A model generated the notes under the pieces. It saw only the letters and a list, made by a program, of their open reading frames with translations, was not told the DNA's origin and ran no database searches. From the NCBI GenBank assembly GCA_963383645.1, contig OY726560.1, forward strand, positions 83,734,593 to 83,798,592: DNA of 64,000 nucleotides, read 5' to 3'. Positions within the stretch are counted from its first letter, which is position 1. Each line of letters begins with the position of its first letter. The DNA is from Muscardinus avellanarius (Eukaryota > Chordata > Mammalia > Rodentia > Gliridae). The translations under genes and the position numbers were made by a program. Shown here one piece after another: positions 1 to 64,000 of the stretch.

Positions 1-598
1 TGCTGGGGCCAACGAGGCCGGCAGCGGAGCCTGCCGTGAGGCATGACCAGTGCTGGGGCCTCCGAGGCCGGGATCAGAGCATGCCGAGGGGTTAGGCCGG
101 TGCTGAGGACAGCGAGGCCGGCATCGGAGCCTGCCGTGAGGCATGACCAGTGCTGGGGCTTCCGAGGCCGGGATCGGAGCCTGCCGAGGGGTTAGGCCGG
201 TGCTGGGGCCAGCGAGGCCGGCATCGGAGCCTGCCTTGAGGCAAGGCCGGTACTGGGGCCTCTGAGGCCAGGATAAGAGCCTGTCAAGGGGTTAGGCCGG
301 TGCTGGGGCCAGTGAGGCCGGCATCGGAGCCTGCCGTGAGGCATTACCAGTGTTGGGGCCTCCGAGGCCGGGATTGGAATCCTGCCAAGGGGTTAGACCG
401 GTGCAGGGGCCAATGGCCAGCATCGGAGCCTGGCGTGAGGCAAGTTCACTCCTGTGGCCTCCAAGGTCGGGACCAAAGCCAGCTTAGGGGTTTGACCGGT
501 TCAGGGGCCAGCGAGACCAGAACTGGGTCCTCCCATGAGGCAAGGCCGCTGCTTGAGCCAGCGAGGTCTGGATCAGTCCACTGAGTAGCCAGGCCACT
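1..598. repeat. 50-bp GC-rich tandem array (about 12 units)
   Basis: Units begin at 1, 51, 101, 151, 201, 251, 301 and 351 with a period of 50 bp; the next unit is 51 bp and units after about 400 drift. Two unit types alternate: one reads GCGAGGCCGGCATCGGAGCC then a TGAGGCA ending, the other TCCGAGGCCGGGATCGGAGC then GAGGGGTTAGGCC. This gives a 100-bp higher-order repeat. The array is CpG-rich, unlike its AT-rich surroundings, and is cut by the left window edge. It abuts an L1 3' end. Open frames across it follow from its composition and are not genes. Confidence 0.93.
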
Positions 599-689
599 AC
601 TGGGACCATCAAGAGTGGGATTGGTACTTGCAACGCAGCATGCACAGAGAAATATCGCAGAAAATATAAATCAGACGCTTCTCTTAATC

Positions 690-1016
690 AGCAATAACTA
701 GGAGGAAAAGGGCAACAGGAAGAGGTTGAGCTATAGAAAGGGCCCTATAGTGAAGCAACTAATGTGACCAATCAGAGGGTATGTAATACTGGAGGACGGA
801 GCCTCTTTAAAACGCAGGAGGTACATAAACAAATGTATCAAAGTAAATCACCAAAGAAGTGTGGGATGGAGGGAGGGGGAGGGAATGGGATGGGGGCTGG
901 AGGAGGGCTAATTGGATGATGTGTGCTTGTATATCCTCTCAAGTCTTGTACTCCAATGTGATTGATATATGACTACAATGCACCAATTTAAAAAATAAAT
1001 TAATTAAAAAAAAAAC
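690..1016 (+). mobile_element. L1 3' UTR with poly(A), joined to the tandem array
   Basis: The part from about 740 aligns by eye with the L1 3' UTR at 46,640-46,916: a sequence like AATGTGACC, a G-rich GGATGGAGGGAGGGGGAGGG stretch, GATGTGTGCTTGTAT, then ATGACTACA.TGCACCAAT and an A-rich tail at 1,006-1,016. No ORF2 sequence lies between the array and this 3' UTR. The stretch at 600-690 matches nothing I recognise. This could be an internally deleted L1 or a composite element mobilised through an L1 tail. Confidence 0.75.
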
Positions 1017-1205
1017 ACCAGCTCCTCTTTTCATCCCTGTCATTCTACTTTCTGTCTCCATAAATATGACTATCCTACATTTTTGCAAGTGGAATATATA
1101 TCCTTCCCTCTGTGGCTTTGCCCCTCCCCATTTAATATAACATCTTCAAAGTTCATCCATGTTGTAGCAAGTGTTAGAATTTTCTTCTTTTAAAAGAAAT
1201 GTTTC

Positions 1206-1369
1206 ATCTGGGCACAGTTGTGCTTCCCTGTAGCTCCAGTGCTGGAGAGGCTGAGATAGGAGGATTGTGGGTTCGAGGTCAGCCTCAGAAACGTAGTGAG
1301 ATCCCATTAAAAGAAAAAAGGTCTGAGTGTTGCTTGGAGGTAGAATGTCCGTGGATTCAATCCCCAGTA

Positions 1370-1370
<1 letters not shown>
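1206..1370 (+). mobile_element. Diverged B1-dID SINE
   Basis: Left half: GGCACAGTTGTGCTTCCCTGTAG...GGAGAGGCTGAGATAGGAGGAT (RNA polymerase III A-box region and B1 body). Right half: TTGCTTGGAGGTAGAATG...GATTCAATCCCCAGTAT, the ID-like tRNA B-box region. The tail has become a CA repeat. Confidence 0.8.
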
Positions 1371-1414
<44 letters not shown>

Positions 1415-1425
1415 TGTGTGTGCGT
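1370..1425. repeat. (CA)n/(GT)n microsatellite
   Basis: About 42 bp of CA repeats run directly into about 14 bp of GT repeats at 1,412, so the two halves are self-complementary. It grew from the tail of the SINE just upstream. Confidence 0.95.
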
Positions 1426-1669
1426 GAATATTTTAGAGGGAAACAGTAAGATCCATAGGGAAGCACACCAAGTACTGTGTGCATGTAGTTTGTATCACTT
1501 TGAACCTCACTACGACGTGTAATTACAATGAACTATTCAAAGCAGAAAAAGGAATCTTCTTTTGTATGTATATCACGTTGTGTTACCTATTCATCTGTTC
1601 ATAGACATTTATGTTCTTTTCGCTTTTTGATTATTGTGAATAAAGCTGACATTAATATTTGTGTGCAGA

Positions 1670-1879
1670 GCCAGGCGTGGTGGGGCACGCTTGTAATCCC
1701 AGCATTTGGGAGGCTGAGACAGGAGAGTTGGGGTTCGTGGACAGCCTCAGCTACTTAGTGAGGCTTTTTTCAACTCAGTGAGACTGTTTCAAAATAAAGA
1801 ATAAAAAATAGGGCTGGGCATGTAACCCTCAGGTAGAATGCCTCTGGGTTCTGTCCCCAGTACTGAAAAAAAAAAAAAA
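1670..1879 (+). mobile_element. B1-dID SINE
   Basis: Full dimer. The left half starts CCAGGCGTGGTGGGGCACGC, with GGAGGCTGAGACAGGA and AGCCTCAGCTACTTAGTGAGG. The right half has GGGCTGGGCATGTAACCCTC, then AGGTAGAATGCCTCTGGGTT and CCCCAGTACTG before an A17 tail. It is inserted in ancient L1. Confidence 0.92.
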
Positions 1880-2106
1880 AAGTATGTGCAAACATCTGGT
1901 CAAACCCCTGGTGAAAATTCTTCAGGGTACGTGCTCAGAAGTGGAAATGCTGGGCCATGTGAAGATGCCACGTTTAATCCTCTTCAGGACCCTTCAGACT
2001 CCTTCACAGCGGCCACACCACTTTGTACTTCCACCGACAATAGACCCACAAGTGCTCAAAATTTCTTTCCAACCTCTGTTCCTCTGTGCATTTTCTTTTG
2101 TAATTT

Positions 2107-2318
2107 TTTTCTTTTTTCCTTTTTTATTTTTTTGGTGGTACTGGGGTTCCTGGAAACCCTTCTACCTCTGGACTACACTCCCAGACCTATTTTTTAACTA
2201 TATTTTTTATTTGGAAACGGTTTCTTAAGCCAGCGCAGCTGGCTTTTAACCTGCGCGATCCTCCTGTCTCCGCCTCCCAAGCGCGAGGATTACAAGTGTG
2301 TGCCACCACACCCGGCCC
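2107..2318 (-). mobile_element. Young-type B1-dID SINE with target duplication
   Basis: Reverse-oriented copy of the young subfamily: GGTGGTACTGGGGTTCCTGG at the ID end and TGCCACCACACCCGGC at the B1 end. Direct repeats TTCTTTTGTAATTT at 2,093-2,106 and 2,319-2,332 are the target-site duplication. Confidence 0.93.
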
Positions 2319-2779
2319 TTCTTTTGTAATTTAAAGGGTTTTATTGCTTTTTGAACTCAGAGGACTTTCTTGCAAAGGATTCACGAAATGATTTATGAAT
2401 TGGGGGGCAGCATTCTGGAACATACACTGTGATTCATTCATTCTTGGATGGCTTTCTGTTAGGGGCATCTAGGAGTGATACATATAAATTCTTCCAGAAA
2501 CTTTCAGAAGAAACTACAATTCACAGTGATATCTCTCTGGTCTAGGTGTTCACAGTCTTTGTATTTAATTTAATACTGGATTAAATTAACATTAACTAAA
2601 TTAATTTGACATATAGCCTTTATATAAACTTTAATTTTCTATTTTATTGAATCAATTTTAGATATGCTTGTCTGTTGAACTATTTATTTGAAGGATTTCA
2701 AGTTATTTTCAGAACTTCTAATTTAAAATTTTTATACTCATTGGTTCTTAATCAGAACTCTATTTTTATTATATATGTT

Positions 2780-2984
2780 TATTTATTTATTTATTGTGGT
2801 ACTGGAGATTGAGTCCAGGGTGTTCTACCTCTGAGCCACACCCCTGCAGTCCTATTTTATTTATTATTTTGAAACAGGTTTCTGAAAATCTCACTATATT
2901 GCTCAGGCTATCCTCCAACCTGGGATCCTCCTGTCTCAGCCTACTAAATACTGGAATTATGGGTGTGTGCTACCATGCCCGACT
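2780..2984 (-). mobile_element. B1-dID SINE, older
   Basis: Begins with a TTTA-rich tail at 2,780, then TGGTACTGGAGATTGAGTCC and ends GTGTGCTACCATGCCCGAC. Many substitutions compared with the young copies. Confidence 0.88.
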
Positions 2985-3887
2985 GTTTTCATTATCTTTT
3001 TACTCCTGGTTCCTAATATTGTTTACTTGAGAAGATCAAATATCCTTATGTTAAGGTCATGATGGGGTTGCTCCACTTCCTTTTTGCCTGCTGTGAATTT
3101 CTATCTTGATTGTTCTGTTTGCTGGCTGTCTTTCCCATCAAAGATTTTCTCACTACTTTGGAGGTTTACTCTGCAGCCTTATCCTGGGTGGGAAATGTTC
3201 TCTTATTGTGCTCTCTGTAAGCCCTGTGTGTGGCTGTCCTCTCATCCCTAGCAGCCTAGTATAGAGCCAGCTCTGGTGTGAGCTGACATGGGGAGAGCGT
3301 GCGTTTGGAAGGGATTTTGTCTATTTTCTGGTGACCTGACTCTGCCACCCCAGGGAGCTGTTCTACTCAGGCAAGGGTCCTGAATAGCAGATATTTTGGT
3401 GTCCTTTCTCATCAGGCCATTCTTGTTTCAGCTCCTGGTTTCTTGGGAGTGGGGACGGCTCTGGTCTCTTGTCGAGCTGGGTACTCTTTTGGTCCCTGTA
3501 GAGATCAAACATGAGGCTGCCGCTGCCTGACTCCGCTTCTTGCGTTAGCAAACCTGTAGCTTCTGTGGCCTGATATTCCTCTCTGTACCTGCTGTGTGTG
3601 ACTACCCTGCTATTTTGCAATCTCAGACTGGAGGACAAATGGGATTATGATGTTCTGAACATAGCTGTATCTTTATAGTAACTTAAAAATGAATTTGAGG
3701 AGGAGATATACATGTATCTCAAGTATAGTCTTACATAACATCTCTGGTTGTACATTGTATTTTAATTTTATTTTCCAAGTAGATTACAAATATTTCTAGT
3801 GCTCTAAATTTTAATTCCTATCCAAAACATAATATACTCATCAGTTTCATTTATGTGGTTAATAAATATTTGTTGACTGTCTCTATA
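2985..3887. other. Unassigned DNA
   Basis: No coding, RNA or repeat signature recognised. The short open frames here (for example 3,363-3,638 minus) lack protein-like features. Confidence 0.5.
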
Positions 3888-4296
3888 CTTGAGCACTGGG
3901 GTTTGAATATTCCCCTCCCTTCAAATTCACATGTTTTAAGCACAATCCCTAAATTCCTTAATGGTGATGGTATTTTTTTAGCTGGGGCTTTAGGAGGTGG
4001 TTAGGATTGTATGAAATCATGAGTTGGAGCCACATGATGGCATTCGTGGCTTTATGAAAAGACCAAGAGAGAACAGACCAGGGCTAGCTCCCTCCATCTC
4101 ACCACCTGATGCTCTCTGCCCTGTTATGATGTAGCAGGTGAGCCCTCATCAGATGGCAGGAGGACGCTGGCATGATGCTCTGAGGCTTCCCAGCTTCTGA
4201 AATCATGAGCCAAGTGGAATTCTATTGTTTTTATAAGTTATCTAGTTTTTGGTGTTTTGTTATAGCAGCAGAAAGCAAACTAAGATACCAAATAAA
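3888..4296 (+). mobile_element. MaLR (ERVL-MaLR) solo LTR, old
   Basis: Typical MaLR LTR order: a GGTTTGAATATTCCCCTCCC-like start, a GGTTAGGATTGTATGAAATCATGAG centre, a CACCTGATGCTCTCTGCC region, and a terminal TGAGCCAAGTGG...GTGTTTTGTTATAGCAGCAGA segment ending AACTAAGATA. This end is diagnostic of MST/MLT/THE1-type LTRs. Subfamily not assigned. Confidence 0.75.
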
Positions 4297-4624
4297 CTTG
4301 CTATCTATACCCAGGGCTAGACTCAGCACTTCTCTGATCTCTTGCTTGGTCAGAGAACTCTGGATCACAGATTCTCTGGGATCTGAGTTAGATTTTGATC
4401 CTGAACTTGAGTGGATGTTTGTTAGTTCTGTTTCTAGAATTAATTAATAGCTCATTAATTAATGACAAATTGAACTCTCCTGGTTTTGGGACATTTTCCT
4501 AGGAATGGAATATGGCAATATTACAGCATCCAGTGGACATGTCCTGCTTCTTCCTCTTCCCAGAGGTGCCCTGAGACATACTCCTGGGAGTACCCTTGGA
4601 TGGGTCCAACAAGTTCCATTGAAT

Positions 4625-4815
4625 AGGCATTAGCCACTGTCTATGTTCTAGCCTCTGTCCAAGGCACTTTACATAAATTAAATTATTTAAATTTTCAAAT
4701 GATCAGACATATTTCCCCATTTTTTAGATATGTAAAATAAGTTAAGGAACTTTCTTCATGTCTGTAGCTAATAAGTCACAAACCTCAGAAAGCTTTCTCT
4801 TCAGAGCCAGAGCTG
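4625..4815 (-). mobile_element. MIR SINE
   Basis: Reads as the reverse complement of MIR: AAGGCACTTTACATAAATTA, then ATTTCCCCATTTTTTAGATATG, then TAAGTTAAGGAACTTTCTTC and CTAATAAGTCACAAAC. Confidence 0.7.
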
Positions 4816-5504
4816 GGGCCAAGGTAATTTCCCTCTCTGGGTCAGTCAAGCAGCTTCACAGCTTCTTTCTATGACACTGGCTGTCCCTTCCTCTATCAGA
4901 AGCTCAGGTCATGTGGACGCAGGGATATCTGTCTTGAGCCTGTGAGCTCCTTCATGCTTCAGCTGATGTAGGAGATGGCCCTGACCACTGACTTCGTTCT
5001 TGTTTTCTGAACATGCTCCACATCCCATGGGCATTTGAGCTCTGCAGACCTGCAGGAGTTGCTCTCTGGGCCTCCTCTTTTTTTATGGGAACATTTCCAG
5101 AGTGGCAACCCCGAGAGTTTGAAAGTAGAAGTTGGATCTTCCTTCTGATTTTCAGGATTCTCTTTTGTCGGTCTAGAATTTTTTTGGTAGAGCAAAATGG
5201 CAACCTGTTCATGCCTATTGCTGGTGCTAAGGTTTCTTGGGAAAAATGAACACATTCCTGTGCCCAACCTGCACTGGAGACAGTGCCGGGTGCTCTCCCA
5301 TGCATCTCCCCCTCCACCTCACCATGATTCACCTGGATTGAATGGGAATGTGCGGCCACCCAGCGAGGGCTTCAGTCCAGTTTGCCAAACCCAGACCTGT
5401 CTTTGAGTTTCTACACATCCATTTTTATTAATTCTTGGGAAATAGAAAAAAAGAGGGGTCAGGGAGAGAAGGGGAAGGGGAAGAATTAATTTTAATAATT
5501 TCCC
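4816..5504. other. Unassigned DNA
   Basis: Overlapping open frames occur on both strands (up to 135 codons at 4,952-5,359 minus), but none shows a recognisable domain or codon pattern. No repeat recognised. Confidence 0.45.
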
Positions 5505-5521
5505 AGGATGTGACATTTCTT

Positions 5522-5736
5522 TTTTTTTCTTTTTCTTTTCTTCTTTTGGTGGTACCGGGGTTCCTGGAAACCCTTCTACCTCTGGGCTACACTCCCAGAC
5601 CTATTTTATATTTTTATTTTATTTTTATTTGGAAACAGGGTCTCTTATGCCAGCAAGGCTGGCTTCAAACCTGCGCGATCCTCCTGTCTCTGCCTCCCAA
5701 GTGTGGGGATTATAAGTGTGCGCCACCATGCCCGGC
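5522..5736 (-). mobile_element. Young-type B1-dID SINE with target duplication
   Basis: Flanked by AGGATGTGACATTTCTT at 5,505-5,521 and again from 5,737. The body has GGTGGTACCGGGGTTCCTGG at the ID end and GCGCCACCATGCCCGGC at the B1 end. Confidence 0.95.
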
Positions 5737-5754
5737 AGGATGTGACATTTCTTA

Positions 5755-6621
5755 AAAAAAAGGGAAACTTGCTTATTTCTTGTGCTTTGTCTTTAAAACA
5801 CTGGCTTGGTGGGATTTAATCCTCTGTAAGTCAGTAATAGTCATGTTTAAAAATGGCACTGATTAAACAGATAATTCAATTCCTCCCTCTCAGGGACTGG
5901 AAAAAGCCTCATGATCATCTATTCTCTCTCTGTCCTCTCACTTTATTGAGGCCAGGAGGGACTAAGTAAGCAATTTGGATCTTATTAGTAGGGACTCCAA
6001 GAGTGATTGACCATACTTTCTAGTACATTCTACCACTTCATTAGAGAGGGAATCTGAAGAAGACTGGAGCCTGTGATCAGAAGAGAGCTCTGGGGCAAAG
6101 CAGGCATGCAGTAAATATTTGGGGAGAAAATGAATTGCTAACAACTGGACTCATGGCACCCAAGAATATTTACATTTAAATAAGATGGTCCTCTGACAAT
6201 GGAAAACCACCCAGATTTACCTAGTAATAGTTACAGGTGGAAGATAGCTACATCAGTGGTTGCTGGTTTCCTTCCCTTCTTTGGTCCCCCAGAAAAACTC
6301 TGCCCAGATGACCCTCACCAAGTGCAGTTCTAAAGTCCCCCTGAAGGAGGCCATGCAGGCTGTCTTCCTGGTAGTCTCAGAGGAATTAGAGCTGACTATT
6401 AGATTTGGGGTGGCCCATGCTGGGGTCCTGACTAATCAGTAGTTACAGGGATTTTGCACATAATCATGATTTTCTGAGGAACGATACTGCCTTTGAGACA
6501 AACTAGGAAAACCATGTAAGAGTGATGAATGAAATTGCCTGAAGCATGCTTCAAAAGATTTTTCTTTAGTTGAGAGTTTTGAAGTGGATTTAGTAGCTAG
6601 GATATTAAAATACCTGCCAGG
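5755..6621. other. Unassigned DNA
   Basis: No gene or repeat recognised by eye. The small open frames show no family features. Confidence 0.45.
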
Positions 6622-6623
6622 TA

Positions 6624-7217
6624 CAGTCAGCCCTTTATAACTTCGGTTATAAAGGGTTGAGTCCACATTGATGGACTCAACCAATTGTAGATGGAAAACA
6701 TCTGGAAAAAAGTTCCAGAAAGTTCTAAAAAGCAAAACTTGCCTTGTGCTGAAGAGTAGGCTGAGTTTATGCAAATGAAGCAATGCATAGGCATTGTGAT
6801 AGACATGTAAACAATCTAGAGGTAATTTAAAGTGTAGGGGGAGGATGTGTACAGATTATTTGCAAATGTTGTGATTTTTTTTTACAAGAGACTGGAGCTT
6901 CAAAGGATTTTGTTTTCCTAGAGGGGTTGGAGTATAGAGTATTGAGGTGGTATTTATTTATTTATTTTTGATAGTGAAGATGGAACCTAGGGGTATTCTA
7001 CCTCCAAGATATACTCTCTGCCCTATTTTCTTTTTTAATTTTGAAACAGGGTCTCACCAAGTTGCTGAGGGCCTTGCTAAGTTGCTGAGGTGGGATGCAA
7101 ACTTGTGATTCTCCTGCCTCAGCTTCCCAAATACTGAGACTACAGAATTTGGCACAGCACCAAACCTGGCTTGGGATGGGATTTAGAACCCATCTCTGAG
7201 GATACTGAGGATGACTG
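6624..7217. mobile_element. Tigger-type (TcMar) non-autonomous DNA transposon
   Basis: The left end starts CAGTCAGCCCTTTATAACTT and the right end finishes GATACTGAGGATGACTG, matching imperfect terminal inverted repeats of Tigger-derived MITEs. TA dinucleotides flank both ends (6,622-6,623 and 7,218-7,219), the expected Tc1/mariner target duplication. Internal landmarks are GGACTCAACCAATTGTAGAT, AAAAAAGTTCCAGAAAGTTC and GGGGGAGGATGTGTACAG. It has no transposase frame. A SINE at 6,950-7,173 interrupts it. Confidence 0.8.
6950..7173 (-). mobile_element. B1-dID SINE inside the Tigger-type element
   Basis: Starts with a TTTA tail, then GGAACCTAGGGGTATTCTAC (ID side), TTGAAACAGGGTCTCACCAA, and B1 body GATTCTCCTGCCTCAGCTTC. 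Moderately diverged. Confidence 0.85.
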
Positions 7218-7474
7218 TATTCCTAAGAACTCATAAACTCAATCTAAGCAGCACCCTTCCAGTCCCAAGTGTGGCCCTGACTTCTGCTCTCAGGACCCTC
7301 ACTACCAGTGCTGCTTGGCTGAGGTCACTCCACCCACCAGACGGAGTGGCCAGAGCTCCTAGGAGAAGATTCTGGAGCTGTGAGCTGGGATGCTGCGTGT
7401 TTGCCTGGATGTGAAATCTGAGTCTTCTGGGAGCTTGCCTCCCCGCTCAGGGGCTGTGGAATGTTGGACTGAAG

Positions 7475-7620
7475 GATGGATGCGTCCAGACCAAATGTGA
7501 ACTCAGATTCTATCAACAGCAAGTTACCAAGCTCCATTTCCTTGTTTGCAAAATGGAGGCAATAATGCTTATTCTCCTGGGAGTCTATGAGGATTTGAAG
7601 TGCACATAAATTCAATATAT
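7475..7620 (+). mobile_element. MIR SINE fragment
   Basis: CATTTCCTTGTTTGCAAAAT then GGAGGCAATAATGCTTATTC and TATGAGGATTTGAAGTGCAC matches the MIR 3' half in sense orientation. Confidence 0.6.
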
Positions 7621-8057
7621 CTTTTCCTTCCAGCTAAACATTTCAGTGGGAATGATGGCTGGAATTGTTTTAGCATGTAACTTACCTTAGGCTGACACTA
7701 GCTACAAACAAAACCTGAATAACTGTTTGATCAGCTTGTCAACTCTATAAGCATTTTCTTTACAAGAAGCAGAAACCTGAAATGATTAAATTTATAGAAA
7801 CCTACCTTTGCAAACCTCTCTGTTTCTGCCTGCTCCCAGAAGTGAGGTCAAGGCTGAGAGAGGGTTAGCTGGCTATCAGGTTTAACTTTCTGTTCCCCTT
7901 CTTTGTGTGGAGCACTGGGGCGGCCCTAGAGATGGCAACATGGAGAGCCCATGGACACAATGATGGTGTTACAGTTTAAAAGATGTTGTGGTGAAAGATG
8001 AATGTTATTGTTTGGGGATGAGGGTTACCAATTAGGGGATCAGTCCCCAGAGACCTT

Positions 8058-8594
8058 TGTTAGACCCCCCCCCCCTGAAACAATTCCCCTCAAGAAAACC
8101 ATGGGTTCTTGTCCTGAGCTAAGGATAAATATGCAATAACCCGGACTCTTGCTGAAGATTTAAAGGAGTTTATTTTAAAAAGATAGAAATAAAGAAGATA
8201 GTTATAGTCTTATGTTACCCAGGGGTAATATGAGGGGGTGCTTTGAACAAAATAACTGAAGTACAAAACACAGAACAGACTTTTTATACACATGGCATCC
8301 CCCATCTTGTTTCATGTAATTCTGACGTAGTAAAAGACCCTGTAAAGTTCCTCCCCTTACTTTTCCTGCCAAACTCTTAGTTTACGCCCAGGTGTCTCCT
8401 TTCAGGAAGGTCGACCCCCTCCTCCCATCCTAGCTAGGTTATCCAATTATGTAAACCTGTCTTTAGAATGAGGAAGTCCTAGTTCCCCTCTCCTATAGAC
8501 TTGGTAATTACCTTTAGCTAGGTTAATTTACATTAGAATAGTTGCCTGCTTCTTGGCAGAAACCAAGTCCTTCCCCAGGTCTGCCCTTTTAACA
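8058..8594 (-). mobile_element. Solo LTR of an endogenous retrovirus (537 bp)
   Basis: Read on the minus strand, it begins TGTTAAAAGGGCAGACC and ends GGGGGTCTAACA, with TG...CA termini and short inverted ends TGTTA/TAACA. A TATA box (TGTATAAAAAG) lies near 8,286-8,300 and an AATAAA signal near 8,170-8,180, followed by a GT-poor U5, so promoter and poly(A) elements are in the right order. No internal retroviral sequence adjoins it. No matching short target duplication is seen (ACCTT before, CAATG after). Class not assigned; ERV1-like on size and layout. Confidence 0.72.
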
Positions 8595-8621
8595 CAATGA
8601 TTTTTGAAATATATTTATTAA

Positions 8622-8806
8622 GCCGGGTGTGGTGGCGCACGCTTGTAATCCCTGCGCTTGGGAGGCAGAGACAGGAGGATCGCGCAGGTTTGAAGCCAGC
8701 CGCACATGCTGGCTTAGGAGACCCTCTTTCCAAATTTAAAAAATGTAAAAATAGGTCTGGGAGTGTAGCCTGGAGGTAGAAGGGCTTCCAGGAACCCCAG
8801 TACCAC

Positions 8807-8840
<34 letters not shown>
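8622..8840 (+). mobile_element. Young-type B1-dID SINE
   Basis: Starts GCCGGGTGTGGTGGCGCACG, contains CAGGAGGATCGCGCAGGTTT, then GGTCTGGGAGTGTAGCCTGG, and ends CCAGTACCACC with a tail of about 33 A. The tail runs into a TA microsatellite. Confidence 0.93.

Positions 8841-8883
<43 letters not shown>
8841..8883. repeat. (TA)n microsatellite
   Basis: About 21 TA units grown at the end of the SINE poly(A) tail. Confidence 0.97.
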
Positions 8884-8889
<6 letters not shown>

Positions 8890-9034
8890 TCAGAGCTTTC
8901 TCAGATCTTCCTAGGCCATTCCCAATATTGGTACAGATGGCATGCCAAGGGATCAGGGAGACCTCGGTTGTGGTAAAATCAGGCCTTGTGGCCAGAAGGC
9001 TCTCAGAGGGCTACTAAGACACCACACCCTAGTG

Positions 9035-9276
9035 TTACACCCCTGAATAGCCCTCCTCTTGAATGTGGGTCAGACTTAAGACTTGCTTCTAACCAATGGA
9101 ATGTGGCAAAGGAGACGGGGTTTTGCCTCTGACTGTGCTGCCTGGAGTGCAGCTTGATTCTTGATAGCAGAACCCTTCCCTTGCTGGCTTTTATGCACCA
9201 AGCTGCCCTGTTCTGAGTCACACTGTGGAGAGGCCAATGAGGCTGGGAGCCAAGGGTAGCTGCTACTTGACAACAC

Positions 9277-9321
<45 letters not shown>

Positions 9322-9530
9322 AGGCCTACAGCCTGCCAGAGTTAAATTCTGCAACATCCAGGTGACCTTGGAAGCAGATCTTCTCCAGCTGAGCCTTAAG
9401 ATGAGGCTGCAGCCCCAGTGGTCACCGCAGTTACAGCCACTGAGGGATCTTGAAGCAGAGAATGTCATCTAGTCAGATGTGGGGACCATAAACCTGTGCT
9501 CTTTTAAGCTGCTAAAGGGTGGTAGCTCCT
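9035..9530 (+). mobile_element. MaLR MLT1-like LTR with a long internal poly(A)
   Basis: TGAATGTGGGTCAGACTTAAG, CTTCTAACCAATGGAATGTG, GGAAGCAGATCTTCTCCAGC and a terminal TGTGCTCTTTTAAGCTGCTAA follow the MLT1 LTR layout. A tract of about 40 A (9,280-9,319) sits inside it without a recognisable SINE body. Confidence 0.65.
9280..9319. repeat. Poly(A) tract
   Basis: About 40 uninterrupted A residues with no SINE or L1 body upstream; probably a local expansion inside the LTR. Confidence 0.95.
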
Positions 9531-9555
9531 TTCACAGTCATAGATTAGGAGTTGG

Positions 9556-9665
9556 GGGGTACTAGGAGAATTAAATTGCTGAGGCTGGTCTTGAACCTGT
9601 GATCTTCCTGTCTCAGGTTCCCTAATACTGGGATTAAAGGAGTATAACACCATTCCCTGTTTGGT
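9556..9665 (-). mobile_element. B1-dID SINE remnant
   Basis: TGCTGAGGCTGGTCTTGAAC, then GATCTTCCTGTCTCAGGTTC and a decayed ACACCATTCCCTG end. Only the B1 half is recognisable. Confidence 0.7.
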
Positions 9666-10049
9666 AGGAGAGTTAAAACAAGATATTCTAGAAGAGCTAT
9701 GAACATGATGTGGCCTGAGAGAGCACATGCTTTCAGAAACAGGCTAGTTCAGTGTGGTTTTATGGGGAATGGGCAGGGAGCATCAGATGTGACTGAAATA
9801 AGAGTTAGTGCCAGATCATAAAAGGCCTCACATGATGTACTGAGGGGGCTAGGGTTCTATCCTGCAGGCTTCAGAGGGCCATCAAAACCCCACTGACTTT
9901 TGCCTGGAAAGTGCAAATATAAGGCTTTTGTTTAGGGAAAAAAACCTGGCAGTGCTATAGAAGATGAGTGGAAGTGGGGAGAGGGATCCATTGGTTTGCT
10001 TGAAAGTAGTGTCCTTGGTGAGCTTGAGCTTTTTCACACATTTTTCATG

Positions 10050-10222
10050 GTAACGTTTTTTGGGTACTGGGTTTGAACTCATGGGCATTCTACTTCCAAG
10101 CTTCACCCCCAGCACCTTTGTATTATTTTTTATTAAGTTTCTGAGTCTCTCCCCAAATCTAAAATCTGCCTGTCTGTCTCCCAAGTACTGAAATTACAAA
10201 TGTGTGCCACCATGCTAGGCTA
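10050..10222 (-). mobile_element. B1-dID SINE, old
   Basis: GGGTACTGGGTTTGAACTCA on the ID side, then a B1 end GTGTGCCACCATGCTAGGC. The central part is eroded. Confidence 0.78.
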
Positions 10223-10534
10223 AATCGTTCCATTAGTCTTAGGTGACAAAGGATCATCTTACCAGATGATTATCTTACCAGTGTTGACAAAAGGACACTG
10301 TGTAAGTCTTCAAGTAATGGTGCTAGGAGAAAATCAATGTCTGGAGCCAAATTGTATGGGTGGAAGGCATACAGTGCAGTCAGACTGGTAGCAGGTTGAT
10401 TACTGCTTTCTGGCAGGTCTGCTCAAAGGCCCTTCTGCTGGCAGATTGGAATCTGGATAAGCTGGAGCAGCAGAGGCTACGAGGTTGGACCTGCTAGTAC
10501 TTTTCTGCTGCCATGGCAGCTTTACTCACAGGAT
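10223..10534. other. Unassigned DNA
   Basis: Nothing recognised apart from a local near-repeat ATCTTACCAG at 10,255 and 10,271. Confidence 0.45.
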
Positions 10535-10740
10535 ATCTTCTGTGGTTTAGATCTGAGTGTTGCCCAAAGGCCCCTGTGATAAAAGCTTAATTCCCAGTTG
10601 ATGCAATAAGAAGGTGATGGAAGGTGATGGAGCCTAGCAAGAGGCTCTAGGTCACTGGGGGTGTGTCCTTGCCAGGGTCTATGGGAGCCTGGTCCTGTCT
10701 CTCCTCTCCTTTTATGTCCCAGCCATCAGTGAATACCTTT
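10535..10740 (+). mobile_element. MaLR LTR fragment
   Basis: GGTTTAGATCTGAGTGTTGC, CCCCTGTGATAAAAGCTTAA, GGTCACTGGGGGTGTGTCCT follow the 5' half of MLT1/MST LTRs. Confidence 0.6.
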
Positions 10741-10824
10741 GCTCTACCACTGGCTCCCTGTCGCAGTGTGCTGCCCCAAAGCAAAGACACAACGGGGCCT
10801 CTTGATCATGGACTGGAGCCTCTA

Positions 10825-10947
10825 AAAATACAGTCTTGCTAAGTTGCTCAGCAACCCAAAGTTGCTGAGGCTGGCCTTGAACCTGCAATTCTCCTGTCTC
10901 AGTCTCCCATGTACTGGGATTACAGGTGTGATCCCCATGCCTAGCTG
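10825..10947 (-). mobile_element. B1 half of a B1-dID SINE
   Basis: CAGTCTTGCTAAGTTGCTCA, GAGGCTGGCCTTGAACCTGC, AATTCTCCTGTCTCAGTCTC and GGGATTACAGGTGTGATCCC. The ID half is missing. Confidence 0.8.
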
Positions 10948-11061
10948 CTTTTTTTTTTCTTTTTAAGCTGATTATCTCAAGCCATAGTTCATAAGGCCAC
11001 TGCCCCATGAGCAGAAAAGGCAAAATGGGAACCCCACGGCCTCTGGAGGATTACATTGCTT

Positions 11062-11375
11062 CATGTGTGGTGTGTATGTGGGTTGTGTGTGTGTGCGGTG
11101 GATGTCTATGTGTATCTGTGTGTGTATGTGGGGTTGTATGTAATGTATATATGAAGTATAGTGTATATGTTGTGTGTATATATCTTGTGTGCGCGTTGTG
11201 TGAGGAATTTGTTGATCTGCCTATGAATGTGTGTTGTGTTGTCACGTGTATGTGTGTCATGTTGTGGCACATATTGTGTGTGTTATGTGTGTATGTGTGG
11301 TGTTTGTTGAGGTGTGTATTCACGTTGTGTATATGTAGTGTGTTGTGTGGATGTAGTATGAGTGTTCATGACTTT
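11062..11375. repeat. Imperfect TG-rich tract
   Basis: About 310 bp of interrupted TGTG/GTAT sequence. It gives long open frames of low complexity on both strands (for example 11,007-11,432) that I do not take as genes. Confidence 0.85.
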
Positions 11376-11559
11376 ACAACCTTCTCTATTTGTGAAGAAA
11401 TGAAGACAATGTTTGCAAATCTCACTGGTTGAATCTGAAACTATTTTAAAACCTGTTTTGTGCTTTATTAATGATTGGACATTATCACAAACACTGGATC
11501 CCCTCAGTTTGGCTCCTGGCTCTCTCCTATGAATGAGGAGCCGATGCTGGGAACTGGAA

Positions 11560-11702
11560 TGTTTGGGGTTGAATTATGGCTGCCACTCTCCTTAGTTTTT
11601 CTGTCTCTTGTGGGATAATTTACCTTTCTTGGGGCTCATCTGTAAAATGGGTGTTATGATATCACTTACCTTGCAGAGTTGCTGTGAAGACTGAATGAGC
11701 TA
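11560..11702 (+). mobile_element. MIR SINE fragment
   Basis: CTCATCTGTAAAATGGGTGT, then TATCACTTACCTTGCAGAGT and TGCTGTGAAGACTGAATGAG is the conserved MIR 3' half. Confidence 0.85.
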
Positions 11703-12307
11703 CAACACTGAAGGCCCATCCATGGCCGCCACGTGCCTCCTCTCACAGGACTTCCCCGCTCCTCTCCTGGTCTCTTCCTCTCCTTTCTGCACCCCTGAGT
11801 GCCATCCTAGCTGCAGTGGCTTCTTTATCCCTATCCTGTCTCAGATGTCAAGCTTTCTGTCTTGGCCTTCCCATCCCCCTTGTCAATTGGTGAGTATTAC
11901 TGATGCTTCACTGGCCTGACACCAGGCTAGGTCAGTAGGAGAAACTCAAGGGCAAGATGAGACTTAGCACTGGAACGTTCCCAGGACATTTGGAGCATCA
12001 TGTGTTCATGGGGATTACAGAAGTAGCGTGCAATGTGTGTGGGAGTGAAAACTTCTGGGAAGGGGGCTTTCATTGGAATTTGGAAAGAGTAGTTTGGCGG
12101 AGTAGAGAAAAGGAAGGAGACTGTTTCAGAGAGCAGCACTAAATGGTGTGCTTTCCCTACAAGTGGGAGCGCTGAGGTTCCCGGTGGAGTCCCCATCCTC
12201 TTCCCACAGCTGTAGGGGTCTCTCTCCTCAGGGCATCATTGGGAGTCAACTAGGGTTTGGCATGTGACCTAGTCACTATTATTTTCTTCAAAAACTACAC
12301 ACGTTCA
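11703..12307. other. Unassigned DNA
   Basis: No repeat or gene recognised. It contains ordinary-looking unique sequence with short overlapping open frames only. Confidence 0.45.
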
Positions 12308-12480
12308 GCTGGGTGTGGCAGCATACACCTGCAATCCTAGTACTTAGGAGGCTGAGACAGGATGATCAGAGGTTTGAGGCCAGCCTCAGAAGCTTAGCAA
12401 GATTTCCAAAAACAAAGGGAAGCCGAGGTTGTAGCTTAGATGTAGAATGCCCTGGGTTCAATCCTTAGTACTCCCCAAAT
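12308..12480 (+). mobile_element. B1-dID SINE, old
   Basis: CAGCTGGGTGTGGCAGCATA, then AGGAGGCTGAGACAGGATGA, GCTTAGATGTAGAATGCCCT and GGGTTCAATCCTTAGTACTC. Confidence 0.9.
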
Positions 12481-13099
12481 ATGCCTGCTCACTGAAATGA
12501 CACTTACTAATAGAATAATACTTTCTGATAACCTGTGATGTAACAATTATAGAAAAATAAACTTAAGGATAGAGACTGGCAGCCAGCTTGCCTTGGAGCT
12601 CGGTGGTGTGGGGCAGAGGAGGAGGACCCAGGCAGAGGGAGCCCTGCAGCACCTCAGTCGGAGCCCTGAGCCCACTGACCCAGCGCAGCTCGGGCCTGGT
12701 GCAGCGCTGCACAGGCTGCGGCGTCCTAGCTCCTTCAGTCCTGTGGCAAGTCTGCAAGAACAAAGCACAGAGCAGGATGAGGACGACAAGGGTGACTCCA
12801 AAGGAATGTGCCTGACCCTGATGGAGGAGAGTCACACATCATGGTGTAATGACTGTATCATCTGGATTACGTGAATGTATGTTAATTGAATTAACATTGA
12901 GAGGAAGGTTACGACTGGGATCTTGTGGAATGAGACATGAAAGCCTTTTAACAAAAAGATGATCTGTAAGTCGGTTGTTCCAACAGGAGATGCTTTTGAT
13001 GAAGCTCTAAAGCATGTTAAAGAGACTCAGCCTCCAGAAATGGTCCAGGACTGAATTACTTAGTGGTGAGATATGGAGCCCATTAAAATTGCATTATCA

Positions 13100-13311
13100 G
13101 CTGGGTGTGGTGGAGCACTCTTGTAATCCAGCATTTGGGAGGCTGAGACAGGAGGATCACTGTTGTGGCCAGCTTCAGCTACTTAGTGAGGCCCTCTGCA
13201 ACTCAGTGAGACCCTGTTTTAAAATAAAGAATAAAAAATAGGACTGGGGGTGTAGCTTAGATGTAGAATGCCCCTGGGTTCCATGTCCAGTACTGAAAAA
13301 AAGAAAAAAAA
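13100..13311 (+). mobile_element. B1-dID SINE inserted in the GOLPH3 pseudogene
   Basis: Flanked by GCATTATCA at 13,091-13,099 and 13,312-13,320. The dimer runs from GCTGGGTGTGGTGGAGCACT to TCCAGTACTG plus an A-rich tail. Confidence 0.95.
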
Positions 13312-13339
13312 GCATTATCAGTTAAGAAATGTGCAGGAA

Positions 13340-13716
<377 letters not shown>

Positions 13717-14866
13717 TGAAGAAGGTAGAAGAAGCCATTTTTGACAAATGTATCAATGACCCACATGGCTGGGACATGCGCTTGCTGGACCTCATCTACT
13801 TAGCCCATGCCTCTGATGTTCTGGAGAATACTTTTGCTCCTCTTCTGGATGTGTAGTATGATTTAGCCACCAAGAGAATGTGGCAGCTTCTTGACCTGGA
13901 CCCAGAAGTGGACTGTCTGAAGGTCAACACCAGCAAGGTTCTGTGGGCGGCGGTGGTGGCATTTACCAAGTAACTCTGTCAGAATTAAACCTTTTCTTTA
14001 AAGTAAACCAGTAGTTGTTCTTCTATTGACTTCTGGTTTCTGCAGTTTGACCTTTCCCACACCATACCTGGCTTTTGTTTTATGAAATGGTGGATGGCTT
14101 TTTCTTTTTTGTATGTATGCATGACTCTGCTGGTAGGAGAGGCCTTCCCCTTTGTGTTAACACATTTTACTGCCATATTGGCATTCCATTCCCTGTTACC
14201 ATTTTCACTGTACCTGTTTTGGGTTCTGGTGTACTTTGACTCTCAGACTACCTCTAGTCACCTCATATGCACAGCTTTGGATTACCTCAGTTTGAGTTTT
14301 CCCATGTGTGCACGAACATCTAGCAGTTCTGCCTACAATTAAGACAGAAGTCACAACAAGGCCTTCAATTCACCAAAGGTAAATATCTGTATCTATTAGG
14401 ACATTTTAAACATAGAGCTCAGTTGAGATGTATACTTAGCAAAATTATTTTTAAATTGAAACAAGTATATACTTAATATAAAATGCTCCTTGGATTTTGC
14501 TTTTCATGTATATTTATTGTATTATTATACTTGTTATAATTTTAACTATTAAACATCTGTTAGGACTGACATTTGTTTTTTTCTTCTCAAGAAAATATGA
14601 GTAGCCGGGCATGGTAGCACATGTGCTGTTTTTCATACCACCGTTGTAAATACTGTATAATTGAACAAATTAAATGTCAATTTTTATAAACATAGTTTCT
14701 GTGAATAATGGGGTTTTTAGGTGTTTAGAATTTTTTTTTGGTTAACAGTCAGTGTATAACTCTAGAATTAAATTTTAAGGGATTCTCTAATATGTATATT
14801 TCTTTTCATCTGTAGTGATAAACTATGATCTTGAAAGTGCAAAAAAAAAAAAAAGGATAGAGATTG

Positions 14867-15299
14867 TTGTCTCACCTGCTCATGATACCTGGCTCAGGTT
14901 AATCATAAAAAATTGAAATTGCCACCTGCTTCTCCACTCCATCTCTACCTCTCAGATTTTTCTGCCTTTCTTCCTCACCACTTTTCAAATTTATTCAAGA
15001 ATATTCCAGCTTAGGTGGTCGGACTTGAGGCCATCAGTCTCTATGTGCTTTCTCGTGGTTGTATGGATGGCATCAAAGTGGAGCTGCCTGCACTAATTAT
15101 CTTGGTTTCTGCATTTTTGGGGCAGTATCTTTCTAATTAGGATTTTCTTTGACAATTAACTTCTAATTCATGTGTGAATCAGATCTTTTTTCTTCTTAAA
15201 AATAATTTCATTTTTATTTAGACTCTTTACTAAACCCTTATTGGATATAAAAATGCTCAAATCTATCTTTTCAAAGGGACTGAAATTAGAAAATTACAG
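14867..15299. other. Unassigned DNA
   Basis: Nothing recognised. The stretch after 15,180 is AT-rich and may be eroded L1. Confidence 0.4.
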
Positions 15300-15860
15300 T
15301 ATTATATGCATATTCATATTTATAATAGCATAATTAACAATAGTCAAATTATGGAACCAATCTAGGTGTCTATCAACAGATGAATGGATTACAAAATTAT
15401 GGGATATTCACACAATTGAATTCTACTCAGCAACAAAGAACAAAATAATGTTATTTGTAGGAAAATGGATGGATCTGGGGAATATGTTAAGTGAGATTAG
15501 CCAGACTCAGAAAGTGAAGGGCCATGTTTTCTCTCATATACAGAAGCTAGGGAGTAATCAGGATACCAGAGGGACTTCAGATAATGGAGGAGAAACTTGA
15601 GTGGAGCAGGGAGGTGGTCTAGGGAAAAGGGAGGGGGAAGAGTGGGATCAATGAAGAAACTACTTCTATCATCATTGTGTATATACATAAGAACACCAAT
15701 GTCAATCTCAATATCCTTATGGGGAAGAGGGAGGGAGTGGGAAGAGAGCTGGGAGAAAGCTCACCAAGTGCTATGTAAGTCACTATCACTATGGTTTACA
15801 TTATTATGTGAGAATATAATGAAGCAATAATAGTATATAAAAATAGAAAATAAATAAATA
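15300..15860 (+). mobile_element. L1 3' end (ORF2 C-terminus plus 3' UTR)
   Basis: The ORF2 end is visible as AGATGAATGGATTACAAAAT then TTGAATTCTACTCAGCAACA and GTTAAGTGAGATTAGCCAGA. The 3' UTR has AGGGGAGGTGG-like and GGGGAAGAGGGAGGGAGTGG tracts and ends near AATAAATAAATAA. It is the same 3' UTR lineage as 49,875-50,610, different from the one used by the chimeric elements. Confidence 0.85.
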
Positions 15861-15996
15861 ATGTGCTAGGGCAGATTACTTTTAAAAAAGTACTCAAATC
15901 TTATAATTTTCCTCCTGCACATTTAAAACTACAACTAAAGGAAATATAATTTATTATGTTATTCTTTTGCAATAGATTTCCCTCTAAGAAATGGTG

Positions 15997-16038
15997 TGTG
16001 TCTATGTGTCTGTGTGTGTCTATGTATGTGTGTGTGTG

Positions 16039-16090
<52 letters not shown>
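15997..16090. repeat. TG-rich then (GA)n repeat
   Basis: GTGTGTCTATGTGTCTGTG tract followed by about 26 GA units from 16,039. Confidence 0.95.
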
Positions 16091-16093
<3 letters not shown>

Positions 16094-17039
16094 TAAGTTC
16101 ATACTACTGAGGAGCAAGGGCACTAATTCAAGTATTCACATGCCAGACTCTAGAAGTCTTTAGTGCTGGGCTGTGGAGCTGGAGCAGGGTCTATGGGCTG
16201 GGTGGGCCAGAGCTCAAGCCTCCTTCAGCCCCGAGACATATCATTATACAAGTTGAAGCTTCAATACTTTAAATCCAAATAGTAATTTAAAACCACTCCA
16301 ATAAATGAAGTGGTTCTTCACTCCCTGTTCTCTTCTCCTCTCAGTTTCAATTTTTTTTCACCTCTCTTTCCCTCAATGGAGGGAAGAGTAGCTGCTCATT
16401 ACCGTAATAAAACATTGTGAAGCTGTTCACTGGAGTCTCCTTAGGTCCCAATATTTTTATAGAGAACAGAATACTTCTATCCTATTGGAATGTTCACAGC
16501 TGGCCCATTTCCCTCCCAATCACATTTGTCCTTTTGGGGCCACCTTCCAAAGTTTTTCCATCTCACTCATTCATAATGTCCTGAGTCAGGGCACTCCTCG
16601 GACAGTAGAGTGGCTCAGAGTGAAAACACTATTCCTCCTACTTCCACAGTGTGCTAAGTGGTCAAGGAGGGATGCTGTGATCCAGTGAGCAGGCTTGACT
16701 ACTTTGCTGAGAAATGAAAAGGGCAAGCATAAAATAAGATATGGCACGTTTTGAGAGAATATTAAGCCAAACAGTGGAGGAGGTCTGAGGAAGACTTCAG
16801 GAGTCTGTTCTGATCTGACTTTCTGAAATGATGGCTGACCTTGGCGAGTGTGTGTGATTGGAATCTGCTAGATACTCTCTGTTTCTCACAGGTGCTGCCA
16901 AGTCACTGCTGGGAGCTGGAGCTGAGTTGAGCTGAGCGAGGGAAAATAAACTTAGTTTGGCAGGGTATAAAGGGCTTGAGCAGAACTCCCAAATCCTATG
17001 GTAAAAATGGAAACCAAGTCCATGGTCTGTTATTATTAC
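16091..17039. other. Unassigned DNA
   Basis: No repeat or gene recognised by eye; short open frames only. Confidence 0.45.
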
Positions 17040-17220
17040 TTCTGTTACTGTTTTGGTTAGCTTTTCCATCATTGTCATCCAAATATCTGACAAACACAAC
17101 TTAGAGAAAAAAAATACTTTAGGGCTCAGAGTTTCAGAGGTTTAACCCATAGCCAGCCAGCTCTGAGGCAGAAAAAACATGGCTGCTGGGCATGGTGGAG
17201 GACAGCTGCTTAGGGCAGCT
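17040..17220 (-). mobile_element. MaLR-type LTR fragment
   Basis: TTTTGGTTAGCTTTTCCATC, TCTGACAAACACAACTTAGA, GAGTTTCAGAGGTTTAACCC and GCATGGTGGAGGACAGCTGC follow, in reverse, the U5-side of MST/MT/ORR1-type LTRs. The remainder is replaced by a purine tract. Confidence 0.55.
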
Positions 17221-17339
17221 GGAGTTGGTGGGGAGGGGGGGAGAAGAGGGGACAGAGAAGAGGGGAGAGGAGAGAGGAGAGAGGAGAGAGAGAAGGAGAG
17301 AAGAGAGAAGAGGGGAGAGAAGAGGGTGGGAGAGAGAGA

Positions 17340-17390
<51 letters not shown>

Positions 17391-17526
17391 ACAGAGAAGA
17401 GGGGAGAGGAGAGAGGAGAGAGAAAAAAGAGAGAAAAGGGGACAGAGAAGAGGGGAGAGAGAGAGGAGAGAGAAGAGAGGAGAGGGGAGAGGGAGAAGGG
17501 AAAGGAGAGAGACGATAGAGAAAAGG

Positions 17527-17586
<60 letters not shown>
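17221..17586. repeat. Purine-only GA/GGA tract of about 365 bp
   Basis: Almost pure AG on the plus strand, with GGGGAGAGGAGAGAGGAGAG blocks repeated (for example 17,393 onward resembles 17,239 onward) and (GA)n runs at 17,347-17,387 and 17,537-17,586. It gives spurious Arg/Glu-rich frames. Confidence 0.95.
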
Positions 17587-17588
<2 letters not shown>

Positions 17589-19289
17589 GTCACCATAACA
17601 AGTGACCTTGGTAAAGTCCTTTTACTTCTTTGGGCCTCAGTGTACCTGTAAGTAAAATGAAAGGTTTGGGTGGATGCTAATTGAATTCCTTCCTCTGTAT
17701 CCCATGAATGTATGTACTTTCTGCAATAGCACCCTGTGCTGTGAGGTTCTCTCAGGAACCCATGGGCGTTGAACTAGCAGGTTCAATTGAAAATTTGAGT
17801 TGGATGTCATTTTAACACACAAGGGGTTTGGAGGAGTTGCACAAAGAAAATTCTTCCATATAAATTTTTCTTTCAGCCCCATTCTCCTCTCTTTCACATC
17901 TCAGAGAGGAAGTCTGTTTTTAATTCTAACCTTTAAAAATTTCCCCTAAATCATTAGTTTCTGGCATTTTCCCCATGAAATAGCTCTATGAAGATTATTT
18001 TTTCTGCAAAATCTTCAAAAAGTAGAGCGTTAGCTGTTGAAGTCTGACTTATGAATAGAAAAGTGAAGTCCAAGGCCAAAGCTGGGCCAAGGACTGCAAA
18101 GCACAGGTAATGAAGAGCTACGGGGAGGCAGTGCATGAAGCTACTACTTCTTTTCTCAAAAGAGCTGCGAAAGGCTTTTCTGGAACAATAGCTCGCCAAA
18201 GACTGTGGCCATTAACTAGGTGAATTTACAGCAATAATACAAGCTTTTGAGTGCTCTTTCATCTGCTATTAAAAAATGCCAAGCTACATATGCTGTCTAG
18301 TGCCCTTGTGGAACTGGAGTGAGAGGAAGAACAGATTCTACTCCCTTGGTGGAGAAGAGAGTGGTCAGTTTTCTCTCCTTCTTATTTTTCCACCAAAGAT
18401 ATAAAACCATCTCTCAGCCTTCCCTCCATTCCTATTTTGCTGGCTCATGGTTGTACTGTAGCATAAAGTTCAGTGCAGTGCCATGTGGAATTTGTGCTCA
18501 GTTTGGAATCAGAGAGTGGCATTTGAGAGGGAATTAAAATCTAGTTGAATCCAGCTAACCTACACAAAATCTTATCATCTTCCTTTCTGAGTTGGTTCTG
18601 GCAAATCTCTACCAGTGTTGCTCAGAATGCAGTTCATCAGTGAGCAAATAGTTGTTTTTGCCCAACCTGCTGGCTTGTAGGACATACTGGTGTTCCCTTA
18701 GTGTCTGTGCAAAGTCAGCTAATGTGACAGAGAACAGAGCTTTACCAAGAGGCCAACAGAGAGTAGCCATTGCACAGTTCAGCCATGATGGGGTGGAAGG
18801 AGAGGGAGTAGTGGCCAAATGCTTTCCTGTGCCATCTCGGGAATTTATGCCATTGCTTTATGGGTCTTTTATTCCATTTTCCCTCATCCAAGGGTGAAAC
18901 TACATTGAAAGAACTCTGAGACTGATGGTTCCAGTAGAATGAAAAGGGCATGAGGATAAATTCGATTACACACAAAACCTATTAGGGAAGAGAATGGCAT
19001 TACCAGCTTGTCTTGATTTGAGGAACTGGAGGAAGAGCTTTGCAATCTTTTCTTCAGCCTTTTGAAAGCCTTAAGAAATACACTCACATTTAAAGCAATG
19101 CTTAATGGTGTGCAGACATGCTGTTGCTCATTGCTGTTTCAGTGAAAACTCCCCACTAGATTTATTTTTATTATCAGAGTCATGAAGCTTGAAAAATAAA
19201 ACACAGAGAGGACAGAGATGTGGAACAGTGAATACTGGAGTGAATTAACTTCTCCAGTCTTTGATAAAAGTCTTGGTTGAAGATATTAT
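17587..19289. other. Unassigned DNA
   Basis: 1.7 kb with no repeat family recognised and no convincing coding sequence. It is the longest repeat-poor stretch in the left third. Confidence 0.4.
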
Positions 19290-19705
19290 TATTGTTTGAA
19301 TACAGAATGTCCCCTGAAAGAGCTCATGTATTGACAACACAAAAATGTTTAGAGGTGAAATAATTTATTTAGGGCTCTATTTTCATCAGTGGATAAATCC
19401 ACTGAAGGAGTAAGAATTAGAATGGATTTATTGGGTGATAACTTAGGCAGGAGGTGGGCTGGAGGAGGCAGACACTGGGGGTGTGGCCTCGAGGACTGGG
19501 GCATCCCTGTGCTCTCTGCTGTCAGCCACCACAGAGGTGAGCACAGCTTTCCTCCATGATGTCTGCCTTGGAGTCCGCTGACTATGGACTATACTTTTGA
19601 AACCATGAGCCAAATAAACTCTTCCTTTTCTATGTTGATTGTGTCAAGTAAAACACCTGTGAAAGAAAAGCCAACTGATACAGATGAAGCTGTTCCTGTA
19701 ATAAC
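19290..19705 (+). mobile_element. MaLR LTR (MLT1-like)
   Basis: Starts TTGTTTGAATACAGAATGTCCC, contains CTGGGGCATCCCTGTGCTCT and GAAACCATGAGCCAAATAAA (poly(A) signal region), and ends AAGCCAACTGATACA. Confidence 0.7.
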
Positions 19706-19945
19706 GAGAATTAAAAAACCTGGCTTACTGCAGTAATGTACTAGAATCAGAACTTGTGCATTGGTGTGGAAGCTTGGCCTGGGTTCTTCCAGCTCTGTGT
19801 TCTTGGCCAATCAGCAACCATTCAGTGTTTCAAGATGCTAATGTTTATTCTGCTCCATGCTCAGGTTTGTTGCATATGTGCTATATCCTATCCTATCCAA
19901 ACAAAATATCACAAATATTTTTTACTTTTTTATAATATCATGAGA

Positions 19946-19949
<4 letters not shown>

Positions 19950-19992
<43 letters not shown>
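19950..19992. repeat. (TA)n microsatellite
   Basis: TGTGTG then about 19 TA units. Confidence 0.95.
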
Positions 19993-19993
<1 letters not shown>

Positions 19994-20545
19994 GAGAGAG
20001 TACTAATATAATGTTATACTCAAATAATTTGAATAACTCTTCATATATATGTTTATATATCACACTTTATATATATTATATATACATCTATCTGTTTTTC
20101 TAAAATTTTTATCTGTCTTTGCCAAAATTCTGGAAATAGTGTGAGGATATAGCACTATTAGCACTAATAGCTCCTGGATGCTGTTTAAAAGGTAGTCTCT
20201 TCTTTCACAGTCTTCAATGGTCAGCTCTTCACATTTGTTTTTGGATAATACAGTGAAGAATATTATAGTGTAATTTCCTCCCAACTTGAGAAAACTTTTA
20301 CCTTCTCCATACATTCCCATTCTCTTACTAACCAGCTGGTAAGGGACTTAAAATGTATTTAAATAGTTCTATGATAAATTCATGTTTTATACATCCTGGA
20401 TTAAAATAATCCTAATTAAATACAAAGTTAAATAAACTTAAAATTATCACTTATTTTGGATTTTCCAAGCTGGTATCTTTTTCCTATCACTTGGATCATT
20501 AAAAGTTGATTTTAAGTCACTTCTGTTTACCTGAAAGTAATTTTT
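19993..20545. other. Unassigned AT-rich DNA
   Basis: No gene or repeat recognised. Confidence 0.45.
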
Positions 20546-20556
20546 TGAAAGTAATT

Positions 20557-20768
20557 CATTTTTTATTATTTATTTATTTATTTGGTGGTACTGGGGTTCC
20601 TGGAAGCCCTCTTACCTCCGGGCTATGCTCCCAGACCTATTTTATACTATTTTTAAAAATTTGGAAACAGGGTTTCTTAAGCCAGCAAGGCTGGCTTTGA
20701 ACTTGCGCGATCCTCCTGTCTCCGCCTCCCAAGCGCGGGGATTACAAGCGTGAGCCACCATGCCCGGC
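20557..20768 (-). mobile_element. Young-type B1-dID SINE with target duplication
   Basis: Flanked by TGAAAGTAATT at 20,546-20,556 and 20,769-20,779. It starts with a TTTA-rich tail, then TGGTACTGGGGTTCCTGG, and ends GAGCCACCATGCCCGGC. Confidence 0.94.
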
Positions 20769-20912
20769 TGAAAGTAATTTTTAATAAGTTTTTTTTCCAT
20801 TTATAAATTAGGATAAAGTATAACATTGTGTAATTAATGTTTAAACCTTTAAGGTGGGCTTAAAATGATTACAATAATTCCAAATAATGTTTCTCCTAAA
20901 AAATCAATCAGT

Positions 20913-23121
20913 ACTTCAACATCATCAAGGCAATATACTGCAAACCCAAAGCCAACATTATATTGAATGGGGAAAAACTGCAAGAATTTCCGCTACAGTC
21001 AGGAACAAGACAAGGATGCCCACTTTCACCTCTCCTTTTCAATATAGTCCTTGAGACTCTTGCTGCAGCAATCAGACAAGAGAAGGAAATCAAAGGAATC
21101 CACATAGGAAGAGAGGAAGTGAAATTATCCTTATTCGCAGATGACATGATCCTTTATCTGGAAGACCCAAAGAACTCAACCAAAAGACTTCTGGAGCTGA
21201 TCGACAAATTCGGCAAAGTCGCAGGTTACAAAATCAACCTAAAGAAATCAGTGGCCTTTCTTTATGCCAACAACGAATACACAATGAAGGAAACAAAAAC
21301 AACAATTCCATTCACTATAACCTCAAAACCAATAAAATACCTAGGAATAAACCTAACCCAAGATGTAAAAGACCTCTACAACAAAAACTATAAAACATTA
21401 AAGAAAGAAATAGAAGAAGACCTTGGAAGATGGAAAGATCTCCCGTGCTCATGGATAGGCAGAATAAATATCATCAAAATGGCCATTCTGCCAAAACTGA
21501 TCTATAGGTTCAATGCAATTCCCATTAAAATACCAGTGACATTCTTCAGAGACCTAGAAAAATCAATCATGAACTTCATATGGAGAAAGAAAAGACCTAG
21601 AATAGCCAAAGCAATTCTCAATAACAAGAAACACGCAGGAGGCATTACAATCCCAGACTTCAAACTATACTATAGAGCAATAGTAGTAAAAACAGCATGG
21701 TACTGGCACAAAAACAGATATACTGACCAGTGGATTAGAATAGAAGATACAGAAACAAACCCACACATCTTTAGTCAATTAATCTTTGACAAAGGGGCCA
21801 AACACATACGCTGGAGAAAAGACAGCCTTTTCAACAAGTGGTGCTGGGAGAACTGGCTAACCATTTGTAAAAAGATGAATCTAAACCCCTATATCTCACC
21901 TAACACAGGAATCAACTCAAGATGGATCAAAGACTTAGAAATTAGACCTGAGACGGTGAAGTTAGTAGAGGAGAACATAGGTTCAACACTACAACATATT
22001 GGCACAGGCAGTAACTTTCTCAACAAAACCTCCAAAGCTCAGGAAATTAAAGCAAGAATAAACAAGTGGGATAACATTAAAGTAAAAAGTTTCTTCTCAT
22101 CAAAGGAAACTATCAATAACCTAAAGAGGAAGCCTACAGAATGGGAAAGGATCTTTACCAGCCACCATTCTGATAGGGGGCTAATATCCAGAGTATACAA
22201 AGAGCTCAAAAGGCTCTACACCAACAAAACAAACAACCCAATCAAGAAATGGGCAAATGAACTAAATAGACACTTCACAAAAGAAGAGATACAAAGGGCT
22301 AATAGATACATGAAAAGATGTTCTTCATCACTGGCCATCAGGGAGATGCAAATCAAAACTACACTGAGATTCCATCTAACCCCAGTCAGAGTAGCAAGCA
22401 TAAAGAAATCAAACAACAACAAATGCTGGCGAGGATGTGGGGAAAGAGGAACTCTTTTACACTGTTGGTGGGAGTGCAAACTAGTTCAGCCACTATGGAG
22501 ATCTGTGTGGAGATTCCTAAGAAAGGTGGGAATAGATCCACCATATGAACCAGCTATACCACTCCTGGGTATCTTTCCAAAAGGGTTGAATTCAGAGAAA
22601 TACAGCAACATATGCATACCTATGTTCATAGCAGCACAATTTGTAATAGCCAAAATATGGATCCAACCCAGATCATCATCAACAGATGAATGGATAGCAA
22701 AACTGTGGGAAATACACACAATGGAATTCTATTCAGCCATAAAGAAGAACAAAATTATATCATTTGCAAGAAGATGGAAAGCCCTGGAAAGCATCATGTT
22801 AAGTGAGATCAGCCAAGCACAGAAGGAGAAGATACACATGTTTCCTCTAATATGCCCAAACTAGAAAACACAAAGGATACCAGTAGGACCCCAGATATTA
22901 GAGGGGAAATACTAGCTAAGTTTTAATGGAAAGATAGGAGAGGAGAAAGGCCGATCTTGATTAAGGAGCATCTTCACCTGAACATGTGTAAAATTATGAA
23001 TGAGACATGGTTAACCTGGCCAACCATTGGTGGGGGGGGAGAGAAAACGGGGGCGGGGGGGAGAGGGCACCAAATATAGTGTAAATGTATACTATTTATG
23101 TTCAATAAAAAAAATTGTTAA
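20913..23121 (+). mobile_element. Young 5'-truncated L1 with target duplication
   Basis: Target duplications AAAAAATCAATCAGT occur at 20,898-20,912 and from 23,122. The 5' end is truncated inside the reverse-transcriptase domain. ORF2 is open to its natural stop at 22,864, followed by a 3' UTR of about 250 bp that includes a G-rich block at 23,029-23,063 and AATAAA at 23,103. Protein sequence and 3' UTR differ clearly from the L1 lineage that dominates 31-46 kb, so at least two L1 lineages have been active here. It looks the least decayed element in the window. Confidence 0.96.
20915..22864 (+). CDS. L1 ORF2 protein, C-terminal two-thirds, uninterrupted frame
   Basis: This is the 3' part of L1 ORF2, which encodes the endonuclease/reverse transcriptase that carries out target-primed reverse transcription on nuclear DNA. 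The frame is open from 20,915 to the stop at 22,864. The first listed codon at 20,963 is TTG, so there is no real start and the open end is due to truncation. Motifs: [14 protein letters not shown] (RT motif 4/B region), then the catalytic motif [13 protein letters not shown] about 55 residues in, with both Asp present. The C-terminal Cys/His knuckle reads CWRGCG...LHCWWEC, with the expected C, C, H and C. The L1 endonuclease domain and RT motif A are missing. Roughly half of a normal 1,270-1,300 residue ORF2p remains. It cannot act alone, but the lack of any stop or frameshift in about 1.95 kb points to recent insertion. Confidence 0.92.
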
Positions 23122-23150
23122 AAAAAATCAATCAGTTTCATTATTCCCTA

Positions 23151-23155
23151 AATAT

Positions 23156-23194
<39 letters not shown>

Positions 23195-23395
23195 TTGTGG
23201 TACTGGGGGTCAAACCCCAGGGCATTCTACCTCTGAGTTACACCCCTAGTCCTATTTTATTTTTTTATTTAGAAACAGGGACTTGCTAAGTTGCAAAGTG
23301 CCTCACTAAGTTGTTGAGTCTGGCTGTGAACCTACAACTGCGATCCTCCTTTCTAGCCTCCCAAGTACTAGACTTACATGTGTGTGGCAGCATCT
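23151..23395 (-). mobile_element. B1-dID SINE with (TTTA)n tail
   Basis: About 12 TTTA units at 23,151-23,195, then TGGTACTGGGGGTCAAACCC and AACCTACAACTGCGATCCTC to GTGTGTGGCAGCATCT. Older than the GGGGTTCCTGG subfamily. Confidence 0.9.
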
Positions 23396-24659
23396 ACTTT
23401 GAGTTTCAGGATTTATGAAGTTTCAATGACTTGGTAACTGGAAAGGTTGTTTATCTTAAAATCTGGTGGAAGCATTCTTCCACCAGATGAGATGGGACAG
23501 GAGGGTGACTAGGTCGTGTCCTTCTTACTCACGAGAAGACTAAGTGGATTTGTTATAGAACAATGTGTGGTTTTACATCATCATGGCTAGCTGGCTGCTT
23601 GTCTACTGTGGATGGGAGAAAACTGTTTACCAGGCCTGTTTTTCAGGGTCAGAGTATTTAAATACACATTTGATTTTTTAACCTCCCTTTTTTAGTTCTT
23701 CCAGTACTACCTCCCCAATGAATCTCAAGATAATCACTTGATAAATAACTTGAATACCTCTCCCCAAACCCTCCGAAGGACACAATATTAACTGGGGCTT
23801 AGAAAAAGAAGTCAGGGAAAGCCAGACCTTCTCCCCTGTCCTAGGAGTGTTCATCTGGCTCCAGGGAGAGTGTCAAAGCACAGCTTGTCATTGGAATTGA
23901 GCCTCAGCCCAAGAGCTAGTTTTCTGCCATAAATACTTTGACCTTTTCATACCTGTGTGGATGGGCAGCAGTTACATCTTTTGGCCACATGTCTTCTGGA
24001 GACAGCTTTCCAGACCACAGGAGAAGAGTGCAGGCTCATCAGTTTAGATCAGCCCTTTAAAGCAGCAGCAGTTAGCCTTTCCTTGCAGGCGATTACTCAC
24101 CATTCTCTAAAAAGTTCTGGGCTTCCTCCTGCTGCCTGCTGGGCAGCCATGACTTTCGTCATGATGACAGAGACAGGAATGTGGGCTATGACCTAAGAAC
24201 ATCTCCCTGGGTTTCAAAGGAAAATTCCACATGTGGCTACCTGTGAAGCCCTCACAATCTGAAAAAGGCATCAGCCTTGCATAAACCTCTATTATTTTGT
24301 TTTTAGAGTTAATAAAAAATGTTCCTACTGTGATGTAGAATTTTTGGATTTTCTATTCTCTTTTAAAGTCTTAAATCCCTGCCTTTGTTAATGTAGGAAA
24401 AAGAAGGCAAACTCTGCTTTACTGATTCTTTTACTGAGTGACAGTTTTACAAACTCTGGATAATAGTTTAAATTCTCTTCAACACAGATAGAAACTCTAG
24501 AAACAAAAGTGCTCATGGCACTGTATGTCAGAAAAAGACCACCAAGGCAGCTACTCTGGAAGATGTCTTTGTTGTGCCTGCATGCAAAGGTGCTAGAGGC
24601 CAGGGTGATAGAGCTGTTGTAAATCTTTACTTGGCCACTTAGGGTTCCATTAACCCTGA
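23396..24659. other. Unassigned DNA
   Basis: No repeat or gene recognised. A small inverted repeat GTGGAAGCATTCTTCCAC lies near 23,466-23,483. Confidence 0.4.
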
Positions 24660-24965
24660 ATAATAGTGGTTCTTAAAGTGAAGTATGCACAGGATCACCC
24701 AGGAAATAGATGTAAAATGCACTGCTCCGTGCCTACCCTAGAAATTCTGATTCAGGAGGTCTGGGTTGGACCTGGGATTCTGATTTCTCCCTCTCTTCCT
24801 CCCTCCTTCTCTTCCCTCCTTCATTTACTGTGCTGGAGCTTGAACCCAGATCCTTATGCATGTGAAACACAGGCTACACCCCCAGCCCAGAATCTTTATT
24901 ATTTTTTTAACAAACACTGTAGATGATTCCACAGCAGGCATTCTGAGAAATGCCAGGCTCTAAAG
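24660..24965 (+). mobile_element. MER5A-like hAT DNA transposon
   Basis: AGTGGTTCTTAAAGTGAAGT at the left, GAAATTCTGATTCAGGAGGT and GGACCTGGGATTCTGATTTC in the middle, and AACAAACACTGTAGATGATTC towards the right follow the MER5A layout. An ID-like SINE piece interrupts it at 24,815-24,893. Confidence 0.7.
24815..24893 (-). mobile_element. ID-like SINE fragment
   Basis: TGCTGGAGCTTGAACCCAGA then ATGCATGTGAAACACAGGCT and ACACCCCCAGCCC is a full ID-type tRNA-like monomer in reverse, without a B1 half. It retains the segment that the dimer SINEs lack. Confidence 0.65.
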
Positions 24966-25044
24966 AACAATGTGACAGATAGCTTGATATTCAGCTATAG
25001 CTATGGTTTAGGAATTCCAGGTTTTCTAGAGGAGGAGGTATGTA

Positions 25045-25250
25045 GAAGAGAGGGGAACTAGGGATCAAACCCAGAGGCATTCTACCTCTGAGCTACATTT
25101 CCATCCCTTTTTATTTTTTATTTTGAAACAGGATCTTGCTAAGTTGCCAAGGGTCTCGTTAAGTTGCTGAAGCTGGCTTAAAACCCGAGATCCTCTTTTC
25201 TCAGCCTCTTGAGTACAGAGATTAAAGGCATGCACCACCATGGCTGGCTT
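25045..25250 (-). mobile_element. B1-dID SINE, old
   Basis: AACTAGGGATCAAACCCAGA, TTGAAACAGGATCTTGCTAA and GCATGCACCACCATGGCTGGC mark both halves. Confidence 0.9.
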
Positions 25251-25619
25251 CTAAAGTAATGTTTCTTTTAGTATTTACTTGTTTACCCATTTTTACAAGA
25301 CCTTTGGGTTATACTGAGTGAACTGTTCAAATTTTCTGCTCCTTAGGTTTCTGAGACAATGAAAAATAAAAATAATTGGAGTTCTAGCTCACAGGTAGAC
25401 TATCAAGGAGGACTATTAGTACAACTCTGAAGTACACAAGCAGCCAGCTCTCCTCCAGGTGCCTCAGCCTTGCCTTTTCCCACCTTCTTTGCCTTCATCC
25501 ACCTCCACCGCTTCTCTGTTTTAAAATAGCCACTGCTCGTCTCATTGTTTTCTGTCAAGTGTGACTTGCCTGGCATTGTCACAGGTGCTTGTATCCTCTG
25601 TACTTCTTTTCACAGCTAT

Positions 25620-25735
25620 CTGTACTTTGTTTCCATCATTGTCCTCAATTTGTAGAGGAAAAAATTATGGTTGAGGATCTCAAGGTAATGAGGCTGGTAA
25701 GTAAGAGAGTGAGAATTATCAGCTAGGTCTGGAAC
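25620..25735 (-). mobile_element. MIR SINE fragment
   Basis: TCATTGTCCTCAATTTGTAG then GAGGAAAAAATTATGGTTGA and GCTGGTAAGTAAGAGAGTG resemble reverse MIR. Confidence 0.5.
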
Positions 25736-25747
25736 ACCAAACCTTGG

Positions 25748-26325
25748 GTGTTAGTCTGTTTATTGCTGCTAGACCAAAATACCAGAGGCTGGGTAATTTA
25801 TAAAGTAAGGAAATTTATTTCTTCATGGTTCTTCAGGTTAAGAAAGCCAAGATTAAGGCACTTGTATCTGGTGAGGGCCTTCTGGCTGTGTTACAACATG
25901 GCTGGCAGCACTACCTGGAAGAGATAGGAGTGGGGGGGTCCAACTTCCAGACTTAAGTTACCCCCCTGCCTTTTTTGTGGTACTGGCAATTGAACCCAAA
26001 GGTATTCTACCTCTGAACTACACCCACTGCCTTGTTTTATTTTTTATTTTGAAACAGAGTCTCATTAAGTTGTAGAGGGCCTTGCTAATTTGCTGAGGCT
26101 GTCTGCAAACCTGAGATCCTCATGTCTCAGTCTCTCAAGTACTGAGATTACAAGTATGCACCACCACACATAGTTGTCAAGCCCTTTTATAATCAGCCTT
26201 ATCCCGTTTATGAGAGTGGAGCCTCATGACCTGATGACCTCTTATTAGGCTCCACCTTCCAGCACTGTTGCCTTTGAGGTTAAGCTTCGGACACATTTCT
26301 TAGGGGGAAACATTCAAACTATAGC
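25748..26325 (-). mobile_element. MaLR LTR interrupted by a SINE
   Basis: GTTAGTCTGTTTATTGCTGC, CAGAGGCTGGGTAATTTATA, ATCTGGTGAGGGCCTTCTGG, then after the SINE TCATGACCTGATGACCTCTT and ACATTCAAACTATAGCA are the reversed landmarks of an MST/MLT/THE1-type LTR. The SINE occupies 25,970-26,178. Confidence 0.85.
25970..26178 (-). mobile_element. B1-dID SINE inside the MaLR LTR
   Basis: TGTGGTACTGGCAATTGAAC on the ID side, CAAGTATGCACCACCACACA at the B1 end. Confidence 0.9.
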
Positions 26326-27009
26326 ACACTTTTCTGTCTCTTAAGTAAATTCACATTAATATCTTGGGAGAGAACCACTGATTTGCAGTTCTGGGAAGCA
26401 TCTGAGATGATCAAATCCAGTGCTTATATTCTATATATAAAATGTTGAAGCCCAGGTTGGGGAGATCACTTTCTAATTTGTGTGCATTTTCAATGTGAGA
26501 CTCAATGCCAAAGTTCACATTTTTGAACTCAGTTCATATTACTCCCACATTATTGCTTTGTTACTTCTTAAATACTTAACAGTTACAAGTTAGGAGCAAT
26601 TGAGTTGAGGGTAAGTAGCAACCCATGTTTACTTCATTTCTTTAACTCTGTATACAGGGATAAGGGGATAAGAAAATTTGGTGGTTGGTAAATATTTTGT
26701 TCTTATTTTGAAGATTGTGTAGGATATGAAAATAAGTATGTCAACTGCCTTAACAAAGGAGAAATTGTAGGTATGTCTATGATACTAGACAGAGGAATAC
26801 ATTAGACAGGAAGCTATTTTTGCCAGCAATTCTCAGGACAAAATGCTTCACTTTTCTGTCAAGATCTCAACTTCACTCTTATGTATTTTATGTCTCCTGT
26901 TAAAAATCATACTTTTTCTGTATGAGCCAATAATTAATATATTCATATATATTTGATATGTTTAAAACCTCTGCTTACCTGTGAGTTATGGTTTTACTCA
27001 CTGTTATTT
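26326..27009. other. Unassigned AT-rich DNA
   Basis: No gene or repeat recognised. Confidence 0.45.
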
Positions 27010-27096
27010 AATTTTATTTTATTTGCAATGCTGGATATTGAACAAAGAGCCTATGCATGGTAGGTAAGCTCTCTACCACCAAGTTAATCACCCAGG
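27010..27096 (-). mobile_element. ID-like SINE fragment
   Basis: GCAATGCTGGATATTGAACA, GAGCCTATGCATGGTAGGTA and AGCTCTCTACCACCAAGTTA read as a reversed tRNA-like ID monomer. Confidence 0.6.
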
Positions 27097-27524
27097 CCAG
27101 TACTGCTTCTGTGGAGAATTCATATATGTGCATGTACACATACATGAACAGTTACTGGAGGCTGCCTTTGTCTCTTGTGGGCATGAAGATAAAATACTGG
27201 TCACCCCAACAACCCCATCTGGAAACAAGAGAGTTTATTGGAATAGGGTTGTTCTCTGTTAAGAACAATAACGACAAAACCCAAAGAAGCACTCCTCAAA
27301 TTCCTAGGAATCTTTTAAGGTCCAACCTATTTATAAGTGTTAAAAGTAATTCACCTACAGGTGGGAGATAATAAAATACCTGCTGGAAGCTTGTTTGTCC
27401 CTGTACTGTAGGTCCATGACATACTTTATCTTAGATTGTGTATCTGTCCCTAGACTCAAAACATGAACATTTCCCTCAAGCTGAAGTGATCTTTCAGTGA
27501 ATCTAATCAGCCATGAGGCTAGGG

Positions 27525-27526
<2 letters not shown>
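27097..27526. other. Unassigned DNA
   Basis: No feature recognised; a 104-codon open frame at 27,057-27,371 has no family signature. Confidence 0.4.

Positions 27527-27561
<35 letters not shown>
27527..27561. repeat. (TG)n microsatellite
   Basis: About 17 TG units. Confidence 0.97.
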
Positions 27562-27562
<1 letters not shown>

Positions 27563-27734
27563 TTGTATATTTTTCATCATGTGTGTACACATAATTAAAA
27601 ATCATTGGCTTTGCCTAGAGTAGGTCTGTTTGAGAGGCCAAGAGCACTCTTGGGAATGCTGCTGGTGTCCTATCAGTGTACACGTGGACCTACACCCACC
27701 AAAGTGGGGAAGCTGACCAGCCCTGTAGGCTTGG

Positions 27735-27965
27735 GATCTGGAGCCAGCTACCTGGAGTAAAATAATTGTTCCATTATTACTTGAGATCTGAGGTTGGGAA
27801 AATTTCTAAATTCCTCATTTTTCCCAGCTGTAAAATGGGAATGTTATAATACCTACCCAATAGGATAATTGTAAGAATTAATTGAATAAATAAACCAATA
27901 ATTATAAATCATTGAAACAGTGTGTGACACAGTAAGAACTCAAAAGTATTAAGTAACTACTATGT
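27735..27965 (+). mobile_element. MIR SINE
   Basis: CTGGAGCCAGCTACCTGGAG, CCCAGCTGTAAAATGGGAAT, GTTATAATACCTACCCAATA and AACAGTGTGTGACACAGTAA cover most of MIR in sense. Confidence 0.85.
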
Positions 27966-28024
27966 TTCTCCTAAGGAATATCAGGGGGTTGATATAAGCT
28001 TTCAGCAATTAAAAGCAAAATCTT

Positions 28025-28236
28025 CAGCCGGGCATGGTCGCGCATGCTTGTAATCACCGCACTTGGGAGGCTGAGACAGGAGAATCGCACAGGTTCAAAG
28101 CCAGCCTCAGCTACTTAGTGAGGCTCTCAGCAACTTAGTGAGACCCTGTTTCCAAATAAAGTATAAAGTAGATCTGGGAGTATAGCCCGGAGGTAGAAAA
28201 GCCCCTGGGTTCCACCCCCAGTACCACAAAAACAAA
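28025..28236 (+). mobile_element. B1-dID SINE with target duplication
   Basis: Flanked by AAAAGCAAAATCTT (28,011-28,024) and AAAAGCAAAACCTT (28,237-28,250). The body runs from CAGCCGGGCATGGTCGCGCA to CCCAGTACCAC. Confidence 0.94.
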
Positions 28237-28250
28237 AAAAGCAAAACCTT

Positions 28251-28977
28251 TGTTCAGATGAGCAGTCCTACACCATAGTAAACCTCATATCTCCTGTAGG
28301 GCGGGCACCATCATGATGTGACACCAGTAAATGGAAAATGACAGTGTGGAGGACTCTCCCTTGAGTGCAAGTAAGAAGCAGAAGAGGAGATGGTGATGTC
28401 ATACGAAGGCAAAGCTGACAGAGGTTGAAGAGCTGTCCTTGTCTTTCTTTATGTGAATAGTGATTAGTGATGGTTGTTTCAGCTTTTCTCAGGTGTCAGC
28501 TAGAGTAATGACATGGCTGTGGGAATGGCCCATGGACCTGAGGACGGGAGTCCTGTTGGGCATCCAGAAGGACAGAAGGGGAGCCAGAAGGATGTTGGGA
28601 CTGTGGTGTTGTCTCTCCTTCTCCTACCTGTTTCTGCTTCAGGATTGTCACTCTGTGGTGAGAACTTTGCTCTACCTCAGTTGAATCTGTGGGCTGAGGA
28701 GGCAACCAGCTTCTCACATCTCCATGCTACTGTTCCGCTCCATGTGATGAGCTCCCATTTTGATTCCCAGTCACAGCGGCTCATTGCTGATAGAGGAAAT
28801 AGGAGTCACATAACATCAGCAGCAGGGACCCTGCCACCCTTCTTGGAGGAGACCTCTGGGGAGCATCATTCAGAGTCCTCAGTGATCTTTTGAATAGTAA
28901 TGCCAACTTTTTATTTATAAATAAGTTTTTATAAATCAATCACAACAATTAAGTATAACTATTGTTATTATTATTAG
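28251..28977. other. Unassigned DNA
   Basis: Overlapping short frames at 28,460-28,893 have no recognisable domain. No repeat recognised. Confidence 0.4.
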
Positions 28978-29185
28978 TTTTGGTCCTGGGGCTTCAACCC
29001 AGGGGCCTTCTACCTCCAAGCAACACTCTCAGCCCTTTCTATTTCTTTTTATTTTTGAAACAGAGTCTCTCTAAGTTGCTGAGGATCTTGCTAACTTATT
29101 GAGACTGGCCTCAAACCTGCAATCCTACTGTCTCAGCCTCCCAAATACTTGGATGACAGATGTGCACTACCATGCCTGGTAGTAT
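28978..29185 (-). mobile_element. B1-dID SINE
   Basis: TTTTGGTCCTGGGGCTTCAA, TTTGAAACAGAGTCTCTCTA and GTGCACTACCATGCCTGGTA. Confidence 0.9.
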
Positions 29186-30700
29186 ATTACATATATTGTT
29201 TCTGCTTTCTGAGGTAACACCATTTAATGAAGACCAGTGTTGTAGAAGATGAACTCTAGCATCTTGCCAGCATGTTTTCCATTTTCATCACTTTCCTAAA
29301 AGTACATCTTTAAAAAAAAGTAGATAAAATTTTCAGCAGTGGACTCGCTGATCTCTAGCACCAGGCTCCTGAGCATGTGTTTGCCTCCCTGCAACCTGAG
29401 ATGAAGTGAGCCAGGCACAAATTCCTTGTCTACCTGCCTTGTTGCATTGTACACTTTGCAACTTCTTCTTCCCACTGATATGACAGTGCTCTTAGCTTCT
29501 TGTCACTTGGGAACTTCAAGTTTTAAGAGAATGAGATTTCTAGTAGAATGGCTACACAATTTATGATCACCATGGCAACAGTGAGGCTTTTTTGTCATAG
29601 CTGGTTGATGTTCCTTCCCCACCTTTTATAGGGATATGCATTCATAGAGAAACCTAAGCAACTTAAAAATATTTATTTTTATTGCCTATTCTTCTGATGG
29701 CAACTACATGATATAGCTAAGTGATTGGCCTGAGTATTAAATTATGGTAACATCTGCCATCCTTTTCCACTTAAGTGTCTTACTGGATAGCTAAGAATAT
29801 GGGCAGCAATTAGATCACCAAGTTTTAATGCTAGAGTGAGCATTTTATTCTTTGTAGGATTATAGAAGAAAAATTTAACACACTTAAATCTCACCAACAG
29901 AACCTGGAAAGATCTAGAAATCCTTCTGTTTGACGAGGTGGGAATCAGCTCCAAAGTGAAGTTGGGTTGGTTTGCATCCTCATCCTGTTGTTACTTGTGG
30001 ACGGTGTGCTGTGCCCCATCCCGAGTGAATTCATGATGAATATAAGAGCAGTTTTCAGGCTGTGCCCTGCTCTGAGCAGCTCCATTTGTAAAGCATCAGT
30101 TTGCCACGAGCGACTTCATTTTGAGTACAAGTGCCTAGAAGAATAATTCTACACCTTGTTTGTACAAATAAAAGAACCATTATTTCCATATTACAATTGT
30201 TAAGACACAAACTGACAAATAAATTAATTATGGTAATAAAAATGACCTGCTGTGAATTTATTAAATTAAATCAGAAGCACATAGTGCATGAGAATATCAA
30301 ACCCATATCAGAAAAACCAGGCCCATGAGCTTATCAGTCTCACCAGGGGGTAATGCTCTCAGAAAACTCCAAGAATGAGAAGCTTCCCCAGCCAGGCGGT
30401 GGTGGTGCATCCATCCATTAGCAGACCTTCTGTTGAGTGTGACATGTGGTCGACAGGACACAAATCCTTCGATTCTTGGATTCTGGGCTTCTTCTCAGCT
30501 CTGTCTCTCTATTTGATATGGCCTATGGAACTGCCTGCCTGAACCTGGCCTAGAACATGTTCTGCCCTCTGACAGCTCGGCACTGGACCAGCTCTTTTCT
30601 GACCACCAACAGTGGTTCTTTGGCATTTGTGTCTGCTCCCTGCCTTTGTGTTGCATTGAGGCCTCCTAAAATCTCATGGTCACTTTTACCTTTTTTTAAA

Positions 30701-30704
<4 letters not shown>
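29186..30704. other. Unassigned DNA
   Basis: 1.5 kb with no repeat or gene recognised. The stretch near 30,040-30,130 (GAGCGACTTCATTTTGAGTA) faintly resembles retroviral LTR text but is too short to call. Confidence 0.35.

Positions 30705-30781
<77 letters not shown>
30705..30781. repeat. (TA)n followed by (TG)n
   Basis: About 22 TA units joined to about 15 TG units, a compound alternating purine-pyrimidine microsatellite. Confidence 0.97.
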
Positions 30782-30787
<6 letters not shown>

Positions 30788-31381
30788 CTGATGTGTGTGA
30801 CTTGAGTATTGTTATAGAAATTGATAAGTTTGAAATAAAATAAATTCTGATTGCTTGGCTTATGAGTACTCACTGAATTGCAACTGATAAAAGTGATGTA
30901 GCTTACATATTTGTTGCTATTCAATAAGTTCTGACATTATAGAAAGACATAAACATGTTTGGTCTATGTTAATGGTGGAAGCTTGCTTAAGACAATACTC
31001 CTTTGCATTACTTCCTCATCATACTGGTGACTAGAACAGGGACTGGCAAGAAATCAGTATTTAACATGAATGAATGAACTCTGTCAAGACCTATCAGTAT
31101 ACTGCTTTTCAGTCTCTATTCCCTTGCTCCTTTTCAGTAGTTATCCACTAGGGATAACTACTGAGAAGTTATTCCCTTGGGGATTCACCCACAAGGGAAA
31201 GAAGAGATGAAGTCTGGCAGTGAAGCAACAAAGCAAAGAGAATGGGAGGCTAGAAGTATAGATCAACTTTATACCCACTTGGGTAAACTACACTTTTCAC
31301 TGGGTTTCTACTTCTATTCTATGATAATTTAGTAACAGATATCTCTAGGTTTTTTTCTAAAATTCCTTTCCATCTTTGTTT
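30782..31381. other. Unassigned DNA with a 12-bp-arm hairpin
   Basis: No gene recognised. CAGTAGTTATCC at 31,135-31,146 and GGATAACTACTG at 31,152-31,163 form a perfect hairpin with a 5-nt loop. Confidence 0.5.
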
Positions 31382-31463
31382 GTTTGGTACTGGGTATTGA
31401 ACTCAGGGGCATTCTGCCTATGAGCTATAACTCTAATTCTTTTTATTTTAATACAGGGTCTTG
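31382..31463 (-). mobile_element. B1-dID SINE, first half (host of the nested cluster)
   Basis: TTGGTACTGGGTATTGAACT on the ID side runs to ATACAGGGTCTTG, where an L1 begins. The rest of the SINE resumes at 46,919. The shared CAGGGTCTTG is the L1 target duplication. Confidence 0.88.
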
Positions 31464-32857
31464 ACTTCTGGAAAGATGGTGACTGAAGGAAGCAGCATAT
31501 ATCAGCTAGCCCTGCTGACACCTGATCTCCATTACCTTAAAAACAGCATTCTTACAAAATCAATAAAAACACCATAACTTTAAAAAGAACACAGTAGGTA
31601 AAAGGGGGGATGGAAACAAAAAAGCTAGAAGACCAATCAGAGAGCAGTCAAAGGAAACTCACCCACCTTGTGGCCTTGGGAACCACAGCAGTGCCATCTT
31701 GCCTCACTGCACCTGACTCCAGAGACACACAAGAAAACAACTAAGGACCTGAAACAAAGTAAGTGGATGCAGATCATGGGAACTGTAAGCCATACGTTTC
31801 TCCTGTGAAAATACCAGCTACAACTTGCAGCAGTGGTGGCCAAGCTCACCACACCTTCCAGTGATCCAGAGTGCTGCTCAACAATAATGTAAGTGGAGCT
31901 GCTGTCAGTGGGAGAATGCCCAGGGGAGCACCCCCAGGGACTTGCACAGTGCCAAAACACTCCGTGGGTCTGAGACTTTGTGGTTCAACCCAGCAAAGGT
32001 AGGGATAGAGTCTGCTGTTGGACCCAGAAGAGGCTCAGGCAGACTTAAGCTCTGCATCAGTAGAAAGCAGGGAGGGAGACCTATGCTTAACACTAGATCC
32101 AAATAGTAGGCTCTCTGGGATCAACATAGACCATTCAGTTGTGGTAAATGAGGGAAAGTTAGACCAGCCCACCCCTAGCTGTGCAGATAAGAGACTCTTT
32201 GAACTCAGAGGCATTCACCACCTACACATGCAGGGAGAGACTCAGGTTCTACATGTGTGGAAAGTGTGGAAGGTGACCTATGCTTAACACTAGATCCATC
32301 TCTGTTGATACCAGCCATCTGCAATGACTCAGAGAACCAAGCTTTCAGCAGGAAAGTGTGGTGGCACTCATTGTTTGCACAGAGAGAGACTGCAGAGACC
32401 CAGTCTGCTGAATATTCATATATTTATAGGGTTACATTATTTTGTTTTTGTTTGTATTTTTGTGTATGCTTGTTTGTTTGTTCTCTTCCCAACAGCTCTC
32501 CTAAGCTTCTTCCCTTGTACATACCTACTATCTTCTCTTGATTCCTTTTCTTTGTTTTCCCTCTTTCACTTCTTTGTCTTGTATTAAATTCACTTAATAT
32601 CACTATATTAAATACTCCTCATTGGTTACTAGAATACTACTACATATTCACTATCTCTAAACTCTACTATATTCTACTTCACCAAAATCATACTCTCATT
32701 CTATTTGATCTTATCTATGACTTTATCCTATTATTTCATTTTCCTCCTCACTCGACCTTCACTGTTGAATACAACACAACTTGCCCTTAGAAATACCAGC
32801 TGACACCTAGAAGCTGAGAGAAATATATCAAAAGCAATAGATACAAACTTCTGAAAT

Positions 32858-33790
32858 CATGAGAAGGAGGAATAACAATGAAGCAATGAGCTCTCACAAC
32901 CCCACTATAACAGAATCTGACAACAGAGCATTGCAAATATTGCCAGAAGGTCAAACCAGGAAAGTAACTTTAGAAACAATACAAGACTTCTAAAAAGAAT
33001 TTAGAGAGAATTTGAAAGAAATGAAGGATGCAATCATTAAAGTTAAGGCATAAATTAAAGCTATAAACAATCAATTAGACCATATGGAGAATAAAATCTC
33101 AGTCTTAGAAGATGATCACTCCAACACTGAACACATAATATATAATTTAGAAAAAAACAGTTTGACAGCATGAATTGAACATTGATGAAATATGGGCCTA
33201 TTTTAAAAGATGTAACTTAAGAATAATAAGCATAGAAGAGGGAATAAAAGGTGAAACCAAAGGGATCAACAATCTTTAAAAAGAATAATAGAAAAATTTT
33301 CAAACATAGAACAAGAGGTCCATACACAGGTATAGGAAACTTATAGAACCCCCTTTAGACAAGATCAGAGAAAAGGTTCACCATGCCGCATAATAGTAAA
33401 ACAGACTAACATAGAAGCAAAGAGGAGAATCTTAAAGGCAAAAAAGAAAAAGAAAAAAGAAAAAAAAACCCTAAGTGACATTTAGAGGCAAATCAATTAG
33501 AATCAATCCAGACTTCCCAAACCAAGTCATGAAAGCCAGAAGGGCATGGAGTAACATATTCCAAACTCTGAAAGAAAACAACTTCCAGCCAAAAATTTCC
33601 TACCCAGCAAAACTATCTATCAAATTAGGTGGGGAAATAAAAATCTTCCATGACAAATAGAAGCTGAAGGAAATTTATGTCTTCCAAACCAGCACTAGAG
33701 AAAATACTCAAAGAGATTAAGTGCAAAGAAGAAATAAGCAATACATGCTAGAACCAAAGAAACAAGAATTTCCATCCAGAAAACAACTAA
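32858..33790 (+). pseudogene. L1-Q ORF1, decayed
   Basis: ORF1 encodes the RNA-binding coiled-coil chaperone of the L1 particle. ATG at 32,858 opens MRRRNNNEAMS; in-frame stops follow (TAA near 32,991 and 33,051). The C-terminal domain signature ARRAWSNIFQTLKENNF is visible near 33,536-33,590, and the natural stop is TAA at 33,788. Not functional. Confidence 0.85.
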
Positions 33791-33829
33791 GCAAAGAACA
33801 CACAGTACCTCAAACAGAAGTTAAATCTC

Positions 33830-35155
33830 AATATGTTAGGAGTTAAAAATTATCTCTCAATAATTGCACTGAATGTAAATGGCCTCAACTCTCCAATAAA
33901 AAGACATAAAGTGGCAAAATGGATTAAAAACCAGAATCTACCTATCTGCTGCCTGCAAGAAACAAGTAAAGCTAGTAACAAACTTAAGGTAAAGGGCTGG
34001 AGCAAGGTAATCCATGCCAAAAGAACTAGAAGACAACCAGGAGTAATAACTATGATATCAGACAAGTTAGATTTCAAGCCCAAGCATATAAGAAGAGACA
34101 AAGTGGGTCATTTTTAACTGGTAAAAGGAACAATTCAGCAAGCGTAATTAACAATAGTCAACATTTATGCTCCAAACATAGCTGTAGCCACCTTCATAAA
34201 ACAAACTCTTTGTGACATTAAGTCACACCTAATTCCCAATACAATAATTCTAGGAGACTTCAACACTTCTCTCACACTGTTAGACCAATCTTCTACACAA
34301 AAAGTCAGTAACCATGACTCAAACCTAAAGAAAACCAAAAAACAAATGGACATATTAGAAACCTATAGAATATTACACCAAACTACAGCAGAGTTTACCT
34401 TTTTCTCAGTTGCTCATGGAACCCTCCCCAAATTAGATCACACTCCAGGCCATAAAATGAGCAAAATCCAAAAATGTGACATACTTATATGTGTCTTTTC
34501 AGACCATAATGCAATGAAACTAGAAATAAATTATAAGAAGACCCAGAAAAACCACATAAAATGTGGATACTGAACATCACACTGCTGAATGAAGAATGGA
34601 TCATAGAAGAAGTAAAAGGTGAAATCAAAAAATTTCCAGAAACAAATAAAAATAGAGATACAACATATCAAAACCTCTGGGGCACTTTGAAGGCAGTATT
34701 AAAGGAAAATTTATAGCACTGAGTGCCCAAATAAGAACAGAAAATCACCAAATAAATAACTTAAAGACATATCTGAAAGCCCTTGAAAAATAGGAACAAT
34801 CTAACCTCAAAGCTAGTAGAAGACAGGAAATTTTAAAAATCAGAGCAGAAATAAACAAAGTGGAGAATAAAAAAAAAATTCAGAAAATCAACAAAACCAA
34901 AAGCTGGTTTCTTAAAAAAATTAAGGAGATGAAAAAGAAGATATTACCACTGACAGTGTAGTGTTGAAAAACTATACTCGAACAAAGTGGAAAATCTAGA
35001 AGAAATTGACAACTTTGTAGATAAATACAACCTTTCTAAAAGGAGTCAAGAAAGTATAGAAAATTGAAACCACCCAATAGCAATCAAAGATATTGAAACA
35101 ACAATAAAGACCCTACCATCAAAGAACAGCCCAAGAGCAGTAGTTTCCCAAATGA
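33830..35155 (+). pseudogene. L1-Q ORF2, N-terminal (endonuclease) part
   Basis: The open piece 33,833-34,117 shows the apurinic-type endonuclease start: IIALNVNGLNSPIKRHK and the catalytic-Glu region PICCLQET. Later pieces up to 34,573 include ILGDFNT and SDHNAMKLE, the D and SDH signatures. Stops and frameshifts break the frame. The element is cut at 35,155, just after the sequence for the KNSPRAVVSQMN region, where a minus-strand L1 tail begins. Confidence 0.85.
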
Positions 35156-36496
35156 ATTTATTTATTTTATTTTATTTTAAATATTTTTATTGGTACATTA
35201 TATTCATACATCATATTGGGGTAAAGAACTTGTGTGTACATACATGTACATATCACTGATTTAACCCCTACCCAATTCCCACTTCATTCCCTCCCCATCC
35301 CTCCTTCCCTTGCTTGGCTTAGTGGTTGAATTCAATATGTTTAAGTACTTTGTGTGTTTTAGAGATTTTATTCCCCCCTCCTTTTTCCTCCTTTAGGATG
35401 TCTTGCTTGCTCCTCTATAGGATTTCTTTTTTCATCTAGAGTTACTCCTATGACTCATTTCTCCGTAACTCTCACATACTAGAGAAAGCATCTGATTTTT
35501 GTTTTTTGTGACTGACTAATCTCACTTAGCATAATGTCCTCCAGTTCCATCCATTTCCCTGAAAATGATGTAATTGAGGTTTTTTATTTTTATTTTTTCT
35601 TTTGAAAAGTCCCATATTTTAAAATTTATTTTTATTGGTGCAATGTATTCATACATCATAATGGTATAAAGAAAATACTTTTGTAGACATACATGCAAAC
35701 ATCGTCCAGTTAGCCCCTACCCAATCCCCACCCCGTTCCCTCCCCATCATTCCTTCCTATGCTTGCCTTAGTGGTTGACATCTAGTTTTATAGCAATTTA
35801 TCAAATATTAACGATGATAATCTCACATAACAGTTTCAATTGTCTGATACCAAGCTTTTGATGACTTAAAGATAACATTTCAGTATTTCTTTTTGCTTTT
35901 TTTCTTACCAGAGAATATTTTTTCTTTTTTTAGGTAAAACTATCATACATTTATTTATTTATTTTTCAGAAAAAAATCTATCCTGATATGGAATATGGAC
36001 TCTAGATACCCAAAACAATCTTGAAGAAGAACAAAGCTAGATGTATGTTTTCTGATGTCAAACCATATAAAGCTACAATAATTGAAACAGTGAAGTACTG
36101 TTCTAAAGGCAGATATATAAACCATTTGAGTTGAATAAAAGCCTAGAGATAAATTCTTTCTAGTTATTTTTGACAAGGTTTCCATTAACATTTGGTGGAG
36201 GAAATACTAATCTTTTAACAAAATATTGTTGAAAAATAATAATCATATGAAAAAGAATAAAATTGGACCCTTACCTAATACATATACAAATATTAACTCA
36301 AAAGAGATAAAAGACCTAAATATAAATCTTAAGACTATAAACTTTTAGAAGAAAATCTGGGTCATTAAACCTCACAACATTGAAATTGGCAGTGATTTCT
36401 TGGATATGATTTTAATGGCATAGGCAACAGAAGGGTAAATAAACTCCCTAAAAAATAAAAAAATATTGTATATCCAAAGACAATGTAAACAGAGTT

Positions 36497-36578
36497 AAAA
36501 GTTACTGATAGAATGGGATAAAATATTTCCAAATGCTAAAAGTTACTGATAGAATGGGATAAAATATTTCCAAATGCT
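36497..36578. repeat. 41-bp tandem duplication in copy A
   Basis: Two identical 41-bp units (GTTACTGATAGAATGGGATA is the core) lie head to tail; copy B has a single unit. Confidence 0.95.
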
Positions 36579-36704
36579 ATATCTGAAGGTATACTAATGT
36601 TCCAATTAGAAATCCTAAAAATTAACAACAATAAAAGCAAACAATACCATTTAGAGATAGGTAAAAGACTAACATAAATAATGAATCTCCACAGATAACT
36701 AATC

Positions 36705-37614
36705 TTAGTTATCTGTTGGATGGAAAATCTTGTTTCTCTGGTTCTGGTTACCTATTTCTTCTTTGCAGTTAATCTCTTTGAGTATTTTCTCTAGCGCTGG
36801 TTTTGAAGACATAAATTCCTTCAGTTTCTGTTTGTCATGGAAGCTTCTTATTTCTCCATCTAATTTGATAGAAAGTTTTGCTGGGTAGGAAATTTTTGGC
36901 TGGAAGTTGTTTTCTTTCAGAGTTTGGAATATGTTACTCCAAGTCCTTCTGGCTCTCATGACTTGGTTTGGGAAGTCTGGAGTGATTCTAATTGGTTTGC
37001 CTCTGAATGTCACTTGGCCCTATGTTTTTGTTGCCTTTAAGATTCTCTGCTTGGCTTCCACATTGGTCATTTTGAAAATTATGTGGTGTGGGGATCCTCT
37101 TCTCCGATCCTGTCTAAAGGGAGTTCTGTAAGTTTCCTGGACCTGTGTATCAGCCTCTTGCTCTATGTTTGGAAAATTTTCTGCTATTACTTCCTTGAAA
37201 AGATTGTTGATCCCTTTGGTTTCACCTTCTTTTCTCTCCTCTATTCCAATTATTCTTAGGTTAGCTCTCTTAAAATGGGCCCATATTTCTTCAATATCAG
37301 TTCCTGCTGTCGGATTTTTTTTCTAGATTAGAAACTATGCGTTCATTTTTGGAATAATCATCTTCTAAGAGTGAGATTCTGTTCTCCATGTGGTCTAATC
37401 GGTTGTTTGTGCTTTGAATTGAGGCCTTTACTTCATTAATTGCATCCTTTATCTCTCTTTGGCTCTCTCTGGATTCTTTTTGAAACACCTCTATTATTTC
37501 TACAGTTATTTTCCTGATTTGTTCTTCGAGAAATCTCTGAATTTTTGTTTTATTGGGTTCTGATGTTGTGGAATTGTGGGCATTCATTGCTTTATTGTTA
37601 TTCCTCTTTCCCAT
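36705..37614 (-). pseudogene. ORF1 of chimeric copy A, one frameshift seen
   Basis: L1 ORF1 protein homolog, normally a trimeric coiled-coil RNA chaperone. N-terminal frame 37,614-37,297 opens MGKRNNNKAMNAHN and contains the coiled coil (EEQIRKITVEIIEVFQKE, then ENRISLLEDDYSKNERIV). A T-run near 37,313-37,323 shifts the frame after about 100 codons. The C-terminal frame 37,013-36,705 has the CTD landmarks ITPDFPNQVMRARRTWSN and YPAKLSIKLDGEIRSFHD, and ends FHPTDN-stop. About 300 codons in total, the usual ORF1 length. Little decayed compared with L1-Q ORF1. Confidence 0.88.
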
Positions 37615-39230
37615 GATTTTGGAAGTTTGTGCCTTCTCTGGTTTCTTCCCTGGGTCACTACGACTTCACTTAAAGTGCTCTGGATCTCGAGTCTGTGGTA
37701 TCTCAGTCACCAGTACCCCTTTATTGGTTTGTATCACAGAGTGTCAGACCCTGGGAGTCAATCGGGGCTGCTTTAGACCATTGGGGGGGGGTGCCAGATT
37801 GGGCGTTCTCCTATGGTATGATATCTCTGCCACCCCCACTGGGTCAAGTCCCTGGGAATACAGTACTGGGATTTCTCCTCTAGGGGCCACAATTTGACTC
37901 ACTGTTGTTGAGTGCGCAGATGGAGCTGTCATGGACTTGGTGAATTCGTTGCTGCTGCCACAGGTAACAATATGACACCACTGCCACGCCCTCAGCCATG
38001 AGGCTGGCGTATTTCTTTTCTGTTTTTGAGCTCCGCTCTGAGTCCCTGAAGGGTGTGCTGAGCCCAGCCTCTGGGAGCTTTAGACGCTTCTTGCACCGAG
38101 AAATCTGCCAAATTCCTCCCTGCTGATCCGCAGTGGCTCACCTTGGCTCGCTGTCTGCCGCTCCTCTCTGGAGCCTGGTGGGCTTTTGAGTGCATTGGTC
38201 TGGTGCCATCTGGTGAGCTCGCTGCTGCTGCCGGCAGTAAGGCGCTACTGCCACGTCCTCAGCCATGAGGCCCGCATATCTCCTCTGTGGCTCTGAGCTC
38301 CGTTATGAGTTCCCTTCGTCTCTGGAGCCTGGTGCTGCAAGGGAAAGTGGCGCCTGCCGCTTCGCACCGTGGTTTTGGCTGCAGCACTGCAGTCTGGTTT
38401 CTGGTGTCTCATTTTTCCAGCCCTCTTTTTCTCTGTCCCTTGAAATTACATTTTTTGTTTCTCTGCTGATGGTGTTTTCTGGCTATGAAAGGTGCTGATT
38501 TTGTGGTAATAGAGATTGGTTGTTAGCGGGGCTCGTAAGCCCCGCTTTTTTCCATCACCATCTTCCCAGAACTAATTGAGGTTTTTTAAATGGCTGAGTA
38601 AAATTCCATTGTGTACATATCCCACAATTTTGTAATCCATTCATCTGTTGATAGACATCTTGGCTGGTTCCCTAGTTTGGCTATGGTGAATTGTGCAGCT
38701 ATGAACACAGATACACATGCATTAGTTTGGTGGTTTGGTTTTCTATCTTTTGGGAAAATACCCAGAAGTGGTATTGCTGGATCAAATGGTAGATTTGTTT
38801 CCATTCTTCTGAGGATTCTCCATACTGTTTTCCAAAGTGGTTGCACTAATTTGCAATCCCACCAACAATGTTTTAGAGTTCCCACTTCTCCACATCCTCA
38901 CCAGCATCTGTTGTTGTTTGTGTTTTGAATGATTGCCATTCTAGTTGGAGTTAGGTGAAATCTCAGGGTAGTTTTGATTTGCCAGTGATGTTGAGCATTT
39001 TTTCATGCATTTATTGGCATTTGAATTTCTTCTTTCGTGAAGTGTCTATTTAGTTCACTTGCTCATTTTGTTATTGGATGCTTTGCTTTCTTTTTTTCTT
39101 CTTTTCTTCTTTCTTTTTTTATTGGTGCATTATATTCATACATCATTTTGTGGTAAAAAACTTGTGTGTACAAACATGTACACATCACTGATTTAACCCC
39201 TACCCAATTCCCACCCCATTTTCTCCTCAT

Positions 39231-42200
39231 TTGGCCATTTGAATTTCTTCTTTTGTGAGGGGTCTATTTAGTTCGTTTGCCCATTTTGTTATTGGATGCT
39301 TTGTTTTCTTAGTGTTGGGTTTCTTGAGTTCTCTGTATATTCTAGATATTAGTCCTCTATCAGAGGTAAAGTCCTCTATCAGAGGTAATTGGCAAAAATC
39401 TCCCATTGTGTTGGCTCTCGATTGAGGTTCTTGATAGATTCCTTTGCTCTTCAATTTCATGCAATCCCACATATTGATTTCCATTTTAATTTGTTGTGCC
39501 TTTGGGGTCTTGTTGAGAAAGTATTTATCTGTGCCTATATGTTGCAGTGTTGGACCTATGCCCTCTTCAAGGAGCTTCAAAGTCTCTGGTTTGATTTCCA
39601 AGTCTTTGATCGATCTTGAGTTGAATTTTGTACAGGGTGAGAAAGTGGGATTAATTTCTAATTTTATGCATATGGTTATCCAGTTTTGACAACACCATTT
39701 GTTGAATAGGCTATCTTTTTCCAGTGTATGTTTTTTTCGCTTTGTCAAAAATCAATTGGCTGAAAGTGTTTGGACTTGTTTCTGGATCTTCTATTCTGTT
39801 TCACTGGTCTATGTATCTGTTTTTTTGCCAGTATCATGCTGTTTTTAATACAATGGCTTTGTAGTATAGTTTAAAGTCAGGTATTGTGATTCCTCCTGCA
39901 TGGTTTTTGTTGCTGAGAACTACCTTGGCTATTGTGGGATTTTTGTTATTCCAGATAAATTTAAGGACTGTTTTTTCTAAGTCTGTGAGGAATGATCTTG
40001 GTAGTTTAATGGGCATTGCATTAAATCTGTAGATCACTTTTGGGAGGATGGCCATTTTAATGATATTATTCTGCCAGTCCATGAACATGGAAGATCCTTC
40101 CATCTTCTAGATCTTCTTCGATTTCTTTTTTTAGTGTTTTATAATTTTCTTTGTAGAGATCTTTTACCTTCTTGGTCAAGTTTATTCCTAAGTATTTTAT
40201 TTTTTTGTGGGAGATCCTGAGTGGAAGTGTTTTCTGAATTTCTTTTTCAGTGGATTTATGGTTGGTGTACAGGAAAGCTTCTGATTTTTTTTTTTTTTTT
40301 GGTGGTACTGGGGTTCCTGGAAGCCCTTCTACCTCCGGGCTACACTCCCAGACCTATTTTTTACATTTTCATTTTGGAAACAGGGTCTCCTAAACCAGCG
40401 TGTGTGGCTGGCTTCGAACCTACGCGATCCTCCTGTCTCTGCCTCCCAAGCGCTGGGATCACAAGCGTGCCCCACCACGCCGGGCAAAGCTTCTGATTTT
40501 TTAAGATTGATTTTGTATACATATATTTTGCTGAATTTGTTGATCAGTTCTATAAGCCCTTTGCTTGAGTTTGTTGGGTTTTCTAAATATAGTATCATGT
40601 TATCTGCAAATAGTGAAAGTTTGAGTTCTTCTTTTCCTATTTGTACTCTTTTGATTTCCTTTTCTTGCCTTATTGCTCCAGCTAGAGTCTCTAGTACTAT
40701 ATTGGAGAGAAGTGTTGTTAATGGACATCCTTGTCTCATTCCTGTTTTTAGAGGGGATTCTTGAAGTTTTTCCCAATTTAATATAATGTTGGAAGTGGGC
40801 TTATTGTAGATTGCCTTAATAATGTTGAGATATGTCTCTTCTATTCCAGTTCTCTGCAGAATTTTTTTTTTATCATAAATAGATGTTGAATTTTATCAAA
40901 TGTTTTTTCAGCATCTATTGAAACGATCATGTGATTTTTGTCTTTGATTCTGTTTATATGATGAAATATATGGATTGATTATCGTATATTGAACCAGCCT
41001 TGCATCCCTGAAATGAACCCTACCTGGTCATGGTGTATGATTTTCTTGACGTGGTTTTGAATGCATGTTGCTATTATTTTGTTTAATAGTTTTGCATCTA
41101 AGTTCATCAGAGATATAGGCCTGTAGTTTTCCTTCCTTGAACTGTCTTTATTCGGTTTGGGTATTAGTGTGATGTTGGCTTCATAGAATGTATTTGGGAG
41201 AATCCCAGTTTTTCTATTTCGTGAAATAGTTTGAGTAGTATTGGAGTTAACTCTCCTATAAAGGTTTTATAGAATTCACTTGGGAAACCATCTGGTCCTT
41301 GGCTTTTGTTTGATGGTAAGCTCTTTATTGCTGTTTCAATCTTTTTGATTGTTATTGGTTGGTTTAAGTGTTCTATAACTTCTTGACTCACTTTAGGAAG
41401 ATTGTATTTATCTAGGATGTTGTCGATTTCCCCCAGATTTTCCATTTTGTTGGAGTATAGTTTTTCAAAGTGGTTTCTGATAATCCTCTGGATTTCTACA
41501 CTGTCAGTAGTAATTTCTCCTTTTTCATCCCTTATCTTCATAATTTGGGTTGATTCTCTCTATTTTTTAGTTAGGTTGGCTAGTAATTTATCTATCTTGT
41601 TGATTATTTCAAGAAACCAGCTTTTGGTTTTGTTGATTTTTTTGTATTGTTTTTTAATTCTCTATTTTGTTATTTGCTGCTCTAATTTTAATAAATTCCT
41701 GTCTTCTCCTGGCTTTGGGGTTCAATTATTCCTGCTTTTCAAGGGTTTTGAGGTGTGTTGTTAGGTTATTTATTTGAAGATTTTCTGTTTTTCTTATGTG
41801 AGCACTCAGTGCTATAAATTTTCCTCTTAATACTGCCTTCACAGTGTGCCAGAGGTTTTGATTTGTTGTATCTTTATTTTCATTTGTTTCTAGAATTTTC
41901 TTGATTCCATCACTTAAATCTTCTATGATCCATTCTTATTCAGAAGTGTGGTGTTCAGTCTCCACATGTTCATGTTGTTTCTCTGGGTCTTCTTATAGTT
42001 GATTTCTAGTTTCATTCCATTATGGTCTGAAATGACAGAGGGAAGTATGTAACATTTTTAAAATTTTCTAGTGCTCATTTGTGTCCCAGGATATGATCTA
42101 TTTTGGAGAAGGTTCGGTGAGCAGCTGAGTAAAATGTAAACTCCGCAGTAGTTGGGTGAAATATTCTATATGTGTCCAACAGGTCCATTTAGTTAATGGT

Positions 42201-42690
42201 GTTCTTTAGTTCTGAGGCATCTTTACTGACCCTTTGGAACATGAGTCTAGTGTTGTGAGAGGTGCGCTAAAGTCTCCCAGTATTATTGTGTTGGGATTTA
42301 TGTGTGACCTCTTTTCACAAAGAGTTTGATTTATGAAAGTAGCTGCACCCATGTGTGGGGAATAGATGTTGATTATTGTTATTTCCTCTTGCTGGATTAT
42401 TCCTTTTACCAGTAAAATATGACCTTCTTTGTCTCTTCTAATAAGTTTTGGTTTGAAGTCTAACTTTTCTGATATCATAGTTGATACTCCTGCTTGTCTT
42501 CAAGTACCATTAGAATGGATTACCTTGCTCCAGCCCTTTACCTTGAATTTGTTTCTATCTTTACTTGTAAGGTGTGTTTCTTATAAGCAGCAATGGTGGA
42601 CTCTGGTTTTTAATCCATTTTGTCATTTATGTCTTTTTATTGGGGAGTTGAGACTATTTACATTCAGTGTGATTATAGAGAGAAATTTTT
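39231..42690 (-). pseudogene. L1-N ORF2, broken and C-terminally deleted
   Basis: Endonuclease pieces at 42,478-42,206 (ITIINIYSPHMGAATF, NTIILGDFSAPLTTLD). RT pieces at 41,541-41,164 ([18 protein letters not shown]) and 40,739-40,500, which contain the catalytic box as [15 protein letters not shown]: the second Asp of the FADD box is Asn, so the RT would be inactive even if the frame were open. Pieces at 40,103-39,834 and 39,748-39,231 cover thumb and connection. Several frameshifts, one SINE and the loss of the Cys/His end make it a pseudogene. Confidence 0.88.
40291..40485 (-). mobile_element. Level-4 young B1-dID SINE inside L1-N
   Basis: Target duplication AAAGCTTCTGATTTTTT at 40,274-40,290 and 40,486-40,502. 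Body GGTGGTACTGGGGTTCCTGG to CCCACCACGCCGGGC. It is the innermost and so youngest insertion on its branch of the cluster. Confidence 0.96.
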
Positions 42691-42747
42691 AATTCCTAAC
42701 ATGTTAAGATTTTATTTCTGTTTGAGAAACTGTTTATTCTTCTTTGC

Positions 42748-43657
42748 TTAGTTGTCTGCTGGATGGAAATCTTGTTTCTTTGGTTTTGGCATGTATTACC
42801 TATTTCTTCTTTGCAGTTAATCTCCTTGAGCATTTTCTCTAGCGCTGGTTTTGAAGACATAAATTCCTTCAGTTGCTGTTTGTCATGGAAGCTTCTTATT
42901 TCCCCATCTAATTTGAATGATAGTTTTTCTGGTTAGGAAATTTTTGGCTGGAAGTTGTTTTCTTTTGAATTTGAAATATGTTACTCCATGCCCTTCTGGC
43001 TTTCATGACTTGGTTTGGGAAGTTTGGAGTGATCCTAATTGGTTTGCCTCTGAATGTCACTTGGACTTTTGTTTTTGTTGCCTTTCAGATTCTCTCCCTG
43101 GTTTCCACATTAGTCATTCTGACAATTATGCGGCATGGAGATCCTCTTCTCTGATCCTGTCTAAAGGGAGTTCTATAAGTTTCCTGGACCTGTGTATTGA
43201 CCTCTTGTGCTATGTTTGAAAAATTTTCTGCTATTACTTCCTTGAAGAGATTATTGATCCCTTTGGTTTCACCTTCTTTTCCCTCCTCTATTCCTATTAT
43301 TCTTAGGTTAACTCTCTTAAAATGGGCCCATATTTCTTCAATGTCAGATTACTGCTGTCAGATTTTTTTCTAAATTAGAAACTATGCATTCATTTTTGGA
43401 GTGATCATCTTCTAGAAGTGAGATTCTATTCTCCTTGTTGTCTAATCAGTTGTTTATACTTTGAAATGAGGCCTTTACTTCAATAATTGCATCCTTTATC
43501 TCTTTTTGACTCTCTCTGAATTCTTTTCTAAAGACCTCTATTATTTCTAAAGTTATTTTCCTGATTTGATCTTCTAGAGATCTCTGAATTTCTGTTATCA
43601 GGTTCTGATGTTGTGGGGTTGTGGGCATTAATTCTCCCTTGGTATTCCTCTTCCCAT
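42748..43657 (-). pseudogene. L1-N ORF1, decayed
   Basis: Starts ATG at 43,657 (GGGAAGAGGAATACC follows) and ends at TAA 42,748-42,750 after the same HPAD/TDN-type ending as in other copies. The coiled-coil text EDQIRKITLEIIEVFRKEF is seen at 43,570-43,510. Frameshifts and stops break it. Confidence 0.82.
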
Positions 43658-45548
43658 GATTTTGGAAGTTTGTTCCTTCTCTGTGTTCTTTCCTGGGTCA
43701 CTACGACTTCACTTAGGGTGTTCTGGATCTTGAGTCTGGTATCTGAATCACCCCTATTCCTTTGCTGGGTTGTATCGCAAGGTCAGACCCAGGGAGTTAA
43801 TTGAGTTTGCTTTAGACCTTGGGGGTTGCCATGTTGGACGTTCTCCCTTGGGGAGTTTTAACTATGGTGTGATACCTCTTTCACCGCCACTCCCCCACTG
43901 GTTTTGACTGCAAAAATCTCTGATCCAGGGAGACTATCTGCACAAGTCCCTGGGAGTGCAGAACTGGGATTTCTCCTCTAAGAGCTACAATTTGACTCAT
44001 GATTGTTGATTGCGCTGATGGAGCTGTAGTGGACTCAGTCAATTCACTACTGCCGCCGCTGGCAATATGGCTTCATTGTCACAACCTTGGCTGTGAAGCT
44101 GGCATATTTATTCTCTGGTTTTGAGCTCCGCTCTGAGTCCCTGCAGGATGTGCTGAGACCGGCTCCTGGGAGCTTTAGATGCTCCCTGCACTGAAAAAAC
44201 TGCCAAATTCCATCCGGCTGTTCTGCAGCCGCTCACCTCGGCCCGCTGTCTGCCCCTCGTCTTTGGAGCCTGGTGGCTTGTTGAGTGCGCTGGTCTGTAG
44301 CCATCTGTTGAATTTGCTGCTGCATCTGGCAGTAAGGCACTGCTGCCGCGTCCTCGACCATGAGGCTGGAATATTTCTTCTCTAGTTTTGAGCTCCACTC
44401 TGAGGGCCTGCATGGTGTGCTCAGCTTGTTGTCCATCCCTCCTCTCTGTGGCCTGGTTGGTTGTTGAGTGCATTGGTCCGGAGCCGTCTGGTGAACTCGC
44501 TGCTACCGCTGGCAATAAGGTGCTGCTGTTGCATCCTCGGCCGTGAGGCCAGAGTATCTCCTCTCTGCTTTTGAGCTCCATTCTGAGTCCCCCTCCTTTC
44601 TGGAGCCTGGTGCTGCAAGGGAAGATGATGCCTGCAGGGCTCCGTGCTGCGGCTCTGGCTGCAGCACTGCAGGCTGGTTTCTTTCTGGTGTCTCATTTTT
44701 CCAGCCCTCTTTTTCTCTGTTCCTTGTATTTACAGTTTTTGTTTCTCTGCTAATGGTGATTTCTAGCTATGAAAGGTGCTGATTTTGTGGTAGTAGAGAT
44801 CGATTGTTAGCAGGACTCATAAGCGCCGCTTCTCTCCATTGCCATCTTCCCGGAAGTCTAAGATTATTTTTTTAAATGTAAAAACCACATCAGTTACAGT
44901 GAAGTGTCTATTTAGTTCACTTGCCCATTTTGTTATTGGATGCTTTGTTTTCTTAGTGTTTAGTTTCTTGAGTTTTCTGTATATTCTAGATATTAATCCT
45001 CTATCAGAGGTGTAGGTGGCAAAAATCTTCTCCCATTCTGTTGGCTCTCGATTGAGGTTCTTGACTGTTTTCTTTGCTGAACAGAAGCTCTTCAATTTCA
45101 TGCAATCCCAGGTATTGATTCTCCTTTTAATATTTTATGGCTTTGGGGTCTTGTTGAGAAAGTGTTTATCTGTGCCTATGTGTTGCAGTGTTGGACATAT
45201 ACCCTCTTCAAGGAGCTTCAAGGTCTCTGGTTTGATTTCTAAGTCTTCGTTCCATCTTGCATTGACTATTGTACAGTGTGAGAAAGTGGGATTAATTTCC
45301 AATTTTCTGCATATGGTTTTCCAGTTTTGCCAACACCATTTGTTGAACAGGCTATCTTTTTTCCAGTGTATGTTTTTGTCGCCTTTGTCAAAAATCAATT
45401 GGCTGAAAATGTGTGGATTTGTTTCTGGGTGTTCTATTCTGCTCCATTGGTCTATGTATCTGTTTTTTTTGTCAGTACCATGCTGTTTGTATTAAAATGG
45501 CTTTGTAGTATAGTGTAAAGTCAAGTATTGTGATTCCTCCTGCATGGT

Positions 45549-46917
45549 TTTCTCAACAAGACCTCAAAGGCACAAGAAATTAAAAATGGATCACTATGTT
45601 GGATTGCATGAAACTGAAGTGCTTTTGTATAGCAAATGACTCTATCAAAAACCTCAACAGAGAATCTGGGCATGGTTGCAGATGTTTGTAATCTCAGCAT
45701 TTGGGATGCTGAGACCAGAGGATCGTGGTTCACGGACAGCCTCAGCTACTTAGTGAGGCCCTCCCCAACTCAGTGAGAATTGGTTTCAAAATAAAGAATA
45801 AATGATAGGGCAGGAGATGTAGCTCAGAGGTCAAATGCCCTTGGGTTCCATCCTCAGACCTACCAAAAAATAAAAATAAATAAAATCCTCAATAGAAAGC
45901 CAAAAGAATGGAAGAAAAAATTTGCCAACTTTTCCTCTGATACAGGACTAATATCTAGAATATACAGAGAATGCAAGAAACTCAGAACTAAGAAATCAAA
46001 TAACCCAATAAAAAATGGGCAAGTGAACTAAATAGACACTTCATGAATGAAGAAATTCAAATGTGCAATAAATGCATGAAAAAATACTCAATATCACTGG
46101 CAATCAGAGAGATGCAAATTAAAAGTACCCTGAGATTTTACCTAACTCCAACTAGAATGGCAATCATTTAAAACACAAACAGCAGCAACTCATGGTGAGG
46201 ATTTGGAGAAGTGGAATCTCTAATACATTGTTAGTGGGATTGCAAATTTGTGCAACCACTTTGGATAACATTATGGAGAATGCTCAGAAGAATGGGAAGA
46301 AACTTATATAATTCAGCAATACCACTTCTGGGTATCTATCCAAAAGAAAGGAAACCAAACTACCAAACTAATGCATCTGTATCTATGTTCATAGCTGCAC
46401 AATTCACCATAGCCAAACTATGGAACCAGCCAAGATGTCCATCAACAGATGAATGGATTACAAAACTGTGGGATATGTACACAATGGAATTTTACTCACC
46501 CATTAAAAAAGCACAGTTACATCATTTTCAGGGAAATAGATGTAACTGGAGAACATTATGCTAAGTGAGATTAGTCAGGCACAAAAAATAAGAAATTGGA
46601 TGCACTCTCTAATTTTTGGAAGCTGTGAAGAAAATAGTTCATAGGAAGAACTCTAGACAATGTAGGAGATACTATAGATGAGCAAATAATGTGACCTATC
46701 TGAGGAGAAGGGAGGAGGGAAGAGAAAATTCTCCAATGTGCATGATGTACATTAACAAACATATAAAAATCTTTCACTTAGTCAAACATAAAAAGGAGGG
46801 AAGGGATTGGAATGGGGTAGGAATTAAGGGCTACTTGATTGATGTGTGCTTGTATGCCTCCACCATCTTGTACCCAATTAAGATGTATGACTACAGTGCA
46901 CTTATAAAAAAAAAAAC
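45549..46917 (+). pseudogene. L1-Q ORF2 C-terminal part and 3' UTR
   Basis: Resumes at CTCAACAAGACCTCAAAGGC, carries a SINE at 45,664-45,881, then the Cys/His region and the frame 46,250-46,564 (IPLLGIYPKERKPNYQTN, DEWITKLWDMYTMEFYSP). The 3' UTR has CTTGTATGCCTCCACCATCT and ATGACTACAGTGCACTTATA before A11. Confidence 0.85.
45664..45881 (+). mobile_element. B1-dID SINE inside L1-Q
   Basis: Near-identical flanks AAAACCTCAACAGA and AAAATCCTCAATAGA. Body GGGCATGGTTGCAGATGTTT to TCAGACCTACC plus AAATA repeats. Confidence 0.92.
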
Positions 46918-46918
46918 C

Positions 46919-46985
46919 CAGGGTCTTGCTAAGTTTCTGAGCCTCCTGTGTACTGGGGTTACAGGTGTGCACCATGGAGCCTGGC
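46919..46985 (-). mobile_element. B1-dID SINE, second half (host of the nested cluster)
   Basis: CAGGGTCTTGCTAAGTTTCT, GGGGTTACAGGTGTGCACCA and GGAGCCTGGC complete the SINE begun at 31,382; some of the centre is deleted. Confidence 0.85.
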
Positions 46986-49270
46986 TCAATATTTGTTGCC
47001 AGTGTGAAGCCAGAGCATATGTTATCATTCCGCTCATGACAAATGATTCTGGGGACACAAAGTGCTGACATCCTGGTCCCATTTTATGGCTGGAAGGTTG
47101 TTTTTCTCTCCCTTTTTGTTTCCTGTTTTGATTTATATTTTATGTTTGCATTTTATTTGTTCTTTTAGGTTATCTTAAATCCTTTTTGGGACAAGGCAAA
47201 ATATACATCTTAAAATTTATAAGATCCTAGTGTCTTGATTTATTTACTGCCCAATCTCACTGTACTTGAACACATTCTTATTTATTAGACTCTGAACTAG
47301 ATTTCACTTGTGTGACCACTTGTTATTGCTGTTACAAGATATTTATTTTTCTGAAATAGGGACTTATAGTTTTATAAATGTTCTTCCAAAAGCCTTTTGG
47401 AGAAACAAAAGCTCATTCATTAAGAGAGTTTCTTACTATCAGTGTACAGGTTTTAAAAGTATCTTCTTGTTTTCAAACATGTGGTTTTAGAGTTCCAACC
47501 TATTTGGGCAGAATGTTGATCATTTCTTTACTTTTTTATTTTCTACATTTTAAAATATTTTATATCTAAAGGGTTTCTTGAATAGTTAAAATGTCCTGAC
47601 CTTGTCTTTGGACACATCTGATGGGCTAAATGGTTTTTGAATGATTCTCCTTTCCCATGATTCCTTTAAAATGTAAACTCTAATAACAGAGACTGCCCAA
47701 TGTCTTTAGCTGATGAATGTTAACATTTTACTGTTTGTGGGAAAATTCCTGAAGGGAGTGCCTTGGCATGGTGGAGAGTTGAAATATCCTGCAAGCCCCT
47801 CTGGTTTTTACTTTCCAAAACTTTAGTTCTTGATGTAAATGTAGAAGGCTTCAAGAGTAAGTAGAAGTTGGAGAGCATTCCATAATATAGATTCAGTGGC
47901 TTGCATAAAAGTATGAAGGAGAATGATGGTTTTGTTTTTAAGACTAGAGGTATTTTTTTCAGGTGGGGTGATATGGGAAGAGAAGCTATGGGCACTGGTC
48001 AGTGTGTCCTGGACTCACAGGGCTCAAACAAGCTGCTTGGAGTAACTGCAGGTGAAGCAAGTCAGGCAGAACCACAGACAGACAGACGACTGACAGATTA
48101 TGTGCCCCAAGACTGTAGCAACAGACACGTTGTTGACTTTAGCAGGCATATAACCAGGACAATGGGTGTCCCTGCTCTCACTTATGTACATGGAGGTACT
48201 GGGGGTTGCCTGTACATTGTAGTAGGCTGGCACAGTGTTGCTTCTTGGAATACTGATGTGAACCTGCAGAAGGGAGGGAGGAAACTCCCAAGACATCTGT
48301 GGTTAGTTTCTTTTGCATGTTTGTTGGAAATGGGGGCTCAAAATAGGAATTAAGTGCACTCATTAGAAAATAAATTTGCGTGGCATTTCTTGTGTATTTT
48401 GGATTTTGAACATGGTTCATACTCATTTTGTTGTCAAATTGAATTTAGCTAATATAAAGTTCAAAATAATTATCTATTCTTAATGGCTGATGACATTATG
48501 TAGACAAGCAGGGACTTTGCAGGTCTATGATCACTCTTCTCTGCTGCATAGAGTGTGTGCTCAATTGCTGATGTGATCGTTAAACGAATGACTGTGTTAG
48601 ACTTCCATGTGGTAGAAGAAATGACAAATGTACAGTTTATATTTTTAAGAATTAAATGGTGCCTAATTAGATATTCCTTTGTGTGCATATACCATAAAAT
48701 TAAATTTTACTATTTGATATAATTTATTATTATGAAGTGTTCTACATAAGAAAGATGCTTATAACATATTAATTTACCAAAATATAATCTCAGATGTGCT
48801 CCAAGGTAAATAATTTGTTGTACCACGCAGAAAGCTTGTCTGTGTCTAGAGAAAACTTGAGCTCCAGGGGCAGTGGATGCATCTTTGGAAATACCATGGC
48901 AATTTTACAAAGATGGGGTAATTTAAACTTTTTTGAAAAACAGATGGTGATGGAGATAAAGGGTAAGTCAGACTGAGAAATACTGAATGAGACTAGGAAA
49001 AATCTGTTAGTTCTGTTCAATGTGAAGCTTAACTAAACACCCTGGCCATGACCTAATTCTGGAATATATCAGTGGATACAAAATTAAGCATGCAGCTTTA
49101 ACTAGCTATTTTAACTTACGTGGACATGGTGGTCCTGGGGATCACTGCTATTGTTTCATGAGACTTACATTGGGAATGAGACTCTGAGAGGTCTTATTGG
49201 CCGCCAGCTTTCATGGTACACAGATCTGTGCAGCATTTGTGCTGGCTACATTTAAAAGCACTGACTCAAT
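46986..49270. other. Unassigned DNA
   Basis: 2.3 kb in which I recognise no repeat family and no gene. The longest open frame (47,901-48,353 plus, 150 codons) has no recognisable domain, no signal and no intron-like boundaries. Confidence 0.4.
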
Positions 49271-49284
49271 GAAACCTGAATTCT

Positions 49285-49505
49285 TTTCTTTTTTCTTTCT
49301 ATTATTTAGTACTGAGGATTGAGCCCAGGGGCATTCTACCTCCAAATTACACCCAAGCCTTATTTTACTTTATTGTTATTTTAAACAAGTTCTCCTTAAG
49401 TTGCAGAGGGTCTTACTAAATTACTAGGCTGGCCTCAAACCTAAGATCTTCCTGTTTCAGCCTCACAGGTACTGGAATCACAGGTGTGTACCACCACACC
49501 TGTCT
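49285..49505 (-). mobile_element. B1-dID SINE with target duplication
   Basis: GAAACCTGAATTCT at 49,271-49,284 and GAAACCTGAAATTCT at 49,506-49,520 flank it. Ends GTGTACCACCACACCTGTC. Confidence 0.92.
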
Positions 49506-49567
49506 GAAACCTGAAATTCTATACTCCATTGTGGATCAAGATGAAATCACCAATCTGCCTTTTGGGA

Positions 49568-49672
49568 ATGTGAGGTCTCACTAAGTAGCTGAGGCTGGCC
49601 ACAAACCTAGATCTTTCTGTCTCAGCCTACCAAATACTGAGATTACAAGTGTGTGTCACCACACCCAGCTGA
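49568..49672 (-). mobile_element. B1 half of a B1-dID SINE
   Basis: GAGGTCTCACTAAGTAGCTG, CTGAGGCTGGCCACAAACC and GTGTCACCACACCCAGCT. Confidence 0.85.
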
Positions 49673-49743
49673 TTCCTTTTAATATGACTCCAGTACTCTT
49701 TGATAGTTTCCTTGCCTCTGGCACGATGATATTTCAGTATATA

Positions 49744-49769
49744 TGGAGAGAGAGAGGGAGAGGGAGAGG

Positions 49770-49840
<71 letters not shown>
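49744..49840. repeat. (GA)n tract
   Basis: About 95 bp of GA with a few GGGA variants. Confidence 0.97.
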
Positions 49841-49841
<1 letters not shown>

Positions 49842-49874
49842 ACTATCATCACTCCTTTTTAATCTGGTAATTAA

Positions 49875-50700
49875 GACATCAAGAAGTCAAACAACAATAA
49901 ATGCTGGCCAGGGTGCAGGGAAAAAGAAACTCTTCTACACTTTTGGAGGTGTTGCAAATTAATACAGCCACTATGGAGATCAGTGTAGAGATTTCTCAGA
50001 AAATTGAGAATGTTTTCACCATATGATCTCGCTATGCCACTCCTGTTTATTTTTTCAAATGGACTGAAATCAGAATATTATAGCAATACATGCATATTCT
50101 TGTTTCTAGAAGCACAATTCACAATAGCCAAATTATGGAACCAATCTAAGTGTTCATCAACTGAAATGGATTACAAAATTGTAGAATATACATACTACTC
50201 AGCAATAAAGAAGAACAAAATTATGTTATTTCCAGGAAAATGGAGGGACCTGGACAGCATTATGTTAAATGATATTAGCCAGTCACATTTGCAGAAACTG
50301 AGGAGTAATCCAGATACCAGAGGGACTTTATATAACTTAGGAGGATCCCCAGTGAAGTGATGGAGGTGGTCGAGGGGAGAGAAATGGAGGGAAGAGGAAG
50401 AATTCATGAATGAATTACTTCTCTTGGCATTATGTGAATATGTGAGAATATAAATTCCAATCTCATCATCATATATGGGGAAGGTGGAATGGGGGAAAAA
50501 CTGTGGGAAAGTCCACCAAGTGCTGTGTGAAGTATGTCATCATCTATGCGAACTACATTATGTATGTGAACTACATTATGATTACAATGAACCAATAAAG
50601 ATATAAAAGCTAAAATGAAATAAACACAACACAAAACAAAACAACAACATCAAAATAACATTACAATACCAAAATAAAAACAAAATCCTGGAAAAGACAA
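49875..50700 (+). mobile_element. L1 3' end (ORF2 C-terminus, 3' UTR, A-rich tail)
   Basis: TCAAACAACAATAAATGCTG, then CAAATTAATACAGCCACTAT, AAAATTGTAGAATATACATA, then a 3' UTR matching that at 15,540-15,850 (GGGGAAGGTGGAATGGGGGA, CACCAAGTGCTGTGTGAAGT). It ends AACCAATAAAGATATAAAAG plus a long ACAAAA-rich tail. ATTATGTATGTGAACTAC repeats at 50,550-50,580. Confidence 0.85.
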
Positions 50701-50796
50701 ATAAAGATATTGCTGTTTCTTGGTATAAGTGAGATAAGTGATTTCCAATGGAAACGGGACTGTTTGGTATTACAGGACTCTGGAAGATCTTATGTT

Positions 50797-50799
<3 letters not shown>

Positions 50800-50827
<28 letters not shown>

Positions 50828-51020
50828 TTTTTTATTTTTTGGTGGTACTGGGGTTCCTGGAAGCCCTTCTACCTACGGGCTACACTCCCAGACCTATTTT
50901 TACATTTTTATTTGGAAACAGGGTCTCCTAAGCCAGCGCGCGGCTGGCTTCGAACCTGCGCGATCCTCCTGTCTCTGCCTCCCAAGAGCGGGATTACAAG
51001 CGTGCGCCACCACGCCCGGC
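50800..51020 (-). mobile_element. Young-type B1-dID SINE with target duplication
   Basis: Near-identical flanks AAGATCTTATGTTTTA (50,784-50,799) and AGAATCTCATGTTTTA (51,022-51,037). (TTTA)n tail, GGTGGTACTGGGGTTCCTGG and GCGCCACCACGCCCGGC. Confidence 0.94.
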
Positions 51021-51037
51021 TAGAATCTCATGTTTTA

Positions 51038-51540
51038 GAAGGTCTTTCTGAAATTGCTACATGGTCAGGACACTGCCCACTACTCCCAAGGAAGGTACCG
51101 GCCCAGGTTCTTTGCTCAGACTCTGTGGCCTCTGGGGAAAAGGGGTTCCTTTTGTACCACTGTGTCTGAAAGGATGAAGTGCACCTCATTACCATAACCT
51201 TCCCAGGGTCACAGAAGCCATGGCGATGTGCTCCTTACTGCTGGAAGACTTGGTTCTCACTGAACCTTCTTAGGTACCACTATAGCACGGATCCTCAGTA
51301 CTTTGATGCCATCCATGACCCCACATGGTCTCTCCTGCCAACAGGCCATCCTCAGCAGTGCAGGAGTCGGGGTGAAAGTCCAGGTTCCCAGTTGCATATC
51401 TCTAATACTCCCTGGGAGGGGGAAATGGGTGCTTTCATTACAGACTAGCGGGGTCCAAGTCTGCCCCTGCTTTGGCTATGGGGCAGGTAAGGCTCTGGCT
51501 GTTCCCTGCAGGGTTTTCCTGGAGTAAAGTGGCTAGCAAT
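51038..51540. other. Unassigned DNA
   Basis: No repeat or gene recognised. Overlapping frames at 51,179-51,527 have no family signature. Confidence 0.4.
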
Positions 51541-51542
51541 AT

Positions 51543-51585
<43 letters not shown>

Positions 51586-51741
51586 TTTGATACTGGGGAG
51601 TAATCCAGGGACCTCTAAGCTATACCTCCATCCATTTTTAGTTTAAAACAGGGTCTCACTGAATTTCTGAGGTTTACCTTGAACTTGAGATCCTCCTGTT
51701 TCAGCCTCCCAAGTATAGGGATCACAAATCTGCATCTGGCT
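51541..51741 (-). mobile_element. B1-dID SINE with (TTTA)n tail
   Basis: About 12 TTTA units, then GATACTGGGGAGTAATCCAG and ATCACAAATCTGCATCTGGC. Confidence 0.88.
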
Positions 51742-52469
51742 AATAACATTTATTTTCTAAATGTTTCCTGCATTGCTAAGCTGACCCTTTCCTGGTCCTC
51801 TGAGTAAAGGGAGCATGTTTTTCTTGTAGATGTTTTTGTCTGTGTCCACTCATATCTCTGGGTTGTTGGCTTCTGTGGTATAGGCATTTGAGGAAATTTG
51901 AGAGGAATAAAAAAAATGAAGACTTTAGTTTCTCTAGTCTTGATTTCTCTTGTCCTGCCTTCTTCTATCCTTCAGTCTTCTTGTGCTTAAATACAATGTT
52001 CAGGATTCCCTTGCAATAGCAGCAGAATAAGGAAAAGTATGACTATTCCATTGTCTTGGAAGCAATATTCATTATTTTTGTGTTAGAGTTATAAACATTT
52101 ACATGTTTCCAAAGTCAAATCTTTAAAACAAATTATAATCATATTAGACCATTTTATATTTTTGTTGACTCTACTCTGCCACCTCCTCCTTTAATTATTT
52201 TTAGTTTCAGGTTTGTAGCACACATATGTACATACATATTCTTCCACTTAATAATAAAATTGTAGCCTACTAAATCTACTTTGCTTCACCTTGCTTTCCC
52301 CCCCACATAACATAACCTGTAATAACTTACTTCATGGTATTTATGAAGACTTCTTTATTCTCTTCACAGCTATGTAGTACTCCTTCACGTGAATGTGCAT
52401 GATTTATTCAGTTAGTACTCTATTGCTGTTTTTTTGTGTTTGCTGTTTTCTGATAGTCTGGCTCTTTGT
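51742..52469. other. Unassigned DNA, possibly ancient L1 at 52,150-52,460
   Basis: The segment AGCTATGTAGTACTCCTTCA then GTTAGTACTCTATTGCTG at 52,369-52,430 recalls the reversed 3' part of very old L1 ORF2, but the match is too eroded to be sure. Confidence 0.35.
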
Positions 52470-52642
52470 GTGTGTATTTTTATGGCGATTGAACTCAGTT
52501 TTGTTCTACCACTGAAGTGCACCACCAACCCTTTTTATTTTTTCATTTTGAAATGTGGTCTCACTAATTATTCTGCACTAGCCTCAAACCTGTGATTCTC
52601 CTGTCTCAGCTTCCCAAATATTGGGATTACAGGCAAGCACCA
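52470..52642 (-). mobile_element. B1-dID SINE, old
   Basis: GGCGATTGAACTCAGTTTTG, GATTCTCCTGTCTCAGCTTC and GGGATTACAGGCAAGCACCA. Confidence 0.82.
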
Positions 52643-53677
52643 AGTTTGTTTTAAAAGCAAACTATCACTTTGAACTTCATTATTATGTTTAATTAAAATA
52701 TACCAAAAAATAAATGCAAATTTAATATCGCAATCATAAAATGGATAACAAGTATCTTTCACTATGTAAATAATGCAAACGTAAAAAATGCATAAGTGAA
52801 AATGAGTATTTTAATTCAATTTTCATCTGTTACAATTGCCTGTTATATATATACAGAAACAGCTTGATCTTTCTTTGTTAGAAAACTGAGATGAGAAGAT
52901 GGCGACCGAGAAAAGTGGGGCTTAAGAGCCCCACTAACAACTAATCTCCATTACCGCAAAATCAGTGCCTTGCATAGCCAGAAAACACCATCACCAGAGG
53001 AAAAAAAAATCACCAGGCTCCAGAGAGGAAGGGGACTCAGAACAAAGCTCAGAGCCACAGAGGAGATACACAGGCCTCATGCCCAAGGACACGGCAGCAG
53101 TACCTTACTGCCGGCGGCAGCAGCGAGTTCACCGGATGGCTACAGCAGGCCGATGTGAGCTGCTGCGGAACAGCCAGGCGGGATTTTTTGGCACAGGGAG
53201 CATTTAAGCTCCCAGTGGCTGAGCTCAGCACACGCTGCAGGGACTCAGAGTGGAGCTCAAAAACAGAGAACAAATACGCCATCCTCATGGCCAAGGATGT
53301 GGCAGCGGCGCCATATTGCCACTGGCGGCAGCAGCAGCAAATTCACCGAGTTCACTACAGCTCGATCTGCATATTCAACAACAGTCAGTCAAATTGCAGG
53401 CCCCAGAGGAGAAATCCCAGTACTGCACTCCCAGGGACTTGACCCAGTGGGGGAGTGGCGGTGGCAGAGATATCACACCATAGGAGAATGCCCAACCTGG
53501 CACCCCCCCATAGTCTAAGGCAGCCTCTATCGACTCCCTGGGTCTGAAACTCTGTGATACAACCCAGAAAAGGAGTAGTGGGGTCTGAGATACCACAGAC
53601 TTGAGATCCAGAGCACCTTAAATGAAGTCATAGTGACCCAAGGGAAGAACTCAGAGAAGGCACAAACTTCCAAAATC

Positions 53678-54590
53678 ATGGGAAAGAGGAATAACAACGG
53701 AGCAATGAATGCCCACAATTCCACAACATCAGAACCAAATAAAACAGAAATTCAGAGATTTCTCGAAGAACAAATCAGGAAAATAACTGTAGAAATAATA
53801 GAGGTGTTTCAGAAAGAATTCAGAGAGAGCCAAAAAGAGATAAAAGATGCAAATAATGAAGTAAAGGCCTCAATTCAAAGTAAAAACAACTGATTAGACC
53901 ACATGGAGAATAGAATCTCGCTCTTAGAAGATGAGCAATACAAAAATGAACGCATAGTTTCTAATCTAGAAAAAAATATCCGACAGCAGGAATCTGACAT
54001 TGAAGAACTATGGGCCCATTTTAAGAGAGATAACCTTAGAATAATTGGAATAGAGGAGGGAAAAGAAGGTGAAACCAAAGGGATCAACAATCTCTTCAAG
54101 GAAGTAATAGCAGAAAATTTTCCAAACATAGAGCAAGAGGCTGATACACAGGTCCAGGAAACTTATAGAACTCCCTTTAGACAGGAGAAGAGGATCCCCA
54201 CGACACATAATTGTCAAAATGACCACTGTGGAAGCCAAGCAGAGAATCTTAAAGACAACAAAAACAAAGGGCCAAGTGACATTCAGAGAAAAACCAATTA
54301 GAATCACTCCAGACTTCCCAAACCAAGTCATGAGAGCCAGAAGGGCTTGGAGTAACATATTCCAAACTCTGAAAGAAAACAACTTCCAGCCAAAAATTTC
54401 CTACCCAGCAAAACTTTCTATCAAATTAGATGGAGAAATAAGAAGCTTCCATGACAAACAGCACCTCAAGGAATTTATGTCTTCAAAACCAGCGCTAGAG
54501 AAAATACTCAAAGAGATTAACTACAAAGAAGAAATAGGTAACACACACCACAACCAGAGAAACAAGATTTTCCATCCAACAGATAACTAA
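53678..54590 (+). pseudogene. ORF1 of chimeric copy B, one stop and one frameshift
   Basis: L1 ORF1 RNA-chaperone homolog. ATG at 53,678 starts MGKRNNNGAMNAHN. The coiled-coil text IQRFLEEQIRKITVEIIEV follows; a TGA at 53,891 interrupts codon 72. The frame resumes with MENRISLLEDEQYKNERIV, shifts between about 54,190 and 54,270, and ends as ITPDFPNQVMRARRAWSN...KEINYKEEIG...FHPTDN-stop at 54,590. About 300 codons, full ORF1 length. Only two lesions, so decay is modest. Confidence 0.9.
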
Positions 54591-55325
54591 GATTAGTTAT
54601 CTGTGGAGATTCATTACTTATGTTAGTCTTTTACATATCTCTAAATTGTATTGTTTGCTTTTATTGTTGTTAATTTTTAGGAATTCTAGTTGGAATATTA
54701 ATATACCTTCAGATATAGCACTTAGAAATATTTTATCCCATTCAATCAGTAACTTTTAACTCTGTTTACATTGTCTTTGGATATACAATATTTTTTTTAG
54801 GGAGTTTGTATACTCTTCTGTTGCCTGTGCCATTGAAATCATATCCAAGAAATCACTGCCAATTTCAATGTTGTGAGGTTTTATGACCCAGATTTTCTCC
54901 TAAAAGTTTATAGTCTTAAGATTTATATTTAGGTCTTTTATCTATTTTGAGTTAATACTTGTATATGGGATTAGGTAAGGGTCCAATTTTATTCTTTTCC
55001 ATGTAATTATTATTTTTCAAAAATATTTAGTTAAAAGATTATTATTTCCACCACCAAATGTTCGTGGAAACCTTGTCAAAAATAACTTGACAATATATGA
55101 AAGAATTTATCTCTAGGCTTTTATTTAACTCCAATGGTTTATATATCTGCCTTTAGAACAGTACTACACTGTTTCAGTTATTGTAGCTTTATATGGTTTG
55201 AAATCAGAAAATATATATCTTCTAGCTTTGTTCTTTTTTGAGTTCGTTTTGGGTATCTAGAGTCCATATTCTATATTAGGATAGATTTTTTCTGAAAAAT
55301 AAATATATAAATATATGATAGTTTC

Positions 55326-55518
55326 TTTTCTTTCTTTTTTTTTTTGGTGGTACTGGGGTTCCTGGAAGCCCTTCTACCTCTGGGCTACGCTCCCAGACCT
55401 ATTTTATATTTTTGAAACAGGGTCTCTTACACCAGCGCGGCTGGCTTCGAACCTGCGCGATCTTCCTGTCTCTGCCTCCCAAGCACGGGGATTACAAGCG
55501 TGCGCCACCACGCCCGGC
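55326..55518 (-). mobile_element. Young B1-dID SINE inside chimeric copy B
   Basis: TATGATAGTTTC at 55,314-55,325 and 55,519-55,530 flank it. Absent from copy A at the matching point. Confidence 0.96.
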
Positions 55519-55875
55519 TATGATAGTTTCATCTAAAAAAAAAAAGAAAATAAAACAATATTCTCTGGTAAGAAAGAAAGCAAAAAGAAATATTGAAATG
55601 TTATCTTTAAATCAACAAAAGCTTGGTATCAGACAAATGAAACTGTTATGTGAGATTATCATTTTTAGTTTTGGATAAATTGCTATAATACTAGATGTCA
55701 ACCACTAAGCCAAGCATGGGAAGGAGGGATGGGGAGGGAATGGGGTGGGGATCGGGTGGGGGCTGACTGGGCGATGTGTGCATGTATGTCTACAAAAGTT
55801 TGTATCCCACTATGATGTATGAATACAGTGCACCAATAAAAAATTAAAAAAAAAAAGAAAACTGAGATGAAAAAG

Positions 55876-56301
55876 TGATTTTTTTTTTTGGTGGTACTTG
55901 GAATGAAGCCCAGATGGATTCTACCTTAATATTACACCCCCAGCCCGATTTTATTTCTTTTATTTTTTTCCTTTGGTGGTACTGGGGGTTTCTGGAAACC
56001 CTTGTACCTCTGAGCTACACTCCCAGACCTATTTTTATATTTTTTTATTTGGAAACAGGGTCTCTTAAGCCAGCGCGGCTGGCTTTCAACTGGCTCAAAC
56101 CTCCTGTCTCTGCCTCCCAAGCACAGGGGTTACAAACGTGTGCCACCATCTATTTTATTTCTTATTTGGAAAAAAAGTCTCACTAGATTCATGAGAGTCT
56201 CAATACTTGCTGAGGCTCACTTTCCTAGAACCTGCAATCCTTCTGTCTCAGCCTACCAAGTACTGGGATTATAGGAATGTGTCACCACATCTGGCATGAT
56301 T
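55876..56301 (-). mobile_element. Old B1-dID SINE split by a younger SINE
   Basis: Outer SINE: 55,876-55,959 (GGTGGTACTTGGAATGAAGC, ID side) and 56,152-56,301 (B1 side, ending GTGTCACCACATCTGGCATG). The inner SINE separates the two monomers. Confidence 0.88.
55960..56151 (-). mobile_element. Young-type SINE nested in the old SINE
   Basis: ATTTTATTTCTT at 55,948-55,959 and 56,152-56,163 is the target duplication. Body GGTGGTACTGGGGGTTTCTG to GTGTGCCACCATC; the last few B1 bases (CCGGC) are missing. Confidence 0.92.
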
Positions 56302-56462
56302 TCTAAAAATGAATCAAAAAAATTTTTTTTGATGTTACTGCAAGAATTAAAAGATCGTGAAAAATGGCTTGACCCTTGAAGTACATGTGCCACGAGCAGT
56401 GTAAGAACACATTGGGAGACTGTGTTCTATAGCAAGAGTGTATAAGATGATGAGGGTAACCA

Positions 56463-56690
56463 GGCAAGGTGGCACATGCTTGTTTCCCTGTGTGTAAGGG
56501 GAGGTTGACACAGGAGGATCACAGGTTTGAAGTCAGCCTCAAGAACTTAGTGAAATTCTCAGAAACTTCGCAAGACCTTGTTTACAAAATAAATAAATAA
56601 ATAAATGATAAAATAGGGTTGTGGGTGTAGCTTGGAGGTAGAACTTTCCTGGGTTTAATTTCCAGAAACAAACAAACAAGCAAACAGACT
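56463..56690 (+). mobile_element. B1-dID SINE, old
   Basis: CCAGGCAAGGTGGCACATGC, GACACAGGAGGATCACAGGT, then AAATAAATAAAT in the linker, GGGTGTAGCTTGGAGGTAGA and GTTTAATTTCCAG. Confidence 0.88.
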
Positions 56691-56739
56691 ATAATGATGT
56701 TTGTGTGTATGATGGTGATGTTTTCTCATTTCTAGCTCT

Positions 56740-56880
56740 GTGTCTAGGGTACTAGCATGTTATCTCATATGATGCTCCCAATGATCAATGATAGGGACTT
56801 CTATTATTCACATTTTACAAATGAGGAAAGACAGGTTTTACTTTTTTAAATTTCTTCACTCATAAGTAGGAATTTTTACT
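56740..56880 (-). mobile_element. MIR-like fragment
   Basis: TGTTATCTCATATGATGCTC, then TCTATTATTCACATTTTACA and AATGAGGAAAGACAGG is the reversed MIR/MIR3 core. Confidence 0.6.
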
Positions 56881-57179
56881 GCACCAGAGTCTGCTCCTCC
56901 TACACCCAATCTCAGTGATACTGTGCCTTGAAGCTCTCTGAGCCTTGCTTGGTTTTTAGACAGAACTGGTGGTAGAAGTCAAAGACCTGTAGTGACTCTC
57001 AGACCTATTAGTTACTCTGTAGACTTAGTTCTGTTAGTTCTGTTTTAAGGCTTAGCTTTCTCACTTGGAAAACTGGGCTGATATTCATCCTGTATATGTA
57101 TGTATATATGATGCATATATATGTATGTATATGCATATATATGCCAAATTTGTTTTGCATATTTTTGTAATACATATTC

Positions 57180-57260
57180 TTATGCATTTATTTATTTAAT
57201 TGGTGCATTGTAGTCATATATCTTAATGTAGTACAAGATGGTTGCATTTTTATTGTAAGA
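57180..57260 (-). mobile_element. Probable L1 3' UTR tail fragment
   Basis: AATTGGTGCATTGTAGTCAT then ATCTTAATGTAGTACAAGAT matches, in reverse, the terminal 70 bp of the L1 3' UTR seen at 960-1,005 and 46,870-46,905. Confidence 0.55.
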
Positions 57261-57374
57261 GTTTTGATCTATTAATTACTTTTTATGTAGGCAATATTTG
57301 ACATTTACTACTTTTCCAATGCAGCTCTGGGAGGATGTAATTATGAAGCATAGGCAAATATCCCACCTAAAGAC

Positions 57375-57560
57375 ACTGTAGCATAGCAATGACTAGCAAG
57401 CATGAGCTCTGGAATCAGAAAGACACGAGTTCAAATCCTGGTTCTGCCACTTGTGCATTTGAACCTGGGATAGTTTCATAACCTCAGTCACCTTACTTTT
57501 TGTTCTCCATCAGTGAAACACAGACAGTGCCACTTACTTCTGGGTGTTATATGCTTGTTA
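57375..57560 (+). mobile_element. MIR SINE
   Basis: TGAGCTCTGGAATCAGAAAG, CGAGTTCAAATCCTGGTTCT and GCCACTTGTGCATTTGAACC are the classical MIR tRNA-core motif, followed by a decayed 3' half. Confidence 0.9.
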
Positions 57561-59832
57561 AGTAAACCGATGAATATGAACCCTAATCAATAACATAGAG
57601 TTTGGTAGAGATGTATTTGGTACACATTGTTTACAATGTGTTAATAATGACCAAATCTATTTGGGTAGAACAAATATGTATGAAAATGTTTGCCACAGAT
57701 TTGTGCTGATACATTTTAAAAAGTCAGTATATGTACCACAGGAAGTTAAGACTCATGACAATTATAAATGCACTGGAAGTCCATAATTAAGCAACCCAGG
57801 AGAAATTAAGCATCATAAAACTCACCCTGAATGATTAAGTTTCAAGCTCACACAAAGTTTAATTTGGTGATTTTGTAATACTCTGACTTCATGGAACAGA
57901 TTCTTAATTTGTTAAAGCTCGGGGTAATTTGTACATGTCCTCCTAAGAAGCAAGCCTCTATAACACTCTTAATTAAGTTCATTATGTGATATATTTTAGA
58001 GGAAAAATACAATTCTTACTCACATAATTAACAGCTTTTCATTAAATGTGCAATGAACTCTAGAAAATGCAGACGCACAAGTGGAATAAAAATAGGACAT
58101 TTCCAATGTTATTCTAGAGAGCCAATGTTATGGTAAAATAATCTATCTGCATAATTAAATTTCTTAGTCATTCAAAGAAAATTAACTCTTTCAAAGAAAA
58201 TAGGCAGTAGAGAATGAGTTTCACAAATTTTGGAGCCCGGAAGACTTTGTGATTTATATAATCTAATAGAGCAGTTGACTAGTATGCTGATTGAAAGAAT
58301 AACTGTACTTTTATAGAAGAAGCACAAATTGGGAGATCTGTTTTCAATTGGCAAGTTTTTATTCATGATATTTATACATTTTCTGAAAAAATAAAGCAAA
58401 TTTCTGTATTTCTGCATAAGATTCTAATCATGGAAGGTAGGTATATTATTATAGAGCTTAAAAATTCTCTGACTGAAAAAAAGAGAAAGGACCAATATTC
58501 CCAAATATCCTTTAAGAGTACTCACTAATGACTTAATTTCCTCCCACTATACCCCACATCTAAGGTCCCACCATCTTCCAGTCCCATCATAGGCTGGAGA
58601 GCAAGCCTTTATTGTATGGGCCTTTAGGGACATTTCAGAGTCAAACCCCAACATGGTGAGATGTAGCAGAGAGAAGGATGGGCTCCTAAGATGCAACTGC
58701 ACATTTTAAAAATCATAAACCATAAAGGGTGAGGAAATTTCAGGTGACTGAAGGAAGTTGGGTGTGTCTACAATGTTTTTTTTTCTGGAGTGGGAAGAGA
58801 TAGAAATAAAGAGAGAGAAAAGATGGCTCTACAAGAATGGAAAAATTAGCAAGGAACATATTGCTGTGGGAGGAATCTGAGCTTTTATCCTTAGGATAAA
58901 TGGCAGACGGGATGTATATGAGCAGGAGAATCATGTGGCTAGGCTGTAGTGGGTGTTTGTGGAAGCTGTGGGAAGGGCAGACCTAGGGTGTCTGGATCCC
59001 CACTTCACAGCCTGAGCATCACATCCTGTGTACTCAAGTGCATCACCTTCATTTTTTTTAGGCTTCAGTATTGTGATGTGATTTCTCTCTCAGGTCCTCT
59101 TCTTTCCTGCTTTCTCTGGGGACATTGTCCTGTAAGTTATCTTAGAGGACATTTCAAACTCAATGATCCTATTTTCTATTAAAATTTAAAATTATAAAGT
59201 AATTTGAGTTGAAATGTGTGCAAAACACAGGCATCCATGAACTCACCATATGTGACTAATAAATGTAACCTTTAGTTACATTTGATTCAAATTCTTTGAG
59301 ATGAAAATTTCCATCTATGGCTAAAACATCCTTTTCTCACTGTTTTCCTCTTGCTCTCTAGGTGACCACCATTTTTCAGTTAATCTATGTTCTTTATATG
59401 AATATTTTCACTTTTCTACAAAACTATATACACATGAAACTACCCCTGACATTGTACTTTCATTTGCTAAGGTCACCTGCCAATTTCAGTGAGCAGTTTC
59501 TTTTAGTTCTTGTTTTGTTGGGTCTCTTGGTGATTGAATGCACTTTATTTTATTGACATTGAAATCTCCAGGTTGTCCTTTGAATTCTAATTTTTTCTTT
59601 CCTTCCTGCCAGTTCTTTAAATATTAGATTTCTGTCTGAAACTCTTTCGATCAGGATTCTGGGCAGCAAGATGACTACAAAGCCAAATTACTTGCTATGC
59701 ACACTCTGTTCATTTATTTCATCTTGTTTTATATCATCTTTGCCACCCCTTTACTCTCTTCTTTTTTAATTTGCACTTAGCACTTTACTTATAAAATATT
59801 TAAATTAATATTTCTTTCTATGAAAACCTTCT

Positions 59833-59834
<2 letters not shown>
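57561..59834. other. Unassigned DNA
   Basis: 2.3 kb without a recognised repeat or gene. AT-rich, short frames only. It may include very old L1 near 59,340-59,470. Confidence 0.4.

Positions 59835-59878
<44 letters not shown>
59835..59878. repeat. (CA)n microsatellite
   Basis: About 22 CA units. Confidence 0.97.
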
Positions 59879-59880
<2 letters not shown>

Positions 59881-60774
59881 AATGCTCCTATGTCATTGAG
59901 ATTGAGAAGCAGAAAAATAGTAAGTAAAAAATCTACTTGCTGACTGAAAATTAGTACCAATGCAGAGAAGGAGTTACTAAGCAGACAGAATAAACAAAAA
60001 TGCTTACCTGTTGGAATTACAATAACATGGAAGAGAGGGGAGAGGTAAATTTGACTCCCAGGTTTCTGATATATGACAGTTGGGTTCACCATCAGGGAGA
60101 AAAATCTAACGTTTGGGCTATATCCATACATGAATATATCTGTATATATGTATTTACACATATTTGTATTTACATATAAATAAACATATACATTCACATA
60201 TGTATAAATAAAGTTGAGCTTTAATTTGTATCCACTTTTGAGAACTTTGATAGGAACTGTGTTTGAAGAGATAATTAGGTGAATTATAAAATGTCTTTAG
60301 AAGAAAATTGTTTCCAAATAACAATTTTTGTGGATAAATTTTTAAAAATGACCATATCAGAATAATTGAAAACAGCTGGTATTCTTTGCCCAAGGCTCTT
60401 ATTACTGAAGTTATTCTTCAGACAAATATTTATTCATCTATTTGAGCTGGTACAGGTCATGATAGGTAATTACAGCCTGTTCTCTCTGGAAAGGTAGGGA
60501 GTGAGATGACATCTAGGGGTTTATGTGTTTTTTCTTCTGTAAATAATAATTACTGTGCTTTTTTAGTGTCCACAGATCTTGGTCCCAGAAATCTGCATTT
60601 GGAATGTCAGGTCTTGGACATTTCAGATAAACGCTTCTATATAACAAAATACAGCGTAGACAAGCATGCTATGGCCTGGTGGCTCTGTGTGAAGGAAAGC
60701 TTTTGGCTGGGACTCTACATGGTCTTGAGGTTCTGAAAGGATGAGAAGGCTGGTGTTAGTTCCAGCCAGAACTC
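59879..60774. other. Unassigned DNA
   Basis: No repeat or gene recognised; open frames below 80 codons. Confidence 0.45.
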
Positions 60775-61097
60775 TCACTGTAAGTGATGTGGATTTTACA
60801 TTAAAAATAAAATCTTAGACTTCCGGGAAGATGGAGATGGAGAAAAGCGGCGCTCACGAGTCCCGCTAACAATCAATCTCTATCACCACAAAACCAGTGC
60901 CTTTCAGAGCCAGAAAACACCATCAGCAAAGAAATATAAATTGTAAATACAAGGGACAGAGAAAAAGAGGGCTGGAAAAATGAGACACCAGAAGGAAACC
61001 AGCCCACAGTGTCGTGGCCAGAGCTGCGGTGTGGAGCCACGTGAACGCCATCTTCCCTTGCAGCACCAGGCACCAGAGAGGAGGGAGACTCAGAAGA

Positions 61098-61700
61098 GAG
61101 CTCAAATCTAGAGAGGAGGTACGCCGGCCTCATGACCAAGGACGCAGCAGCAGTGCCTTACTGCCGGCGGCAGCGGCAAGTTCACTGGATGGCTCCAGAC
61201 CAACACACTCAACCAGCCACCAGGCGCCAGAGAGGAGGGGTGGACAGAGAGCAGAGGTGAGCAGCTGCTGAACAGCTGGGCAGCAGTCAGCAGATTTTTT
61301 GGTGTAAGGAGCGTCTAAAGCTCCCAAGGGTCGGGATCAGCACACCCTGCAGGGACTCAGAGTGGAGCTCAGAACCAGAGAAGAAATACGCCACCCTCAC
61401 GGCTGAGGACGTGGCAGCAGCGCCTTACTGCTGGCAGCAGCGGTGAGTTCACCGGATGGCTCCAGACCAATGCACTCAACCAGCCACCAGGCTCCAAAGA
61501 GGAGGGGTGGACAGCGAGCTGAGGTGAGCAGCTGCTGAACAGCCAGGTAGCAGTCAGCAGTTTTTTCGATGCAAGGAGTGTCTAAAGCTCCCAAGGGCTG
61601 GGCTCAGCACACCTTGCAAGGACTCAGAGCAGAGCTCAAAACAAGAGAAGAAATAAACCAGCCTCATGACCTAGGGCATGGCAGCAGTGCTATATTGCCA
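61098..61700 (+). promoter_or_regulatory. Tandem 267-bp L1 5' UTR monomers (putative promoter units)
   Basis: GAGCTCAAA/GAGCTCAGA starts occur at 61,098, 61,365 and 61,632, exactly 267 bp apart. Each full unit has GCAGCAG...CTTACTG, TTCAC.GGATGGCTCCAGACC, CTCAACCAGCCACCAGG and CTAAAGCTCCCAAGGG in the same order. Tandem 5' UTR monomers act as promoter units in mouse and rat L1; that function is inferred here, not seen. Confidence 0.85.
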
Positions 61701-62106
61701 GCGGTGGCAGCAGCGCATTCACTGGGTCCACTACAGCTCCATCAGCACACTCAACAACCGTGAGTCAAATTGCAGCCCCTAGAGGAGAAATCCGAGTACT
61801 GCACTCCCAGAGACTTGCGCAGATAGTTTCCCTGGGTCGGAGATTTTGACAGTCCAACCCAGTGGAGGAGTGGCGGTGGCAGATATATCACACCATAGTC
61901 ACAACCCCCCGCGGGAGAATGCCCAACCTGGCACACCCCATGGTTTAAAGCAGCCTCAATTTACACTCTGGGTCTGAGACTTTGTGATACAACCCAGTAA
62001 AGGAGTAGTGGTGACTCAGATACCACAAACATGAGATCCATAGCACCTTAAGTGAAGTCGTAGTGACCCAGGGAAGAACCCATAGAAGGCACAAACTTCC
62101 AAAATC

Positions 62107-62530
62107 ATGGGAAAGAGAAATAACAATGGAGCAATGAATGCCCACAACCCCACAACATCAGAACCTGATAACAGAAACCCAGAGATCTCTGGAAGATCAA
62201 ATCAGGAAAATAACTGTAGAAATAATACAGGACTTTCAAAAAGAATTCAGAGAGAGTAAAAAAGATATAAAGGATGCAATCATTGATATAAAGCCTCAAT
62301 TCCAAGTATAAACAATAGTTTAGAACACATGGAAAATAGAATCTCACTTCTAGAAGATGATCACAACAAAAATGAACACATAGTTTCTAATTTAGAAAAA
62401 AAAATCCATCAGCAGGAATCTGACATTGACGAAATATGGGCCCATTTTAAGAGAGCTAACCTAAGAATAATTGGAATAGAGGAGGGAAAAGAAGGTGAAA
62501 CCAAAGAGATCAATAATCTCTTCAAGGAAG
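62107..62530 (+). pseudogene. L1-R ORF1, N-terminal half fused to ORF2
   Basis: ATG at 62,107 (MGKRNNNGAMNAHN) followed by frameshifts in the coiled coil, then an open piece from 62,329 (MENRISLLEDDHNKNEHIV...INNLFKE). At 62,530 the sequence leaves ORF1 and enters ORF2 RT text. RNA-binding and C-terminal domains are lost. Confidence 0.88.
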
Positions 62531-64000
62531 ATTATTATCGACCACTTCCTATATAAATACAACCTTCCTAAACTGAGTCAAGAAGATATAGAACACTTAA
62601 ACCAACCAGTAATAATCAAAGAGATTTAAACAGCAATAAAGATCTTACCATCAAACAAAAGCCAAGGACCAGATGGTTTCCCAAGTGAATTCTATAAAAC
62701 CTTTATAGAAGAGCTAATCCCAATACTACTCAAACTATTTTACAAAATAGAAAAAAACGGGACTCTTCCAAATACATTTGATGAAGCCAATATCACACTA
62801 ATACCCAAACTGAATAAAGACAGTTCAAGGAAGGAAAGCTACAGGCCTATATCTCTGATGAACTTGGATGCAAAACTATTAAACAAAATACTAGCAACAT
62901 GCATTCAAAACCACGTCAAGAAAATCATACACCATGACCAGGTAGGGTTCATCCCAGGGATGCAAGGCTGGTTCAATATACGAAAATCAATCCATGTAAT
63001 TCATCATATAAACAGAATCAAAGACAAAAATCACATGATCATTTCAATAGACACTGAAAAAGCATTTGATAAAATTCAACATCCATTTATGATAAAAACA
63101 CTGCAGAGAATTGGAATCGAAGGAACATATCTCAACATTATTAAGGCAATCTACAATAAGCCCATTTCCAGCATCATATTAATTGGGGAAAAACTTCAGG
63201 AATTCCCCTAACAACTGGAATGAGACAAAGATGTCAATTATCACCACTTCTCTTCGATATAGTACTAGAGACTGTAGCCAGAGCAATAGGCAAGAAAAGG
63301 AAATTAGAGGAGTACAAATAGGAAAAGAAGAACTCAAACTTTCACTATTTGCAGATGACATAATACTATATTTAGAAAACCCCAAAACTCAACCAAAAGA
63401 CTTATAGCACTGATTAAGAAATTCAGCAAAATATATGGATACAAAATTAATTTTAAAAAAATCAGAAGCTTTCCCATACACCAACCATAAATCCACTGAA
63501 AAAGAAAATAAGAAAACACTTCCACTCAGGATACCCCACAAAAATATAAAATACTTAGGAATAAACTTGACCAAGGAAGTAAAAGACCTCTACAAAGAAA
63601 ATCATAAAACACTGAAAAAAGAAATTGAAGAAGATCTTAGAAGATGGAAGGATCCTCCATGTTCATGGATTGGCAGAATGAATAATCATTAAAATGGCCA
63701 TCCTTCCAAAAGTGATCTACAGATTTAATGCAATGCCCATTAAACTACCAAGATCATTCCTCACAGACATAGAAAACTCTGTCCTTAAATTTATCTGGAA
63801 TAACAAAAAGCCCAGAATAGCCAAGGTAGTTCTCAGCAACAAAAACCATGCAGGAGGAATCACAATACCCGACTTTAAACAATACTACAAAGCCACTGTA
63901 ATAAAAACAGCATGGAACTGGCAAAAAACTGATACATAGACCAATGGATCAGAATAGAAAACCCAGAAAAAAGTCCACCCACTTTCAGCCAATTGATTTT
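62531..64000 (+). pseudogene. L1-R ORF2 reverse-transcriptase region, broken, partial
   Basis: Begins at the DKYNLPKLSQEDIEHLN region. Frames: 62,858-63,211 with RT motif A as [16 protein letters not shown] (catalytic Asp present); 63,183-63,407 with [15 protein letters not shown] (both Asp present); 63,435-63,692; 63,694-63,939 ([18 protein letters not shown]). Three or more frameshifts. The whole endonuclease domain is missing because of the ORF1-ORF2 deletion. Confidence 0.88.

What the first reader, a model, noticed from the sequence alone, without database searches (positions are those of the whole stretch)
52895..55855. Chimeric half-L1 family: ORF1 kept, ORF2 replaced by a reversed ancient L1 segment
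Seen: L1 5' UTR, ORF1, about 900 bp of an old L1 ORF2 in reverse orientation, then an L1 3' UTR and poly(A), all inside one 15-bp target duplication (AGAAAACTGAGATGA at 52,880 and 55,856). Copy A at 35,586-38,572 has the same joins. Known: HAL1 elements keep ORF1 and lack RT. Inference: this is a HAL1-like non-autonomous family born from a rearranged L1, carrying an antisense L1 insert and moved in trans by ORF2p. The antisense segment could pair with L1 transcripts.
Basis: partly seen in the sequence, partly recalled or inferred. Interest (0 to 1): 0.88.

Follow-up and report, generated by a model that had tools for sequence, protein, structure and literature searches.

The report
Dormouse half-L1 with reversed L1 tail
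The hazel dormouse genome holds about 20,000 copies of the signature join of a shortened L1 jumping gene that keeps only L1's first gene and carries a backwards piece of an ancient L1, and intact L1s read in the same genome carry that backwards piece in their tails too, probably because short and full elements exchanged ends.

Summary
Copies A and B are separately inserted members of one family: L1 5' UTR, ORF1, a 918-bp block (about 740 bp of it antisense ancient L1 ORF2), L1 3' UTR and poly(A), each inside its own target duplication. The ORF1-stop/antisense join occurs 19,797 times at up to 3 mismatches, control 0. ORF1 is open over 305 codons in 4 of 41 copies. Two points change the story. 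(1) An older type P keeps about 240 bp of ORF2 before a longer block; its join occurs 1,118 times. (2) Two intact autonomous L1s carry the downstream part of the block, same orientation, in their 3' UTR; that join occurs 781 times. So the block is not special to the half-L1, and pairing with L1 RNA is not supported. The longest block occurs no more often than the P join (1,118), so the live L1 likely took its 3' end from the half-L1; the opposite order is not excluded.

The parts
52880..52894 (+). Copy B: upstream target-site duplication AGAAAACTGAGATGA
   Evidence: exact pair with 55856-55870, only two places in the window
52895..53677 (+). Copy B: L1 5' UTR (slightly short of the 5' end ACTTCCGGGAAGATGG seen in many other copies)
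   Evidence: alignment to copy A and to fetched copies
53678..54590 (+). Copy B: ORF1 remains, stop TAA 54588-54590; broken in this copy, 305 codons where open
   Evidence: Pfam PF02994 and PF17490 in open copies
54591..54592 (+). Copy B: join 1, ORF1 stop to antisense block (CTAAG|ATTAGTTATCTG)
54592..55330 (-). Copy B: antisense ancient L1 ORF2 segment
   Evidence: nhmmer E 6e-15, tblastn E 2e-14 to the older L1 at 20901-22950
55315..55530 (-). Copy B: later SINE insertion inside the block, TSD ATGATAGTTTC at 55315 and 55520
   Evidence: absent from copy A; the 39 other scored copies match on either side of it only
55531..55697 (+). Copy B: rest of a 178-bp stretch (55520-55697) of the block, origin unknown
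   Evidence: not L1-like above shuffles; present in an intact L1's 3' UTR
55698..55855 (+). Copy B: L1 3' UTR end with G-rich tract, CACCAATAAA and A-rich tail
   Evidence: 83% to old L1 3' UTR 35329-35170
55856..55870 (+). Copy B: downstream target-site duplication
38573..38588 (-). Copy A: target-site duplication TAATTGAGGTTTTTTA (5' side of the element)
36705..38572 (-). Copy A: 5' UTR and ORF1 (ATG at 37614, stop at 36705-36707; frame broken)
35777..36703 (+). Copy A: block, old-L1 sense on the plus strand; 36222-36509 is 95.2% to an intact L1's 3' UTR
35587..35776 (-). Copy A: L1 3' UTR and A-rich tail
35571..35586 (-). Copy A: target-site duplication (3' side)
20901..22950 (+). Older L1 ORF2 stretch used as the sense reference for the antisense block
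39091..44900 (-). Ordinary L1 copy C, ORF1 running into ORF2

Best explanation
This is a high-copy half-L1 (HAL1-type) retrotransposon family of the hazel dormouse, about 2.8 kb long, that keeps the L1 5' UTR and ORF1, lacks ORF2, and ends in an antisense block of an ancient L1 followed by an L1 3' UTR and poly(A), and it is likely copied in trans by the ORF2 protein of intact L1s in the same genome. Shown: two structural types. Type P has ORF1, about 240 bp of ORF2 and a longer antisense block. The main type joins the ORF1 stop codon directly to a shorter part of the same block. Shown: two intact autonomous L1s carry the downstream part of this block, in the same orientation, in their own 3' UTR, and that L1 join is repeated 781 times. 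Inferred: the block first joined L1 sequence in a P-type half-L1. The main type then arose by loss of the ORF2 remnant with exchange of 5' sequence with L1. A live L1 lineage then took its present 3' end from such a half-L1, probably by template switching during reverse transcription. Inferred: the block acts as 3' UTR, not as an antisense regulator.
For: Join-1 29-mer: 675 exact, 18,347 within 1 mismatch of the variant-tolerant form, 19,797 within 3, controls 0. Structure: 36 of 39 fetched copies start within 14 bases of B's 5' end (not L011, L021, L024) and 36 of 39 run through join 2 (not L025, L038, L044); 2 of 2 copies taken by position in the list are full length. TSDs: 24 of 36 testable copies score 10 or more against 3.0% of mismatched flank pairs. 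ORF1: open over 305 codons in 4 of 41 copies, with both L1 ORF1 domains; P-majority against main-type majority 24 N / 23 S, dN/dS 0.30, p 6e-5. Helper: about 70 of 150 scored RT matches have a 1,278-codon open frame (hand count). Type P: 40 of 40 scored matches, the query's own locus included, span its join; 10 of 10 held loci leave ORF2 at C-coordinates 2381-2386. Live L1: block in the 3' UTR of two intact loci; the L1 join occurs 781 times, exact at the expected distance in 28 of 59 intact ORF2 loci. Direction: the 5'-most block stretch and the P join both total 1,118; the ML tree places the L1 blocks beside half-L1 copy A (support 100 and 99).
Against: The tree in which the L1 blocks lie outside all main-type half-L1s is only 3.8 log units worse and is not rejected (p-AU 0.40). 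Rooting on P is an assumption. Only two L1 3' UTRs were read, one of them in part. The equal totals of 1,118 are not a site-by-site match, and the two patterns overlap by 16 bases: of 39 exact block-end sites listed on C1, 22 coincide with an exact P join and 17 do not; whether those 17 have an inexact P join could not be checked. The 39 copies are the best matches to B, so their low divergence (about 2%) is biased; the two copies taken by position are only 90-91% identical to B, gaps counted. Inside the main type selection on ORF1 is not shown: N/S relative to neutral is 0.97 for private variants, 0.84 in 2 copies, 0.74 in 3-5 and 0.40 (8 N, 7 S, p 0.07) in 6 or more. Part of the P-to-main difference may have accrued in L1, since ORF1 looks mosaic, and L1 copies against the same majorities give dN/dS 0.36-0.63. 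Mobilisation in trans was not observed.
Confidence: 0.65

Rival explanations
1. The block entered the 3' UTR of an autonomous L1 first; types P and main then arose from that L1 lineage by separate ORF2 deletions of different extent, and the live L1 later trimmed its block. The half-L1s would then be plain deletion derivatives.
For: Intact L1s do carry the block in the 3' UTR. A tree with the L1 block outside all main-type half-L1s is not rejected (p-AU 0.40). ORF1 of the main type shares 14 derived sites with L1 in its first 522 nt. On C1, 17 of 39 exact block-end sites have no exact P join.
Against: In total the 5'-most stretch of the block occurs no more often than the P join (1,118 and 1,118), so an L1 with the long block left no excess of copies. 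The L1 join (781, at least 100 of them exact) is rarer than the half-L1 join. A and B share join 1, yet the L1 block groups with A.
Confidence: 0.3
2. The antisense block is a regulator: its RNA pairs with L1 transcripts and suppresses or stabilises them.
For: The block is antisense to ancient L1 ORF2.
Against: No exact word longer than 12 nt is shared with five ORF2 pieces in the window. Intact L1s carry the block in the same orientation.
Confidence: 0.03
3. A and B are copies of one locus by segmental duplication, or an assembly artefact.
For: Both lie in the same 64-kb window.
Against: Opposite strands and different TSDs. Among 41 copies 46 pairs share some flank match of 150 bp or more, one pair in both flanks, and that one is scattered 69-79% repeats. 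The 40 copies scored lie on 19 contigs.
Confidence: 0.01

Closest known systems
HAL1 (half-L1) retrotransposons
   Same: ORF1 only, poly(A), TSDs, dependence on L1 RT/EN (PMC5322556 passage); several independent origins in mammals (PMC5753468 passage); long-kept ORF1 in guinea pig HAL1 (PMC3627910 passage).
   Different: Carries an antisense ancient-L1 block that intact L1s also carry; an older form with an ORF2 remnant persists; 19,797 join sites against nearly 2,100 HAL1 copies quoted for human (PMC5322556 passage).
Mosaic L1 families of mouse (Tf, Gf, A) formed by recombination, including at the ORF2-3' UTR junction
   Same: Exchange of 5' or 3' modules between L1 lineages (PMC3600994 passages).
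   Different: Here one partner is an ORF2-less half-L1, and the exchanged 3' module contains reversed L1 sequence.
SVA and LAVA composite elements
   Same: Non-autonomous composites mobilised by L1 proteins in a cell assay (PMC7353768, start of abstract in the listing).
   Different: From recall, they are not L1-derived half elements; this element keeps L1 5' UTR, ORF1 and 3' UTR.

Membership tests
HAL1 | Derived from L1 and encodes L1 ORF1 protein | tested here: met
   PF02994 E 6.1e-27 and PF17490 E 3.5e-21 in an open copy, both also in a second; 305 codons open in 4 of 41 copies
HAL1 | Lacks ORF2 (endonuclease and RT) | tested here: met
   Join directly after the ORF1 stop in A, B and fetched copies; type P keeps only about 240 bp of ORF2
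HAL1 | Poly(A) tail and target-site duplications | tested here: met
   24 of 36 testable copies against 3.0% of mismatched pairs; A and B exact
HAL1 | Multi-copy family, not a single rearranged L1 | tested here: met
   19,797 join sites within 3 mismatches, control 0
HAL1 | Mobilised in trans by L1 ORF2p | not testable with these tools
   Only indirect: many open 1,278-codon ORF2 frames
HAL1 | Descent from a named HAL1 family of Repbase | not tested
   No repeat library on hand; HAL1s are reported to have arisen several times
Autonomous L1 | ORF2 present | tested here: not met

The most novel reading that the evidence does not exclude
A parasite of L1 rebuilt its host element: a half-L1 captured a reversed ancient-L1 fragment, spread to about 20,000 copies, and donated that fragment as the 3' UTR of the autonomous L1 lineage that is intact in the genome today, so sequence flowed from the non-autonomous to the autonomous element.
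Probability: 0.46. Interest if true: 0.74.

Novelty: new variant of a known kind. Interest (0 to 1): 0.55.

Why it matters
HAL1 elements are usually treated as dead-end derivatives of L1 (my reading of the field). A genome that holds an older form with an ORF2 remnant, an abundant main form, and intact L1s sharing the same unusual 3' module lets one test whether non-autonomous derivatives feed modules back to their autonomous partner, and whether ORF1 is kept in cis for trans mobilisation. The reversed block is a clean, recognisable marker for following that exchange.

Tried and rejected
Palindrome at join 1: A and B have a perfect 11-bp inverted repeat (CAGATAACTAA/TTAGTTATCTG), which first looked like a clue to the origin. 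Most sites listed read CAGACAACTAAGATTGGTTATCTG, and P pieces read ATTGGT at that place in two of three, so the perfect palindrome looks secondary.

One-step replacement of ORF2: dropped after type P was found. Simple ORF2 deletion from the live L1 as read: dropped because that L1 has less of the block than either half-L1 type.

Tree shrew as host: considered from the SINE type, dropped when assembly size and chromosome lengths matched the hazel dormouse.

PDB search with the insert translation: nothing. The donor locus of the block was not looked for. The count of block-free older L1 3' UTRs did not complete, nor the site check of the P join with a free joint.

Literature: Bao and Jurka 2010 is not held and is cited only through other papers. 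Searches for HAL1, half-L1 and L1 mosaic terms and for Muscardinus with LINE list no title or abstract start describing this family; subscription papers and Repbase are untested.

Full report
WHAT IS THERE. Copy B lies at 52895-55855 between exact 15-bp duplications; copy A lies on the minus strand at 35587-38572 between a different exact 16-bp duplication. Both run L1 5' UTR, ORF1, a block of about 0.9 kb, L1 3' UTR, A-rich tail. Ordinary L1s C and E in the same window continue from ORF1 into ORF2; A and B leave them at the ORF1 stop codon. The larger part of the block (54592-55330 in B) matches, in reverse, the 3' part of ORF2 of an older L1 in the window (nhmmer E 6e-15; tblastn E 2e-14 with the opposite strand at 8e-14). 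With loose gaps it beats 20 shuffles for 3 of 5 window ORF2 pieces; the remaining 178 bp (55520-55697) do not match L1 above shuffles. B carries a later SINE in the block.

HOST. The window is C4:83734593-83798592 of a 2.497-Gb assembly in 104 contigs. The nearest named ORF1 relatives are from squirrels.

A REAL FAMILY. A search with 54540-55700 gave 5,074 first-look candidates; 40 were scored and 40 of 40, B included, span the ORF1/antisense join. That query stops 3 bases past the second join, so join 2 was judged on fetched DNA: 39 further copies. 36 of 39 begin within 14 bases of B's 5' end; L011, L021 and L024 do not. 36 of 39 run through the second join; L025, L038 and L044 do not. Many begin at ACTTCCGGGAAGATGG. 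Of 36 copies with both ends testable (34 fetched plus A and B; L011, L019, L021, L024, L030 dropped) 24 have a duplication score of 10 or more against 3.0% of mismatched flank pairs. No two of 41 copies share colinear flanks (46 pairs share some repeat match). The join-1 29-mer occurs 675 times exactly, 19,797 times within 3 mismatches, and 18,347 times within 1 mismatch when the common variants are allowed; the reversed control is 0 each time. Two copies taken from the top of that list are both full length and 90-91% identical to B with gaps counted. If all 19,797 were full length they would make up about 2% of the genome; that is an upper bound. The 38 aligned copies of the main type (B and 37 fetched) differ by about 2% (non-CpG median) from their majority in ORF1 and the antisense part; they were the best matches to B, so this is biased towards young copies.

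ORF1. An open frame of 305 codons survives in 4 of 41 copies and holds the L1 RNA-binding and C-terminal domains (PF02994, PF17490; two copies scanned). Its stop codon is the last L1-sense codon before the join. N/S relative to neutral is 0.97 for private variants (263 N, 79 S), 0.84 in 2 copies, 0.74 in 3-5 and 0.40 in 6 or more (8 N, 7 S, p 0.07), a trend only. Between the majority ORF1 of type P (10 copies) and of the main type there are 24 N and 23 S changes, dN/dS 0.30 (p 6e-5); window L1s against the two majorities give 0.36-0.63. ORF1 thus stayed coding on the line joining the two masters, although part of that line may have been L1.

TYPE P. Beside copy L022 an older element runs from ORF1 through about 240 bp of ORF2 and then switches to a longer version of the antisense block; pieces beside L018 and L039 hold the ORF2 remnant and the same switch at the same base. 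A search with that join gave 2,328 candidates, 40 of 40 scored (the query's own locus included) spanning it. In 10 of 10 held loci ORF2 ends at the same place (C-coordinates 2381-2386) and the block follows; 9 of 10 have ORF1 sequence upstream, L051 does not. The P join occurs 1,118 times within 3 mismatches. P copies are 2.4-4.9% from their ORF1 majority. L056 and L060 lack a further part of the block.

THE LIVE L1. A scan for reverse transcriptase gave 26,731 candidates; of 150 scored, about 70 have a 1,278-codon open frame (my count). The 3' UTR of one such locus (C8:66389047) holds the old L1 3' UTR start and then, from B-coordinate 1851 on, the same block in the same orientation (90%). 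Part of the 3' UTR of a second intact locus, picked because it lacked the exact join, has it with one mismatch and is 97% identical to the first, 95.2% to copy A and 92.4% to copy B. The L1 join occurs 781 times; it lies at the expected distance, exact, in 28 of 59 intact loci tested on nine chromosomes. The second join of the half-L1 (24,748 places) is therefore shared with L1 and does not count half-L1s alone.

WHICH CAME FIRST. The maximum-likelihood tree of the block (55 sequences), rooted on P, puts the L1 block beside half-L1 copy A with support 100, 99 with a second L1 added. A tree with L1 outside all main-type half-L1s is not rejected (p-AU 0.40). ORF1 of the main type looks mosaic: polarised by L1 copy E, its first 522 nt share 14 derived sites with L1 and 3 with P, the rest 0 with L1 and 5 with P (Fisher p 0.002 at a breakpoint chosen after looking). 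I read this as exchange of ends between half-L1 and L1, with the block moving from half-L1 to L1 as the more likely direction.

HOW IT LIKELY WORKS. Inferred from established L1 biology: transcription from the 5' UTR, ORF1 protein made by the element itself, reverse transcription and insertion by ORF2 protein of the live L1 acting on the poly(A) end. The target duplications, A-rich tails and open ORF2 frames are shown; mobilisation in trans is not. The antisense block is best seen as 3' UTR sequence. It shares no exact word over 12 nt with five ORF2 pieces of the window, so long pairing with those L1 RNAs is not expected.

WHAT IS KNOWN. HAL1 elements are ORF1-only L1 derivatives with poly(A) and TSDs (PMC5322556 passage), of several independent origins (PMC5753468 passage), with long-kept ORF1 in guinea pig (PMC3627910 passage) and activity in rat (PMC8535693 passage). 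Mouse L1 families exchange modules, also at the ORF2-3' UTR junction (PMC3600994 passages). This family meets the tested HAL1 features; what is new is the reversed block, the surviving intermediate and the sharing of the block with intact L1s.

Noticed in passing
window 61000-64000: L1 copy D has ORF1 running straight into the RT part of ORF2 at about 62530, a large internal deletion of another kind.
   Followed up: no
window 61087-61442 and 61354-61715: The L1 5' UTR carries imperfect tandem units, differing between copies A and B.
   Followed up: no
window 2104-2316, 5516-5736, 8621-8850, 20554-20794, 40285-40500, 50798-51021, 55331-55519, 55949-56148: A SINE of about 200 bp with a 7SL/B1-like left part and a tRNA-like right part is frequent here (type named from recall).
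   Followed up: partly
L056 and L060: Two type-P copies share loss of the block between B-coordinates 2211 and 2624, possibly a further subfamily.
   Followed up: no
window 1-576: Tandem repeat with a spacing of about 100 bp at the window start.
   Followed up: no
L039, L022: A main-type half-L1 sits directly inside an older type-P element at L039; at L022 it lies between two parts of one, with further sequence in between.
   Followed up: partly
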